Positions 1 through 56,263 of a stretch of 56,263 bases of DNA are shown piece by piece. A program made the translations under genes and the position numbers. The notes under the pieces are model-generated. The model was not told the DNA's origin. It made no database searches and saw only the letters and a program-made list of their open reading frames with translations. Every line of letters begins with the position of its first letter. The stretch's first letter is position 1. Source of the DNA: Erysipelotrichaceae bacterium (GTDB lineage Bacteria > Bacillota_I > Bacilli_A > Erysipelotrichales > Erysipelotrichaceae); assembly GCA_017539105.1 (NCBI GenBank), contig JAFYHQ010000031.1, forward strand, positions 1 to 56,263, read 5' to 3'.

Positions 1-435
1 GACTGGGCACTGGTTGAAGGTCCTCAGGCATTCTTCTGGGGCGGCACTTGGCTGCTGGCTGCAACCGGTTCTGACAACCCGACGATGGTCGCTGATGTCA
101 TGAACGCATTCATCAACAATGAAGAAGTATGCGAAAATCTGATCAAGAACGAAGCACAGTTCACGAACAACCAGAAGGTCAACAACAAGTATGCTGAAGA
201 TCCTGATTTCGGTAACAGATACTTAGGCGGTCAGAACGACACTGCTGTCTTCGCAAAAGGCGCTAAGAACATCAAGTTCCAGAACCAGACCATTTATGAT
301 CAGGGTTGCAACGAAAGCTTACAGACTTACTTCGTAGAATATCTCCAGGGCAACGTCACCAAAGAAGAAGCTCTGAACAACTTCTACAAGGCTCTGAAAG
401 AGAAATACCCTGCAATCAACGTACCGGAAGCTTAA
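1..435 (+). CDS. Carbohydrate ABC transporter solute-binding protein, C-terminal part
   Basis: The open frame runs in from the left edge, so the start and lipoprotein signal lie outside the window. The 144 visible residues begin DWALVEGPQAFFWGGTW and are rich in Asn, Tyr and Trp, as in the C-terminal lobe of extracellular sugar-binding proteins of the family-1 (MalE-like) type. It is followed directly by two MalF/MalG-type permeases and a MsmK-type ATPase, which supports a role in capturing an oligosaccharide outside the cell. A hairpin with a T-tract lies between it and the first permease; such partial terminators commonly raise binding-protein expression above that of the membrane genes. 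The substrate cannot be read from the fragment. Confidence 0.8.
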   Translation, partial: DWALVEGPQAFFWGGTWLLAATGSDNPTMVADVMNAFINNEEVCENLIKNEAQFTNNQKVNNKYAEDPDFGNRYLGGQNDTAVFAKGAKNIKFQNQTIYDQGCNESLQTYFVEYLQGNVTKEEALNNFYKALKEKYPAINVPEA

Positions 436-458
436 TCTACGGTCATTTAGAAAAAACA

Positions 459-492
459 CTGTGGCAGGGGTAAAACTCTGCCACAGTTTTTT
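459..492 (+). terminator. Intercistronic terminator-like hairpin
   Basis: The perfect 9-bp stem ctgtggcag / ctgccacag (459-467 with 478-486) is followed by six T. It sits between the binding-protein gene and the first permease, where partial read-through would give differential expression. Confidence 0.75.
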
Positions 493-549
493 AAACAAAG
501 TACAGAAAGCGATTTCTTGCTTTGTTTAAGAATAAGAAAGGAAAAACGT

Positions 550-1491
550 ATGGCAAAAGGAAATGAAAAAAAGCACCGCAAGTCGGTCAGCTATGCGAAA
601 TGGGCCTATATCTTTATCACGCCCTTCTTCATCTCATACATCCTGTTTACCTTGATTCCGCAGTTCCTTACCGTCTACAACAGTTTCTTTGAGAACTACC
701 GTAACGGACTGGAACAGGTCGGTCCGAATTTCGTCGGTCTGGGCAACTACGTCAAACTGCTCACACCGGACAGCACAGGCACGATCGACTTCCTGCGTTA
801 TCTGGGTAACTCGCTGGCTATGTGGATCGCCGGAGCAGTTCCGCAGTTTCTGATCGCGCTGCTGCTGGCAGTACTGTTCACCAGTTCCCGTCTGAATCTG
901 AAAGGACAGGGCCTGGCCAAGACCATCATCTATATGCCGAACCTGATCATGGCTTCCGCATTCTCGATGCTGGTATTCTCGCTGTTCTCGAATGTCGGAC
1001 CCGTCAACAAGTTCCTGATCGACGCAGGCATCCTGAAGGAGTACTACAACTTCTTCGCGACCAAGATCTCGGTAAGAACGATCATCGCCTGCATGAACTT
1101 CATCATGTGGTTCGGCAATACGACGATCGTCCTGATGGCAGGCATCATGGGTATCGACCAGAGCCTGTTCGAATCGGCAAACCTGGATGGTGCGGATTCC
1201 GTGCATGTCTTCTTTGATATCACGCTGCCGCTGCTGATGCCGATCCTGTCGTATGCACTGATCACTTCGATGATCGGCGGCATCCAGATGTTCGATGTCC
1301 CTCAGGTCATTTCCAACGGCAAGGGCACTCCGAACATGACATCTACGACCGTCATCATGATGCTGAACAACTACCTGGGTATCTCCAAGAACTATGGCAT
1401 GTCCGGTGCGTTGTCCGTCTTGCTGTTCATCATTACCGGCATCCTGGGTATGTTCGTGTATCGCTCATTGGCGAAACAGTATAAGGACTAG
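550..1491 (+). CDS. Sugar ABC transporter permease, MalF/UgpA type
   Basis: This 313-residue integral membrane protein is one of two permease subunits of a CUT1-type carbohydrate ABC importer. Six hydrophobic segments are visible, starting at about residue 18 with WAYIFITPFFISYILF. The EAA-loop region reads ESANLDGADSVHVFFDITLPLLMPIL, the expected G-rich coupling motif that contacts the ATPase. The ATG at 550 is preferred over an in-frame TTG at 517 because AAGAAAGGAAA lies just before it, and the protein then starts MAKGNEKKHRK, a normal basic N-terminus. The second permease gene begins 11 bases after the stop. Confidence 0.92.
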   Translation: MAKGNEKKHRKSVSYAKWAYIFITPFFISYILFTLIPQFLTVYNSFFENYRNGLEQVGPNFVGLGNYVKLLTPDSTGTIDFLRYLGNSLAMWIAGAVPQFLIALLLAVLFTSSRLNLKGQGLAKTIIYMPNLIMASAFSMLVFSLFSNVGPVNKFLIDAGILKEYYNFFATKISVRTIIACMNFIMWFGNTTIVLMAGIMGIDQSLFESANLDGADSVHVFFDITLPLLMPILSYALITSMIGGIQMFDVPQVISNGKGTPNMTSTTVIMMLNNYLGISKNYGMSGALSVLLFIITGILGMFVYRSLAKQYKD

Positions 1492-1501
1492 GAGGATCAA
1501 A

Positions 1502-2362
1502 ATGAATAATACAAATAAAAAAGCCAGACTCGCTTTGATCATCAGCCGTATATTGGCATATGGCTTTGTGATCTTCCTGTGTTTCCTGTGTTTGTTCTGC
1601 TTCGTCCTGCTGATCCTGATGGCTTCCAAATCCAACTCGCAGATGCAGGGAGCGTTCAACTTCAGATGGGGCGGACACTTCATGGAGAACCTGCACAATG
1701 CCTGGAACGATTTCTCGATCAATATTCCGGTCGGTATGGTCAACAGCTTCATCGTCGCGATGACTTCTGCCATCATAACGACTTACTTCTCCGCGCTGAC
1801 TGCTTATGGCGTCCATGTCTATAACTTCAAGCTGAAGAATTTCGTCTTTACCTTCATCATGGCAATCATGATGATTCCGTCGCAGGTCTCTGCCGTCGGT
1901 TTCATTCAGCTGGCCTACAAGCTGGGTCTCACCAATAAACTGTGGCTACTGATCATCCCGAGCATTGCCGCTCCGGTCGTCTTCTTCTATATGAAGCAGT
2001 ATCTGGAGAGCGTATTGCCGATCGAAATGGTCGAAGCAGCGAGAATCGACGGATCCAACGAATTCAGGATCTTCAATGAGATCGTACTGCCGATCATGAA
2101 ACCGGCTGTTGCCGTACAGATGATCTTCTCCTTTGTTTCCTCTTGGAACAACTTCTTTATGCCGGCATTGCTGCTGACAAAAGAAAAATATAAGACCGTT
2201 CCGATCATGATCGCGAACCTGCGTTCCGCAGACTATTCCAAGTTCGACCAGGGCAAGGTATTCATGTTTATCTTCCTGGCGATCCTGCCGGTCATGATCG
2301 TCTATACCGTTTTATCGAAATCCATCATCAAGGGTGTCACTTCAGGAAGTGTGAAAGGTTAG
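1502..2362 (+). CDS. Sugar ABC transporter permease, MalG/UgpE type
   Basis: The second permease subunit has 286 residues and six hydrophobic stretches. The EAA-type coupling loop reads EAARIDGSNEFRIFNEIVLP. It should pair with the upstream MalF-like subunit in the cytoplasmic membrane. The start at 1502 is fixed by a strong AGGAGG five bases upstream; the frame stays open further upstream, but that stretch overlaps the previous gene and encodes no membrane-protein-like sequence. The ATPase gene follows after 9 bases, so the transporter genes form one operon. Confidence 0.92.
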   Translation: MNNTNKKARLALIISRILAYGFVIFLCFLCLFCFVLLILMASKSNSQMQGAFNFRWGGHFMENLHNAWNDFSINIPVGMVNSFIVAMTSAIITTYFSALTAYGVHVYNFKLKNFVFTFIMAIMMIPSQVSAVGFIQLAYKLGLTNKLWLLIIPSIAAPVVFFYMKQYLESVLPIEMVEAARIDGSNEFRIFNEIVLPIMKPAVAVQMIFSFVSSWNNFFMPALLLTKEKYKTVPIMIANLRSADYSKFDQGKVFMFIFLAILPVMIVYTVLSKSIIKGVTSGSVKG

Positions 2363-2371
2363 GAATAAATT

Positions 2372-3526
2372 ATGTCAGATGTTAAATTGATCAATATCAA
2401 GAAAGTATATCCGTTTACAGAAAGCAGAAAGGATCAGAAGGAAGCCAAGAAGACGAACCTTCAGATCACCAAGGAAGGCGTTGTCGCCGTTCAAGAATTC
2501 AACCTTGACATCAAGGACAAGGAATTCATCGTACTGGTCGGACCTTCCGGCTGCGGCAAGTCCACGACGTTGAGAATGGTCGCAGGTCTCGAAGAGATCA
2601 CTTCCGGTGAATTATTAATTGATGGCGAATACATGAACGATGTCGCTCCGAAAGACCGGGATATCGCCATGGTCTTCCAGTCCTATGCGCTTTATCCGCA
2701 TATGACGGTCTATGACAACATGGCCTACTCCCTGAAGATCAAGCACACGCCGAAAGACGAGATCGATCGCAAGGTCAAAGAAGCGGCCGAGATCCTGGAT
2801 ATCACCCAGTATCTCAAGAGAAAGCCGAAAGCCTTGTCAGGCGGCCAGAGACAGCGTGTCGCGATCGGGCGCGCCATCGTCAGAGATCCGAAAGTCTTAT
2901 TAATGGATGAACCTCTGTCTAACCTGGACGCCAAGCTGCGTAACCAGATGCGTGCCGAGATCATCAAGCTCAGACAGCGTATCAATACCACGTTCATCTA
3001 TGTCACGCACGACCAGACGGAAGCCATGACATTAGGTGACAGGATCGTCGTCATGAAGGATGGCTTCATCCAGCAGATCGGCACTCCGCAGGAAGTCTAC
3101 GATCATCCAAGAAATCTGTTTGTTTCAGGATTTATCGGAACTCCTCAGATGAACTACTTCGATGCAAAACTCGTCAAGGAAAACGGCAAGTATGCCGTGG
3201 TCTCCGATGGCTATAAAGTCGTACTGGCAGATGAGAAACAGGAAAGACTCTCTGCCAAGAACGTCGAGGAACAGGATGTCATCCTGGGTGTCAGACCTGA
3301 CCACATTGTTTTAGGCGAAAAGGGTATCAAGGGCAAGGTCGATGTCTCCGAGCTGATGGGTCCTTCCTGCCACCTGCATATGACAGTTGGCGACAAGGAT
3401 GTCATCGCGATCGTTCCGACCGAAGGCAAAGCCGTCGACTACATGGGCAAGGAAGTCACTTTGAGCTTCAATGGCAGCGTATGCCATGTATTCTCGAAAG
3501 AGAATGAAATGAATCTGGAATTCTAA
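2372..3526 (+). CDS. Carbohydrate ABC transporter ATP-binding protein, MsmK/UgpC type
   Basis: This 384-residue ATPase energises CUT1 sugar importers. It shows Walker A GPSGCGKST, the Q-loop around MVFQSYALYPH, the signature LSGGQRQR, Walker B LLMDEPLSNLD and the switch His in YVTHDQTEAM. A TOBE/OB-type C-terminal domain follows, beginning near GVRPDHIVLG. In many Firmicutes one MsmK-like ATPase serves several importers; here the gene sits inside the operon with its permeases, so at least this transporter is served locally. About 25 extra residues between the first beta strand and Walker A (SRKDQKEAKKTNLQ) are a small lineage-specific insertion. Confidence 0.93.
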   Translation: MSDVKLINIKKVYPFTESRKDQKEAKKTNLQITKEGVVAVQEFNLDIKDKEFIVLVGPSGCGKSTTLRMVAGLEEITSGELLIDGEYMNDVAPKDRDIAMVFQSYALYPHMTVYDNMAYSLKIKHTPKDEIDRKVKEAAEILDITQYLKRKPKALSGGQRQRVAIGRAIVRDPKVLLMDEPLSNLDAKLRNQMRAEIIKLRQRINTTFIYVTHDQTEAMTLGDRIVVMKDGFIQQIGTPQEVYDHPRNLFVSGFIGTPQMNYFDAKLVKENGKYAVVSDGYKVVLADEKQERLSAKNVEEQDVILGVRPDHIVLGEKGIKGKVDVSELMGPSCHLHMTVGDKDVIAIVPTEGKAVDYMGKEVTLSFNGSVCHVFSKENEMNLEF

Positions 3527-3549
3527 TATTCAATAAATCAGGAGTCAAC

Positions 3550-4572
3550 ATGCGCGAATTCACAGGCTACATGCACGGGATCAATCTGGGTGGATGGTTT
3601 TCTCAGTGCGACCACAGCATTAAAAGATATGACTATTTCATCCAAAAAGACGATTTCAGAAGGATCGCTGAATGGGGTTTTGATCATGTGCGTATCCCGG
3701 TGGATTACGAACTGATCCTGAACGATGACCGTTCTTTCAAGGAAGATGGTTTCAAGAGGATCGATGACTGTGTCCGTTGGTGCAAAGAGAACGGATTGAA
3801 CATGATCCTGGATCTGCATAAGACGGTGGGTTTCAGTTTCGATGATGGCGAACAGGAAGATGGCTTCTTTGAGAATGAGGGGTATCAGCAGATTTTCTAT
3901 GACATCTGGAAGGAATTTGCCAGAAGATACGGTCATTACGAACACCTCAGTTTCGAACTGCTGAACGAAGTATCGGATGCGTCCTACTGCGAGATGTGGA
4001 ACGAGATCATCCGCAGGACGATCAAGACGATAAGGAAAGAAGCCCCCGATATCCATATCATCGTAGGCGGCTACCACAACAATTCCGTATTCGCGATCAA
4101 GGATCTGGATGATCCGTTCGATGAGAATATCGTGTATAACTTCCATTGCTACAACCCGCTGGTATTCACCCATCAGGGCGCCTACTGGGTCAATGGCATG
4201 GATACTTCGTTCCGGATGTCTTTCGAGCATACTTACTCGGAATATCGCCGTTTCAGCGAGGAACAGATGGATATCGGACGCTTCGATTTCTTCCCGGAAG
4301 AAGACAAGATCATCGATGCTTCGTATTTTGAAGAACTCTTTATGGAAGCGATCAAGATCGCAGAAGAAAAGAACGTTCCGCTGTATTGCGGAGAATATGG
4401 GGTCATCGACCGGGCAGAACCTCAAGAAGCGCTCAAATGGTATGAATATATCCATGATATATTCGAAAAATATCACATCGGCAGAGCGATGTGGTCTTAC
4501 AAGGAAATGGATTTCGGACTGGTGGATGCGCACTATGATCCGATCCGGAAACAGTTGCTGGAGTTGAAATAG
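3550..4572 (+). CDS. Cytoplasmic glycoside hydrolase family 5 enzyme (endoglucanase-like)
   Basis: This 340-residue retaining beta-glycosidase of the GH5 (cellulase) type hydrolyses beta-linked glucosides or related oligosaccharides. The N-terminal MHGINLGGWFSQCD is the typical first strand of the barrel. The proton donor is Glu140 in FELLNEV and the nucleophile Glu282 in LYCGEYGVID; His90 and His199 are at usual positions. There is no signal peptide, so it acts inside the cell on imported oligosaccharides, consistent with the ABC importer encoded just upstream (23-base gap). The exact substrate is not deducible. Confidence 0.88.
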   Translation: MREFTGYMHGINLGGWFSQCDHSIKRYDYFIQKDDFRRIAEWGFDHVRIPVDYELILNDDRSFKEDGFKRIDDCVRWCKENGLNMILDLHKTVGFSFDDGEQEDGFFENEGYQQIFYDIWKEFARRYGHYEHLSFELLNEVSDASYCEMWNEIIRRTIKTIRKEAPDIHIIVGGYHNNSVFAIKDLDDPFDENIVYNFHCYNPLVFTHQGAYWVNGMDTSFRMSFEHTYSEYRRFSEEQMDIGRFDFFPEEDKIIDASYFEELFMEAIKIAEEKNVPLYCGEYGVIDRAEPQEALKWYEYIHDIFEKYHIGRAMWSYKEMDFGLVDAHYDPIRKQLLELK

Positions 4573-4575
4573 AAA

Positions 4576-5577
4576 ATGGTTTCGATCAAAGACATCGCAA
4601 AGGAATGCAGCGTATCGGTAGCGACCGTATCCAAGGCGCTAAACGATCATCACGACATTTCCGATGCGACAAAAGAAAAAATCAGAAAGACAGCGAAGAA
4701 AATGGGTTATACGACCAATGTCTCCGCCAGAGCTTTGAAGACCAATAAAACCTATAATCTCGGCGTACTGTTTGCGGACGACCGCGCAGGATTGAGCCAT
4801 GAGTACTTTTCCATGATCCTGGAAAGCTTCCAGAGAGAAGCGGAAAAGCATGGCTATGACATCACGTTCATCAACCATGCGATCGCAGGAAAGAAGACGA
4901 CCTATCTGAAACACGTGGAATACCGCAACCTGGATGGGATCGCGATCATTACCGCGGACTTCAGGGATCCCGAGATCCTGGAACTGGCCCGCTCCAAGCA
5001 TCCGGTGGTAGCGATCGACTATGTCCTGGAGAACTGTGCCGCTGTCCTCTCCGACAACAATCGCGGTCTGGAAGAAATCGTACACTATCTCTACAAGATG
5101 GGACATCGAAAGATCGCTTTCATCTATGGAAGTCCGACCTTCGTTACCAAAGAGCGTATCGGAAGCTTCCGCGGCGCCTGCATGCGGCTGGGACTGAATA
5201 TCCCTGAGGAATACATCGTGGAAGGCAACTACCACGATATCGAAGACTGCGGAAAGAAAACGGCACAGCTGCTGGATCTGAGAGAACCTCCTACCGCGAT
5301 CATCTTCCCGGATGACTATTCCTTCATCGGAGGACAGGAGGAAATCAGCAAAAGAGGCTTGAGCATTCCGAATGATATTTCCGCCGTCGGCTACGATGGC
5401 ATCAATATGGCCAAGATCATGTGTCTTACGACCTATGAACAGAATACCAGGGAACTGGGTCAGCTGGCTGCCAGGAAACTGCTGCAGCTGATCAATGAAC
5501 CGGATCTTCCGCCGGAGAGAGTCATCGTCAGCGGCAAGATGGTCGAAGGACGCACGGTCCGTAATCTGAACGAATAA
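4576..5577 (+). CDS. LacI/GalR family transcriptional regulator
   Basis: This 333-residue repressor has an N-terminal helix-turn-helix (SIKDIAKECSVSVATVSKALN) and hinge, followed by a periplasmic-binding-protein-like effector domain, with the typical C-terminal RVIVSGKMVEGRTV. It starts 3 bases after the GH5 stop and is therefore co-transcribed with the importer and GH5 genes, which it probably controls in response to a sugar. Its operator in this operon would lie upstream of the window. LacI-type palindromes at 10394-10413 and near 43953 are possible further targets of this or another family member. Confidence 0.92.
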   Translation: MVSIKDIAKECSVSVATVSKALNDHHDISDATKEKIRKTAKKMGYTTNVSARALKTNKTYNLGVLFADDRAGLSHEYFSMILESFQREAEKHGYDITFINHAIAGKKTTYLKHVEYRNLDGIAIITADFRDPEILELARSKHPVVAIDYVLENCAAVLSDNNRGLEEIVHYLYKMGHRKIAFIYGSPTFVTKERIGSFRGACMRLGLNIPEEYIVEGNYHDIEDCGKKTAQLLDLREPPTAIIFPDDYSFIGGQEEISKRGLSIPNDISAVGYDGINMAKIMCLTTYEQNTRELGQLAARKLLQLINEPDLPPERVIVSGKMVEGRTVRNLNE

Positions 5578-5612
5578 ATCAACCTCACTATTCTTATAAT
5601 CACAGATAAAAC

Positions 5613-5642
5613 GCCATCGGCAGTATCCGATGGCATTTTATT
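5613..5642 (+). terminator. Terminator of the carbohydrate operon
   Basis: Stem gccatcgg / ccgatggc (5613-5620 with 5627-5634) with a 6-base loop, followed by ATTTTATTAT. It closes the operon after the LacI gene. Confidence 0.85.
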
Positions 5643-5715
5643 ATATACGTGCAAGATACAAAATAATATAATAAAACTGACAGAAGATAACGATCATAAT
5701 TCACAGGAGGTACAT

Positions 5716-6237
5716 ATGGGTTTACTGGATAAACTGGTTAAAGAAGGAACGGAGATCCTGAAGGAAGTCGCTACTGAAGAGAATAAAGAAAAAGCGGCGG
5801 ATCTTCTGAATTCCCTGAAAGGCGCGTTCGAGGAACACAAGGATGAACTGAAACAGTTTGCCGAGAGCTTCCAGATGGAAACAAAGACGGAGGAATACAA
5901 AGAGTCTTACTTCGAGGAAGTCGATGACGGCAAGGACTGCAGGGAAAGGATACTGGAAATCCTGGCAAACGAATTCCCGCAGTATGCCGTGAAAGAAAAC
6001 GTCTCTCCGACGACCATCGGGGGAACGGGAAGATTCATGGATTACTCGATCGTCGTGTATGAGAACGACATCCCGAAGCTTATCATGATGCTGATCGACA
6101 AAACGACGTCGTATCACAGAGAGTATCGCTGGAGCAAGGAAGAAGCGGAAAAGCGAGGCTATCCTTTCATCAACTTCATCCGCCACTATCCGAATACGCC
6201 GGAATATATTTCCGACAGGCTGCACAAATATCTGTAG
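5716..6237 (+). CDS. Hypothetical protein, 173 aa, helical N-terminus
   Basis: I do not recognise this family. The first 60 residues are strongly charged and amphipathic (repeated KE/EE pairs, KLVKEGTEILKEVATEE) and probably form a long helix or coiled coil. Residues 70-173 look like a compact alpha/beta domain rich in Tyr and Ile (MDYSIVVYENDIPKLIMMLI). There is no signal peptide or membrane segment, so it is cytoplasmic. It starts after a good CAGGAGGTACAT site, and a TATAAT at 5667-5672 could be its -10 box. The reverse transcriptase gene follows in the same direction 149 bases later; whether they work together is unknown. Confidence 0.75.
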   Translation: MGLLDKLVKEGTEILKEVATEENKEKAADLLNSLKGAFEEHKDELKQFAESFQMETKTEEYKESYFEEVDDGKDCRERILEILANEFPQYAVKENVSPTTIGGTGRFMDYSIVVYENDIPKLIMMLIDKTTSYHREYRWSKEEAEKRGYPFINFIRHYPNTPEYISDRLHKYL

Positions 6238-6251
6238 ACTGTGGAATAGAC

Positions 6252-6386
6252 AGAAAGAGAAATGCATCTCATGCGCCTGCGGCAGCTGCAGCATGATCCC
6301 TATCAAGGCTTTACAGGCAGCCGGATCATGTACCAGCCGGTATCGTAAGCATTGCTTACTTCAAAGCAGTTTCTCTTTCTTTTTTC
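6252..6386 (+). ncRNA. Candidate structured RNA in front of the reverse transcriptase
   Basis: The 149-base gap can fold into a closed multi-branch structure. The ends pair perfectly, agaaagagaaa (6252-6262) with tttctctttct (6370-6380), and tgc/gca extends the stem past one bulged base to about 14 bp. Inside are an 8-bp helix catgatcc (6292-6299) / ggatcatg (6323-6330) and a hairpin gtaagc-att-gcttac (6345-6359). The 3' strand runs into a T-tract that ends at the start codon of the reverse transcriptase. It could be the RNA partner or template of the enzyme, a regulatory leader, or only a large terminator for the upstream gene. Confidence 0.5.
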
Positions 6387-7607
6387 ATGATGGAAACATT
6401 ATTAGATTCATTAAAAGAAAAAGAAGTCTGGCAGACGTTCTATAGCGACAAGAAAGAACGCAATCAGCTCAGGAAAAAGGAGCTTCAGGAACTGGACAGA
6501 TTCATCGAAGAAGAAAGATATCTCAGCGTCACTGAGAATCTTTCTTTTTCATACCCCGTCAAGAGACAGCTCACCAAGCTTGGATCCAATAAGAAGCGTA
6601 CCGTCTATTCCTATACGGATGATGAGATGTGGGTGCTGAAGCTGCTGGCTTATCTGCTGTACCGCTATGACGGAAAGATCTCGGAGAGCTGCTACTCGTT
6701 CCGTAGGAAAGCGACAGCGAAGACCGCATTCGATAAGATCAGAAAGATCCCGGAGATCGACAGCAGGTATGTCCTGAAGCTGGATATCCACGACTATTTC
6801 AATTCGATCGATGTGGGACAGCTGCTGGAAGTACTGAAGGAGATCATCGATGACGATCCTCCGTTGTACGAGTTCATGAAAGAACTGCTCACCCAGGACA
6901 GATGCGTCTGGAACGGGGAAGTCATTCAGGAGAAGCGCGGAGCCATGGCGGGCATTCCTCTGGCAAGTTTCTTTGCGAATGTCTATCTGCTGGAACTGGA
7001 TCACTATTTCGAAGAGGAAGAGATCCCTTATTTCCGTTACTCCGATGATATGATCCTCTTCTTTGGGGACGAGAAACAATTACAGGAACACGAACCTGTA
7101 TTGAAAGATATCCTGGAACGAAAGAAACTGACCTTGAATGAAGAGAAGTACCATCTCAGCCTGCCCGGCGAAGCATGGGACTTCCTGGGCTTCAGCTACT
7201 GTCATGGACAGATCGATCTCTCCGATGTCACGGTTCATAAGATGCAGGGAAAGGTACGCCGCAAGGCCATGAAGCTGTACCGCTACCGGAAAAAGAACCA
7301 TCTCCCATACGAGAAAGTCGCCCGTACGATGATACGCAGTTTCGACTACAAGTTCTATGACCTGACCGGAAACAATGACTTCACCTGGACAAGGTTCTAC
7401 TTCCCTGTCATCACCTGTGCCGACGGACTGGAAAAGATCGACAGATACATGCTGGAATATCTGCGCTATCTCTATTCCGGAAGACACTACAAGGGAAATT
7501 ACGCGGTACGCTATGAAACGCTGAAGAAGCTGGGCTATACGCCTATCAAGGCAGAATACTATCACTGGAAGAAAGAAAACGAGAGACTGCTTCGAAACAG
7601 GATGTAA
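6387..7607 (+). CDS. Free-standing reverse transcriptase (possible defence or unknown-group RT)
   Basis: This 406-residue protein has a full set of reverse-transcriptase motifs: VLKLDIHDYFNSID with catalytic Asp133, GAMAGIPLASFFANVYL (motif B), RYSDDMILF with the catalytic YSDD at 218-221, LNEEKYHL (motif D) and WDFLGFSY (motif E). The C-terminal 115 residues contain RHYKGNYAVRYETLKKLGY. It lacks a maturase domain X, an endonuclease domain and any recognisable intron RNA, so it is not a group II intron protein. Motif B differs from the usual retron and DGR forms. Similar solitary enzymes occur in Clostridia and related gut bacteria, from memory only. No Shine-Dalgarno site precedes the ATGATG start; the upstream bases are a T/C-rich strand of the candidate RNA. 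Confidence 0.85.
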   Translation: MMETLLDSLKEKEVWQTFYSDKKERNQLRKKELQELDRFIEEERYLSVTENLSFSYPVKRQLTKLGSNKKRTVYSYTDDEMWVLKLLAYLLYRYDGKISESCYSFRRKATAKTAFDKIRKIPEIDSRYVLKLDIHDYFNSIDVGQLLEVLKEIIDDDPPLYEFMKELLTQDRCVWNGEVIQEKRGAMAGIPLASFFANVYLLELDHYFEEEEIPYFRYSDDMILFFGDEKQLQEHEPVLKDILERKKLTLNEEKYHLSLPGEAWDFLGFSYCHGQIDLSDVTVHKMQGKVRRKAMKLYRYRKKNHLPYEKVARTMIRSFDYKFYDLTGNNDFTWTRFYFPVITCADGLEKIDRYMLEYLRYLYSGRHYKGNYAVRYETLKKLGYTPIKAEYYHWKKENERLLRNRM

Positions 7608-7645
7608 AACATTGTGTTGCACACGGTAAAACATAGTGTTACGAT
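7604..7645 (+). promoter_or_regulatory. Toxin-antitoxin promoter with paired operator repeats
   Basis: TTGCAC (7617-7622) and TACGAT (7640-7645) are separated by exactly 17 bases. Two copies of a 15-base direct repeat, gtaaaacattgtgtt (7604-7618) and gtaaaacatagtgtt (7626-7640), match at 14 of 15 positions. They lie 22 bases apart, two helical turns, and cover the -35 and -10 boxes. This is the arrangement expected for an antitoxin that represses its own promoter. Confidence 0.7.
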
Positions 7646-7666
7646 AGTGATGCAGGAGGTTTCAAC

Positions 7667-7903
7667 ATGTCAACAAACATCAATATCAGAGTGGAAGAAG
7701 AACTTAAGAAAGCGCTTCAGGGATATGCGAAACTGGAAAATAAAACCGTCTCGGAAGTTGTGCTTGAAGCCATAAAAGAAAAACTGGAGAACGACTACGA
7801 TTACAGGCTGGCCCTGCTGGCTTACAACAGTGTCGATATGAATGACAAGACGACATTGGCCGATATGTGTGCGGAAGCAGGAATCGATTATGAAGCATTA
7901 TAG
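7667..7903 (+). CDS. Antitoxin, ribbon-helix-helix RelB/DUF6290-like
   Basis: This 78-residue antitoxin begins with STNINIRVEEELKKALQGYAKLENKTVSEVVLEAI, a ribbon-helix-helix DNA-binding fold in which the NIRV strand would enter the major groove. The acidic C-terminal part (DMNDKTTLADMCAEAGIDYEAL) should wrap and neutralise the toxin. The toxin gene overlaps its last 14 bases, the classic coupled arrangement. It starts after GCAGGAGGT and lies downstream of an apparent autoregulated promoter that begins at the stop codon of the reverse transcriptase, so the pair is a separate transcription unit. Confidence 0.88.
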   Translation: MSTNINIRVEEELKKALQGYAKLENKTVSEVVLEAIKEKLENDYDYRLALLAYNSVDMNDKTTLADMCAEAGIDYEAL

Positions 7904-8159
7904 GATCATCTATTCCAAAGACTTCCAGAAGATATTCAAAAAACTTGACCGTTCCGTGCAGGAGCTTGTCGCATCCTATATCAAACACAATATCGAAAAT
8001 ACGATAGATCCCAGGATCCATGGAAAAGCTTTGGCCGGAAACAAGAAAGGGCTTTGGAGATATCGCATAGGAAACTACAGACTGATCGTCGATATACAGG
8101 ATGACAAGCTGATCGTACTGATCCTGACGTTCGGACATCGGAAAGACATATATAAATAA
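7890..8159 (+). CDS. RelE/ParE-superfamily toxin
   Basis: This 89-residue basic protein of the RelE fold probably cleaves mRNA on the ribosome. The sequence shows the family pattern YRIIYSKDFQKIFKKLD, GLWRYRIGNYRLIVDI and the C-terminal GHRKDIYK, with several Arg and Lys residues expected at the active site. The start at 7890 (MKHYRIIY) is chosen because the frame upstream gives no RelE-like sequence and the ATG overlaps the end of the antitoxin gene, favouring translational coupling. A ParE-like gyrase poison is less likely but cannot be excluded from sequence alone. Confidence 0.87.
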   Translation: MKHYRIIYSKDFQKIFKKLDRSVQELVASYIKHNIENTIDPRIHGKALAGNKKGLWRYRIGNYRLIVDIQDDKLIVLILTFGHRKDIYK

Positions 8160-8186
8160 ACCAACAGTTTAGAAACGAGGTTAAAA

Positions 8187-9146
8187 ATGGATATAGAATA
8201 TCTTTTGCTGCTGCAGAGATTCAGGGAAGCGATCAATGATTTCCTGACGCCGTTCATGGAATGGATCTCTTTGTTTGCGGTCACTTACCTGGCGCTGGTA
8301 CCGGTGATCGTCTATTGGATTTATGACAGGAAGAAAGGCCTCTTTCCTCTAGCGTCGTATTTCCTGTGCGTGGGAGTCAATGCGGCCATCAAGCTGACTG
8401 CCTGCGTCTACCGCCCCTGGATCAAGGATGCAAGAGTCGTTCCGGCAGGAGACGCGATCACGACGGCGACCGGCTATTCTTTCCCCAGCGGTCATACCGC
8501 AACGGCAGGACCGATCTATCTGGGTCTGGCAAAGGTGTTCTATCCGGTCAGGAAATGGCTGGCCTATGTGCTGGTGATCGTCCTGCTGATCACGGGCTTC
8601 TCCCGCAACTATCTTGGCGTGCATACGCCGCAGGATGTCGTATTCGCGATGCTGGAAGCGATGGTGACGGTCTATGCGATGGACAGGATCTTCCGTTATG
8701 TCGAAAAGGATCCGAAGAAGGAAAACATATTGTTGCTGTTTGAATTCCTCTTTGCAGTCGCGGGGCTGGTCTATATCACGTACAAGCCGTATCCGATGCA
8801 GTATGTGAATGGGGAACTGCTGGTCGATCCAAGAAAGATGATGAATGACGGCTATGGCGATCTGGCCATGATGATGATGTATCCGATCGCGCGTTTCATC
8901 GAGAAGCAGTGGATCCGTTTCAAGCCGGTGGGGCTGAACTGGAAAGGGCTGGTCACGGCGGTGATTGGTGCGGCGATCTTCTGGATGCTGGGGACCTATC
9001 TCAAGCCTTATCTGATCGCGCAGCTCGGGACCCACTGGGGCAAGTTTGCGATGAGCGCGGTCGAAGTGTTCTTCTTGATCACGATCTATCCGTTGTTTAT
9101 CAGGCTGTTCCATCATCTGTCAGAGAAACAGCAGCAATCACAGTAA
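8187..9146 (+). CDS. PAP2 superfamily membrane phosphatase
   Basis: This 319-residue multi-pass protein has the three phosphatase motifs of the type-2 phosphatidic acid phosphatase family: KLTACVYRP (KxxxxxxRP), FPSGHTA (PSGH) and SRNYLGVHTPQD (SRxxxxxHxxxD). It should dephosphorylate a lipid phosphate such as phosphatidate or undecaprenyl diphosphate on the outer face of the membrane. The C-terminal half contains four further hydrophobic segments of unknown role, longer than a minimal PAP2 protein. It starts after AAACGAGG and ends in a bidirectional terminator. Confidence 0.9.
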   Translation: MDIEYLLLLQRFREAINDFLTPFMEWISLFAVTYLALVPVIVYWIYDRKKGLFPLASYFLCVGVNAAIKLTACVYRPWIKDARVVPAGDAITTATGYSFPSGHTATAGPIYLGLAKVFYPVRKWLAYVLVIVLLITGFSRNYLGVHTPQDVVFAMLEAMVTVYAMDRIFRYVEKDPKKENILLLFEFLFAVAGLVYITYKPYPMQYVNGELLVDPRKMMNDGYGDLAMMMMYPIARFIEKQWIRFKPVGLNWKGLVTAVIGAAIFWMLGTYLKPYLIAQLGTHWGKFAMSAVEVFFLITIYPLFIRLFHHLSEKQQQSQ

Positions 9147-9152
9147 CAAAAA

Positions 9153-9180
9153 AGCTCAGGCTGTCTTGCCTGAGCTTTTC
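9153..9180. terminator. Bidirectional terminator between convergent genes
   Basis: Stem agctcaggc / gcctgagct (9153-9161 with 9168-9176) flanked by A-tract and T-tract. It serves the PAP2 gene on the plus strand and the MFS gene on the minus strand. The MFS stop codon lies inside the stem. Confidence 0.85.
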
Positions 9181-10316
9181 TTTGTATAGAACCAGTAGAT
9201 CGGGATACATAGCAGCAGCAGTATCGCATACCCATCAAACAGTACGCCATAACCCAGATCGGAAATGACGAATGCACCGATGGCAGGACCCAGGATATTG
9301 CCGAGATCCATGCCGATGTAGCAGCTGCTGGAAGCGACACCGCTTCTTTCCAGACCCAGCTTCCTGACTGAATCCACCTGGATGGCAGAAGATCCGCTTC
9401 CCTGTCCGATCGACTTCAGAACAGCCGCAAATAGCACCATAGGCAGCGTATATGCCCGCGCAAAACAGAAGGCGAAAACCACCGAGATTGCAAACGCAGG
9501 ATATAAAGTATAAGCCACACCTTTCTTATCCAGCCATTTGCCGGTGAACGGTTTTGTCAGTACCGTCGTAATGGAACTGACCGTATAATACAGACTGATA
9601 TTCGTGATACCCCGGCTGCTTCCGAAGTCTTTCAGATAATACAGCAGGATCCCGTTTCCGACCGACAGCATTCCGATCAGGAACACATACATCAGCAATT
9701 GAGGCGCAAAGAAATTCTCGGCTTTGAACCGGAATTTTTCTTTGGTCCGGATGACCGGTTTATATGGGATCAGATAGGTACCGATCGCACAAAGCAGATT
9801 CAGTACGCTGGCCCAGACGAAGATCATCTCCATTCCGAAGCGCGCATCCACGAAATCACCCAGTTGCGGGCCGATCATCGTCGAGATGACCGTACCGATC
9901 CCGATATAGCTCAGGCCTTCTCCCAGCCGTTCCAGAGGCAGGAAATCGGCGCCGAACGCCATGGATACGGTCCCGCTCAAAGAGAACGCGATGCCATTGA
10001 GTATCCTCACGAAAACGATCATTGCCACCGTATCGGCCTTCGTATAAAGCAGCAGGCAGAAAATCGACAAGACATAAGACAGGATCATCAGATTCTTCTT
10101 GTTGAAACGGTCGCTGGCTGCGCCTGCGAAGGGTCTGCCGAACAGGGCCACCAGGCTCATCAGCGAAGAGATGATCCCGGTGATCTCCATGGGGGCTCCT
10201 CTGGACACCAGAAACGCCGGCAGGATCGGATTGACCATATAGGAAGCCGAACCGCTGATGACACTCATGAACAGCACCATCAGGAAAGGAAGGGTAAAGA
10301 TCGTTTTCTTTTTCAT
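9156..10316 (-). CDS. Major facilitator superfamily transporter
   Basis: This 386-residue transporter has 12 predicted membrane segments. The loop between helices 2 and 3 (GRPFAGAASDRFNKKNLM) carries the MFS motif A. The overall pattern suggests a drug- or sugar-efflux-like member; the substrate is unknown. The ATG at 10316 gives MKKKTIFTLPFLM and is preferred over an in-frame TTG at 10355. It has no Shine-Dalgarno site, but a -10 box TACAAT ends six bases before it, suggesting a leaderless message. A perfect LacI-type palindrome lies about 80 bases upstream. Confidence 0.85.
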   Translation of the reverse strand: MKKKTIFTLPFLMVLFMSVISGSASYMVNPILPAFLVSRGAPMEITGIISSLMSLVALFGRPFAGAASDRFNKKNLMILSYVLSIFCLLLYTKADTVAMIVFVRILNGIAFSLSGTVSMAFGADFLPLERLGEGLSYIGIGTVISTMIGPQLGDFVDARFGMEMIFVWASVLNLLCAIGTYLIPYKPVIRTKEKFRFKAENFFAPQLLMYVFLIGMLSVGNGILLYYLKDFGSSRGITNISLYYTVSSITTVLTKPFTGKWLDKKGVAYTLYPAFAISVVFAFCFARAYTLPMVLFAAVLKSIGQGSGSSAIQVDSVRKLGLERSGVASSSCYIGMDLGNILGPAIGAFVISDLGYGVLFDGYAILLLLCIPIYWFYTKKSSGKTA

Positions 10317-10322
10317 ACTGTT

Positions 10323-10351
10323 ATTGTAGCGGTTGAAAAGAGAGCTTGTAA
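10323..10351 (-). promoter_or_regulatory. Promoter of the MFS gene, likely leaderless transcript
   Basis: On the minus strand TTACAA (10346-10351) and TACAAT (10323-10328) are separated by 17 bases. The ATG follows the -10 box after only six bases, so transcription should start at or next to the start codon. Confidence 0.55.
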
Positions 10352-10393
10352 TCAAAATATGTATCAGTTTCTTTCAAAAAGAAACATCCAAAA

Positions 10394-10413
10394 AAATGAT
10401 AGCGCTATCATTT
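10394..10413. promoter_or_regulatory. Perfect 20-bp palindrome, LacI-type operator
   Basis: The core aatgatagcgctatcatt is a perfect inverted repeat that fits the LacI/CcpA pattern TG-N4-CG-N4-CA, with one more matching base at each end. It lies between the divergent MFS gene and the giant adhesin gene, upstream of the MFS promoter, so it could control either gene. Confidence 0.65.
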
Positions 10414-10532
10414 ACAGTCTAAAGATGGATAAAAAATAGAAAAAAAGTAGGTAAAAACGAACTATTTTCACTATTAAAGTGCCTTATCTATATTTACATA
10501 TATTTTTTTGGAATGTTAAGATAAAGATGGTA

Positions 10533-10576
10533 ACGGAATTTTTCCGTGTTTTTGTGGCCTATAAAATCATATAGGC
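10533..10576 (+). promoter_or_regulatory. Leader with two hairpins before the giant adhesin gene
   Basis: A stem acggaa-ttt-ttccgt (10533-10547) followed by GTTTTTG resembles a weak terminator or attenuator. A second stem gcctat / ataggc (10557-10562 with 10571-10576) ends just before an ATG at 10577, with the likely start ATG at 10592 beyond it. The AT-rich stretch upstream (10440-10520) probably holds the promoter, for example TTTACA with TAAGAT, but I cannot choose it with confidence. Confidence 0.4.
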
Positions 10577-10591
10577 ATGAGAGGGCGTTAT

Positions 10592-13500
10592 ATGTTGAAA
10601 AGATGGTTGTCAATCGTTTTGGTTACATTGATGTTCACCAGCAATATGCCGAGAAACGTCAGTGTCTATGCAGAAGAAGACCCGGTAGTCGAAACCGTAG
10701 AAGTACCAGGTGCAGAAGAAACCAGCACGGAGGAAGAAGAATTACCGACAGAAGAGAATGAAACCGTTGTCGGGGAGGAAACACCGCCGGACAGCGGGGA
10801 AGGGAATGAAGATGTTTCCGAGATAAATGAAGAAGCGGTCTATATCGTTTATGAGGAACTGGAGGCAGTCCAGGTCTTTGGCGACGCCGCTACGGATCCT
10901 GCGATGGCCGCACAGGCTTTGCATGAAGCGACTTCTCTGGATGGCGATGAAATCGATGAAACCGTTGAAGAGCTGTTCCGGGAAGGAGAAACCGAATCCC
11001 CGGAAGACGAAACTCTTCTTCCAAGCCTGGATGGCACACAGATCGAAGATAATTTTGCCGCAAGATGGATCACAGAAGATACGACTGACAACGACGATTC
11101 CGCGTTGCTTTATCTAAGACCGGGCAACAACGATGCTCAGAAGATGCGTCTGCAGATCAACTATGCCCTGTCCGGAGAACACAACTACAACCCTGGCGAT
11201 ATCACGATCACCATCCCTGCCTACCTGTTTACCGATCGTAACGGCAACAAGATCGGAACAGTAACAGTTCCTTATCCGGAAGATCCTTCCACAAAGGCTG
11301 ATTTCAACTGGAAACGGATCGGCGATCAGATCATCATCACCAACACGAAGAAAATGTCTGCAGCTACCAAAGGCTACATGCAGTTTGAATACAGCGGCAT
11401 TACTCCTTCACAGGTTCAGGATATGAAGGTCTCCAACGACTTTACCGCAACCATCGAAGTCGTTACCTGGAGAGGCAACCTGATTGGAAAGACGACCAAT
11501 ACGCTCAACGCTCAGATCGATACGGAAGCACGAATCAATTCCGTTAATAAGAGTCATTACAGCAACAATGTCGCAAGAGTTCCTGCTTCTCAGATCCCAG
11601 CAAGCCAGAGGATCGATGGAGAAGAAGAATATATCGTCGTGTCCTGGTTTGTCTATGGAAACATGTATGCCAACACGAAATATGAAATATCATTTACTGA
11701 TACGATTCCGACGGTAGACGGACATCCGGAATACAACGGTTTTGTGTTGGATTCGACAGCAAAAGATTATATCGATGAAAACGGGGTGTATCACTCCGGT
11801 ACGATCGGAACAGGAACGTATACCAATGGACAGACAAGTTATTATAGCGTAAAAACAGCGTATCCTGCTTCTCAGTTTGAGAAGGATACATTATATGAAT
11901 TCCATAACAACGCTGTCATGACGGTGAAAGAAGTAGATCCGGAGATGACAGAGAACACCAATCCGAATGTCCAGACTACAGACCCTCAACTGGTTACTAC
12001 CGCGTCTGATTCAGATAAGGTGGCATGGAGTTTCCGTGATCCGATCTGGATCGATCCACAAGGTCATTTCTGGGCAAACAAGATCGGTAATGATGATAAA
12101 GCGAAGGGAAACCAGACACATTATTCAAATTCTACCTACAGTGATACTCACAGATACAGCGGAGGCTACTATGGTATTTATCCTTCTGCTTTGAACGAAA
12201 TCAGAGAAGGAAAAGAAAGCGTCCAGTTATCCTATACGGTCAATTCCCGCGGTTACCTGATGCCTTGGACCTACGATTTCGACAACCTTCCTTGGGAAGA
12301 ACCTTATATCCGTTCCGTAAACAACTATTTCAAGAGATATCTGACTCTGACGACTACGGATATAGGACTAAAGATCAATGGTTCAGCTTTGACGATCTTT
12401 GATGACTATACTTATGTTTCCGTTGAGATCTTGGATCCGTATATCTATGATGGCGTACCTCAGAATGTCACTGCAGACGGCGATTACATCGCCAAGTATG
12501 CCGAAGATGGCACGTTCAAGTATACGCGTACCAACGATCTGACCAAAGCTCCTGATATCAAGCTGCAGATCTACCGCAATAGCGCATGGGAAGATTATGC
12601 GACGGTTTCTTATGCGACAGGTTCGCATGTGGTAACGCTGGCAAACGGATCAACAACGACAAATACTGTCATCTCGGTTCCTGCCGACACGGAAAATGTC
12701 AGAACCGTCACAACAACAAACGTTGCGGCGATCGATTATGATATCCGTCCGGTCGTTAAACTGAAGAACAACGCCAAGATAAAAAATCTTGTAGAAGTTG
12801 CTTTCAACAGATCCAATACGCCAAGCATTTCCGTATACAATGGCGCATCAATGAATGTGGTATGTGAAGGCGAGGATCTGATCACGATCACGAGTTCCGG
12901 TTATGATTCTTTGCGCGGTTATACGACAGACACCTATGTCATTCCAAGCAAGACAGCGAAACAGACGAGAACGGATTATGAGAACCGTCTCGTAACCATT
13001 CATTACACCGCGAAAGTGGAAGAACGTTCCTACATTCCGGAAAAGAGCATCTATAATGAAGCAGTTGCTACCAACAGATTGCAGCATGAGACCAAAGGCG
13101 TCTGGTATGACCTTCTGCCGGAGGGTGTTACGCCATTGACCGGCACAGTCAAGTTGAGAGATAACGATACGAAGACCTATGTCTATACGGAAGAAAACTA
13201 CAACAATTCCGGCAGGACCTTGCTGATCGTGGAATGCGACCTTCAGGTTTATCCGACGACATACCGTAGTGGCGACAGCGTGTATTTCATGGATGTTCCA
13301 TCTATTGAATTCGATGCGATCTATTCGTTTGATGCGATCGTCGACTTTGGCGATTATCTGCACAACGTGATCGCTTTCGAATCAGGAAACAGCACGTTAG
13401 GTTCCGTGAGGAACTATACCGGTGAACCGGACAACCCATATTCAAGCAACAACTCTTATACTTCCAGCGCTTTTGCGAACAAAGATGAAAAAGACTGGAT

Positions 13501-16500
13501 GAAGAATCTGGATAAACAGAAGGATGATCCGAATTTCGTTTATGCCGGCGCATATCTGAGAGTCGATATCCTTTCGTCTGCACGTACTTCTTTGCAGAAA
13601 GACGTCGATGTCAACAATGAAGGTTACTTCACGACAGGCGTTTACTGGGAATATGAAGACCAGAACAAGCGTGATGTCTATGAAGGCGGCATCTATCATT
13701 ACCGTCTGGGCATGACTTCGGATACGGCTACGGTTTCCAAGGATCTGATCCTCTATGATTTCCTGGAAGAATTCTATGCCAAGACCGATGAACACGATCC
13801 AATCGATATCGACGCGCCTAGATGGCAGGGCTATCTGAGAGATATCAATTTATCAGCGATCATCGAAAAGGGCTGTGCTCCGGTCGTCTACTATAGCACG
13901 ACGCCGAATCTGCAGATCACATCGACGCCGACATCCTTCCAGGTGATTCCGGAAGTTGCCGATGTGACCAATGAAGAAATATGGATAAAGGCAGAAGATT
14001 ATCCGACTACGGTAGAAGCGTTGAATCAGGTACGCGCGATTGCGATCGACTGCCGTAAGAAAGCTGACGGTACAGATTTCGAGCTGCCATCGGAAGAATC
14101 GATCACGGCGATCGTCAGAATGCAGGCACCGGATGGCGATGCTGCACGTGTAGCCATCGAAAACAATGCGCACGCATATAATAACGCTTATCTGCTTTCT
14201 ACTTCGCTTGATGAAATAACGCATGAACAGATGGAATCGGGCATTGTCAGAAAAGACTATACCAAAGTCGGTCTGATGGGATTGCAGCTGGATGTGAAGA
14301 AGGCTTGGAGCGATGACAGCAACCGTGATGGAATCCGTCCGGCGGATGTCGTGGTCCATTTGATTGCCGATGGGGTCGATACAGGAAAGACTGTGACATT
14401 GTCCGCAACAAATAACTGGAAAGATTCGTTCCTGCATATCCCGTATGCGGATGCATCCGGAAAGAAGATCCATTACACGATCCAGGAAGATATTCCGGTG
14501 GGCTATCGCGTGACTTATGGAAGCAACGATACCTATGATTTAACCGTCACTAATAAGCACGATCCTGAACTGATCGATATCGATGGAATCAAGACGTGGG
14601 AAGGCGGAGAGGAAGAAGAACTGCCTGAATCGATCACGGTCATTCTGAAGGCGAATGGAACCGAAAAGAGGAGACAGGTCATTAAGCCTGAAGAAGATGG
14701 AACCTGGAACTACAGTTTTGCGAATCTGTTCAAATATGAAAACGGCCAAGAGATCAATTATACCGTTGAAGAAGTATATGAACCGGGCAACGCAAGTGCT
14801 TCTTATGAGCCAAGAGTAGAAGGTTCGAGTGAAGAAGGTTTCAATATTATCAACACCTATCATCCTTATGGTGAGATTTATGTGGATAAGGATGTTACGA
14901 ACGTAACAGACGTATCTAAGAATACGGTCTTTGATTTTACATTTGTCTTTACGAAGAATGCGGATGGCCAGGAAGTTCCTGTATTTGATGAATATCCATA
15001 TGAGATCCTGGATAAAGATGGAAACAAGACCGGAGAAGGTGTGATCTCCAGCAACGGTACGATCAGCATCGATGCTGCCCACAGGATCCATATCTATGAT
15101 GTCGAAGAGTATGTCAACTATACAGTTACCGAAACAGAAAAAGACGGATTCGTTCAGGATTCCGCGACAAACGCTTCCGGGACCGCTTATCCGAACAATC
15201 CTGCTGAAGTATTGTTTGTGAACAGATATTCTGCTTCGGTACAATACAACCCGACGGTCAAGAAGACTCTTCAGAATCGCAAGCTGAACAGATATCAGTT
15301 CCAGTTCAAGCTGTTTGAAGTCGAGACGGTCGATGGGGCAGAAGTTGAAACGCTGCTGAAGACGACGTCGAATGGCAATCCGGATACTATCGTATATGAT
15401 GATGACACGAACACGACTGTCGTTTCTTCAACTGCTACTGTAACGTTTGGCGCATTCACTTATACGGTCGAAGATGTAGGCAAGACATATCATTACCGTG
15501 TCAAAGAAACGAACACCGAAAAGCCGGGTATCACCTATTCAGATACCGTTTATGACGTGTTTGTGACGATATCAGACAATGGCGATGGCACGCTGACAGC
15601 GACACCATTATATAAATCGAATGATGAAGATGTTGAAGATCCTGTATTCGAGAACGAATACAACGCAAAAGGAGAGATCACGCTGAAAGCCTGGAAAGAG
15701 CTGAAAGGCGGAGATCTCACGGCAGACATGTTTACGTTCGAACTGTTCGATGACAAAGGGAATCCTGTTTATGTGATCGATCCTGAAACGAATCTACCAA
15801 GCGAGGAACAGGTCACAGCGACGAATACCGCGGATGGTACGGTCGTTTTCAATGGCCTGAAATTCAATGAGACGCATGTCGGTAAAACATTCACTTATGT
15901 CATTAAGGAAAAGAACGAAGCAAGAGAAGACGTTACTTATGACACTTCCGAGAAGAGATATATCGTAACGGTCGTTGATAATGGCGACGGCACATTGTCG
16001 TTCAATACGATTATCAGAAACTACGAACTGGATTCAGAAACAGGCGAATACAAACAGGTTGGTGAAGACAATGATGTACCGCTCTTTACCAACGTCATGA
16101 AACCTGGCTCACTGTCTGTTACCAAGAAGGTCACTGCTGATTCTACCGGTTACGACCCACAGACGGAATTCAAGTTCAAGGTCAAACTGATCGGCGAAGG
16201 AATTGAAGATCAGCAGATTCATTACCATATCACGGAAGCCAGTTCTTCAGCGTCCGGCGGTAGTTCCGGCGGTTCCGGCGATGGCGGCAACAGCGTTCCT
16301 GCAGAGGCGGAACAGACAGGTATTCCGGAGGAAACGAATGATGTTCCTGTGACGGATGAAACGGATAATACTGAAAACGAAGATACGGCTTCAAATCTGT
16401 TTGATCGGATCGAAAGTATGCTGTTCAGAAAAGTATATGCGGCTGAAGAAATCTACAAGTCCGGAACATTCCAAGGTATTAGCTGGAGAATTACTACTAC

Positions 16501-19500
16501 GGGAGAACTGATCATCGGTACAGCCGGTGTAACTCAGACAATGGATCACCAGAATGAAGGAGTTGTCAGGAGTTGGCCTTGGAGACCGTATATAGACCAC
16601 ATTACAAGCGTTAAATTCGAAGGAACCGTAAAAGCGAATGGTTCTATCCAAAACATGTTCTATTTCCCAAATGGAAACGATAATATTACGACGATAGATG
16701 TAACCAATTTTGATACTACCAATGCAACGGATATGCGAGGCGTGTTTGCTGAAAACAGAGCATTAACCACGATCGTTGGAATTCAAAATCTGAAGACCGA
16801 TAACGCTACTAAGTTCCATTACATGTTTAACTCTTGCCAGAAGTTGACCAGTCTGGATTTGTCAGAATGGAAGACTTCAAATGTGAATGCCATGGAATTA
16901 ATGTTCAATCAGTGCTATAAGCTGACTAGTTTGAATGTTAATGGATGGAATACAGGCAAAGTTACAAACATGGAATATATGTTCGGAGATTGCAAAGCGC
17001 TTGCAGCATTAAATGTATCTCATTTCAATACATCAAATGTTACATCTATGCTCAATATGTTTAGAAACTGTGAGTCCCTGACTGCGTTGAATATAGTTGA
17101 TTGGAACACATCAAAATTAACCAATATGGCAGAAATGTTCTATGGGTGCCGGAAATTGCGCTCAATAGATATGCATACAAACGGCCAAAAGTGGAATACG
17201 AGCAAGGTTACGAAAATGTATGGTGTTTTCAATCTTTGTTACGCATTAGAGACTGCAGATGTATCCGGTTGGAATACAGCAAATGTTACAGGCATGACTC
17301 ATATGTTTGCCAATTGTCGGGCATTGAAGAGTTTGGATGTGTCAAGTTTTAATACAGAAAAAGTGACAGATATGGCTGGAATGTTCTATTACTGTCAGAA
17401 ACTGACAAAACTGGATATATCGAATTTTAAAACACCTAAAGTCAGAATATTCTATCAGCAATCGAGTGATTCTAGCAATCCTTGGCATACCGGTTTCTTT
17501 GAAAACTGTTCTCAGTTGGAAGAATTATACATGTCTAACTTTGATACAAGAATAGCAACTGATCTTCAGGACATGTTCACGAATTGTCCGAAGTTGGAAA
17601 AGATTGAATTAGGTGCCAATTTCAAGTTCAAAGGCAACAACATAACCAACACTACGAAACAGGCGATCCTGCCGACTCCTCCGGAGGATTGGACATCAGG
17701 CGAATGGATCCGTGAAGACACGACGGAGTTTGGGCCATACACTCCTGCAGCATTAAGAGATGGATATACATCTGTTATGGCTGGTGTTTGGGTATGGAAC
17801 AAAGTGGATGCTGAATTCACTCTTCAGTTTGATGCGGGTAATGTAGGCGCTGTTGGTTCAATGGCAGATCAGTCATTAGATCCGCGATTGGACAATGTTC
17901 TTCCTGCGAATGCTTTTGTAAGCCATGGCTATGTGTTTGATCACTGGGATGACGGAAACAGTCACACCTACAGTAATGAAGGCACTATCCCTGCCAAGAC
18001 TTACAGCAACGGTGATACAGTCGTTCTTACGGCTGTCTGGACGGAGAAAGACCTGTCTGCCGATATGACAGACGGAGAATTCGAATTCACTCTGTATGAA
18101 GGCGAAACAGCGACATTCGATGACATCCCTGCAGGCACGGCTTACCAGGTCTGGGAAGAAACGCCGGATGGCTGGATCCTGGTGGAACAGCACAATGTTT
18201 CAGGCACGATCACGCCGTTGACGACAGCAGAGGCTGATTTCACGAACCAGTATGAACCGGGTACGACCTCCGTACAGTTCTTCGGTACGAAGAAACTGGA
18301 TGGTTTCGCTGCCGAAGAGAATGCGTTCAGTTTTGAACTGATCGATGACGCGACAGAAGAAGTGATTGAAACAGTCAAGACTTTGGATGGCGGCTTCATT
18401 CAGTTCAGCACAATCGTTTATCGTGAAGCAGGAGATCATTCTTATACGATCAGAGAAGTTGTTAACAGTGATGATGAAAAGATCCAGTATGATACGCACG
18501 AAGAGAAAGTGACTGTCGTCGTTTCAGATAACGGTGATGGAACATTGTCTTCAACTGTTACATATGATGATGACGGTGTAAGTTTCGAGAATACATCGAA
18601 TCCAGGCAACCTGAGAATCACGAAGTCTGTTGTCAATCCAACAGATGAAAACGTTAAAGAAGAATTTACTTTCAAGGTAACGTTCACGAATGAGAAAGGT
18701 CTGCCTCTGGATGGCGAGGAGATCTACTGGTACATCGAAGGCCAGCAGGGCAACCAGACGGAACCGGATCCTGATCAGGGAGATACAGGTGCTGTCGATC
18801 TTTTAGAGCGGATGATCGATCGCATCTTCCGTAAAGTGGACGCAGCAGATGGCGATATCGCTTCCGGTACCTATGATTACATTTCATGGAGAATCACTTC
18901 CAACTGGGAGCTGATTCTTGGTAACGGCGGAACACAGACGATGAGAAACAGAACAAGCAGATCAGCGTCGTCATGGCCATGGTGGAACAGCGCCTATGAA
19001 CCATATATCAAGTCTGTTCGTGTCGATGGAACGATCAACGCTCAAGGTTCCTTGAGAGAGATGTTCTATAAATATCATTCGAACGGTTCAGGCGGAGAGG
19101 TATGGGGCGCCAGCTATCCGAGCCTTACCAGCATCGATCTGAGGGGCATGAAGACCACCAATGTTACCAATATGGACAGCATGTTCAGAGGATGTCCGGC
19201 TGTCAAGACGATCAATGTTACAGGTTTTGATACATCGAATGTTACGAATATGACGTTTATGTTTGGTGTATGTAGAAATCTGAAAACCATCGAAGGCATA
19301 TCTTCTTTCAATACAGGAAAAGTCACTACTTTCAACTATATGTTCGGTGACAGTTCCAGCCTGGATGGTCTGGATGTTTCTAAATGGAATACATCAAATG
19401 TAACCAATATGTACGCTTTGTTCTGGAACACCGGCTTGACTTCCATCGATGTGAGCAAGTGGAATACCAGCAAGGTTACGACGATGGAGTGTATGTTCGG

Positions 19501-22500
19501 TAACAGCAGAAAGCTGAAAGAACTTGATGTTTCGAATTTCGATACACGTAATGTAACTCACATGGGCGGTATGTTCCATGCGTTGGTTCTGCTTGAATCG
19601 CTGGATCTCAGCAACTTCAATACCGACAAGGTATCGGATTACCATCACGGCAACAGCAGTGACTGGTATCAGGGTATCTTTGACGGATGCACGAATCTCC
19701 GTTATTTGAATATCGAGAATTTCAATATATACAGCACTGGTGTCATCGTTGATAATATGTTCAGAAAGTGTCCGAACTTGAGCGAGGTCGTTCTTGGATC
19801 GAAGTTCAGCTTTAAGGGCTATGTGAATTCAACCAGCTACAGACCTTATCTGCCGACTCCGCCGACTGGCGACGATTCTCCTTATACCGGCAAATGGGTC
19901 GAAGTCACCGGAGCAGTACAAGGTTCTTATACGCCTGAAGAATTGTATAATGCATACAATGCCAACATGGCCGGTACCTGGGTCTGGGAGGTTGATAACT
20001 CGAAAGCAAAAGTCATATTCGACGGCAATGGAGGATCATGCACAATCAACCCAATCGTTCTGTCTGATGGAGAAACTTCCATTACGACGCCAACGATCAA
20101 TCAGTGCAGAAGGAATGGTTACATTCTGACCGGATGGAATACCAAAGCTGATGGTTCAGGTACGAGTTATGGACCTGGTTTCACAAGCGATGAGATCGCG
20201 ATCTATGGAAAGACCGTGATCCTGTATGCCCAGTGGCAGACAACGGATGACCGTTACTATGAAGTCCGTCATTACAAGGAGAATGTCAGCACAGGTACTT
20301 ATGACCTGTATGAAACAGATTATCTGTGGGCTCCTAAGAACAGCAGTCAGACACCTTCCGTAAAGGATGGCGAAGATTATGATGGTTACAAATCACCGGA
20401 ACCGCAGACGATCACGATCGGCGAAGATGGCAAGACAGTATTGGATTATAATTATGCTCTTGCCCGTTACTCTATCGTCTACGATGGCAACGGTTCTACC
20501 GCAGGCTCCATGAGCACGGAGAACAATGTCATTGCGATGGTCAACCATGAGCTGAAGAGAAACAGCTTCGTGAAAGACAAGTCGATGTTTATCGGCTGGA
20601 ATACCGAACCGGATGGTTCCGGAGAAAGCTATGCCGATTGCGGCGTTCTGAAGAATCCGACAGCGAAAGAAGATTATGTCGTGACTCTGTATGCGCAGTG
20701 GCTGGAGAATCCGAATCCGGTACTGGAACCGAGTCAGGGCTCGATCATCGTGAAATGTAAAGCGGGCGAGACGATCGTCATTCCGAATCTGCCGGCTGGT
20801 ACGCATTATGTGGTCGAAGAAATCAGTACTACGGATCACTGGCGGTATGAAGGCGGCGTCAATGAAAATGGTGATATCGTCTCTGCGGAATCGGCAAGCG
20901 CAACTGTTAACAACAAGTATCTTGCGGAAGGTTCATTCTATATCGTTGCTCATAAGAAACTGAAAGGCGCTGATCTGTTAGGCGATGCCTTTACGTTCGA
21001 ACTGTTAGAGATCCCGGAAGGCGGAACGGAAGATGATGCTGTAAGTGTACAGACATTGACGAACGACCCGATCGATAACAACGAAACGATCATCGATGAC
21101 GGAGGAAATGAAGTTGAAAATCCTTGGATCGGAACAGGCGCTGTCCAATTTGATTCGATCACGGTCGATCAGGAAAAGATCGGCAAACGTCTGGAATACA
21201 TCATCAGAGAAATTCCAAAAGAAGGCGACAACACGATCGCTTATGACGACCACATCGAATATGTCTCAGTAACGATCAACGATATCGGCGGTGGTATCTT
21301 ACAAGCCGAGATCGTCTACGATGACGATGGACCGCTGTTCACGAACGAACAGAATCCTGGTTCTTTGAAGATCAGGAAAGTAACACAGTATGCTCCGGCG
21401 GATGATGATTCGGAATTCACGTTCACTGTGGAACTGAAGAATGCGGATGGAGAAGCTCTGACTGGCGAGTACAACGCAATCAGATATAAAGCAGATGACA
21501 CTGTCGTTGAGGAGCTTACCGTAAGTTCTGGTTCTACGGTCAATCTGAAAGGCGGAGAGTATGTCGTGATCAGCGGTTTGCCTGATGGAGCGACATACAC
21601 CGTTACCGAAGCAGACCTGAATCACTGGATACCGGAATCCAATGAAAATGCGACCGGTACGATCCATTCTTCTACTGTGATCGAAGCAGTATTCACCAAC
21701 CGTTACACCCGTAAGGATATCGAGGCGGAAGGAAACATACAGCTTTTCGCTAAGAAAGTATTCGAAGGGGATGTTATCAAGGAAGAAGATGAACTGCAAT
21801 TCCAGCTAATCAATGAAGATGGCGATGTCATCGAAACGATCGGTCCGGATGAGACGGATGTCGAAACTTCGCTGATCAGTTTCACTGAACTCTACTTTGA
21901 TAACACAGCCGCAGGCAAGACGTTCACTTACTATATCAAGGAAGTCGATGGAGAACACGAGGATATCGTATACTCTACGGTGAAATACATGGCTGAGGTC
22001 GATGTGATATTCAATGGTACCAGAGTTTATGACTTTGATGTCAGGTACTATAAGCTTGGTGAAGAAACGCCATTAGGCGAAGGAGAGATCCCTGTATTCA
22101 CCAATGTCCGCAACGGTTCTTTCAAGATTGTCAAGACATTCATAAGCTATGAAGTCCACAGTCCTGTAACTTATATATTCCACGTTACAGCGGTATATAA
22201 TAACGAAACGATTTACGACGAATTCCTTTCCATGACAATAGATGAAACCGGTGTCTATGAGATACCGATCGAAAATTTGCCGGTAGGTTCTGAGGTGACG
22301 ATCACCGAAGTCTACGGCGGCGGATCCTACGAATTGGAAATGGGCGGCGAAGTCAGTCAGACGATCACCCTTGATGAAGATATTGATAAGAATGTGGTAG
22401 AATTCGTTAATGGTTATGAAGATAGCAACATCTTCGGATACGGCGTGACCAATACGTACACCCAGGGCAACAACGGCTGGACATGGACAAGCGGTGATAC

Positions 22501-22570
22501 CGGCGGAATATTTGGACAAGATGACAGCGGACCGGGTGTAGAAGAAGAGGAAGGAGGTACGGAACAATGA
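10592..22570 (+). CDS. Giant modular cell-surface adhesin (Cna-B, Spy0128-like, BspA-LRR, InlB-repeat domains)
   Basis: This 3992-residue exported protein has a signal peptide at 1-27 ending VYA. An acidic stretch (28 to about 150) leads to an adhesin-like head of unknown fold (to about 1225). Then come two Cna-B-type domains (about 1230-1427), a DUF5979-like domain (to 1549) and five Spy0128/FctA-like pilin domains with YDxxxYxVxVxDNGDGTL patterns (about 1549, 1692, 2558, 3446, 3711). Two DUF7601-like domains are each interrupted by a BspA/DUF285 repeat module plus InlB/Flg_new repeats (inserts about 1882-2490 and 2717-3375); an intact copy sits at about 3589-3707. The C-terminus is acidic, without LPxTG or membrane segment. 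ATG 10592 is preferred over 10577 because GAGAGGG is correctly placed for it. The next gene overlaps by ATGA. Confidence 0.9.
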   Translation: MLKRWLSIVLVTLMFTSNMPRNVSVYAEEDPVVETVEVPGAEETSTEEEELPTEENETVVGEETPPDSGEGNEDVSEINEEAVYIVYEELEAVQVFGDAATDPAMAAQALHEATSLDGDEIDETVEELFREGETESPEDETLLPSLDGTQIEDNFAARWITEDTTDNDDSALLYLRPGNNDAQKMRLQINYALSGEHNYNPGDITITIPAYLFTDRNGNKIGTVTVPYPEDPSTKADFNWKRIGDQIIITNTKKMSAATKGYMQFEYSGITPSQVQDMKVSNDFTATIEVVTWRGNLIGKTTNTLNAQIDTEARINSVNKSHYSNNVARVPASQIPASQRIDGEEEYIVVSWFVYGNMYANTKYEISFTDTIPTVDGHPEYNGFVLDSTAKDYIDENGVYHSGTIGTGTYTNGQTSYYSVKTAYPASQFEKDTLYEFHNNAVMTVKEVDPEMTENTNPNVQTTDPQLVTTASDSDKVAWSFRDPIWIDPQGHFWANKIGNDDKAKGNQTHYSNSTYSDTHRYSGGYYGIYPSALNEIREGKESVQLSYTVNSRGYLMPWTYDFDNLPWEEPYIRSVNNYFKRYLTLTTTDIGLKINGSALTIFDDYTYVSVEILDPYIYDGVPQNVTADGDYIAKYAEDGTFKYTRTNDLTKAPDIKLQIYRNSAWEDYATVSYATGSHVVTLANGSTTTNTVISVPADTENVRTVTTTNVAAIDYDIRPVVKLKNNAKIKNLVEVAFNRSNTPSISVYNGASMNVVCEGEDLITITSSGYDSLRGYTTDTYVIPSKTAKQTRTDYENRLVTIHYTAKVEERSYIPEKSIYNEAVATNRLQHETKGVWYDLLPEGVTPLTGTVKLRDNDTKTYVYTEENYNNSGRTLLIVECDLQVYPTTYRSGDSVYFMDVPSIEFDAIYSFDAIVDFGDYLHNVIAFESGNSTLGSVRNYTGEPDNPYSSNNSYTSSAFANKDEKDWMKNLDKQKDDPNFVYAGAYLRVDILSSARTSLQKDVDVNNEGYFTTGVYWEYEDQNKRDVYEGGIYHYRLGMTSDTATVSKDLILYDFLEEFYAKTDEHDPIDIDAPRWQGYLRDINLSAIIEKGCAPVVYYSTTPNLQITSTPTSFQVIPEVADVTNEEIWIKAEDYPTTVEALNQVRAIAIDCRKKADGTDFELPSEESITAIVRMQAPDGDAARVAIENNAHAYNNAYLLSTSLDEITHEQMESGIVRKDYTKVGLMGLQLDVKKAWSDDSNRDGIRPADVVVHLIADGVDTGKTVTLSATNNWKDSFLHIPYADASGKKIHYTIQEDIPVGYRVTYGSNDTYDLTVTNKHDPELIDIDGIKTWEGGEEEELPESITVILKANGTEKRRQVIKPEEDGTWNYSFANLFKYENGQEINYTVEEVYEPGNASASYEPRVEGSSEEGFNIINTYHPYGEIYVDKDVTNVTDVSKNTVFDFTFVFTKNADGQEVPVFDEYPYEILDKDGNKTGEGVISSNGTISIDAAHRIHIYDVEEYVNYTVTETEKDGFVQDSATNASGTAYPNNPAEVLFVNRYSASVQYNPTVKKTLQNRKLNRYQFQFKLFEVETVDGAEVETLLKTTSNGNPDTIVYDDDTNTTVVSSTATVTFGAFTYTVEDVGKTYHYRVKETNTEKPGITYSDTVYDVFVTISDNGDGTLTATPLYKSNDEDVEDPVFENEYNAKGEITLKAWKELKGGDLTADMFTFELFDDKGNPVYVIDPETNLPSEEQVTATNTADGTVVFNGLKFNETHVGKTFTYVIKEKNEAREDVTYDTSEKRYIVTVVDNGDGTLSFNTIIRNYELDSETGEYKQVGEDNDVPLFTNVMKPGSLSVTKKVTADSTGYDPQTEFKFKVKLIGEGIEDQQIHYHITEASSSASGGSSGGSGDGGNSVPAEAEQTGIPEETNDVPVTDETDNTENEDTASNLFDRIESMLFRKVYAAEEIYKSGTFQGISWRITTTGELIIGTAGVTQTMDHQNEGVVRSWPWRPYIDHITSVKFEGTVKANGSIQNMFYFPNGNDNITTIDVTNFDTTNATDMRGVFAENRALTTIVGIQNLKTDNATKFHYMFNSCQKLTSLDLSEWKTSNVNAMELMFNQCYKLTSLNVNGWNTGKVTNMEYMFGDCKALAALNVSHFNTSNVTSMLNMFRNCESLTALNIVDWNTSKLTNMAEMFYGCRKLRSIDMHTNGQKWNTSKVTKMYGVFNLCYALETADVSGWNTANVTGMTHMFANCRALKSLDVSSFNTEKVTDMAGMFYYCQKLTKLDISNFKTPKVRIFYQQSSDSSNPWHTGFFENCSQLEELYMSNFDTRIATDLQDMFTNCPKLEKIELGANFKFKGNNITNTTKQAILPTPPEDWTSGEWIREDTTEFGPYTPAALRDGYTSVMAGVWVWNKVDAEFTLQFDAGNVGAVGSMADQSLDPRLDNVLPANAFVSHGYVFDHWDDGNSHTYSNEGTIPAKTYSNGDTVVLTAVWTEKDLSADMTDGEFEFTLYEGETATFDDIPAGTAYQVWEETPDGWILVEQHNVSGTITPLTTAEADFTNQYEPGTTSVQFFGTKKLDGFAAEENAFSFELIDDATEEVIETVKTLDGGFIQFSTIVYREAGDHSYTIREVVNSDDEKIQYDTHEEKVTVVVSDNGDGTLSSTVTYDDDGVSFENTSNPGNLRITKSVVNPTDENVKEEFTFKVTFTNEKGLPLDGEEIYWYIEGQQGNQTEPDPDQGDTGAVDLLERMIDRIFRKVDAADGDIASGTYDYISWRITSNWELILGNGGTQTMRNRTSRSASSWPWWNSAYEPYIKSVRVDGTINAQGSLREMFYKYHSNGSGGEVWGASYPSLTSIDLRGMKTTNVTNMDSMFRGCPAVKTINVTGFDTSNVTNMTFMFGVCRNLKTIEGISSFNTGKVTTFNYMFGDSSSLDGLDVSKWNTSNVTNMYALFWNTGLTSIDVSKWNTSKVTTMECMFGNSRKLKELDVSNFDTRNVTHMGGMFHALVLLESLDLSNFNTDKVSDYHHGNSSDWYQGIFDGCTNLRYLNIENFNIYSTGVIVDNMFRKCPNLSEVVLGSKFSFKGYVNSTSYRPYLPTPPTGDDSPYTGKWVEVTGAVQGSYTPEELYNAYNANMAGTWVWEVDNSKAKVIFDGNGGSCTINPIVLSDGETSITTPTINQCRRNGYILTGWNTKADGSGTSYGPGFTSDEIAIYGKTVILYAQWQTTDDRYYEVRHYKENVSTGTYDLYETDYLWAPKNSSQTPSVKDGEDYDGYKSPEPQTITIGEDGKTVLDYNYALARYSIVYDGNGSTAGSMSTENNVIAMVNHELKRNSFVKDKSMFIGWNTEPDGSGESYADCGVLKNPTAKEDYVVTLYAQWLENPNPVLEPSQGSIIVKCKAGETIVIPNLPAGTHYVVEEISTTDHWRYEGGVNENGDIVSAESASATVNNKYLAEGSFYIVAHKKLKGADLLGDAFTFELLEIPEGGTEDDAVSVQTLTNDPIDNNETIIDDGGNEVENPWIGTGAVQFDSITVDQEKIGKRLEYIIREIPKEGDNTIAYDDHIEYVSVTINDIGGGILQAEIVYDDDGPLFTNEQNPGSLKIRKVTQYAPADDDSEFTFTVELKNADGEALTGEYNAIRYKADDTVVEELTVSSGSTVNLKGGEYVVISGLPDGATYTVTEADLNHWIPESNENATGTIHSSTVIEAVFTNRYTRKDIEAEGNIQLFAKKVFEGDVIKEEDELQFQLINEDGDVIETIGPDETDVETSLISFTELYFDNTAAGKTFTYYIKEVDGEHEDIVYSTVKYMAEVDVIFNGTRVYDFDVRYYKLGEETPLGEGEIPVFTNVRNGSFKIVKTFISYEVHSPVTYIFHVTAVYNNETIYDEFLSMTIDETGVYEIPIENLPVGSEVTITEVYGGGSYELEMGGEVSQTITLDEDIDKNVVEFVNGYEDSNIFGYGVTNTYTQGNNGWTWTSGDTGGIFGQDDSGPGVEEEEGGTEQ
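16639..17640 (+). repeat. BspA/DUF285 leucine-rich repeat block 1
   Basis: About twelve 24-26-residue repeats of the type MFxxCxxLxxLDVSxWNTSxVTxM encoded within the giant gene. Sampled lines are 33-37% GC (17041-17100, 17341-17400), clearly below the 48-50% of the second block. Confidence 0.85.
19046..19815 (+). repeat. BspA/DUF285 leucine-rich repeat block 2
   Basis: About nine repeats of the same MFxxCxxLxxLDVSxFNTSxVTxM type. The block is preceded and followed by segments homologous to those around block 1 (ISWRIT before it; LPTPP and MAGTWVW after it). Confidence 0.85.
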
Positions 22571-23067
22571 GAAAGAAACTGATGATCGGCCTGATGGCCG
22601 CAATGATGATCCTGATCGTTTCTGTTCCGAATGCTCTTGCTTACTTCTCCACCTACGCGAGGATCAAGGGAACAGCTCAGCTGCATCTCGGCGAGAGCGT
22701 GACCTTCGAGGAAGGCCCGTCCGAGGACGGAAACAAACTCGTCACTCTTACCGCAGATGAAGACAGCGGCGACGTCTATGTGAGAGTCAAGGCCTTCGCG
22801 GTCGATGCCGTATTGGACAATCTTACTTATAAAGATACAAACGAATGGACAGAGTCCGATGATGAAAGTTGTAAAGTATTTACCTATAACGGATATCTCT
22901 CGGCAGGAGAATCTGCCTCGATCGAACTGATCGTCGACGCGGATAAGACCGGACTGGATAACTTCAGCCTGATCGTGGTCTATGAGTACTGCCCGGTGAT
23001 TGGAGATACGCCTGACTGGACCGGCGAGAACATCCATCTTGTCGAAGATCCGAACGGAGGTGAGTAA
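22567..23067 (+). CDS. Small secreted protein, SipW/TasA-cargo-like
   Basis: This 166-residue exported protein has a signal peptide MRKKLMIGLMAAMMILIVSV with a cleavage site at NALA-YF. The mature start AYFSTYARIKGTAQLHLGE matches the pattern of SipW-dependent signal-peptide proteins and is reminiscent of TasA/camelysin fibre subunits. The rest is a single acidic beta-rich domain (VYVRVKAFAVD, SASIELIVDADKTG). Its start codon overlaps the stop of the giant adhesin gene (ATGA), implying coupled translation and a joint role at the cell surface. No SipW-like peptidase is in the window. Assembly into fibres is an inference. Confidence 0.7.
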   Translation: MRKKLMIGLMAAMMILIVSVPNALAYFSTYARIKGTAQLHLGESVTFEEGPSEDGNKLVTLTADEDSGDVYVRVKAFAVDAVLDNLTYKDTNEWTESDDESCKVFTYNGYLSAGESASIELIVDADKTGLDNFSLIVVYEYCPVIGDTPDWTGENIHLVEDPNGGE

Positions 23068-23912
23068 TGATGAAGAGAACACGTAAAGATATCGTTATCG
23101 CCTATGCCGTACTGATCGTTTCGGCTCTGGTGTTCGCCTGGACTGCGCTTTCCATGATCACAGGCGCAAGCGCGGAACTGAATTACCGTTCCGATGAATT
23201 CCAGCCTGATTTCGACATGTATCATATCGGTGTCACGCTGAACGAGAACGGAGAACCGAAGGCCTGGAGGAACTATCTTCAGGAAGGCGGAAACAATGAT
23301 TCGACGGAAGGAAGCTGGCACGTCAACGGAGAGGCTTATCTTCTGGAAGATCTTGATTTCAAGATCGGACAGGAATACAACGAAGTGCTGACCGTGTCCA
23401 ATTCCGGCACGATCGACGAGTACGTCAGAGTCACGATCTACCGTTACTGGATGGATTCCGATATCCAGAACTATAAGGAGCTCAATGATGACAAGAACAG
23501 AGCTCTGGATCCTGACTATATCGATCTGAATCTGGTGAATCTCGACGAGGATCACTGGATCCTGGATGAGGATTACACGACCAAGGAAAGGACCGTGCTC
23601 TACTATGCCTATCCTCTGACCAAGAGCGATGGACAGTATTTCGATCCTGACAACGGAACGAGCGTCCCGTTTGCGGATACGTTCATGATCGATCCCGAGG
23701 TCAAGACTTTCATCTATCAGAAGAAGGAGACCAAGACGGTCGATGACAGGACATACACGACGGTAACGAATTATTACCTCTATGACGGCAAGTACTTCTG
23801 CTTGGATGTGGAGGTAGATGGCGTTCAGATCAACAACGCGAAGGACGCCATAAAGAGCGCCTGGGGCAGGGACGTCTCCATTGCGGATGACGGAAAGCTG
23901 TCTCTGGACTGA
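23067..23912 (+). CDS. Secreted protein of the same surface operon
   Basis: This 281-residue protein has an N-terminal hydrophobic segment (IVIAYAVLIVSALVFAWTAL) and a possible cleavage site after GASA. The mature part contains DFDMYHIGVTLNENGEPKAW and the segment LTVSNSGTIDEYVRVTIYRYW, which resembles the TasA-like pattern of a beta sandwich in which Asn-Gly-Asp precedes YVRV. The start overlaps the previous stop by one base; a second ATG at 23070 would be equally good, with GGAGGTGA upstream. It is probably the second minor subunit or an adaptor of the surface structure. I cannot name a family with certainty. Confidence 0.65.
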   Translation: MMKRTRKDIVIAYAVLIVSALVFAWTALSMITGASAELNYRSDEFQPDFDMYHIGVTLNENGEPKAWRNYLQEGGNNDSTEGSWHVNGEAYLLEDLDFKIGQEYNEVLTVSNSGTIDEYVRVTIYRYWMDSDIQNYKELNDDKNRALDPDYIDLNLVNLDEDHWILDEDYTTKERTVLYYAYPLTKSDGQYFDPDNGTSVPFADTFMIDPEVKTFIYQKKETKTVDDRTYTTVTNYYLYDGKYFCLDVEVDGVQINNAKDAIKSAWGRDVSIADDGKLSLD

Positions 23913-23925
23913 AAGGAGAAAGAGC

Positions 23926-25557
23926 ATGAAGAGAAGATGCATTCTGATTTCAATCGCAGTACTGCTGCTTAGCGCCCTCTTTCCTTTCACGGTAAAGGCG
24001 GAGACGGTCTCGTTCGATGTGACGTTTGAATCATCGGGCGGGGATTACACGATCACCGGCAATGATGATGACAGTTCGGTATATGACGTTCTCAAAGGCA
24101 TGCAGCCGGGGGACACGGCGGATATCGAATTCGTTCTGAAGAATGATACAGGCAAGAAGATCGCCTGGTGGATGAAAAACAATGCTCTGACTTCGTTCGA
24201 GGATGAGGGTGTCGCCAAACATGGCGCCTACACCTATGACCTGTCTCTGGTGAATTCCTCGGGTACGGAATCTGTCCTCTACTCCAACAACGAGGTCGGA
24301 GGTCAGGACAGTACCGAAGGTCTGCATGAAGCGACGGAGACTCTGAAGGATGATTTTATCTTCCTGGAAGAGATCGAAGGCAATCAGACGATCAGGGTCA
24401 AGCTCCATCTTGAACTGGAAGGCGAGACTCAGTCCAACCTCTACCAGGAGGTGCTGGGACAGCTTGAATTCATCTTCGCGACCGAACTGATCGAGAGTGG
24501 AAAGAGGATAATCTATGTGGTTCCTCATACGGGTATTGAAGGAAGAGATTCCGTCAATACACGTAACAGGCTCATCCTGCTTGTTTCTCTGGTATTTATG
24601 GCTCTGGCAGGGCTGTATCTGCTTCTTAGCAGAAAGTCGCTGAAAAAGGCTAGAAATACCGCTGTTGCGATCTTGCTCGCACTGACTCTTATCATTCCTT
24701 TATTTACCGAAAGGGTAAACGCCTACAGTTCCTATAAAGTCACTTTACTGGCAGGAAACTATGGGAAGATCATCGATCCTGCGGACGGACAAAAGAAAGA
24801 CAGGGTGGAACTGGAATTCTTCCCTGACAGCAACGATCCGAACGAAAGGATCTGGACCCCCGGCGACTATGATGTCGTAGTGACGGATGACCGCTACTAC
24901 TGCAACAACGAGTACCACATCTCCGGCATCGAAGGGATCGCGGAGGCGCAGGAAATAAAAGAAGACATGGTCTTTGTGGCCACCTACAGGATCAAGGGCG
25001 ATCTTGTGGCTTATACCATACACTATGTGGACGCTTCGGGAGCGCAGCTGCTTCCGGATTCAGTGTTCCATGGCAATATCGGGGAAGAGGCCGTGCTTGC
25101 CTATAAGTACGTGGAAGGCTACCTTCCCAACGAATTCACGCAGTCGCACATCCTTTCGGACGATGAGGATGAAAACGTCTTCACCTTCACCTACCACAGA
25201 GCCGAAACGGGAGAAGGTGGAGAGACCGTCATCGTCTACGAAGAAGGTGAACCGGTAGTGAGGCCTTCGACTCCGGGAGGCAACCAGTCCGGAACGACGC
25301 CTGCAGTTCCATCGGAACCTGCAGAGCCGACAGAACCGGTCGAACCTTCTGAACCGACAGAACCTACGGAACCGGTCGATATCGATGATCCGACCACGCC
25401 TACGACCGTCGATCCGGAACCGACCGTTAAACCGGAACCAGACAAAGAGGATCAGCCGTTCATTCCGATGGCGATCCTGATCGGCGGAGGATCTCTCCTG
25501 TTCCTGTTCCTGCTGCTGTTCCTGCTGAGGAGAAGAAGAAAGGATCAGGAAGAATAA
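23926..25557 (+). CDS. Three-segment membrane protein with internal sorting-signal-like motif and MucBP domain
   Basis: This 543-residue protein has a signal peptide at 1-25 (PFTVKA) and a first extracellular domain (26-195). Then comes VVPHTG (198-203), followed by a hydrophobic segment (215-234) and a basic run SRKSLKKAR: the order of a sortase sorting signal. Immediately afterwards comes a second signal-peptide-like segment (245-261, then ERVNA-YSS) and a second extracellular domain with a MucBP-type repeat (360-424). A Pro/Glu/Thr-rich spacer (447-506) and a final membrane helix with RRRRKDQEE complete the protein. It looks like two exported proteins fused in frame. ATG 23926 follows AAAGGAG; the frame is open further upstream, inside the previous gene. 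It may anchor the giant adhesin. Confidence 0.75.
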   Translation: MKRRCILISIAVLLLSALFPFTVKAETVSFDVTFESSGGDYTITGNDDDSSVYDVLKGMQPGDTADIEFVLKNDTGKKIAWWMKNNALTSFEDEGVAKHGAYTYDLSLVNSSGTESVLYSNNEVGGQDSTEGLHEATETLKDDFIFLEEIEGNQTIRVKLHLELEGETQSNLYQEVLGQLEFIFATELIESGKRIIYVVPHTGIEGRDSVNTRNRLILLVSLVFMALAGLYLLLSRKSLKKARNTAVAILLALTLIIPLFTERVNAYSSYKVTLLAGNYGKIIDPADGQKKDRVELEFFPDSNDPNERIWTPGDYDVVVTDDRYYCNNEYHISGIEGIAEAQEIKEDMVFVATYRIKGDLVAYTIHYVDASGAQLLPDSVFHGNIGEEAVLAYKYVEGYLPNEFTQSHILSDDEDENVFTFTYHRAETGEGGETVIVYEEGEPVVRPSTPGGNQSGTTPAVPSEPAEPTEPVEPSEPTEPTEPVDIDDPTTPTTVDPEPTVKPEPDKEDQPFIPMAILIGGGSLLFLFLLLFLLRRRRKDQEE

Positions 25558-25564
25558 ATCAGAT

Positions 25565-25594
25565 AAACGTCTTCTTTGAGAAGACGTTTTCTTT
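25565..25594 (+). terminator. Terminator of the surface-protein operon
   Basis: Stem aaacgtcttc / gaagacgttt (25565-25574 with 25580-25589), 5-base loop, followed by TCTTTT. It closes the four-gene operon. Confidence 0.88.
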
Positions 25595-25669
25595 TGGAAG
25601 CAGGGAATCATGTTTATGTATTTGAATGTTAGAATATAGGTGAGGATAAATATTAAGGAGGAGACGAAT

Positions 25670-26512
25670 ATGGCTGTGAAGATCATAACCGATTCAGGCA
25701 GTGATATATCGCAGAAGAGAGCGGAAGAACTTGGAATCAAAGTCATTCCTTTGCGTTTCCGTTTTGGAGAAGAAGAATACCTGGATGGCGTGACGATGAG
25801 TCCGAAGGAGTTCTATGAACGTATGGATCGGGAGGCGGAATTGCCTAAGACCTCGCAGATTTCTCCGTACACGTACACAGAGGCCTTCAGAGAGGCAATT
25901 GATCAGGGGGATGAGGTATTATATGTTTCGATTTCTTCGGGCGTATCGGGCTGTTTCCAGAGCGCTACGCTGGCTGCTTCGGAATTCGAGGGAAAAGTAA
26001 AAGTATTGGACAGCAGACACTTCTGCAGCAGCGAAGGCTTGCTGGCGGAATACGCCAAGAGACTGTCTGATGAAGGAAAGGGATTGGATGAGATCTTTGA
26101 ACTGACGGAAAAGGCTAGGGAAAAGGTCAGGATCATTGCGGTCTTTGCGACTTTGGAGAATCTCAGAAAAGGAGGAAGGATCTCTGCGACTTCGGCATTC
26201 GTAGGAGAAGCACTGAATATAAAACTGCTGATCACCATCGAAGATGGCGGAGTCGGCATGCTGGGAAAACTGAGAGGAATGAAGAAAGGCTATCAGGCGA
26301 TGCGGGACTATATCCTGAATGAAGGAGGGATCGATCACGATATGCCTATCGCTTTTGCGTATTCCGGAAGCGATGATACGAATATCAACGAATTCATTGC
26401 GATGAATAAGGATCTTTATCCGGATCGGGAGATTCCGATCTCTTATGTCGGAGCGACGGTAGGTACCTATTCCGGTGCGGGAGCGATCGCGACGGCGTAT
26501 TTCGTGAAATAG
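25670..26512 (+). CDS. DegV family fatty-acid-binding protein
   Basis: This 280-residue cytoplasmic protein of the DegV/FakB type binds a fatty acid for phosphorylation by the FakA kinase. The N-terminal KIITDSGSDIS and the KTSQISPYTY loop are the family hallmarks, with the lipid pocket formed around GVSGCFQSA and the C-terminal GATVGTYSGAGAIATAY. The ATG at 25670 follows AAGGAGGAGAC and is preferred to an in-frame codon 30 bases upstream. The flavoprotein gene follows after 17 bases and may be co-transcribed. Which fatty acid is bound is not known. Confidence 0.92.
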   Translation: MAVKIITDSGSDISQKRAEELGIKVIPLRFRFGEEEYLDGVTMSPKEFYERMDREAELPKTSQISPYTYTEAFREAIDQGDEVLYVSISSGVSGCFQSATLAASEFEGKVKVLDSRHFCSSEGLLAEYAKRLSDEGKGLDEIFELTEKAREKVRIIAVFATLENLRKGGRISATSAFVGEALNIKLLITIEDGGVGMLGKLRGMKKGYQAMRDYILNEGGIDHDMPIAFAYSGSDDTNINEFIAMNKDLYPDREIPISYVGATVGTYSGAGAIATAYFVK

Positions 26513-26529
26513 TCAGGGAGAAAAGAGAA

Positions 26530-27099
26530 ATGTTGCTGTATATCGATGCATGCGTACGGAAGGATTCCAGGACCAGACGTCTGGCGGAATGTCTTCTGAA
26601 AACATTGGATAGGCCTTATGAGGAAGTAAAACTGATCGACTGTGATTTTCCGAAGGCAGATGAAGCATTCATAACAGAAAGAAGCCGTCTTGTCGACGAA
26701 GGATCGTTTGATGATCCGATGTTCGGGTATGCCAGACAGTTTGCGCAGGCGGATGAGATCGTGATTGCCGCGCCTTACTGGGATCTTTCGTTTCCGACGA
26801 TTTTAAAGGCTTACCTGGAGCAGATCAATGTTACCGATATCACGTTCCGTTATACGCCGGAAGGCGTGCCTGAGGGCCTGTGTAAAGCGCAGAAGCTGTA
26901 TTATGTCACGACGGCCGGAGGGGAATTCTTTCCGGAGGAATATGGTTTCGGATATGTGAAGGCATTGGCAGAGAACTTCTATGGCATTCCGCAGGTCGAA
27001 CTGATCAAGGCGAAACGGCTTGATCTGGAAGGAGAACCGATCGAAGAGATCATGACGGAATGCGAACAGGATATCGTCAGAAGATATAAAGCAGAGTAA
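26530..27099 (+). CDS. Flavodoxin-fold NAD(P)H-dependent oxidoreductase
   Basis: This 189-residue FMN-dependent reductase resembles azoreductase and NAD(P)H-quinone reductases. The N-terminal LLYIDACVRKDSRTRRLAECLL is the FMN phosphate-binding loop. IAAPYWDLSFPTILKAYLEQI is the conserved segment that contacts the flavin and the dimer partner. It acts in the cytoplasm on quinones, azo compounds or similar acceptors. It is placed directly behind the DegV gene and ends in a terminator shared with the convergent amidohydrolase gene. Confidence 0.87.
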   Translation: MLLYIDACVRKDSRTRRLAECLLKTLDRPYEEVKLIDCDFPKADEAFITERSRLVDEGSFDDPMFGYARQFAQADEIVIAAPYWDLSFPTILKAYLEQINVTDITFRYTPEGVPEGLCKAQKLYYVTTAGGEFFPEEYGFGYVKALAENFYGIPQVELIKAKRLDLEGEPIEEIMTECEQDIVRRYKAE

Positions 27100-27118
27100 A
27101 ATGCATATCAGGAATAAT

Positions 27119-27155
27119 AAAAAACGGAGAAATCTCTAATGATTCCTCCGTTTTT
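27119..27155. terminator. Bidirectional terminator
   Basis: aaaacggag (27121-27129) pairs with ctccgtttt (27146-27154), flanked by A and T tracts. It lies between the flavoprotein gene and the convergent amidohydrolase gene. Confidence 0.75.
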
Positions 27156-27178
27156 GATTTCTTGCTTACAGGTTCGTT

Positions 27179-28459
27179 TTAGATAAACTTATCCAGTTCT
27201 TGATCGACAACAGGATTGCGTTTTACCGAAGGATGACGCAGCAGTTCGCCTCTGGCCATGACCATCCGGACATTCCTCAAGGTATGAAGATCATCCAACG
27301 GATTTTCATCTGTCACGATAAGATCGGCATCTTTTCCTTTTTCGATGGAACCTGTAATATTGTCGATCCCTGCCAGTCTGGCGTTGTTCAGGGTTGCCGT
27401 ATACAAAGCGAAACGGTTGTCGACACCGACGTACCTCGTGAAATAGACCAGTTCCCTCCAGAAATCGTATTGCGAGATCCAGGGACAGCCGACATCGTTT
27501 CCCAGGCCGACCGGGATGCCGTTTTCTAAAGCGGCTTTGCTGCAGTCGATGATGCCTTGGAAGACGAAGTCGCCATTGAACTGTTCCACTTCGGATGCGT
27601 TGGAGATGCTGCGATCGAACAATGCGTATGGCAAGGCAGGGGATAACGTGGTGATCAGGAAGGCTTTTCTCTTTTTGAATAGATCGATGGTTTCTTTATC
27701 CGGTTTGGCTCCATGTTCGATGGAATCAACACCGTTCTCTAAAGCTGCTTTTACGCCCTCGCTGGATTCCACATGGGCAGCAACCTTATATCCCTGTTCA
27801 TGCGCATAATCGCAGATCTCTCTGATCATCGCAGGGGCCATTTTCATCTCTCCTGGCGTGCCTTTTTCTTTGGCGTCCATGACTCCGCCTGTAATCATAA
27901 TCTTCACCAGATCGGCTTTCTTTTCCTTTAGATGATCGATGTGCTTCTTTGCTTCTTCGAAATCGTGCGCAACGATCGCTACCGAACCTGCCATATGTCC
28001 GTTCGGAACCGAGATGCCTTCGTTTGAACAGAGGATGCGCGGTCCGCTGTATTTCTTGTTATTGATCTCATCCTGGACTCTGCTGTCGAGATCTTTCAGG
28101 CCGCCTACCGTTCTTATTGTCGTGACGCCGCTATTCAGTTCGATCTGCGCATAGCCTTTCACCATCTTATAAACAACGGACGCGGTCAGAGGATTCGAGA
28201 ACAGCAGGTTTACCAGTTTGGTGTTGTCTCTCTGTTTCTTCTGCGGCTTGCCGTTGCCTGCCAGATGGACATGCATATTGATGAGACCCGGAAGCAGATA
28301 CTTACCTTCCAGATCGATGGTTTCATACCCCGCGGTATCATGATCTTCGCTGACGATGTCTTTGATCTTTTCCCCGTCGGTCAGAAGGATCTTGTTTTGG
28401 ATGGGTTCCATGTCTCTTGTCCCATCCAGGATGATTCCGTTTCGAAAAGCATATTTCAT
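27179..28459 (-). CDS. Metal-dependent amidohydrolase (imidazolonepropionase-like)
   Basis: This 426-residue TIM-barrel hydrolase of the amidohydrolase superfamily has metal ligands in INMHVHLAG (HxH), further ligands in VAAHVESSEG and SIEHGAKPD, and the catalytic Asp probably in GLGNDVGCPW. The C-terminal ADLIVTDENPLDDL is the usual beta-sandwich closing. It would hydrolyse a cyclic amide, dipeptide-like or carbamate substrate; related proteins are often annotated as prolidase-like, but specificity cannot be read. The ATG at 28459 is chosen because AAGAGGTG lies seven bases before it; a GTG at 28468 overlaps that site. Confidence 0.88.
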   Translation of the reverse strand: MKYAFRNGIILDGTRDMEPIQNKILLTDGEKIKDIVSEDHDTAGYETIDLEGKYLLPGLINMHVHLAGNGKPQKKQRDNTKLVNLLFSNPLTASVVYKMVKGYAQIELNSGVTTIRTVGGLKDLDSRVQDEINNKKYSGPRILCSNEGISVPNGHMAGSVAIVAHDFEEAKKHIDHLKEKKADLVKIMITGGVMDAKEKGTPGEMKMAPAMIREICDYAHEQGYKVAAHVESSEGVKAALENGVDSIEHGAKPDKETIDLFKKRKAFLITTLSPALPYALFDRSISNASEVEQFNGDFVFQGIIDCSKAALENGIPVGLGNDVGCPWISQYDFWRELVYFTRYVGVDNRFALYTATLNNARLAGIDNITGSIEKGKDADLIVTDENPLDDLHTLRNVRMVMARGELLRHPSVKRNPVVDQELDKFI

Positions 28460-28517
28460 GATGCGCACCTCTTGTCTGTTGATACTATCTTAACAGAAAT
28501 CATTAGGAGGAAGGAAA

Positions 28518-28526
28518 TGATATAAT
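28518..28526 (+). promoter_or_regulatory. Extended -10 promoter, likely leaderless transcript
   Basis: TGATATAAT is an extended -10 element. The ATG of the TfoX-like gene follows after six bases, so the message probably has almost no leader. No convincing -35 box is present, as is usual for extended -10 promoters. Confidence 0.5.
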
Positions 28527-28532
28527 GGATGC

Positions 28533-28853
28533 ATGGCATCAGGCAAGGTTTTTCTGGATTATGTACTGGAACAGCTGTCGGATCGGCTGGATCTGTCTTA
28601 TCGTCCGATGATGGGGGAGTTTGTAATCTATTCGCAAGGAAAGGTCATAGGCGGGATCTATGACGACCGTTTTCTGCTGAAGAAGACAAAAAGCGCATTG
28701 GAGCTTTTGAAGGATACGGGAAACATTCAGACGGCGATCCCTTACGAGGGAGCCAAAGAGATGTTGGTGGCGGATATCGACGACCGGGAACTGACTTGCC
28801 GGTTGATCGAAGCGATCACAGACGATCTGCCGGAACCGAAAAAGAAACGATAA
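28533..28853 (+). CDS. TfoX/Sxy N-terminal domain protein
   Basis: This 106-residue protein matches the N-terminal domain of TfoX/Sxy: YRPMMGEFVIYSQGKVIGGIYDDRFLLKKT is the diagnostic segment. In Proteobacteria, TfoX is linked to competence; stand-alone N-domain proteins in Firmicutes have no established role. The TATAAT box ends six bases before the ATG. A GGAGGAAGGAAA stretch lies further upstream, too far to serve this start, which supports a leaderless start. Confidence 0.82.
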   Translation: MASGKVFLDYVLEQLSDRLDLSYRPMMGEFVIYSQGKVIGGIYDDRFLLKKTKSALELLKDTGNIQTAIPYEGAKEMLVADIDDRELTCRLIEAITDDLPEPKKKR

Positions 28854-28854
28854 A

Positions 28855-28892
28855 AAAACTGTCTCCGTAAGGAAGCAGTTTCTATCGATAGA
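28855..28892 (+). terminator. Imperfect terminator hairpin
   Basis: AAACTG (28857-28862) pairs with CAGTTT (28875-28880 region) around an imperfect inner stem TCC/GGA; a short T-containing tail follows. It lies between the TfoX-like gene and the convergent membrane protein gene. Confidence 0.4.
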
Positions 28893-28904
28893 GATCTAAA
28901 CGGA

Positions 28905-30182
28905 TCATTCCGCCTGCGTTTTGTTTCTGTTTAGCAGGAACGCCAGCAGGAACAGGATTGCTCCGGCGATGGCGGCATAGATGCCCAGGTTTGAGAAACG
29001 ATCTATGAATGCTTTCACAAAATCCGGGATAAGGAAGAAAAGATTGCTTCCGGAATCGGTCATCGCGGATGTCAGGGTATCGGATAGTTTCAAAGAGAAA
29101 GACTTGCTGAAGAAAGCGGCTGCGCCGGTAAGCAGAAGAGAAAGCCCGATAAAGAAGAACGCCTTCTTTTTGCCTGTCAGAAGCAGCAGAAGCAGCACGA
29201 TTCCTGCCGCAGCCAGACAGATGTATACAAGGCTGCCATCCAACGCTTTTCTGACCAGCGATAACACTGTCGCAGGAACGTCGGATACGGTGTCTGTGTA
29301 AGAAGGCAGACAGGAATACAGTTTCGGAGCGATGTGGTTTGTGATGCTTCGTAGCAGCGAGGCATTGGCTTTGTCGAGGTCCATCTTTTCATCGGAGAAT
29401 CCTGCATCATTGATATAAGCATAGGTCTCGCTTAGCAGCGTTTCGTTCAATGTCTGCTGAGCAATGGTCTCATAGGTCTGGTTTCCGTCTTTCAGACATT
29501 CGATATAAGAAAGAAGATGTTCATTGAAGATCTCGGTGATCTTGTTCTGGATCGTGCGGTACAGTCCGTTCTGCAGCGTTGCGGATTCTTTTCCGGTGCG
29601 CAGCAGATAAGCAAACGGGTCGAGCTGGTCGATGCTCAAGCCGCAGAAGAAACCCTGAAGTCTCAGGACATCCAGAACGGATTTGTATTTGACGGTGATC
29701 GTTTCCAGCAGCAATGGCTCCATCTTGGTCCAGACCCGTTCGTTTTTGACATTCTTGTAGGTCATGGTCTTGTTCGGACTGATGATATTGTCGGCGACTG
29801 CCGTCTGGGTATAGCCTACGCCAAAATCTTCTCCGAGAGGATTCAGCGAGGTGTAGGCGTATTTCTCGTCCTGCAGGCTTTTTACGTATGCAAAGGCGCC
29901 GTTCTGACAGATGACGGCATTGTCTCCCGAGACGTTGACGGCCAAAGCGACCTGCGGTTCGATCGCTTTCGAGAGAGCGTCATAGATATCGACGGTCTCC
30001 TGGTCTTCGGGTAGATATTCGTATGGCAGGATCTTTTCTCCGGCTTGGATTTCAGATAAGACCGGGTTCAGATTCTCTTTCTGGAAGATCTGCGATGCGG
30101 TAAAAAGGAGGCCTGCGCACAGGACACTGAGGATCAGCAGAATGGAAAGCAGGATGCTTCCGATGATTTTTGATAGTTTCAT
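28905..30182 (-). CDS. Membrane protein of unknown function, 425 aa
   Basis: I do not recognise this family. One N-terminal membrane segment (IIGSILLSILLILSVLCAGLLF) is followed by an extracytoplasmic region of about 290 residues rich in Asn, Thr and Tyr. Three or four further membrane segments near the C-terminus follow, including VYICLAAAGIVLLLLLL and GIYAAIAGAILFLLAFLL. The layout resembles a bacterial membrane sensor or envelope protein with a large external domain. The ATG at 30182 is chosen because AAAAGG lies eight bases upstream; other in-frame ATGs further upstream lack a ribosome-binding site. No linked partner is apparent. Confidence 0.72.
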   Translation of the reverse strand: MKLSKIIGSILLSILLILSVLCAGLLFTASQIFQKENLNPVLSEIQAGEKILPYEYLPEDQETVDIYDALSKAIEPQVALAVNVSGDNAVICQNGAFAYVKSLQDEKYAYTSLNPLGEDFGVGYTQTAVADNIISPNKTMTYKNVKNERVWTKMEPLLLETITVKYKSVLDVLRLQGFFCGLSIDQLDPFAYLLRTGKESATLQNGLYRTIQNKITEIFNEHLLSYIECLKDGNQTYETIAQQTLNETLLSETYAYINDAGFSDEKMDLDKANASLLRSITNHIAPKLYSCLPSYTDTVSDVPATVLSLVRKALDGSLVYICLAAAGIVLLLLLLTGKKKAFFFIGLSLLLTGAAAFFSKSFSLKLSDTLTSAMTDSGSNLFFLIPDFVKAFIDRFSNLGIYAAIAGAILFLLAFLLNRNKTQAE

Positions 30183-30369
30183 AACATGTACCTTTTCATT
30201 CATCATATCATACCCTGAGAAAAAAGAAGGGAACAGGAGAGGAAACAAAGCGGGAATGGCTTCTTTTTATAATAAAAATATTAAATATTATTAAATATAT
30301 CTATTTTAATTACGGAAATGTAGTAAAATCATTGTTATACAACCTGAAGACGATAAGGAGGACAAGAAG

Positions 30370-30600
30370 ATGCCTGAATTCAAATATGAAATCAATGAGA
30401 AGGTCGCTTTACTGAGCGAGAATGGCGATTACACTTGCGAAGCCAATGTCATCACCTATGGAACGGGAAGACCGAAGCTGGATATCCGTAAGTGGAACCG
30501 TGCCGAAGACAAGATGCAGAAGGGGATCACTCTGAACAGAGCGGAAGCGGAAGCGCTGTTTGATGCGCTAAAGGAATTCGATTTCAATCTCTTAGGTTGA
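30370..30600 (+). CDS. YdbC-like PC4-fold single-stranded DNA-binding protein
   Basis: This 76-residue protein matches the YdbC family, bacterial relatives of the eukaryotic coactivator PC4, which bind single-stranded DNA as dimers. The core KLDIRKWNRAEDKMQKGITLNRAEAEALFDAL gives the curved beta sheet and the C-terminal helix of the dimer interface. It is full length for the family. AAGGAGGACAAG precedes the ATG. The AT-rich 90 bases upstream (about 30265-30345) contain several -10-like sequences, but no single promoter stands out. Confidence 0.88.
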   Translation: MPEFKYEINEKVALLSENGDYTCEANVITYGTGRPKLDIRKWNRAEDKMQKGITLNRAEAEALFDALKEFDFNLLG

Positions 30601-30610
30601 TCTGTCTTTC

Positions 30611-31534
30611 ATGCAAGAAAACGACCGCATCAGCGACAATGTGAATGACCGCCATGCCTACATGATCATGGCCCATCATAATTTTGACCAGTTATGTCGC
30701 TTGCTGGAACTGCTGGATGATGAGCGTAACGATATCTGCCTTCATATCGATAAGAAGAGCAGGAACGTTCCTTACGAGAAGATCAGAAGCAGTCTGAAGA
30801 AGGCGAAGCTGTATCCGGTCAGAAGGATCAATGTGACCTGGGGCGGTTTTTCCATGGTCAGGTGCGCGTATCTTCTGATGGAAGAGGCCGCCAGAACGAA
30901 GCATGCGTATTATCACATGCTGACGGGTGTCGACCTGCCTTTGAAGAGCCAGAATGAGATCCATGATTTCTTTCGGCAGAACCGGGGAAAAGAGTTCATC
31001 AATCTCGATAAGAAGATGAACAGCAGCAAGAAGATCTTGCACCGTCATGAAGAATTTCGTTTTCTGCAGGATATCATCGGCCGGAAAGAAGGGCGTCTGT
31101 ATGATGCGTTGCGTTGGCTGGAAGACCTCAGCATGAAGGTGCAGAGGCGTCTTGGCATCAAGAGAAACACCAAAGGTATCAGCAGATATTATAAAGGAAG
31201 CGCTTATTTCAGCGTGACTGATGATTTCATCCGTTATGTGCTGTCTCAGAAGAAGATGGTACGAAGACTGCTGAACCATTCGCTGTTTTCCGATGAATTC
31301 GTGATACAGACGCTGGCAATGAATTCTGAATTCAAAGACAGGATCGTTGCGGACAATTACAGATATATCGACTGGAAACGGAAACCCGGAGATGGAGGTC
31401 CTTATACTTTTACCGTCGAGGATTACGATGCGCTGATTCAAAGCGATCGTCTCTTTGCCCGGAAATTCGATGAAAACAAGGATAACGGGATCATTCTTAA
31501 GATCTGTGACTATGTCAGAAACAGGCAGCAGTGA
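30611..31534 (+). CDS. GT14-type glycosyltransferase (core-2/I-branching-like)
   Basis: This 307-residue cytoplasmic glycosyltransferase is related to the beta-1,6-N-acetylglucosaminyltransferases of family GT14. Family segments are AYMIMAHHNFDQL at the N-terminus, DICLHIDKKSR, YYHMLTGVDLPLKSQNEIHDFF and the acceptor or catalytic region SLFSDEFVIQTL. It presumably adds a sugar to a cell-surface glycan. It starts 10 bases after the YdbC-like gene. Its stop codon lies in the loop of a terminator hairpin. The donor sugar is an inference from the family, not visible in the sequence. Confidence 0.85.
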   Translation: MQENDRISDNVNDRHAYMIMAHHNFDQLCRLLELLDDERNDICLHIDKKSRNVPYEKIRSSLKKAKLYPVRRINVTWGGFSMVRCAYLLMEEAARTKHAYYHMLTGVDLPLKSQNEIHDFFRQNRGKEFINLDKKMNSSKKILHRHEEFRFLQDIIGRKEGRLYDALRWLEDLSMKVQRRLGIKRNTKGISRYYKGSAYFSVTDDFIRYVLSQKKMVRRLLNHSLFSDEFVIQTLAMNSEFKDRIVADNYRYIDWKRKPGDGGPYTFTVEDYDALIQSDRLFARKFDENKDNGIILKICDYVRNRQQ

Positions 31535-31547
31535 AATGCTGCTTTTT
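31525..31547 (+). terminator. Terminator overlapping the glycosyltransferase stop codon
   Basis: Stem gcagca / tgctgc (31525-31530 with 31537-31542) followed by TTTTT. The TGA stop lies within the loop. A tandem TATAAT-TATAAT (31549-31559) follows directly and can serve as the -10 region for the next gene. Confidence 0.7.
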
Positions 31548-31576
31548 GTATAATATAATGGAATAAAGGATAGAAC

Positions 31577-32044
31577 ATGAAACAATACATAAGAACGAAA
31601 CTGACTTTTATCTCTGATCCAAAGAGGATCAGAGAGATCACGGAGGAGCTGGGTACCGAGCAGGATCCGATCCGTTTCGAGAGGATCCTTCCTTTGGAAG
31701 GAGAAGATCCTTTCAAGAAATGGGGAACTTCGCAAGACTGCGAAGAAACAGATCTGATCGTATACCGCAACGGAACATGGGCGGAGTATTCGTTCGATGT
31801 TTTGAAGACGGTACCGTTACCTGTCTATCGGAAACTGACAGAGAAGTATCCCGATGCAGAGGTCAGGATCGATTATGCGTCGGAAGATTATGGAAACGAC
31901 TGCGGAAGATATGAGTCTCCTGCCGGAAGCGATGAACTTGAAACAAAAGAGATCGATGATCCGTTCGTGTTTGCGTGCGATGTCTGGGAAGTCGATCCCG
32001 AGGAGCAGATGGCGGAAGAGATGATCAATTACTATGAGGAATAA
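31577..32044 (+). CDS. Hypothetical protein, possibly YubB/DUF1281-like
   Basis: This 155-residue acidic cytoplasmic protein has a ferredoxin-like alternating pattern: KLTFISDPKRIREI, a central DPFKKWGTSQDCEE, and WAEYSFDVLKTVPLPVYRKLTEKYPDAEVRIDYASED. The FxxWGTxxD motif followed by a strand and helix resembles YubB-like (DUF1281) proteins, whose function is not established. It starts after AAAGGATAGAAC and is followed 12 bases later by the M42 peptidase gene, so the two may be co-transcribed. Confidence 0.6.
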   Translation: MKQYIRTKLTFISDPKRIREITEELGTEQDPIRFERILPLEGEDPFKKWGTSQDCEETDLIVYRNGTWAEYSFDVLKTVPLPVYRKLTEKYPDAEVRIDYASEDYGNDCGRYESPAGSDELETKEIDDPFVFACDVWEVDPEEQMAEEMINYYEE

Positions 32045-32056
32045 AGGGGAGAGTAT

Positions 32057-33088
32057 ATGGAATTTGATGAGAAATACTGTATCGAATCATTTCAGAGACT
32101 GCTGAAAGTCGACAGCACGACGGGTCAGTATGAGGAAATACAGAAGCTGATCTGCGAGATGATCGCCGAGATCGGCTACAGCTGTGAAGTGACGCATAAG
32201 GGCGGCGTGATCGTCGACCTGGGCGGGGAAGGAAATCCGCTGGTAGTTAGTGCGCATCTGGATGATATCGGCCTGATGGTGCGTCATATCAATGCGGATG
32301 GAACGCTGAACGTGTGTTCGGTCGGAGGCCTGTATCCTTTGTATTGCGTGACGGAGAATGTGAATGTCCATACCCGTGACGGAAAGGTCTATACCGGAGC
32401 GATCTGCCGCATCCCGAATTCTTTGCATGTGACAGAGGAAGAACTAAGAGACGTCTTGCCGGACTTCCGCAAGAATGTCTGTGTCGTACTGGACAACGAT
32501 GTGCATGATCCGGAAGAAGTCCGTAAGCTGGGGATCGAAACAGGAGATTTCATCGGACTGGAGCCGCGTTTCATGATGTCGAACGGATATCTGAAATCGC
32601 GTTTCGTGGACGACAAAGCCTGTGTCGCGGTATTGCTGGGGGCAATGAAGCAGCTCAAGGAGAGCGGCAAGAAGCTCAATCGCAAGATCTATGCCTATTT
32701 CGCGATGTACGAAGAGATCGGCCATGGCACGACTTTCCTGCCGGAAGGAACGAAAGATTTCCTGGCCCTGGATATCGCGCCGATCGGCCCGGAACAGAAT
32801 TCCGATGAACGGAAGGTATCGATCTTTGCGAAAGATTCCCGTTTCCCGTATCACGATGTCATGACCAACGAGCTCAGGGAATGTGCCATCAGTGCGAAGA
32901 TAGATTATGTCATGGATGTGTTTACGCCGCATTACGGAACCGATGGCGATGCCACAGTCCTGGCGGGTTATGATATCAGGCATGCGGCGATCGGCCCGGG
33001 AACGGCGAATTCCCACGGCTATGAGCGTACGCATGTCGATGGTCTGAAAAACACATATCTGCTGCTGATGGAATATATGCTGCGATGA
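32057..33088 (+). CDS. M42 family metallopeptidase
   Basis: This 343-residue co-catalytic zinc or cobalt aminopeptidase belongs to the FrvX/PepA type. Metal-binding and catalytic motifs are VVSAHLDDIGLMV (His and Asp), SRFVDDKACVAVLL (bridging Asp), YEEIGHGTTFLP (catalytic Glu pair) and the C-terminal ANSHGYERTHVDGL (His). The catalytic dimension domain sits between residues 70 and 160. It acts in the cytoplasm on short peptides; some M42 members are annotated as glucanases, but peptidase activity is the family norm. The gene is flanked closely on both sides. Confidence 0.93.
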   Translation: MEFDEKYCIESFQRLLKVDSTTGQYEEIQKLICEMIAEIGYSCEVTHKGGVIVDLGGEGNPLVVSAHLDDIGLMVRHINADGTLNVCSVGGLYPLYCVTENVNVHTRDGKVYTGAICRIPNSLHVTEEELRDVLPDFRKNVCVVLDNDVHDPEEVRKLGIETGDFIGLEPRFMMSNGYLKSRFVDDKACVAVLLGAMKQLKESGKKLNRKIYAYFAMYEEIGHGTTFLPEGTKDFLALDIAPIGPEQNSDERKVSIFAKDSRFPYHDVMTNELRECAISAKIDYVMDVFTPHYGTDGDATVLAGYDIRHAAIGPGTANSHGYERTHVDGLKNTYLLLMEYMLR

Positions 33089-33106
33089 AAATAAAGGAGA
33101 AGAACC

Positions 33107-34162
33107 ATGTTTAACAATGCACATATCGATAAGGAATACAAGAAAGCCACAACAAGCGCGATCATTGGCGCGATCCTGCTGGTGCTGGCACTGGTACTGA
33201 TGGCAATATCCTGCGTCAGGACGGTACAGAACAATAAGAATGCGGAACATTTGAACAACTACATCGTTTCCTATGACGACGACCGCGTGAATCGCATCGC
33301 TTATCTGGATACGACAGGTTTCTATCAGATCGCTACTTATGGCGATGATCTGGGTTACTATATCGCCTATGACGATGATTTCTACTACATCATTTCGATC
33401 AAGGAAAAGGATTGGGATTATTTCGCGGATCAGTTCGATGACAAGGAAGAGATCCGTATCTGGGGCTATACCAGAGAGATTCCGGAAGAGCTCAAAGAGT
33501 ATGCGATCGAGTCACTGAATGAGGATTATACGGATGCGAATGTGAAGATGTCGGATTTTGAAGATATCTTTGGCGATCTGATGCTGGAATCAGGAAGGAC
33601 GTCTTCGGTCAAGGGGCTGGGCGGATGGTGGAATCTGAACAGCACGTTTGTTATGGGGGCATTCCTGGCAGCGCTGTTTGGCGTGATCGTCCTGCCGCTT
33701 GGCTTAAGCAGCCGCAAAAGTTTCAATGTCCTGTCGGAAGATTCTTTCGGTGGGAATGCGATCATGGATGAGATCAACGATCCGGAAACGGTCGTCTATG
33801 ATAAAGATTCCCTCTATCTGACGAAGAACTATCTGGTCAATACCAAGGGTACCGTCAATGCGGTCAGGTATGAGGATATCTTCTGGATGTATGTGACAAG
33901 CCATCGTACCAACGGCATTCATGACTACGACTATCTGAATGTCGTCACAAAGGATGGAAGAAACATCAGCTGTTTCAATTCCCCTGCGTTTGGCAAGAAG
34001 AAAAGAGAAGCGACACAGAGCAGTCATACGGAACTGATGGATGCCCTTTTGGAACGCAACCCGGAGATCCGTGTGGGTTATACGAAAGAGCATGTCGAGG
34101 CTTATCAGGAACTGATGAAGGATCTCAAGAACAAGAAGAGTTCAAATGATATCGATCTCTGA
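33107..34162 (+). CDS. Two-segment membrane protein with PH-like C-terminal region
   Basis: This 351-residue protein is of unknown function. The first membrane segment (IIGAILLVLALVLMAISCV) is followed by an external stretch of about 150 residues rich in Tyr and Asp. A second segment (FVMGAFLAALFGVIVLPLGL) is followed by a cytoplasmic domain whose pattern LYLTKNYLVNTKGTVNAVRYEDIFWMYV resembles bacterial PH-like domains. AAAGGAGAAG precedes the ATG. The lipoprotein gene begins 31 bases after its stop, so both may serve the envelope. Confidence 0.65.
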   Translation: MFNNAHIDKEYKKATTSAIIGAILLVLALVLMAISCVRTVQNNKNAEHLNNYIVSYDDDRVNRIAYLDTTGFYQIATYGDDLGYYIAYDDDFYYIISIKEKDWDYFADQFDDKEEIRIWGYTREIPEELKEYAIESLNEDYTDANVKMSDFEDIFGDLMLESGRTSSVKGLGGWWNLNSTFVMGAFLAALFGVIVLPLGLSSRKSFNVLSEDSFGGNAIMDEINDPETVVYDKDSLYLTKNYLVNTKGTVNAVRYEDIFWMYVTSHRTNGIHDYDYLNVVTKDGRNISCFNSPAFGKKKREATQSSHTELMDALLERNPEIRVGYTKEHVEAYQELMKDLKNKKSSNDIDL

Positions 34163-34193
34163 TCATAGATACACCGGAAAGGAAGGTGAACTT

Positions 34194-35420
34194 ATGAGAA
34201 AACTGTTGGCATTGCTGATGATCGTACTCATGCTTGCCGGCTGCACGAAGAAGCCGGAAGAAACGGTGAGCGATCTTGGCGGCAAAACGTTCTATGACAC
34301 TGCGGATGCCTATGGAAGCAAGGATCATTCGAAAGTGTGGTTCGGCAAGGATGGAAGTTTCGTCTTTACCGACAATTCATCGACGGGACCGTATGATATC
34401 AGCGGCAGCTGGTCTGTGAAGGAGAATGTCTGTACCCTGGAGGCGACGGATGGTTTTTCGGGTAAGATCATTTTCGAACTGCAGGAAGACGGAACGATGG
34501 TCCTGAAGACGGGTCTTTCCGGTTCAAGATCGGGGGACAGTTTTACGACGGATGAAAGCAAAGGCTATTCTTCAGGAGAGGATTCCGGAAGCGGCAAGAA
34601 GGACGATGGGAAAGAAGACGCTTCCAACGACATCCCTTGTACGGCGATCTTTACCGAATACAGCAATTACTGGGCGGAAGAAGGAACCAAGTCATGGCAC
34701 CTCAACATCAAGCCGATTCCGGAGAATACGACGGATAAGATGACATACAAGTCGAACGATGAATCGATCGTAACGATCGATGAGAACGGCAATGTCGCAA
34801 CGGGAAAGCCGGGGAAGACGACGATCGAAGTGACTTGCGGAAGCCAGAAGATCACGGTCGGCTTTGAAACAAGATCCAACGAGATCACCGAGATCAAGCC
34901 GGAGAAGGATAAGATCGTTACGAAACTGGGGAATCCGGAGGAAATCAAGGTCAAGGTCGTTCCGGAGACGGCGGATACGAAGGGGCTGACTTATACTTCG
35001 AGCGATCCGGAGATCGTGAAGGTCGATAGCGGAAACAAGATCTATGCGAAGCATCCGGGCGTGGCGACGATTACGATCAAGGCTCCGAACGGAGTCAGCG
35101 CGACGGTCGATGTCTGTGTCGAGGGTGCGACCATGGATTCAAAGATCTACAGCGATACCGTGAAGGGCGGCAGTGGAGAGTATATCTATTTCGATGTCTA
35201 TAAGACGGTGTGCGAGAACTGGAATGTCACGTATACGGATCTTAGGCTGATGGCCGATATCCATGTGAGCGATCCGATCCTGAAGTATGACAACAAGGGC
35301 CGTCTGTGGGCGGATCCGGTCAGCGCTGACAGGGATGTTGAGGTCTATTTCACTTTTGAAGACGAGGATCTGTATCCGGAAGTCAGTTCAGAGACTTATA
35401 CGATCCATGTGACGAAATAA
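34194..35420 (+). CDS. Lipoprotein with Ig-like (Big_2) domains
   Basis: This 408-residue exported lipoprotein has a signal sequence MRKLLALLMIVLMLAGCTKK with the lipobox LAGC; Cys17 becomes lipidated. Residues 25-130 form a DUF-like beta domain (GSWSVKENVCTLEATDG). Two bacterial Ig-like type-2 domains follow, recognised by PGKTTIEVTCGSQKITV and HPGVATITIKAPNGVSATVDV, and then an additional beta domain. It is attached to the outer face of the membrane and may bind a ligand or polymer. The ATG at 34194 follows GGAAGGTGA; an earlier in-frame codon overlaps the previous gene and lacks a site. Confidence 0.85.
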   Translation: MRKLLALLMIVLMLAGCTKKPEETVSDLGGKTFYDTADAYGSKDHSKVWFGKDGSFVFTDNSSTGPYDISGSWSVKENVCTLEATDGFSGKIIFELQEDGTMVLKTGLSGSRSGDSFTTDESKGYSSGEDSGSGKKDDGKEDASNDIPCTAIFTEYSNYWAEEGTKSWHLNIKPIPENTTDKMTYKSNDESIVTIDENGNVATGKPGKTTIEVTCGSQKITVGFETRSNEITEIKPEKDKIVTKLGNPEEIKVKVVPETADTKGLTYTSSDPEIVKVDSGNKIYAKHPGVATITIKAPNGVSATVDVCVEGATMDSKIYSDTVKGGSGEYIYFDVYKTVCENWNVTYTDLRLMADIHVSDPILKYDNKGRLWADPVSADRDVEVYFTFEDEDLYPEVSSETYTIHVTK

Positions 35421-35444
35421 GAGAATCAGAAAAGGAGCTGTCGC

Positions 35445-35675
35445 ATGAAACAAAAGATGGAAGCTCTCGGCAAGTCTCTGTTTTATGCCGTTCTGATTTT
35501 TCTGCTGACGCTTCTGGGAGAGAAGCTGCAGGCGAAACGATCGGGCAAGCCTTTCGAACCGGAATGGATCGCGGATATCATCATTGCGATCGCGGTCGGA
35601 GCGGGCATCTATCTGATCGAACGGAAACAGAAGCAGCAGTACAGAAAGAAAAAGAAGAAGTATTACAGAAGATAA
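35445..35675 (+). CDS. Small membrane protein with strongly basic tail
   Basis: This 76-residue protein of unknown function has two hydrophobic segments (SLFYAVLIFLLTLLGE and IADIIIAIAVGAGIYLI) and a C-terminal run of Lys, Arg and Tyr (RKKKKKYYRR). The basic end should be cytoplasmic. It starts 24 bases after the lipoprotein gene with AAAGGAG upstream and ends in a terminator, so it is the last gene of that small envelope unit. Similar short proteins occur in Erysipelotrichia-like genomes, but I cannot assign a family. Confidence 0.68.
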   Translation: MKQKMEALGKSLFYAVLIFLLTLLGEKLQAKRSGKPFEPEWIADIIIAIAVGAGIYLIERKQKQQYRKKKKKYYRR

Positions 35676-35677
35676 TG

Positions 35678-35702
35678 AAACGGCCCTTGCGGGTCGTTTT
35701 AT
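35678..35702. terminator. Terminator between convergent genes
   Basis: AAACGGCCC (35678-35686) pairs with GGGTCGTTT (35691-35699), one G-T pair, TTGC loop, then T residues. It serves the small membrane protein gene and, on the minus strand, the alcohol dehydrogenase gene. Confidence 0.75.
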
Positions 35703-36796
35703 AGTCTTTTCAGGATCGTTTCGATATCATCGACGGTCATCGCTCCGTAGGTGTTCTTTACGGAACCGTTATCGGTATAGCGGGGAAGCATGGCCTGGAT
35801 CTCTTCTTCACTGAGATGGATGTCTGTTTCCGGCAGCAGGGAGCGGATCGTTTCTTTCATCTCGTCCCGGTCGATCTGTAACGCATGGAAGAACACGTCG
35901 CAGTATTCCTGATGATGCGTGTATTCGTAATCCAGCAGTTCGTTGGTAAACAAAGCGCAGGCAAAGCCATGAAGCAGATGATACTTTTCGGTGAAGTAGT
36001 AGCCTAACGTATGGCAGAAAACGGTACCTGTGATATTGATCGCCAGACCGCCCAGGATGGAAGCGTTGTATATGATCTCGCGGTCTTCCTTGTTCAGTTC
36101 TTTGTGTTCTTTCAGAAGTTTCAGCTTCGGATACAGGATCCTTACGCCCTGAAGAGAATAAGCCCTGGAGATGTCATTCGCATTGTTGTTGAAGTAGGAT
36201 TCGATAAGATGCGCCAGGGCATCGATCGCTGTCGAAATGCGGATATGTTCCGGCATGGAGATGGTGTAGTTTGGATCGCCAAACGCATACTTCGCATAGA
36301 GGTCGTCGTTGTGGATCGATTTCTTGATGCCATCCTTGTTGGTCATGACGGAGACGTAGGTCACTTCGGATCCCGTTCCTGCCGTGGTTCCGATCAGGAT
36401 CAGCGGGACAGGTTTACTGTTCCAGGACTGTTTGTAGATGAGCTCTTCGGTCAATTCGGGATTTGCCGCAACGACAGCTGCCGTCTTGGATGCATCCAGC
36501 ACGGAACCTCCTCCGACACCTGCGATAAAATCCGCCTTGAATTCATAGGCCTTCCTTCCTGCTTTGATACAGGAAACCACGGTCGGGTTCTGACTGATCT
36601 GATCATAAACGAAGTAATCGATGGAATATTCTTCCAGGATTTCCGTCAGGTCATCGAGCGCACCGGACAATCTTCCTGAGTTCTTCGAAGTGATGATGCA
36701 GCAGCGTTTTCCGAAAGCAGGGAATACTTCTTTGTGTTTCTGCAGGATCCCAATTCCGGTCAGGATCCTGGAGGGCATGTAGTGTTTCATGGTCAT
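35699..36796 (-). CDS. Iron-containing alcohol dehydrogenase
   Basis: This 365-residue cytoplasmic oxidoreductase of the group III Fe-ADH family has the dinucleotide-binding segment AGVGGGSVLDASKT. The metal ligands lie in TAIDALAHLIESYF (Asp and His) and in HTLGYYFTEKYHLLHGFACALF (two His). It would interconvert an alcohol or polyol and an aldehyde with NAD(P)H. Substrate is unknown. The ATG at 36796 has AAAGGAAAT upstream. The gene is divergent from the cupin gene across 52 AT-rich bases that must contain both promoters. Confidence 0.9.
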   Translation of the reverse strand: MTMKHYMPSRILTGIGILQKHKEVFPAFGKRCCIITSKNSGRLSGALDDLTEILEEYSIDYFVYDQISQNPTVVSCIKAGRKAYEFKADFIAGVGGGSVLDASKTAAVVAANPELTEELIYKQSWNSKPVPLILIGTTAGTGSEVTYVSVMTNKDGIKKSIHNDDLYAKYAFGDPNYTISMPEHIRISTAIDALAHLIESYFNNNANDISRAYSLQGVRILYPKLKLLKEHKELNKEDREIIYNASILGGLAINITGTVFCHTLGYYFTEKYHLLHGFACALFTNELLDYEYTHHQEYCDVFFHALQIDRDEMKETIRSLLPETDIHLSEEEIQAMLPRYTDNGSVKNTYGAMTVDDIETILKRL

Positions 36797-36848
36797 ATTT
36801 CCTTTATAATTAAATTATAGATTATCTTATGGGATACAAGGAGTCATT

Positions 36849-37196
36849 ATGCTGATAAAAAACGAAGAAAGAGCCATCAAAGAAAGAATTGCGATGCGTG
36901 AGGGACCGGGCAAGGTCATCATCAAGGATGTCTGTCCGAAAGAAGAACTTTATGAAAAGGGAAGGCTGTATGCCGAGCTGACGCTGAAACAGAACTGCGG
37001 TGTCGGGTTCCATCTTCATGAGAACGAGGAAGAGATCTTTACGGTGATCAAAGGTCAGGCGATCTATAACGATGACGGGGAAGAGTATGTGATCCATGCG
37101 GGAGATACCGTCATCTGCAAGGACGGACAGAGTCATGCGATGACGAATGTCGAAGAAGAAGACTGTGTCGTCATGGCGCTGATCCTTTTCAAATAA
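36849..37196 (+). CDS. Cupin domain protein
   Basis: This 115-residue single-domain cupin has GVGFHLHENEEEIFTVIKG as the first motif, with metal-binding His residues, Glu and a following Gly. The second motif is HAGDTVICKDGQSHAMTN. Such proteins bind a metal and act as small isomerases, sensors or sugar-binding regulators; the specific role is not evident. CAAGGAGTCATT precedes the start. The MATE-GHKL fusion gene begins 4 bases after its stop without a ribosome-binding site, so translation of the two is probably coupled. Confidence 0.87.
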   Translation: MLIKNEERAIKERIAMREGPGKVIIKDVCPKEELYEKGRLYAELTLKQNCGVGFHLHENEEEIFTVIKGQAIYNDDGEEYVIHAGDTVICKDGQSHAMTNVEEEDCVVMALILFK

Positions 37197-37199
37197 AAC

Positions 37200-38972
37200 A
37201 TGAACACAAAACAGAACAGCACACGGATCATCCGGAAACTGATGTTCCGCCTTTTGCCTGTACAGATCCTGCTGGCTCTGGTCGGTGCGATCAACGGGAT
37301 CGTTTCCGGTTATTTTGCGAGCAATTATGTGGGAATCGATGCGATGAGCGCCGTTGCTCTTTACAGTCCGCTCGGCATGCTTCTGGTGGCGATCTATACG
37401 ATTCTGGCGGGAGGCTGTGTCATCATCTGCGGCAAGTATCTCGGTTCGAATCAGCAGGAGAAACTGCAGGAAGTCTTTTCTTTGGGTCTGATGCTGAGTA
37501 TGGCGATTTCCATTCTCTTTGCTGCGGCGTTTGCGGGAATGAGCCTGTTTGATCTGACGGGAATCTTTACGAAGGATGCCGTGCTGCGTCCCATCTTCAA
37601 CCGTTATCTCCTGGGCCAGGCGATCGGCCTGATCCCGCTGTTTCTGGGCAACCAGCTTCCTGCCTTTCTTTCCATGGAGAACAGAGGGAACCGGACGATG
37701 CTGGCAAGCCTGGTTTATATCCTTGTGAATATCATTCTGAACTATGTCTTTGTCCAAGTGCTGAGACTGGAAGAATTCGGTCTGTCTCTGGCTTCTTCCC
37801 TTGGCCTTTGGATTTTCCTGCTGGTACAGATACAGTATTTCTTCAGCAGGAAATCGCTGCTGAAGATACGTATGGGAAGGTTTTCCTGGAAACGCTGCAG
37901 CGAGATCGTCAGGATCGGTTTTTCCGGTGCCGCAAGCACGCTTTATCAGACGGTCCGCGGTTTCATTGTCAACGGACTGTTGACGGCATATACAGGCAGC
38001 ATCGGTCTGTCGGCGTTCGGTTCGGCAAACAATATCATGAGCTTCTTCTGGGCCATTCCCGGAGGAATGCTGGCGGTATCGCGTCTTCTGATCAGCGTGA
38101 GCGTCGGCGAAGAAGACCGTCAGACTCTTTGCGATATCTTCAAAGTCATGTTCGCGTGTTATATCCCTCTGATGCTCGCTATCGATGCGCTGATCATCGT
38201 TTTTGCCGGACCGCTGGCTTCCATCTATTTCAAAGATACGGCTTCTCTGGTGCATATCTGGATGGCCTCCTGCCTGCGCATCCTGCCTTTGTGCATGGGT
38301 TTCAGCATCATGATGATGCATTTCGCCTGCTACGGTCAGGCTTCGAACAAGCAGGTTTATGTGAATGTGCTGTCTCTGCTGGATGGCGTCGTCTGTGTCG
38401 GTCTGTTTTCCTGGCTGCTGATCGGCAGGATGGGAATCCAAGGCGTCGCCTGGGCGAATGTCCTGAACGGTGTCGTCACGACGCTGTATATCATCTTCTA
38501 TGCCTGTTTCATGAAGAAACGTTTTCCTCGAAGCCTGGATGATCTTCTGATGATTCCGGAAGATTTCGGTGTTGCGGAAGAGGAGAGGATCGATCTGAAT
38601 CTCAGCAGCATGGATGAGGTCGTAAAGGTAGCACAGCAGATACAGAATTTCTGCAAAGACAAGGGAATCGATGATCGCCGGGCTTATCTGGCGGGTCTGG
38701 CAATGGAAGAGATGGCAGGGAACGTCATCGAGCATGGCTTCCATAAGGATAATAAAAAACACAGCGTCGATATCCGTGTCGCGCACAAGGAGGATGATAT
38801 CATCTTAAGAATCAAGGATGACTGTGTCGCTTTCGATCCTCAGGAACGAAACAAGATCACCGCAGGGGATGATCTTGTGAAGAATATCGGTATCCGGATG
38901 ATCTATCAGATGAGTGATGATATCAATTATCAGAACATCCTGGGATTGAATGTACTGACGATCCGGATCTAG
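37200..38972 (+). CDS. MATE-family transporter fused to a GHKL (RsbW-like) ATPase domain
   Basis: This 590-residue protein carries 12 membrane segments of a MATE multidrug/oligosaccharide exporter in its first 450 residues. The last 130 residues form a GHKL ATPase domain of the anti-sigma-factor type. In it, AGLAMEEMAGNVIEHG is the N-box with metal-binding Asn, and LRIKDDCVAFDP is the G1 box. A normal MATE protein is 440-480 residues and ends soon after the last helix. The ATPase domain lacks a phospho-acceptor His, so it may act as a kinase on a partner or sense ATP. No Shine-Dalgarno site is visible; coupling to the cupin gene is likely. The stop abuts the convergent next gene. Confidence 0.85.
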   Translation: MNTKQNSTRIIRKLMFRLLPVQILLALVGAINGIVSGYFASNYVGIDAMSAVALYSPLGMLLVAIYTILAGGCVIICGKYLGSNQQEKLQEVFSLGLMLSMAISILFAAAFAGMSLFDLTGIFTKDAVLRPIFNRYLLGQAIGLIPLFLGNQLPAFLSMENRGNRTMLASLVYILVNIILNYVFVQVLRLEEFGLSLASSLGLWIFLLVQIQYFFSRKSLLKIRMGRFSWKRCSEIVRIGFSGAASTLYQTVRGFIVNGLLTAYTGSIGLSAFGSANNIMSFFWAIPGGMLAVSRLLISVSVGEEDRQTLCDIFKVMFACYIPLMLAIDALIIVFAGPLASIYFKDTASLVHIWMASCLRILPLCMGFSIMMMHFACYGQASNKQVYVNVLSLLDGVVCVGLFSWLLIGRMGIQGVAWANVLNGVVTTLYIIFYACFMKKRFPRSLDDLLMIPEDFGVAEEERIDLNLSSMDEVVKVAQQIQNFCKDKGIDDRRAYLAGLAMEEMAGNVIEHGFHKDNKKHSVDIRVAHKEDDIILRIKDDCVAFDPQERNKITAGDDLVKNIGIRMIYQMSDDINYQNILGLNVLTIRI

Positions 38973-39911
38973 TTATCTTTCTTTTATCTCATAGAGGAAG
39001 ACCTCGTGGATCTCTTCGCTGTAACCTTCGTAGAAGCCCTTGGGCATGCCCAGAACGATGCGGGCTCCGCGGTTGTATAGCAGAAGGAAGAGGCCTTTTT
39101 CTTTGTCGAAAGTCAGTCCTTCGATCTCGCCCTGCAGGATCACGTCATCGAAGGTGCGTTCCAGTACGACATTGGCTGATGTCTTGTCTTCTCTGACATT
39201 GATCCGGTACATGTGATCGGGGTCTCCGTCATCCGCAACGCCGTCGTCGCAGGTCACATAGAGATAGCCGTCGTAGTAGGCGACGCCCTGCAGCCATTCG
39301 GGATAAGGCTGAAGATGCATGCGGCCGAGATATTCCGTCGTATCCAGGTCATACATATAGAGATAGGAACTGGATTCGTTGTCGACCCAGGAAGTCATAT
39401 AGACGATGCGGGAATCGTAGTCGACCGCGATGCCGGAGCATTCCAGCTGTCCGGTTTCTGCGTTGAATGGGAAGACCCGCTTCAGTTCCAGAGTATCTCC
39501 GTCATAGACAGCGACCTGTATATTCCTGCCAACGCCATCCATGAAATATTCCACGCCGAGATAGAGTTCGTTGTTGTAGACATCGATATCGCCGATGTGA
39601 TTGACTTCGAATTCATAACCCTCGAACGGATGATCGTTTTCCTTGATGATATTGAAGTCTTTGTCATATTTGGTCAGTGTCGTCGAACCGCTGACCCAGT
39701 AGCAATCTCCTTCGGCGCAGATGCCCTGACGTCCGTTGACTGCCCTGACGTCTTTCAACTCGTAGCGGTAGCGGGGAAGCATCGCTTTATCGTCGTCTTC
39801 GGGACGGACGATCGCATCGTTTTGCGGCTCAGGTTCCGCAGCCGTTCCCGCACATCCGCACAGCATGAGCACAGCCATAAGCAGTATCATCTTGTTTCCA
39901 TGTTTTTTCAA
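38973..39911 (-). CDS. Lipoprotein with beta-propeller-like repeats
   Basis: This 312-residue exported lipoprotein starts at a TTG (39911) with AACAAGGTGA at the right distance, giving MKKHGNKMILLMAVLMLCGCAG with the lipobox LCGC. The mature part shows repeated segments of the type TLTKYDKDFNII, NHIGDIDVYNNELYLGVEYF, SGIAVDYDSRIVYMTSW and QGVAYYDGYLYVTCDDG, typical of a beta propeller of the SMP-30/NHL class. It probably binds or senses a ligand at the cell surface. Longer upstream readings give implausible low-complexity sequence. It ends 0 bases from the convergent MATE fusion gene. Confidence 0.78.
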   Translation of the reverse strand: MKKHGNKMILLMAVLMLCGCAGTAAEPEPQNDAIVRPEDDDKAMLPRYRYELKDVRAVNGRQGICAEGDCYWVSGSTTLTKYDKDFNIIKENDHPFEGYEFEVNHIGDIDVYNNELYLGVEYFMDGVGRNIQVAVYDGDTLELKRVFPFNAETGQLECSGIAVDYDSRIVYMTSWVDNESSSYLYMYDLDTTEYLGRMHLQPYPEWLQGVAYYDGYLYVTCDDGVADDGDPDHMYRINVREDKTSANVVLERTFDDVILQGEIEGLTFDKEKGLFLLLYNRGARIVLGMPKGFYEGYSEEIHEVFLYEIKER

Positions 39912-40011
39912 AATAATCACCTTGTTATGATTATAACACCTCAGGATATTCCGGCTTTTATCGGAAAAGCGAAAAGTAGTAAAATAGAATACAGATAGAA
40001 GATAGAAAACA

Positions 40012-41595
40012 ATGAAAGTAATCATTGCGGACGACGAAATACATATCTGTTCATTGCTGAAACATCTGATCGAATGGGACAGACTGGGACTGGAACTTGC
40101 CGGTGTTTTTAATGACGGCGAGAGTCTGCTGGAGGGTTTTGAAGAGGATCCTGCGGATATCCTGCTTTGCGATATCGAGATGGGAGATCTCAATGGCCTG
40201 GAGGCGATCCGCATCATCAAGGAGAAACATCCTTCCTGCCAGTGCATCATCATCAGCGGTTTCCGCAATTTCGACTATGCCCAGACCGCGATCAGGTACG
40301 GGGTGAACAATTATCTGCTGAAACCGATCGATCAGAAGGATCTGAACGACACGCTGCAGAGCGTCGTAAACAAACTGAATGAAAGCAGCAGCGTAAACGA
40401 TGTGATCGTCAACTATTCGACCAGAGCCAAGCTGTTCAATCATCTGGACAAGATCGGCGAGAATACAACGATCGAGGAGATCAACCGTTCCTACCGCTAT
40501 CATTTCGCTTATGGCTGTTTCGTGCTGATGCATACGATCTTTACGAAACTCGATATCAAGTCGGCTGAATTATCGGAAATCTCGAACACCTTCACGGAAG
40601 AGCTGAAGCGCAGATTGAAGGAATACAGCTACGATCTCGAGTGTTTCGATGTCTCGCAGAACAGCATCACCACCATCATCAACTTCAGGAACGACGACAA
40701 GAAACCGGTTAAGACTCTGTTCGACGGGATCCTGCGCGATGTGTGCATCAAAATGGATGCCATGTATTCCTGTTTCACTTATTTCGGGATTTCTACCAGG
40801 GAGTATGATGCCTGTCATCTGAGCCGGCAGAAGGACGAGGCGACGACTGTGCTGGTCAACCGTTTTGCTTCCCCGGATATCCGCTGTTTCTATGCGGAGG
40901 ATGGAGAGGCTGCCTATGTGACGGCAGAACTGTCCGTGAACGAGGAGAATACCTTGATCAACCAGATACAGACGGTAGACAGCGATGCGGTCATTGTCAT
41001 GCTCAGGGACTTTTTCCGTTCGAAGCAGGAAGAGATCAGAGAAAAGCCGCAGCTGATGACGACCTATTATTTCCTCTTTGTCGATAAGATCAACGATACG
41101 GTCTATGATCTGGCCGAAAACAAGGAAAACAAAGACAATGTCCGCAAGCGGGCGATCACCGCTTATGAGAACTGCCGCACCGTCAACGAACTGGAAAGAA
41201 GCCTGTATGACTTTACGACGGAACTGATGGATAGCTGTCTTTCCAAGAAGAAGAGCAATCTCAATATCTATGTGCAGCAGACCCAGGAATATCTTACAAA
41301 CCATTATGCCGAGAAGATTTCGCTGGAAACGGTTGCCTATCAGCTGAATATCTCCCCGACTCATCTGAGTACCATCTTCAAGAAAGAAACGGGCATCGGG
41401 TTCAACCAGTATCTGATCAATGTCAGGATCGAAGAAGCCAAGAAGCTGCTTCGTTCTTCGAAATATAATCTCAATGAGGTAGCCAATGCCGTAGGATACA
41501 ATGATGCGGGCTACTTCTCTATCCTGTTCAAGAAGGAAACCAAGATCTCTCCCGGAGAATTCCGCAGGCTGCATCAGCTGAAGATCGGAGAATGA
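40012..41595 (+). CDS. Response regulator, AraC-type output (YesN-like)
   Basis: This 527-residue regulator has an N-terminal receiver domain with phospho-acceptor Asp54 (LLCDIEMGDLNG), acidic pocket DDE at 7-9 and Lys104 (YLLKPID). A middle region of about 290 residues without clear homology follows, then a C-terminal AraC/XylS helix-turn-helix pair (LETVAYQLNISPTHLSTIFKKETG and LNEVANAVGYNDAGYFSILFKK). It should activate the sugar transporter genes downstream. The kinase gene overlaps its stop by ATGA. A -10-like TAAAAT (39978-39983) lies upstream. Confidence 0.92.
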   Translation: MKVIIADDEIHICSLLKHLIEWDRLGLELAGVFNDGESLLEGFEEDPADILLCDIEMGDLNGLEAIRIIKEKHPSCQCIIISGFRNFDYAQTAIRYGVNNYLLKPIDQKDLNDTLQSVVNKLNESSSVNDVIVNYSTRAKLFNHLDKIGENTTIEEINRSYRYHFAYGCFVLMHTIFTKLDIKSAELSEISNTFTEELKRRLKEYSYDLECFDVSQNSITTIINFRNDDKKPVKTLFDGILRDVCIKMDAMYSCFTYFGISTREYDACHLSRQKDEATTVLVNRFASPDIRCFYAEDGEAAYVTAELSVNEENTLINQIQTVDSDAVIVMLRDFFRSKQEEIREKPQLMTTYYFLFVDKINDTVYDLAENKENKDNVRKRAITAYENCRTVNELERSLYDFTTELMDSCLSKKKSNLNIYVQQTQEYLTNHYAEKISLETVAYQLNISPTHLSTIFKKETGIGFNQYLINVRIEEAKKLLRSSKYNLNEVANAVGYNDAGYFSILFKKETKISPGEFRRLHQLKIGE

Positions 41596-42536
41596 TGGCG
41601 GACAGGAACGATCTACCCAGGCAGGACCACAAAGGCGTCGTGATCACAGGCGCTTCTTTCGGCTTGCTGGCGGTAATATCCGTATTGCAGTTTTTTGTAA
41701 CGATCGATAGGAGACTGCTGATTCCGGTGCTGATCGTTTCCTTGATCGGAGCCATCATCGGTTTCAAGTTCATCATCGATGCCGGAAACAATGCGGCACT
41801 GATCCGGGATCTCGACGAGTCCAACCGCAGGATCCGGGATGTGGAACTGGAAAAGCAGAAGGAGCAGCTCAACGCCCTGCAGAGCCAGATCAACCCGCAT
41901 TTCCTTTACAACACCCTGGATACGATCCGGGGCATGGCCATCGAACGGGACTGCGAGGATGTGTCCAATGTCGTGGCTGCCTTGTCTTCGATGTTCAAAT
42001 ACAACATGGATTTCTCTTCCTCGCTGGTCAATATCCAGAGCGAGATCGAACAGATCCGCCGCTACATGAACATCCAGGAACAGCGTTTCCCGGGAAAATA
42101 CCAGTTCGAAGAGATCTTCGAGTGTTCCAATAACGATCTGCTGCAGATCCTGATTCCGAAGTTCACTTTGCAGCCGCTGGTGGAGAATGCCGTATCGCAT
42201 GGCTTGAAATCAAGGCGAAAGGGCGGAATACTGACGATGAAATATATCAATACCGGTCACAGTTTCGTGATCAAGGTTTCCGATAACGGCGTTGGCATGA
42301 ATGACGAGACGGTGCGAAGTCTTAATGAAATGTTTATCGATCCTCACGCAAGAAACGAAGAAGGCTATCACGTGAATGATGTCGGCATCGCCTTGCCTAA
42401 CGTGGCGGCCCGTCTGAAGATGTATCTGGGAGAAGAAGGGGATCTACATATCGATTCGACACCGGATATCGGTACGGATGTGACGATCACTTTGCCTTTG
42501 AAAAGAAAAGATGAAACAGGAACGGATACGCTTTAA
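41592..42536 (+). CDS. Sensor histidine kinase, YesM-type, without extracellular sensor domain
   Basis: This 314-residue kinase has two adjacent membrane segments (about 15-38 and 42-63) joined by only a few residues, then a linker helix. The His_kinase domain follows with phospho-acceptor His103 in SQINPHFLYNTLDT. The HATPase domain shows LQPLVENAVSHGLKSR (N-box), VSDNGVGMND and GIALPNVAARL (G2-type loop). Usual YesM proteins have about 570-600 residues with a large extracellular sensor; that part is missing here. The signal must come through the membrane segments or a partner, of which the overlapping degenerate ABC gene is the obvious candidate. Confidence 0.9.
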   Translation: MMADRNDLPRQDHKGVVITGASFGLLAVISVLQFFVTIDRRLLIPVLIVSLIGAIIGFKFIIDAGNNAALIRDLDESNRRIRDVELEKQKEQLNALQSQINPHFLYNTLDTIRGMAIERDCEDVSNVVAALSSMFKYNMDFSSSLVNIQSEIEQIRRYMNIQEQRFPGKYQFEEIFECSNNDLLQILIPKFTLQPLVENAVSHGLKSRRKGGILTMKYINTGHSFVIKVSDNGVGMNDETVRSLNEMFIDPHARNEEGYHVNDVGIALPNVAARLKMYLGEEGDLHIDSTPDIGTDVTITLPLKRKDETGTDTL

Positions 42537-43911
42537 GCATCTGGCAGTGGAAGATTACAATTACGGCATCCTGAGCGATGCTTCTTTTACTTTATATGAA
42601 GGGGAAGCGGTGATCTTTGCGGGACTGATGAATTCCGGTGTCAGGGCGATGGAGAAGCTTTTCGAGGGAGACGCGGAGAACTATGGGGGAGAGATCCTGA
42701 TGGAAGGCAGGAAGATCGTCCTTCACGATCTGGAAGATACGATCGCCGGCGGCATTTATTGCGTCAACAGCCGTTCCCGCTTGAACGAGGAACTCTCTCT
42801 TCTGGACAACCTGTTTCTTGGTGATGCGCCGCAGAATCTGTTTTCTGTTCTGAATTATGATTTTCCCCGTTATAAGGAACTGCTTGAACGATACGGCATC
42901 GATCCTGAAAGCGACCTGGCTGAACTGAATGCGTTCAGCAGGAAGAAAATCGAGATCATCCGTTGTATCGGCCGAGGGGCGAAGCTGATTTTCCTTTCGC
43001 GTGTGAGTGAATACTGTTTCGATGAAGAGGAGATCGATCAGCTGCAGAAGATCATCATCGATCTGAAAAAACGGGGCATCACCGTCGTCTATTCGATGGA
43101 TGACATGTACAGCCCTCTGGCAAAGGTCATGGATCGGACCATCATTTTCCGTAAAGGAGTCTCTTCCACAATCATCGAAGATCCTCAGAAATTCAGCGAT
43201 TACGACTACGTGATCCGGGCGATCTTCGGACGGGAATTCATTCCGCGCGAGGAGTATCAGACGAGGCTGTTTACAGACAACCACCTGCTGATCCGGAAGA
43301 ATGGTAACGTTTATATCGAGGCATATGGCGGCGAGATCATCGCATTGGCGGATGATGGAGCATATACGGGCAAAAGATCTTCTCTTGAAGCCATGAGAGC
43401 CTTGCAGGAGAACTATGAAATCTTTCTGAACGGACAGAAGATCGGGATCAGAAACATAAAGGACTTCGTCAGGCAGAAGATCGCCCTCATCATCAAGGAG
43501 AAGGCCGATCATCTGGTAGTGGAAAACCTCAGTCCCGCCGATAATGCGACGATGCTGACGCTGACGGCATCTCGAAAGAAACAGCTTTATGAGAAAGGTT
43601 CCGCGGAATATCTTTTCGGCCACATCGTAAACAAATATGAGATCCTCAAGAACTGCCGGGACATCATCGAAGCGAAAGACTGCTACGGCTTATCCTATGA
43701 ACAGAAGTACGAGATCATGCTGGCGAGATGGCTGATGATCAACCCTGACGTGATCATTTTCTTCTGGCCTTTAGGTAACAACGACTCTAAAAACGTCGAA
43801 CGGTACCGCGATCAGGCGGAAACTCTGGCCAGACAGGGCAAGATCGTCATCGTCATGGCAGACCGGGAAAGCTACTTCTCATACGGCTACAGCGGCATCT
43901 ATCGGATCTGA
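42511..43911 (+). CDS. Degenerate sugar-type ABC ATPase (pseudo-ATPase, probable signalling adaptor)
   Basis: This 466-residue protein aligns by order and length with RbsA/MglA-type duplicated ABC ATPases, but both halves have lost the nucleotide motifs. Where Walker A should be is AGLMNSGVRAMEKL; the GK(S/T) is gone. The signature is FSRKKIEI instead of LSGGQ, Walker B is LIFLSRVSEY without DE, and the switch His is absent (YSMDDMYS). In the second half, ADDGAYTGKRSSLEAM, LSYEQKYEI and IIFFWPLGNND replace GLVGAGRTEL, LSGGNQQK and DEPTRGID. It overlaps the kinase gene by 26 bases and precedes an intact RbsBAC transporter. I infer a non-catalytic adaptor that reports transporter state to the kinase. 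Confidence 0.8.
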   Translation: MKQERIRFKHLAVEDYNYGILSDASFTLYEGEAVIFAGLMNSGVRAMEKLFEGDAENYGGEILMEGRKIVLHDLEDTIAGGIYCVNSRSRLNEELSLLDNLFLGDAPQNLFSVLNYDFPRYKELLERYGIDPESDLAELNAFSRKKIEIIRCIGRGAKLIFLSRVSEYCFDEEEIDQLQKIIIDLKKRGITVVYSMDDMYSPLAKVMDRTIIFRKGVSSTIIEDPQKFSDYDYVIRAIFGREFIPREEYQTRLFTDNHLLIRKNGNVYIEAYGGEIIALADDGAYTGKRSSLEAMRALQENYEIFLNGQKIGIRNIKDFVRQKIALIIKEKADHLVVENLSPADNATMLTLTASRKKQLYEKGSAEYLFGHIVNKYEILKNCRDIIEAKDCYGLSYEQKYEIMLARWLMINPDVIIFFWPLGNNDSKNVERYRDQAETLARQGKIVIVMADRESYFSYGYSGIYRI

Positions 43912-43950
43912 AACAAGAAAAAAACACAAAAAAACGTAAAAAAACATAAT

Positions 43951-43964
43951 ATTAAGCGCTTACA
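43951..43964. promoter_or_regulatory. LacI/CcpA-type palindrome upstream of the transporter genes
   Basis: The core taagcgctta (43953-43962) is a perfect 10-bp palindrome, and attaagcgcttaca resembles a catabolite-response or LacI-type site with a degenerate left half. It lies 45-55 bases before the solute-binding-protein ATG, overlapping the likely promoter (a GATAAT-like -10 lies just downstream, near 43973). Confidence 0.55.
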
Positions 43965-44006
43965 TATCATTGGATAATAAAGACAGAAATAACTAGGAGG
44001 ACAAAC

Positions 44007-44966
44007 ATGAAAAAGTTATTATCTGTTTTATTTGTATTATTGCTCGCTTTATCATTAGGCGCTTGCTCAAACGAGGGCGGTAACGAAGGCGGCGGCGATG
44101 AAGTCAAAGCGAAAGTCGGCGTTTCCACGATCTCTCTGGATAACGACTACTGCATTCAGATGAATGACGGTATCATAGCTGCTGCAAAAGACAAGGGTTA
44201 TGAAACGATGACCATCAGCGCTTTCTTCGATGCAGAACAGGAACTGGCTGCACTGGATCAGCTGGCTACCAACGATGTCAAGGCTATGTACTTCCTGGGT
44301 GGCGCTACGGAAGCTCTGGTCAATGAAAGAAATGCGACTTATGAAGGTCTGGGTATCTTCTCTCAGGGTTATGCCGATGGCGTTGAAGCGTGGCTGGTCG
44401 AAGACAATGACGGCATCATTGCTGCGTTCCTGGATGCAGTCGACAGATATGCCGCTGAAAAAGGCATCACTGACGCGCAGGTCGTAGGTCTGTTCCCGGC
44501 CGGTTCCGATGCAGAAGGCTCTCAGCAGTATGAAACGCTGAAGTCATTCATCGCAACGGCAGAAAGCCATTTCGAAGGTACAGGCATTTCCTTCGCGAAC
44601 TACTACATCAGCGATGACGCAGAAGGCGTTTCCAACCTGGTTGAAACCGTCCTGAATACGTATGAGAATCCGAGATTCTTCTTCTGCTACAACAACGATT
44701 TCGCGATCGTTGCATCCAACACGCTGATTTCTGCAGTTGGCGATACCAGCGAATACCTGGTCTACTCTTCCGAGGGTGACGCTACTTCTCTGGAAATGAT
44801 CGCCGATGACAGCAATCCTTACAGAGGCTGCGCATTAGGCAACACTTACCAGACCGGTTACAACATCGGCTTACAGCTGGTCAACTGGATCGAAAACGGC
44901 AAGATGGAAAATGTTCCTGCCAAGAAAGATTTCGTCGACTGGACGAATGTCAAGGATTACCAGTAA
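44007..44966 (+). CDS. Sugar ABC transporter solute-binding lipoprotein, RbsB-like
   Basis: This 319-residue exported lipoprotein has the signal sequence MKKLLSVLFVLLLALSLGAC with lipobox LGAC, followed by a Gly/Glu-rich linker. The mature part fits the type-1 periplasmic-binding (Peripla_BP_4) fold: KVGVSTISLDNDYCIQMNDGI, AALDQLATNDVKAMYFLGG, and hinge-like segments FFCYNNDFAIVASN and LVYSSEGDATSLEM. It delivers a monosaccharide or glycoside to the RbsA/RbsC-like subunits encoded next. AGGAGGACAAAC precedes the ATG. Its codon use is more adapted than its neighbours, as expected for a highly expressed binding protein. Confidence 0.9.
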   Translation: MKKLLSVLFVLLLALSLGACSNEGGNEGGGDEVKAKVGVSTISLDNDYCIQMNDGIIAAAKDKGYETMTISAFFDAEQELAALDQLATNDVKAMYFLGGATEALVNERNATYEGLGIFSQGYADGVEAWLVEDNDGIIAAFLDAVDRYAAEKGITDAQVVGLFPAGSDAEGSQQYETLKSFIATAESHFEGTGISFANYYISDDAEGVSNLVETVLNTYENPRFFFCYNNDFAIVASNTLISAVGDTSEYLVYSSEGDATSLEMIADDSNPYRGCALGNTYQTGYNIGLQLVNWIENGKMENVPAKKDFVDWTNVKDYQ

Positions 44967-45007
44967 GAAACACACAATCTAACACCAATCATTAAAAAGG
45001 ACTCATT

Positions 45008-46495
45008 ATGGAAAACACGATTCTAGAGTTTAAAAACATCACTAAAGAGTTTCCCGGAGTCCAAGCACTGAAAGGCGTATCATTTGATCTGAAGGAGGGC
45101 GAGGTATTGGCCCTCCTTGGTCAAAATGGAGCAGGGAAATCGACTTTAGTAAAGTGCTTGACCGGAGCGAATGTTCCGACCAGCGGAACGATCAGACTCT
45201 TCGATCATGATTATGAAATGATCACCCCGAAACAAGCCAAGGAAAACGGCGTCGGCGCGGTCTATCAGGAACAGAACCTGGCAGAGAACCTGCCGGTCGT
45301 CGAGAATGTCTTCATGGGCAACCTGCCTGGCAACGGCGTCATCGTCGATTATCAGGAGATGCTCAGAAGAGCGCAGGAGATCTTTGATTCTTTCGGCGTC
45401 GATATCGATCCGAAGGCTTCCATCGCCAGCCTGTCTCCGGCCAAGGGACAGATCGTCGAGATCGCCAAGGCAACGGCCCAGAACCTGAAGATACTTATCC
45501 TGGATGAACCGACAGCGCCGCTGACAACCAAGGAAACGGAAACCCTCTTCAGCATCATCCGTAAGCTGAAAGCGCAGGGAGTCTCCTTCATCTACATTTC
45601 CCATCGTCTGGAGGAGATCTTTGAGATCTGCGACAGGGCCGTGGTCATGCGCGACGGCGAATACGAAGGCGAAACGCTGATCAAGGATACCAGCCGTGAA
45701 GAACTGATCAAGATGATGATCGGCAGAGACCTGGGCAACTACATTCCGGATCGGGAAGATATCTCGACGGATGAGGTCGTACTGAAGGTCGAACATCTGA
45801 CCGGCAACGGCGACCATGATATTTCGTTCGAATTGCATAAAGGCGAGATCCTGGGCTTTGCCGGACTGGTCGGCGCAGGACGTACGGAACTGATGGAAAT
45901 GTTGTTCAACAAGGAACCGCACGAGTCGGGCACGATCGAGATCAAGGGCAAGCCGTTCACCGGCAAACAGCCTTGGGACGCGATCGATCAGGGTCTGGCG
46001 CTGCTTCCGGAAGACCGCAAGAGAACAGGCCTGTTCCTGAATTTCCCGGTCGGTTTCAATATCTCGCTGCCGAGTCTCAAACGTTTCTCCAAGCTCGGTG
46101 TCATCGATAAGAAACAGGAAGAAGAATGCATCGACAGTTTCTGTCAGAAACTGCAGGTCAAGACCCCGAACTACCAGCAGCTGGCTCAGTATCTGAGCGG
46201 CGGCAACCAGCAGAAGCTGATCGTTGCCAAGTGGCTGGCGACCAACAGCGACATCATCATGTTCGATGAGCCGACTAGAGGCATCGATGTCGGTACGAAA
46301 CACGAGATCTATATGATGATCGATGAACTGGCCAAGGAAGGATGTTCCATCATCATCGTCTCTTCAGAGAATGAAGAGATCATGGGCCTGGCCGACAGGA
46401 TCATCGTCATGTCCGAGGGAGAAATTGCCGGCTCTCTCAGCAAAGACCAATACAACAAAGAAGTCCTTCTCGATTTGGCATCAGGAAAGAGGTAA
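45008..46495 (+). CDS. Sugar ABC transporter ATP-binding protein, RbsA/MglA type
   Basis: This 495-residue protein has two ABC domains in tandem. The first has Walker A LGQNGAGKST and Walker B LILDEPTAPLT, with switch ISHRLEE. The second has the usual degenerate loop GLVGAGRTEL, signature LSGGNQQKL and Walker B IMFDEPTRGIDVG. It energises uptake by the CUT2-type importer. Comparison with the degenerate homologue upstream is direct: every motif lost there is present here. The permease gene starts 3 bases after the stop. Confidence 0.94.
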   Translation: MENTILEFKNITKEFPGVQALKGVSFDLKEGEVLALLGQNGAGKSTLVKCLTGANVPTSGTIRLFDHDYEMITPKQAKENGVGAVYQEQNLAENLPVVENVFMGNLPGNGVIVDYQEMLRRAQEIFDSFGVDIDPKASIASLSPAKGQIVEIAKATAQNLKILILDEPTAPLTTKETETLFSIIRKLKAQGVSFIYISHRLEEIFEICDRAVVMRDGEYEGETLIKDTSREELIKMMIGRDLGNYIPDREDISTDEVVLKVEHLTGNGDHDISFELHKGEILGFAGLVGAGRTELMEMLFNKEPHESGTIEIKGKPFTGKQPWDAIDQGLALLPEDRKRTGLFLNFPVGFNISLPSLKRFSKLGVIDKKQEEECIDSFCQKLQVKTPNYQQLAQYLSGGNQQKLIVAKWLATNSDIIMFDEPTRGIDVGTKHEIYMMIDELAKEGCSIIIVSSENEEIMGLADRIIVMSEGEIAGSLSKDQYNKEVLLDLASGKR

Positions 46496-46498
46496 ACA

Positions 46499-47467
46499 AT
46501 GAATAAATCAGATAAGATAAGACAAACAATCACTAAATTTATCCCCCAGATCATTCTGTTGATCCTGGTGATCTTCTTCACCATCATGAACAGCCGTTTC
46601 TTGTCACAGAAGAACCTGATCTCGGTCGTAAGACAGGTTTCTACCACAGGCATTGCCTGTCTGGGTATCTCGTGCCTGCTGATCACGGGCGAGCTTGATT
46701 TCTCGATGGGTGCGCTCTATGCGTTCACCGGCGTGTTCACGGCTTCAGTCTATGCCAAGACGGGATTACCGATCTATCTGATCATGCTGGTATCGCTGAT
46801 CTGTGCCGCATTGATTTCCTGCTTTACCTGCTGGATCACGATACAGTTCAATGTGCCAAGACTGATCATATCCATCGCCATGCAGACGGCGATCAACGGC
46901 TTGAACGTCATCATCTCCGGCAATAAGACATTGTACGGTCTGCCTGACAACATCAAATGGATCGGTCAGGGTTATATCGGTGTCGTTCCGATTTCGACAA
47001 TCATCTTTATCGCTTTGGCGTTTGTCGTCGCATTCATGCTGAATAAGACTTATCTGGGAAGATACATCATGGCAGTCGGCGGAAACAACGAAGTTGCCAG
47101 ACTTTCCGGTATCAACACCAAGAAGATCAAATATATCACTTCCGCGATTGCAGCAGTCATGGCCGGTCTGGCCGGTCTGGTCGCGATGTCAAGAACGTTC
47201 TGCGGTTCTCCGACGGCAGGCGGTTCCATCAGCTCGGATATCATCTCGGCGGCTGTCCTGGGTGGCGTTTCCATCATGGGCGGTCAGGGCAAGACTTCCG
47301 GCCTGGTTACCGGTGTCATCATCATCGGCGCATTGAACGTCGGACTGAACATGATGAACATGTCTTCGAACGCGCAGGATATCTTCAAAGGATCGATGCT
47401 GGTCGTGGCGATCGTCGTCGACAGCCTCACGAAGTCCAGACGCGCAAAATCCAAGAGACATGAGTAA
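46499..47467 (+). CDS. Sugar ABC transporter permease, RbsC type
   Basis: This 322-residue permease has about 10 membrane segments. The family hallmark for CUT2 permeases, GGNNEVARLSGINTKKIKYITSAI, is the cytoplasmic coupling loop, and TGELDFSMGALYA is the conserved early-loop motif. It forms a homodimer with the RbsA-like ATPase below it. The gene overlaps the next one (beta-phosphoglucomutase) by 8 bases, so the importer and the sugar-phosphate enzyme are translationally linked. Confidence 0.93.
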   Translation: MNKSDKIRQTITKFIPQIILLILVIFFTIMNSRFLSQKNLISVVRQVSTTGIACLGISCLLITGELDFSMGALYAFTGVFTASVYAKTGLPIYLIMLVSLICAALISCFTCWITIQFNVPRLIISIAMQTAINGLNVIISGNKTLYGLPDNIKWIGQGYIGVVPISTIIFIALAFVVAFMLNKTYLGRYIMAVGGNNEVARLSGINTKKIKYITSAIAAVMAGLAGLVAMSRTFCGSPTAGGSISSDIISAAVLGGVSIMGGQGKTSGLVTGVIIIGALNVGLNMMNMSSNAQDIFKGSMLVVAIVVDSLTKSRRAKSKRHE

Positions 47468-48101
47468 GGCGGTCATATTCGATCTCGACGGCGTACTGAT
47501 CTCGACAGATAAGCTTCATTACAAAGCCTGGAAGGCCATCGCTGATCAGGAAGGGATCTATTTCGATGAAGAAATAAACAACCGTCTGAGAGGCGTCTCG
47601 AGGATGGCTTCGCTGGAAATCGTTCTGGAGCGAAGCGACAGAGAGTATTCTCAGGAAGAAAAAGAAAAACTGGCGGAAGCCAAGAATGATATCTACAAAG
47701 AATCATTAAAAGAATTAAGTCCGAAGGATCTCTTCGATCATGCGGTAGAGACGATAGCTGCTTTGAAGGAAAAAGGCATCAAGGTAGCGATCGGTTCTTC
47801 CAGCAAGAATACAAGGACCATCCTGAGGCAGTTGGGGATCGAGGATGTTTTCGATGCGATCTCCGACGGAAACAATATCACGCACTCCAAACCGCATCCG
47901 GAGGTCTTCCTGAAGGCATCGGAATTCCTGGGTCTTGAACCTGAGGACTGCACCGTCGTGGACGACGCCTATGCCGGGATCGATGCCGCGAAAGCCGCAG
48001 GCATGACGGCAGTGGGGATCGGAGATGCGACGAACTATGAGAAATGCGATCATACAATCAGCGATCTGTATGAATTAGTCGATTTGATGGAGGAAAACTG
48101 A
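47460..48101 (+). CDS. Beta-phosphoglucomutase-like HAD phosphatase-fold enzyme
   Basis: This 213-residue enzyme of the haloacid dehalogenase superfamily has nucleophile and acid/base Asp residues in VIFDLDGVL (Asp8 and Asp10), the cap segment STDKLHYKAWK, the Ser/Thr motif VAIGSSSKN, and the Lys and metal-binding Asp residues in SKPHPEVF and TVVDDAYAGIDAAKAAG. It converts beta-glucose 1-phosphate to glucose 6-phosphate. The position between the sugar importer and a GH3 enzyme suggests that a beta-sugar 1-phosphate arises inside the cell, normally through a phosphorylase. Specificity for glucose rather than another hexose is not proven. Confidence 0.85.
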   Translation: MSKAVIFDLDGVLISTDKLHYKAWKAIADQEGIYFDEEINNRLRGVSRMASLEIVLERSDREYSQEEKEKLAEAKNDIYKESLKELSPKDLFDHAVETIAALKEKGIKVAIGSSSKNTRTILRQLGIEDVFDAISDGNNITHSKPHPEVFLKASEFLGLEPEDCTVVDDAYAGIDAAKAAGMTAVGIGDATNYEKCDHTISDLYELVDLMEEN

Positions 48102-48102
48102 A

Positions 48103-49785
48103 ATGGTCGATCTGAAAGCAAAACCTTTTTACTTGAATGATGAACAGGAGAAATGGGTCTACGACACTTTGAACAGTATGACACTGGAAGAAAAGTGTGG
48201 ACAGACCCTGCTGATCGTCGGCTTCGGCAAGAGCGACGAGGAACTGCTTGATCTGTATAAGAAAGTCCATTACGGCGGCATCATGCACAGGCCGGGTCCG
48301 GCCAAAGAGATCAAGGAAAGAAACGATCTCATGCAGAAGGAAGTCAAAGTGCCGCTGCTGGTGGCTGCGAATATGGAATTCGGCGGACAGGGCGTTGCCG
48401 TAGATGGCACGTTCTTCTCCAACCAGATCGGAATCGCCGCGACCGGTGATCCTCATGAAGCATACAACCTGGGCGATATCTGCGGTGCCGAAGCAAGGGC
48501 GGTAGGCGTGACCTATGCGTTTGCTCCGGTGGTGGATATCGACATGAACTGGCGCAACCCGATCACCAATACCAGAGTCTATGGCAGCGATCCGAATATG
48601 GTCAAAGAGTGCGGTCTGGAATACCTCAGAGGCATCCGTCAGCACAATGTCGCTGTGTCGATCAAGCACTTCCCTGGTGACGGCGTCGACGAACGGGACC
48701 AGCACATATTGCCTTCGGTCAACTCCTTATCCTGCGAGGACTGGGACAAGACCTATGGCATGATCTATCAGGCTCTCATCGATGAAGGCGCCAGAACGGT
48801 CATGGCCGGACATATCATGCAGCCGGCATATACCCGTCATTTCAGCCCGGGCATCAAGGATGAAGACATCATGCCTGCGACCCTGTCCAAGGAACTGATC
48901 ACCGATCTTTTGAGAGGCAAGCTCGGTTTCAACGGCGTCGTCTGTACCGATGCCGCCAACATGGTGGGCATGTGCTGCATGATGGAGCGGGAAAAGCTCG
49001 TTCCTCACTGCATCCAGATCGGTTGTGATATTTTCCTGTTCGGTCGCAATGTCGAAGAAGACCACGAATATCTGGTCGAAGGCGTGAAGAATGGATTATT
49101 GACGGAAGAAAGACTGGACGAAGCGGTCACCCGTATCCTGGCGTTAAAGGCTTCTTTGAACCTGAACGGTACCGAGAAGTTTACCGATGAAAACTACATG
49201 GATGTCATTTCCTGCGAAGATCATCTGCATAGAGCCGACGTGGTTGCGGACAAGGCGATCACTCTGGTCAAGGATACCCAGCAGCTGCTGCCGGTCACTC
49301 CGGAAAAATATCCGAAGATCCTCTTAAGCATGATCGAGGATGACGGTTTCATGGTCAAGACGACTTGCGGTGAGATCGTCAAGGAAGAACTCGAACGGGC
49401 AGGCTTCGAAGTCGAACTGATGCCGAAAGACGTCGATCTGATGTATACGCAGATCCCGGTCAAGGATTATAAGAAGAAATGCGATCTGCTGCTTTATGTT
49501 GCGAATATCGCCAATGCGAGCTACCAGACGGTCGCCCGTGTCAGATGGACGATGCCGGCTGCATTCAATGCGCCATACTACATCAAAGACATCCCGACGG
49601 CTTTCATTTCCGTTGCCAACCCTTACCATTTCGTCGATGTTCCGATGATCCGTACGATCATCAACGCCTACTCTTCCAACCGCGCCAGCATCCGTGCTGC
49701 CATCGAGAAGATGATGGGCAAGAGCGAATTCAAGGGAACTTCACCGGTCGATCCGTTCAACGGATTCTTCGGCAAGGATATTTAA
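48103..49785 (+). CDS. GH3 family glycosidase or phosphorylase with NagZ-type His-Asp pair
   Basis: This 560-residue two-domain GH3 enzyme has no signal peptide, so it is cytoplasmic. The motif SIKHFPGDGVDERDQH matches the NagZ loop KHFPGHG-x4-DSH: the Asp-x-His acid/base pair is kept, but the His of GHG is Asp. The nucleophile region is GFNGVVCTDAANMVGM. Family members with this His have been shown in some cases to use phosphate instead of water, that is, to act as phosphorylases. With beta-phosphoglucomutase encoded immediately upstream (1 base gap), a phosphorolytic route is plausible here. Hydrolysis remains the default assumption. Confidence 0.85.
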   Translation: MVDLKAKPFYLNDEQEKWVYDTLNSMTLEEKCGQTLLIVGFGKSDEELLDLYKKVHYGGIMHRPGPAKEIKERNDLMQKEVKVPLLVAANMEFGGQGVAVDGTFFSNQIGIAATGDPHEAYNLGDICGAEARAVGVTYAFAPVVDIDMNWRNPITNTRVYGSDPNMVKECGLEYLRGIRQHNVAVSIKHFPGDGVDERDQHILPSVNSLSCEDWDKTYGMIYQALIDEGARTVMAGHIMQPAYTRHFSPGIKDEDIMPATLSKELITDLLRGKLGFNGVVCTDAANMVGMCCMMEREKLVPHCIQIGCDIFLFGRNVEEDHEYLVEGVKNGLLTEERLDEAVTRILALKASLNLNGTEKFTDENYMDVISCEDHLHRADVVADKAITLVKDTQQLLPVTPEKYPKILLSMIEDDGFMVKTTCGEIVKEELERAGFEVELMPKDVDLMYTQIPVKDYKKKCDLLLYVANIANASYQTVARVRWTMPAAFNAPYYIKDIPTAFISVANPYHFVDVPMIRTIINAYSSNRASIRAAIEKMMGKSEFKGTSPVDPFNGFFGKDI

Positions 49786-49791
49786 ACGGTT

Positions 49792-50520
49792 ATGAAAATC
49801 ACGATAATCGGCGGAACCGGCTGGCTTGGCGCAGAGATCGCCTTGGAAGCGAAGAACCGCGGACATGAGGTCATCGCGGTATCGCGTCATCCCGAGGATA
49901 TCCGGTATACGCTGACAGCGGATATTCCGTCGCTGAAGGCGGATGCGGCAAATCTTGAGGAACTGCTTGCGGTCATTCCGGATGATACGGATGTCCTGGT
50001 CAATTCACTGATTCCGGATCCGTTCGTCCACGAAACTTTTCCTGACTGGTGTCAGAATGTGATCGACTGCGCGAAGCAGAAAGGGATCAAGCGTCTGATC
50101 GCGGTTGCGGAAGCGTGCGTCTTCGAGGTACGTCCGGGACTGCGTCTGAATGAGACGACCTTCCTGACACCTGCCTACCGGACCTGGTTCGGCGAACATG
50201 TGCGCAGCCATGAAGTCTACCTGAACGAGAAAGAGCTCGATTGGGTAGAGATCGCGCCGGCAGCAAAGTGTCTTCCGGACAAGGAACTGAAGGAATACAA
50301 GATCGCGGTGGATCGTCTCGCGACGATCGATCCGCTGGTCGAAGCACTGGAAACTCCGGATCCCGATCATTATTCCTTTGCGGATACAAGCTATATCTCG
50401 ACGCAGGACTATGCTTATGCGGTCCTGGATGAGATCGAACATCCGACCTATCATCAGGCCCGTATCAGCGTCTGCTGGAAGGTGAAGCATGAAATGTATG
50501 AGGGAGGGCCACAGGCATGA
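49792..50520 (+). CDS. NAD(P)-binding Rossmann-fold reductase (SDR-like)
   Basis: This 242-residue protein begins MKITIIGGTGWLGAEIALEAKNRGHEV, the Gly-rich nucleotide-binding loop (GGTGWLG) of atypical short-chain dehydrogenases. The central part IKRLIAVAEACVFEVRPG and the later segment LDWVEIAPAAKC fit the NAD(P)H-binding family of oxidoreductases or epimerases. The usual catalytic Tyr-x3-Lys is not evident, so a reductase, isomerase or regulatory role is possible. It begins 6 bases after the GH3 gene and overlaps the next, homologous gene by ATGA. Confidence 0.82.
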   Translation: MKITIIGGTGWLGAEIALEAKNRGHEVIAVSRHPEDIRYTLTADIPSLKADAANLEELLAVIPDDTDVLVNSLIPDPFVHETFPDWCQNVIDCAKQKGIKRLIAVAEACVFEVRPGLRLNETTFLTPAYRTWFGEHVRSHEVYLNEKELDWVEIAPAAKCLPDKELKEYKIAVDRLATIDPLVEALETPDPDHYSFADTSYISTQDYAYAVLDEIEHPTYHQARISVCWKVKHEMYEGGPQA

Positions 50521-51194
50521 GGATCGCTATTCTTGGAGCCAATGGCAGAGTCGCAAGCCGCATGGTGAATGAAGCGCTGAACCGCGGCCATGAGGTCGTC
50601 GGGATCGACCACAAGCGCCGTGACAATATGCCGGAAGGCATGGAATTCTGTCAGGCGGACATGTGCGATGTCGAAGCACTTGCGGAAGCGATTAAAGGCT
50701 GTGATGCGTACATCTTCTCGGTCATTCCGGTTTTGAAGGGGCTGGATAAGATCACTTATGTGGTGCAGTGTTCGATCGACGCATGCAAGAAAGCGGGCGT
50801 ACCGCGCATGATCTATGTGTGCGGCGGCATGTCTTCCTGGGTCCGTCCGGGCGTGTATCTGATGGATGACCAGAAGAAGCCGGGTCATCGCATGACCAAC
50901 AAGGCGAATGATGCGATCATCGGCAGCCATGAGGTCGCGCTGGAATATTTGCGTACGATCGACGACTTCGACTGGTGTGCACAGACGGCGCCGCTCTGGA
51001 TGGAAGAAAACATGGGCGGCCGTACCGGTAAGTACCGCATGGGTACGGAATATCCGGTCTATATCGATCCAGACAACAAGGATCTGAGTCCCCAGCAGAA
51101 CTGTCATATTTCCATGGAGGACTTTGCGGTATGCATGATCGACGAGGTCGAACAGAGCCGTCATCACAAGTGCCGCTATACCGTAGGGTATTAA
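50517..51194 (+). CDS. NAD(P)-binding Rossmann-fold reductase, paralogue of the preceding gene
   Basis: This 225-residue protein starts MRIAILGANGRVASRMVNEALNRGHEV with the same nucleotide-binding loop. The middle KAGVPRMIYVCGGMSSWVRPG aligns with the upstream protein. The paired, overlapping paralogues probably act on related substrates, or as two subunits, in modifying a sugar or aglycone. Again no classical catalytic Tyr-x3-Lys is obvious. A hairpin separates it from the transporter gene downstream, so the operon may be broken or attenuated here. Confidence 0.82.
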   Translation: MRIAILGANGRVASRMVNEALNRGHEVVGIDHKRRDNMPEGMEFCQADMCDVEALAEAIKGCDAYIFSVIPVLKGLDKITYVVQCSIDACKKAGVPRMIYVCGGMSSWVRPGVYLMDDQKKPGHRMTNKANDAIIGSHEVALEYLRTIDDFDWCAQTAPLWMEENMGGRTGKYRMGTEYPVYIDPDNKDLSPQQNCHISMEDFAVCMIDEVEQSRHHKCRYTVGY

Positions 51195-51215
51195 TAAACG
51201 TTTTATAAAAAACTG

Positions 51216-51257
51216 GCATCAGGACATCGGTTGTTCATAAAGAAGATTCCCTGATGC
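51216..51257 (+). promoter_or_regulatory. Inverted repeat between the reductase pair and the transporter gene
   Basis: gcatcagg (51216-51223) and cctgatgc (51250-51257) pair perfectly over 8 bp with a 26-base loop; no T-tract follows. The GGAG site for the MFS gene starts 4 bases after the stem. It may regulate or partly decouple translation. Confidence 0.45.
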
Positions 51258-51273
51258 TTTGGAGATTATGTAT

Positions 51274-52434
51274 ATGAGAACAACTGATTTGAAAAAAAGC
51301 AAGATCGCCATCCTATCGCTGGCGTTTCTGACGATGATCAGCGTACTGAATGTCATCACATCATCACTGGCAACCGCTTTCCCTGAAGCAAGTACGCTTA
51401 CGCTGCAGATGTCGGTCAGCTGTGCCGGACTGACGACGATCGTGATGTCCTTCCTGACACCATCGGTCTATCAAGCGCTGACCAGAAGAAGAGCCGTCAT
51501 CCTGGCAATGGTCGTTCTGATCCTGTGCTCCGTTCTGGTCTATTTCTATCATCCGAGCATCGTGATGATCTACATCTTCTCGCTGACCTTCGGTGTTACC
51601 GGATCGCTGTATATTCCGGCTGTCACCAGCGCCATCATCGATTACTATGATGGTCCGGAGAAACTGGATCTTCTCTCGAAACAGTCGGTACTTTCCAGTG
51701 CGGGAGGAATGCTGTTTACATTCGTGATCGGCTTCCTGGCAAACATCAGCTGGAACACCTCGTTCCTGGTCTTCCTGCTGATCATCCCGTCATTGATCTT
51801 GTGCGTCCTGTATTATCCTCAGGATCTGCCTGTGGAAGAAACGAAAGAAGAAGCAAAGACAAAAGCCAAAGTATCGCCTGCCATCATCAAGTACGGTCTG
51901 ATCGCTTTGAGCTTCATCATCTGTTTCGGCGTCTATATGGCAAACATCTCTCTGTATGTCGCAGAGAAGAATGTGGGAACGACGGCATTTACCGGCACCC
52001 TGGGCGCCATCATGATGCTGGGGGGAATCCTGGGAGGAGCCCTGTTCAAGAAGGTATCCGAGAAACTGGATAACGAGATCTTCGTACTGTCCTTCGGAAC
52101 ATTGGCTCTGTGTTACTTCGTCCTGTCAAAAACAGGCAGTGCCGTGGTCATCGCGATCCTGTCCTTCCTGATCGGACTGGCACAGGGACTTCACATGCCT
52201 CAGTGCATGCTCGGGGTATCACGGGAGATCGACCCGAGCGAATCGGTCTTAGGCAGCGCCGTCATCTGCAACATCGCGCCGAATGTCGGCAACATGGCCT
52301 CACCGATCATCATTACGACGATATCAACATTGCTGTTTGGCGAAGCGATCGGCAAGCGTTTCATTCTTGCTGCCTGCGTCGCAGCCGTCATCGCAGCACT
52401 TATGTTACTGAATACAAGAAAGAAGGGAAACTGA
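51274..52434 (+). CDS. Major facilitator superfamily transporter
   Basis: This 386-residue membrane protein has 12 predicted segments in two six-helix halves joined by a basic and acidic loop (EETKEEAKTKAKVSPAIIKYG). The organisation and the central LTFGVTGSLYIPAVTSAIIDYY fit a sugar/drug MFS transporter. It could import a glycoside or export the aglycone produced by the enzymes of the locus. The ATG at 51274 is chosen because GGAG lies nine bases before it; ATG 51268 and TTG 51259 are worse placed. The oxidoreductase gene follows after 1 base. Confidence 0.85.
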   Translation: MRTTDLKKSKIAILSLAFLTMISVLNVITSSLATAFPEASTLTLQMSVSCAGLTTIVMSFLTPSVYQALTRRRAVILAMVVLILCSVLVYFYHPSIVMIYIFSLTFGVTGSLYIPAVTSAIIDYYDGPEKLDLLSKQSVLSSAGGMLFTFVIGFLANISWNTSFLVFLLIIPSLILCVLYYPQDLPVEETKEEAKTKAKVSPAIIKYGLIALSFIICFGVYMANISLYVAEKNVGTTAFTGTLGAIMMLGGILGGALFKKVSEKLDNEIFVLSFGTLALCYFVLSKTGSAVVIAILSFLIGLAQGLHMPQCMLGVSREIDPSESVLGSAVICNIAPNVGNMASPIIITTISTLLFGEAIGKRFILAACVAAVIAALMLLNTRKKGN

Positions 52435-52435
52435 T

Positions 52436-54379
52436 ATGAGCAGCTACAAAAACCTGATCGCACCTTTGAAGATCAGAAACAAGATCTTAAGAAACCGTTT
52501 CATCACTTTGCCGATGATGCCTTTCCCGTTGACCGATGAGAAAGCAAGACCGACCCAGAAGTTCATTGAGCACTTCGTCACCAAAGCCGAAGGCGGTGCA
52601 GCCATGGTCACCTGGTCAGGCAGCGGTTTCATGCCGGACTCTTCGACCGGAGATGGTACGATGGACCTGTTCGACTTGGTCAACCAGCGCGCAATCTTCA
52701 ATATGGTCGAACGCATCCACAAGGCAGGAGCTTTGGCTTGCGTCGAAGACTTCCCGGGATCCCTGCAGGTATCGGCAGGCTTCTCTGTCTGCGGCAATTC
52801 CGTCATCGGTTCCGGCTATGACCCTGAATCCATGGGCTATACCGGCAAGATGATGACCGTCGAAGATATGGAGCTTGTTTCCGATCGCTATGCGGAAGCG
52901 GTCTATACGGCATATACACTGGGATTCGATGCGTTGCTGATGCACTTCCTAGGCAACGACCCGATCGGCCAGTTCATTTCGCCTGTCACGAACAAGCGTA
53001 CCGATGAATTCGGCGGTTCCGTCGAAAACAGATGGCGCTTCCCTATCATGATCATCGACAAGGTCAGACAGAGAGTCGGGGACAATATGATCTTATGGCT
53101 GAGGACTGGCGGTGCCGATGTCTTCGAAGGAGGTATCACGATCGAAGATACGATCGAGGCATGCCATCTGCTGGAAGGCAAGGTCGATATCATCGAAGCC
53201 GGTCAGTCGCCAAGACCGGTCACCAAGGCCTGGGAGATCACCGAGCTGCCTTTCCTGAACGATTACTCCAGTGACCCGGAAATGCATCTCAACTTAAGCA
53301 AGAAACTGAAAGCAGCCAACCTGAAGATGCAGGTCATGTATACAGGCGCCAATCAGGATCCTGACAGGATGGAAGAGATCCTGGAGAATGGCTGGGCTGA
53401 TATCATCGGCTGCTGCCGAGGCGTATTGGCCGATCCGAATGTCATGAACAAGGTCTACAACCATGACGTGAAAAACATCACGCCTTGCGTCAAGTGTCTC
53501 AAGTGCGTCGATACGCCGCTGGAGATCTGTTGCACGGTCAACCCGAAGTATGGCCATGAGTATGACTACAAAGTCATGAATGTCCCTGCTTCCACCGTGA
53601 AGAAGGTTGGTATCGTGGGTGGAGGGCCTGCAGGCATCAATGCGGCGATCAACGCTTATGACAGGGGTCATAAGGTCACACTGTTCGAGAAGAGCGATCG
53701 TCTGGGCGGAAGGATGGTCTTCTGCGACAAGATGGAATTCAAGAACAGCTATCTCAGATACAAGAACTATCTGCTGGAACAGCTCAAGAGCAGAGACATC
53801 GAGGTTCGCATGAACTGCGAAGCAACCAAGGAACAGCTGGAAAAGGAAGGCTATGACGAGGTCATCATCGCGATCGGTGCGGACAACAGAGCGCTCAATA
53901 TCGAAGGCATGGATGACTACATCTTCGCTTCGGATATCTATGAGAACGATGCGGAAGTCAATGGCGATGTCGTGATCATCGGTGGCGGTGCGATCGGCTG
54001 CGAGACGGCGTTGTATCTGACCAGAAGAGGCTATCATGTGACGGTGCTGGAAGCGACAGATAAACTGTGTGGCAACTGTCACGTCGAATACATGAGAGCG
54101 CTGATGTATCCGCTGCTGCAGCAGGAAGGTTTCGAGTCCTATGTCTCAGCCAAAGTCTGCAAGGTCGAGGATGGCAAGGTCTTCTTCGAACAGGAAGGCG
54201 AGATGAAGTCGGTCAAGGCGGATACCGTCGTCCTGTCGGTGGGCATGGTTCCGAGGATGCAGGAAGCGGTCGATCTGGCTCCGGCAAATACGAAGGTCTG
54301 CTTCATCGGCGACTGCAACAAGGCTTCGGACGTGAAGTATGCGGTAGCTTCGGCATATGATACGACATTGAGGATCTAA
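52436..54379 (+). CDS. Old-yellow-enzyme family FAD/FMN/4Fe-4S reductase
   Basis: This 647-residue three-part flavoenzyme resembles 2,4-dienoyl-CoA reductase and bile-acid/enoate reductases. The FMN-binding TIM barrel (1 to about 345) contains QFISPVTNKRTDEFGGSVENRWRF. A Cys cluster CVKCLKCVDTPLEICC, probably holding the [4Fe-4S] centre, has shorter spacing than the Escherichia coli enzyme. The FAD domain starts with VGIVGGGPAGINAAINA, and an NAD(P)H domain follows with VVIIGGGAIGCETALYL. It reduces an activated C=C bond using NAD(P)H. In this locus the substrate may be an enone aglycone. Confidence 0.9.
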   Translation: MSSYKNLIAPLKIRNKILRNRFITLPMMPFPLTDEKARPTQKFIEHFVTKAEGGAAMVTWSGSGFMPDSSTGDGTMDLFDLVNQRAIFNMVERIHKAGALACVEDFPGSLQVSAGFSVCGNSVIGSGYDPESMGYTGKMMTVEDMELVSDRYAEAVYTAYTLGFDALLMHFLGNDPIGQFISPVTNKRTDEFGGSVENRWRFPIMIIDKVRQRVGDNMILWLRTGGADVFEGGITIEDTIEACHLLEGKVDIIEAGQSPRPVTKAWEITELPFLNDYSSDPEMHLNLSKKLKAANLKMQVMYTGANQDPDRMEEILENGWADIIGCCRGVLADPNVMNKVYNHDVKNITPCVKCLKCVDTPLEICCTVNPKYGHEYDYKVMNVPASTVKKVGIVGGGPAGINAAINAYDRGHKVTLFEKSDRLGGRMVFCDKMEFKNSYLRYKNYLLEQLKSRDIEVRMNCEATKEQLEKEGYDEVIIAIGADNRALNIEGMDDYIFASDIYENDAEVNGDVVIIGGGAIGCETALYLTRRGYHVTVLEATDKLCGNCHVEYMRALMYPLLQQEGFESYVSAKVCKVEDGKVFFEQEGEMKSVKADTVVLSVGMVPRMQEAVDLAPANTKVCFIGDCNKASDVKYAVASAYDTTLRI

Positions 54380-55240
54380 GTGAACGAAATAAAACAGAAA
54401 ATAGCTTATCTTTATCTGGATCTCTATCCCCCTGGGATAGAGATTTCAGGTGAAGGGACCTGTTTCGATGAGGAGGGAAGATTCTATTGCTGCATCTGCG
54501 GGGATGGACTTCCGAAGATCCTGAGAGTCGATCAGAAGAAACAGGCTGAAGTCTTTGCGGAATTGTCGGCAGAGGACAGGCCCTGCGGTCTGGTTTTCCA
54601 TGATGGAAGATATTATTGCTGCTGCTTGAACGGCGTTCTGTATGTCCTGAATCAAGACGGAAAGATCATTGACGGGATCACACCGATCTATGAAGAACGT
54701 TCCCTGATGATGAATGATCTGATCTTTATCGATGACGACATCTATGTCACGGATTTCAGAGGTGATTACATCCGTCGCAGCGGAGGCGTCTTCGTTCTTA
54801 AGGCGGAAGACCGTTATCGCAGAGCGGAGCTTCTGCTGGGCGGATTGTGTTCCCCGAACGGCATCGCTTATCATGATGGGAGGCTCTTTGTTTCCGAGAC
54901 GACAGCCAATGATGTTCTCAGGATACAGCTGGATAGAAACAAAAAGGCCGCAGAGGAATTCGGAGTCATGCCGATCTATAGCAATATTGGTAAAGGCGGA
55001 GGTTTGGATTCGATCAAGATGTCATCCGATGGCTTGCTGTATCAGGCGGTGATCGCCAGAGGCAGAGTCCTGGAACTGGATGAGGAAGGCATCGTGAAAG
55101 AGATCATCACCGTTGAAGGCGCAGAGGAAGGAAAGAACCTGCTGACACCGAATCTTGCCCTGAATGAAAAAGAAGGCTATGGACTGATCCTGGCCTTCGG
55201 AAGCGACGGTCTGAAGCTGATGCGCTTTGCTATCGAATAA
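54380..55240 (+). CDS. SMP-30/gluconolactonase-like protein
   Basis: This 286-residue beta-propeller protein uses a GTG start directly after the reductase stop (TAA-GTG), with GAGG seven bases upstream. Segments such as RPCGLVFHDGRYYCCCLNGVLYVL, NDLIFIDDDIYVTDFRG and CSPNGIAYHDGRLFVSETTANDVLRI show the SMP-30 pattern with metal-binding Asn and Asp residues (SPNG; DIYVTD). Family members hydrolyse lactones of sugars or act as metal-dependent lactonases. It is cytoplasmic and presumably opens a lactone formed in the pathway. Activity is not proven for this protein. Confidence 0.85.
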   Translation: MNEIKQKIAYLYLDLYPPGIEISGEGTCFDEEGRFYCCICGDGLPKILRVDQKKQAEVFAELSAEDRPCGLVFHDGRYYCCCLNGVLYVLNQDGKIIDGITPIYEERSLMMNDLIFIDDDIYVTDFRGDYIRRSGGVFVLKAEDRYRRAELLLGGLCSPNGIAYHDGRLFVSETTANDVLRIQLDRNKKAAEEFGVMPIYSNIGKGGGLDSIKMSSDGLLYQAVIARGRVLELDEEGIVKEIITVEGAEEGKNLLTPNLALNEKEGYGLILAFGSDGLKLMRFAIE

Positions 55241-55260
55241 CGTTTTTAAACAATGTGAAG

Positions 55261-55282
55261 CCGAGGTTCCCCTCGGTTTTTA
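55261..55282. terminator. Bidirectional terminator
   Basis: Stem ccgagg-ttcc-cctcgg (55261-55276) followed by TTTTTA. It serves the SMP-30-like gene and, through its reverse complement, the convergent membrane protein gene. Confidence 0.7.
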
Positions 55283-56002
55283 CATGGCCAGCAATGCCAG
55301 CAGCGAGATCAGGCCAAAGACTGGCATGATCGGCAGCAGATACAGCAGTTTTACCGGAAACAGAGCGTACAGCTTTTCCAGAATGATGTTGTCTGGATGA
55401 TAGGTGAAGATATAATTCGATTCTTTGTTGAGTCCGCTTTTTCTCAAGATGAAATTGATGACGTGAGCGATCGAAGCAAGCAGGAAGATCATGAACATGT
55501 TCCATAGGGCATCTTTCAGATCGGGTTCATATACTTTTAAGGTGTAGAAGCTCAGGCAGGTGATGATCAGCAGTCCGTGGTAGCCATAGAAACCGATTGC
55601 CTGCTTGGAGTAGAACAGCTGATCGTTGTTGTAGGAGTCAGGCATGACAAACGCCAGCACTGCGCCTAGCGTTCCGATGATGATACAGAACGCCATGAGA
55701 TGCTTATCATTGGCCAAGGCCGCGATGATGCACAGGATCGTCGACTGGTTGCACAGGTAGCAGGGCAGTTCGTTGAAATAGTTATAGTTGGAACGGATAT
55801 CTTTTAGAGAGAATTTGTATAACCTGAGGATGATCAGCTCGATGATGCTGAGGATGAGGATCAGCCTGAGACGTTCTTCATAAGGAAGCTTTCTGCCAAA
55901 GAAAGTCACAAGGAAAAGACCCAGACTTGTCAGCAGTACATAGAACCACCAGCCTGCGCCAAAGACTCTGATACGGAACTCTTTCGAGAAATAGTGATTC
56001 AT
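55280..56002 (-). CDS. YwaF/TMEM164-type integral membrane protein
   Basis: This 240-residue protein has about seven membrane segments of the TIGR02206/YwaF family, found in Firmicutes and related to the TMEM164 acyltransferase family. The family's conserved NELPCYLCNQSTIL and the later HGLLIITCLSFY are present. The ATG at 56002 (MNHYFSKEFRI) gives the normal family length of about 236 residues; longer in-frame readings add a non-membrane, implausible N-terminus. It has no Shine-Dalgarno site, but a TATAAT box ends seven bases upstream, suggesting leaderless translation. Function is unknown; a lipid or membrane role is inferred. Confidence 0.8.
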   Translation of the reverse strand: MNHYFSKEFRIRVFGAGWWFYVLLTSLGLFLVTFFGRKLPYEERLRLILILSIIELIILRLYKFSLKDIRSNYNYFNELPCYLCNQSTILCIIAALANDKHLMAFCIIIGTLGAVLAFVMPDSYNNDQLFYSKQAIGFYGYHGLLIITCLSFYTLKVYEPDLKDALWNMFMIFLLASIAHVINFILRKSGLNKESNYIFTYHPDNIILEKLYALFPVKLLYLLPIMPVFGLISLLALLAM

Positions 56003-56009
56003 TAACAGC

Positions 56010-56038
56010 ATTATAATCTCTATGATTCCGATTGTCAT
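56010..56038 (-). promoter_or_regulatory. Promoter of the YwaF-like gene, likely leaderless transcript
   Basis: On the minus strand ATGACA and TATAAT (56010-56015) are 17 bases apart, and the ATG at 56002 follows after seven bases. Confidence 0.55.
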
Positions 56039-56114
56039 GATATGGTCAAAGAAACGATAAAGAGAACGCAAATAGTATAAAATTGAACGTAGAAGATGTG
56101 AAAAAGGAGGGAAT

Positions 56115-56263
56115 ATGCTCAAAAAAGCCTGGCTGCTGTTTATCAATACATTCAGCATCTCGATGACCGCGAATTCCGGTTACGCGATGCTTGGAGTCAT
56201 CAAAAACCGTTTCGTGGACAAATACGGATGGTTCAGCAAGGAAGAGATGGAAGACTATATCGC
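56115..56263 (+). CDS. Chromate transporter family protein, N-terminal part
   Basis: The first 49 codons of a gene that runs off the right edge. MLKKAWLLFINTFSISMTANSGYAMLGVIKNRFVDKYGWFSKEEMEDYIA resembles the start of CHR-type chromate transporters (YAML-x2-I-x4-V-x3-GW-x3-E-E). Related two-gene CHR systems occur in gut Firmicutes. It starts after AAAAAGGAGGGA. The rest of the protein is not in the window, so transport of chromate, as opposed to another anion, cannot be judged. Confidence 0.75.
   Translation, partial: MLKKAWLLFINTFSISMTANSGYAMLGVIKNRFVDKYGWFSKEEMEDYI

Follow-up and report, generated by a model that had tools for sequence, protein, structure and literature searches.

The locus of a giant adhesin in the window (the whole 56,263-nucleotide stretch of Erysipelotrichaceae DNA analysed here, contig JAFYHQ010000031.1) is best explained, with a probability that we put at roughly 0.58, as a satellite copy of an anchoring cassette in which a C-terminal tag on the giant docks into the first small exported protein (P2), and P2, P3 and the first half of P4 (P4N) hold the giant. 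According to this proposal, the locus would derive from a conserved surface-fibre or anchor cassette found in gut Bacillota; the first gene of the cassette varies, and in the window it encodes a giant adhesin. P2 and P3 would be secreted proteins of the beta-sandwich type, distantly related to the BsaA-type SipW cargos, while P4 would provide a sortase-type anchor subunit (P4N, with the motif VPHTG) plus a membrane companion (P4C), and contig C23 would provide SipW and the sortases in trans. Sorting would not act on the giant itself: its last isopeptide-type domain would bear the tag, with an invariant Asn, and the tag would act as a donor strand filling the strand site of P2 in place of a missing strand of its own. 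P2-P3-P4N would then keep the tagged giant at the cell wall.

The four genes are coupled by tiny overlaps or gaps, as a preliminary description had it: the stop of the giant and the start of P2 overlap by 4 nt, the stop of P2 and the start of P3 by 1 nt, and P3 and P4 are 13 nt apart (Table 1). The reading frame of the giant runs uninterrupted through 3992 codons, beginning with the ATG at 10592 and reaching the stop that ends at 22570; another in-frame ATG is found at 10577. The same description took all four products to be exported and to share a terminator; each indeed begins, as read by eye, with a signal-peptide-like segment, and an 11-pair hairpin lies downstream of the fourth gene, in a scanned region with 20 terminator-like matches vs 12.4 ± 3.4 in shuffles. 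A reverse transcriptase gene is present upstream of the adhesin, at 6387-7607. This gene raised the question of a diversity-generating retroelement that targets the adhesin, an idea that was rejected: a second copy of the RNA region was not found in the genome, nor were direct repeats of at least 45 bases within 5500-26000.

Table 1. Features of the giant adhesin locus (positions in the window)
Feature	Position	Strand	Remarks
Giant adhesin	10592..22570	+	3992 aa; Pfam/NCBIfam and sequence reading
Cna_B domain, best stretch	14291..14554	+	Residues 1234-1321; Pfam
First DUF285/PARCEL leucine-rich block	16649..17629	+	About residues 2020-2346
Second DUF285/PARCEL leucine-rich block	19169..19765	+	About residues 2860-3058
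Last beta-sandwich domain of giant	22112..22417	+	Residues 3841-3942; conserved Lys/Glu/Asn family; high-confidence structure prediction
Putative C-terminal tag GYGVTNTYTQGNNGWTWTSG	22439..22501	+	Invariant Asn3954 (nt 22451-22453); alignment and structure prediction
P2	22567..23067	+	166 aa; small exported beta-sandwich protein, candidate tag receptor
P3	23067..23912	+	281 aa; exported, weakly BsaA-like; core homologous to P2
P4	23926..25557	+	543 aa; P4N+P4C fusion
VPHTG sortase-type motif inside P4	24520..24534	+	Thr invariant in 43/43 P4N rows
Internal signal-peptide-like segment of P4	24658..24723	+	Ends VNA before YSS; putative cleavage
Terminator-like hairpin	25565..25589	+	11 pairs, then T-rich stretch

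After its signal peptide the giant comprises an N-terminal region of about 1200 residues with no Pfam match, followed by Cna_B, FctA/Spy0128-type and DUF7601 domains, the two DUF285/PARCEL blocks, a Flg_new repeat, a C-terminal isopeptide-type domain and the tag; Cna_B (114 bits) and FctA (207 bits) score over their family cut-offs. In the family of the last domain the candidate isopeptide residues, as assigned from the alignment, are a Lys in 45 of 46 rows, a Glu in all 46 and an Asn in 45. That the giant has no membrane or LPxTG anchor, as first described, is borne out by two lines of evidence: its C-terminus, read to the end, has no hydrophobic segment, no LPxTG and no positive tail, and Pfam and NCBIfam scans found no anchor family in it. 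What had been overlooked is the tag at this C-terminus.

The protein encoded before P2, be it 330 or 4000 aa long, ends alike in an isopeptide-type domain and then a tag of the approximate form GxGxxNxF. The tag Asn is kept in 46/46 rows (34/34 once redundancy is filtered) and only one other residue is equally invariant among 41 rows with a mean identity of 18%. Beyond a linker, the tag is predicted to form two strands that are not part of the last domain, and it may make a hairpin of its own. Judged from the alignments, the putative tag on the protein preceding P2 is a new finding; no description of it or of the cassette was found in literature searches, from whose scope domain-model names were effectively excluded.

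The genome under study encodes P2, P3 and a tag-type C-terminus twice each, with one of each on contig C25 and one of each on C23; a third match of the tag profile (E 7.6e-5) falls on a domain that precedes the last one in the giant. Across 101 genomes, strong tag matches (E<1e-25) and strong P2 matches (E<1e-35) are found in the same 16. One relative, G052, encodes four tagged giants: two in tandem beside P2 (4669 and 3010 aa), one in a second cassette (3066 aa) and an orphan (3650 aa), around whose gene the DNA that was read encodes neither P2 nor P3 nor P4; profile searches place the P2 and P3 of this genome only on the two other contigs. These patterns bear on an unlikely alternative, a BsaA/TasA-like matrix system with which the giant would be only co-expressed, being secreted and loosely held, and in which the tag would, for example, protect the last domain. 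In its favour, the contact of the giant with P2 is only putative, the tag may make its own hairpin, and the available text of PMC7395162 describes the BsaA polymers of Clostridium perfringens as sortase-independent and mainly extracellular. However, loose co-expression accounts poorly for the invariance of the tag Asn at such low overall identity, for the genome-by-genome coincidence of strong tag and P2 matches, and for the retention of the tag on a giant with no adjoining P2-P4.

P2, the candidate receptor, is modeled as a confident beta-sandwich with a disordered N-terminus, and comparison of the model with known structures gave common-fold matches only, with no TasA among the 50 matches listed. 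Lys57, Arg73, Trp94 and Glu140 are invariant in P2 (Lys57 and Glu140 in 45/45 rows), and the donor-strand column is occupied by Gly in 44/45 P2 rows, as against Asn in 23/28 outgroup SipW cargos. A second cargo set, sorted by motif, has 12 members with Asn and Lys, two with Asn only and none without Asn; Asn-Lys covariation is uninformative here. We lean slightly towards docking of the tag into P2, a step suggested by conservation in the alignments. The residues of an intermolecular tag/catcher pair also appear to be conserved, namely Asn on the tag and Lys plus an acid on P2; a covalent Lys57-Asn3954 bond is speculative and on balance doubtful.

The initial assignment of P2 and P3 to the style of SipW/TasA cargos is upheld insofar as the two are mutually related and weak matches to the BsaA/SipW-cargo family are common among their members: 19/21 members of the P3 family match the BsaA model at E<=0.1 (best 7.6e-9), and the window's own P3 reaches 18.4 bits with TIGR04090, below the curated cut-off of 60 bits. 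P2 has no match to this model at E<=1, and the model finds matches in 2/195 genomes drawn from the phylum. The SipW-type signal model TIGR04088 has no match on P2 or P3 of the window; on five distant cargos it matches three (from loci L066, L067 and L068) and misses two (L172, L174). Against PDB chains, the P2 and P3 profiles gave chance-level matches only and no TasA chain at E<=1, and P4N yields no useful alignment with P3 or P2. A single BasC match is seen for one P3 row. A catalytic triad of Lys126, Glu174 and Asn112 in P3 was rejected, position 126 being Arg in the window.

P4 had been viewed as a single three-segment membrane protein with a sorting-like motif; the motif (VPHTG) stands, while the protein turns out to be the product of two fused genes. 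Its P4N half combines an exported domain, VPHTG, a transmembrane segment and K/R, and its P4C half a second signal-like segment, a MucBP-like domain (match below cut-off), a Pro-rich region, a transmembrane segment and RRRR. On C23 the counterpart of P4 is two genes, and the P4 of the window is therefore a fusion, its internal signal-like segment corresponding to the start of the stand-alone P4C on C23; P4N+P4C fusions are also found in loci L044, L045 and L097. On sequence grounds, P4 joins a putative sortase-type anchor protein to a MucBP-like membrane protein. None of the curated anchor models matches P4 at VPHTG, though the succession VPHTG-TM-RK is present, and PF00746 matches only the C-terminal segment (residues 516-540), below cut-off.

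Among relatives the same order recurs across the 54 loci read: adhesin or adaptor, P2, P3, P4N, P4C and often SipW, with P2 immediately before P3 in 50 and P4N after P3 in 53, a conservation that goes beyond chance. The association of the small exported genes with giant adhesins, first noted in the window alone, is thus found in relatives too, in the same order. The cassette is not restricted to giant adhesins; of the 27 named loci that remain once duplicates are set aside, 21 have a class C sortase gene ahead of P2 and encode an upstream protein of 330-518 aa.

The assembly machinery had been expected elsewhere, and candidates for it (SipW, class C and class B sortase) are indeed encoded on C23. 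Whole-genome searches found neither a Pfam sortase nor a SipW-type peptidase on the window contig; on other contigs they found five sortases over the Pfam cut-off and one SipW-type peptidase over the cut-off of its own model. This SipW (C23:38247-38672; 83.9 bits vs a cut-off of 51.85) lies directly 3' of P4C in a sister cassette that also includes a class C sortase, a class B sortase and an LPxTG major pilin. Genomes G000, G009 and G052 encode SipW elsewhere and none beside the giant; G013 and G022 do so too, but there the contig ends about 0.5 kb or less from P4, and SipW in cis is therefore possible. It is likely that SipW and SrtB act on these cassette proteins.

A class B sortase adjoins SipW or is fused to it in several cassettes (fused in L083, L084, L096 and L101) and is also encoded on C23, and the invariant Asn is close to the C-terminus, so that the tag could be conceived as a transpeptidase site at which, for example, the class B sortase joins this Asn to P2, P3, P4N or the wall. 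This seems rather improbable to us: by eye, the residues after the tag include neither a hydrophobic segment nor a positive tail in any of the 46 rows, sortase B is rarer than SipW in the loci read (14 vs 47 members, with duplicate loci included and SipW-SrtB fusions scored as SipW), and a PxTG-like motif is already present on P4N. We give still less credence to the giant being a tip or side subunit of the C23 sortase C pilus, with P2-P4 as parts of that pilus, since, even though short cassettes adjoin a class C sortase gene and C23 also encodes an LPxTG major pilin, the giant has no LPxTG usable by sortase C, and no sortase C was seen in the flanking DNA of the window locus or of seven other giant loci (L045, L046, L047, L049, L050, L051, L064), some of them cut by contig ends.

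On a further-reaching reading, which we hold to be less likely than not, several different giants per cell, some encoded far from the cassette, would be fixed to one common SipW/sortase base with no LPxTG on the adhesins. A tag with a secreted receptor bears on how giants with no recognisable anchor remain on the cell, and a conserved tag would allow other unanchored adhesins to be assigned to the system from sequence; two short recombinant proteins would suffice for a direct test of the pairing.

Several known systems offer parallels. The sipW-bsaABC operon of C. perfringens likewise groups SipW with BsaA-like and additional secreted proteins and a nearby srtB; it differs in that the P3 of the window falls far short of the BsaA cut-off, and the available portion of PMC7395162 mentions no giant tagged adhesin. 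By the same partial text, BsaA polymerises without SrtB, and its polymers withstand SDS and formic acid without sortase, a resistance on which a covalent tag bond, if real, could bear. The SpaA/FctA-type sortase pili share Cna_B, FctA and isopeptide-type domains, and C23 adds a class C sortase and an LPxTG major pilin; in contrast, both the giant and the C23 adaptor are without a terminal LPxTG, and the giant locus is without a sortase. With SpyTag/SpyCatcher, an engineered protein-ligation system (PMC6539128, in excerpt), and the archaeal thread filament of Saci_0406, for which excerpts of PMC9715654 report strand donation plus an apparent isopeptide bond, the window shares the idea, here only predicted, of completing a beta-sandwich with a strand tag, perhaps bonded through Asn/Asp; were the bond covalent, the engineered tag/catcher tools would have a counterpart in nature. 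TasA/TapA of B. subtilis and TasA/CalY of B. cereus are SipW-processed beta-sandwich proteins, as is proposed here for P2 and P3, and the donation of a strand by TapA to TasA, as given in the accessible parts of PMC9674648 and PMC10151520, is a precedent for donor-strand mimicry. Here, however, it is a giant adhesin that would donate a strand, from its C-terminus, and P2, as the receiver, is without the donor Asn that related cargos have, in addition to the absence of PDB TasA matches to P2 and P3. We regard the system as a new variation on the TasA/BsaA-like SipW systems, combined with sortase anchoring.

The four genes lie where the preliminary description had placed them, as our ORF reading confirmed: the gene for the giant exported adhesin is uninterrupted over 3992 codons, its stop overlaps the gene for P2 by 4 nt, P2 overlaps P3, the second of the small exported proteins, by 1 nt, and 13 nt separate P3 from the membrane protein P4. 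The source genome is a draft (89% complete, 2.09 Mb, 48 contigs), with the window being the entire contig C25. The giant combines Cna_B, FctA-type and DUF7601 domains with two DUF285/PARCEL leucine-rich blocks and a Flg_new repeat, while its residues 1-1200 gave no Pfam match at E<=0.01; neither reading of the sequence nor Pfam and NCBIfam searches recovered an anchor, consistent with the claimed absence of one. The DUF285 blocks may each be nested in a DUF7601-type domain: downstream of each block the match to the DUF7601 model is confined to the model's second half, and each block is preceded by a signal-peptide-like stretch, with the endings RKVYAAEE or RKVDAADG.

The absence of a sortase or SipW from this locus had led to the suggestion that the assembly machinery was elsewhere or unusual. 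Candidates are indeed present elsewhere: the source genome encodes five sortases that pass the Pfam cut-off and a single SipW-type peptidase that passes its own, all outside the window contig, and a sister cassette lies on contig C23. The latter comprises, in order, a signal-peptidase-like gene (which does not reach the TIGR02228 cut-off), an LPxTG major pilin, a class C sortase, an adaptor of ~400 aa, P2-like and P3-like proteins, a 248-aa protein (IPYTG, one TM), a 334-aa protein (TM, RRRRR), SipW and a class B sortase. Whole-genome searches recovered two copies each of P2, P3 and the C-terminal tag, a short conserved motif following the last isopeptide-type domain of the protein preceding P2; one further weak tag match also lies in the giant, in a domain closer to its N-terminus. 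The first half of P4 matches the 248-aa protein (the anchor type, P4N) and the second half the 334-aa protein (the membrane companion, P4C), and gene 4 is therefore a fusion. The fusion has left the sorting motif of P4, together with the second signal-like segment, internal. Two near relatives (L044 and L045) carry the same fusion, as does the more distant locus L097.

P3 relatives were found in 21 of the 101 relatives' genomes, and titled assemblies gave 39 loci. The latter are mainly gut MAGs called Erysipelotrichaceae or Lachnospiraceae; some carry other labels, among them Oscillospiraceae, Eubacterium, Blautia and Atopobiaceae, and Butyrivibrio fibrisolvens and Acetatifactor muris also occur. 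After dropping 12 on the same contigs as loci from the relatives' genomes, 54 loci were read, a set including near copies (e.g. L044/L045 and L083/L084). Gene order in homologous loci, by which the preliminary description would have its grouping judged, is conserved among these loci, which were picked by their P3 match and thus sample P3-bearing loci only: P2 is immediately 5' of P3 in 50 of the 54 (exceptions: L060, cut by the contig, and L065, L066 and L068, with no P2 before P3), and P4N is next after P3 in 53 of 54 (L046 is cut by the contig). The first gene encodes either an adaptor of 330-520 aa or an adhesin of ~1000 to 4000 aa, some truncated by contig ends; the adaptor type usually has a class C sortase gene upstream (21/27 non-duplicate titled loci). 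At the giant loci of the source genome and two relatives (G009, G052), SipW is absent from the adjacent DNA read and present elsewhere in the genome. It is likewise elsewhere in G013 and G022, where the contig stops ~0.5 kb or less from P4 and SipW in cis is possible. In the search of ten genomes for SipW, G032 (74% complete), whose giant locus ends at a contig edge, gave no match.

Several variants accompany these loci. In L083, L084, L096 and L101 a single ORF of 406-486 aa is matched by the profile of SipW as well as that of class B sortase, which suggests a coupling of signal cleavage to sorting. L105 has a 486-aa ORF matching SipW and no separate P4C gene, and this ORF may be a P4C-SipW fusion. 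A 394-aa ORF of L184 matches the profiles of both SipW and its cargos (secreted proteins of the BsaA/TasA type), apparently a peptidase and cargo fused in one protein. One P3 relative in our alignment A1 matches the NCBIfam bindosome BasC model (2.4e-7).

The tag was delineated by aligning the C-terminal 190 residues of the proteins that precede P2 in 46 loci; L044 (a near copy of L045) and L067 (where the ORF 5' of P2 is a SipW cargo lacking the tag) were left out, and L052 and L073 had no upstream ORF by the rule used, the upstream protein of L052 visibly ending in GYGIKNTFTKG and more. The last domain retains a Lys in 45/46, a Glu in 46/46 and an Asn in 45/46 rows, a pattern that fits an isopeptide domain. 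Lying 12-14 residues past this Asn, and 12 to 53 residues from the C-terminus, the tag Asn is invariant (46/46, and 34/34 once loci are thinned to <60% P3 identity; residue 3954 in the giant). The motif is roughly G-x-G/S-x-x-N-x-F/Y, with variable glycines (40/46 and 37/46). The 41-row alignment A6 (48 tails, from which five that were near copies or lacked a tag and a further two were left out) has a mean identity of 18%, and its sole invariant residues are the catalytic-type Glu and the tag Asn. In the predicted structure the tag forms two strands (positions 151-157 and 160-167 of 190) past a linker and outside the confident domain; these may pair with each other. Among order-level relatives, a second form, D-x-I/V-x-N-x-F, ends a large protein beside BsaA-like cargos (L068, L172, L174, L185), and the L184 large protein has the variant IVINEI; no clear tag was seen by eye on the large proteins of L066, L067, L175, L186 and L187.

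Strong matches to the tag (E<1e-25) and P2 (E<1e-35) profiles fall in the identical 16 of 101 genomes, with weaker matches of each also in other genomes; no probability is attached to this because many of the genomes are drafts and related. G052 encodes four tagged giants: a tandem pair (4669 and 3010 aa), the second of which adjoins P2, a 3066-aa protein belonging to a second cassette, and a 3650-aa protein on its contig C24. P2 and P3 were recovered in this genome only on contigs C38 and C35 by profile searches, and no P2, P3 or P4 occurs within 1.7 kb before or 6.3 kb after the 3650-aa giant; a SipW-type gene lies ~10 kb downstream of it. Operon structure alone does not readily account for retention of the tag on a giant with no neighboring P2.

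The donor strand of the cargos was also turned into a profile and run on the 46 tails with the Asn column ignored: the tag came out as the top-ranking Asn position in 14, versus 4.7 expected, and was among the best 5% of positions in 10/46, against 1/45 for the neighboring domain Asn as control. This is an enrichment, with most rows not matching, and is counted among the results against. In the first cargo set, 23 members have both Asn and Lys, none Asn only, one Lys only and four neither (p 2.4e-4, for a pattern noticed post hoc); the second has 12 with both and two with Asn without Lys, and the two sets pooled by motif give an Asn-Lys p of 0.0066. Of the 23 cargos with both Asn and Lys, only 13 carry an acid at the Glu140 column. 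When cargos and P2 are aligned together, only Lys57 and an acid at the P2 Glu49 site, mapped by eye, are invariant.

Elsewhere in the window, genes for an ABC-transporter ATPase, a GH5 cellulase-type protein and a LacI-type regulator lie in a row upstream of the adhesin and are perhaps a polysaccharide-use cluster. A search of the genome for a second copy of the RT-5 RNA region found none.

Coordinates of features in the window and in related loci
Feature	Position	Remark
ABC-transporter ATPase, GH5 and LacI-type genes	window 2372-5577	
RT-5 RNA	window 6271-6373	Rfam RF03026, 82.4 bits
Reverse transcriptase gene, 406 aa	window 6387-7607	directly downstream of RT-5 RNA
DUF285 blocks with possible enclosing DUF7601-type domains	window ~16300-18253, 18700-20920	
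Terminator-like hairpin	25565-25589	
Tagged giant, 3650 aa (G052)	L171 1737-12689	
Tagged giant, 4669 aa (G052)	L173 1615-15624	
486-aa ORF	L105 4842-6302	
394-aa ORF	L184 6081-7265	

In the proposed mechanism the giant is most likely exported by Sec. Its last domain and the tag would then reach P2, which is predicted to present a strand site left unfilled. The complex would be tied to the wall by P3 and the half of P4 that bears VPHTG, via a sortase supplied in trans, with P4C remaining in the membrane. A covalent bond between the tag and P2 is the boldest step of this mechanism, and is put forward as a candidate only. Those of our literature searches that gave usable results met no description of the cassette or the tag. 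The nearest precedents encountered are the donation by TapA of its strand to TasA (PMC9674648, PMC10151520) and the BsaA polymers, which withstand SDS and formic acid without a sortase (PMC7395162). P2 and P3 fall outside the BsaA family by curated cut-offs, and the giant has no sortase signal. Functionally, the system would resemble SipW fibre systems combined with sortase anchoring.
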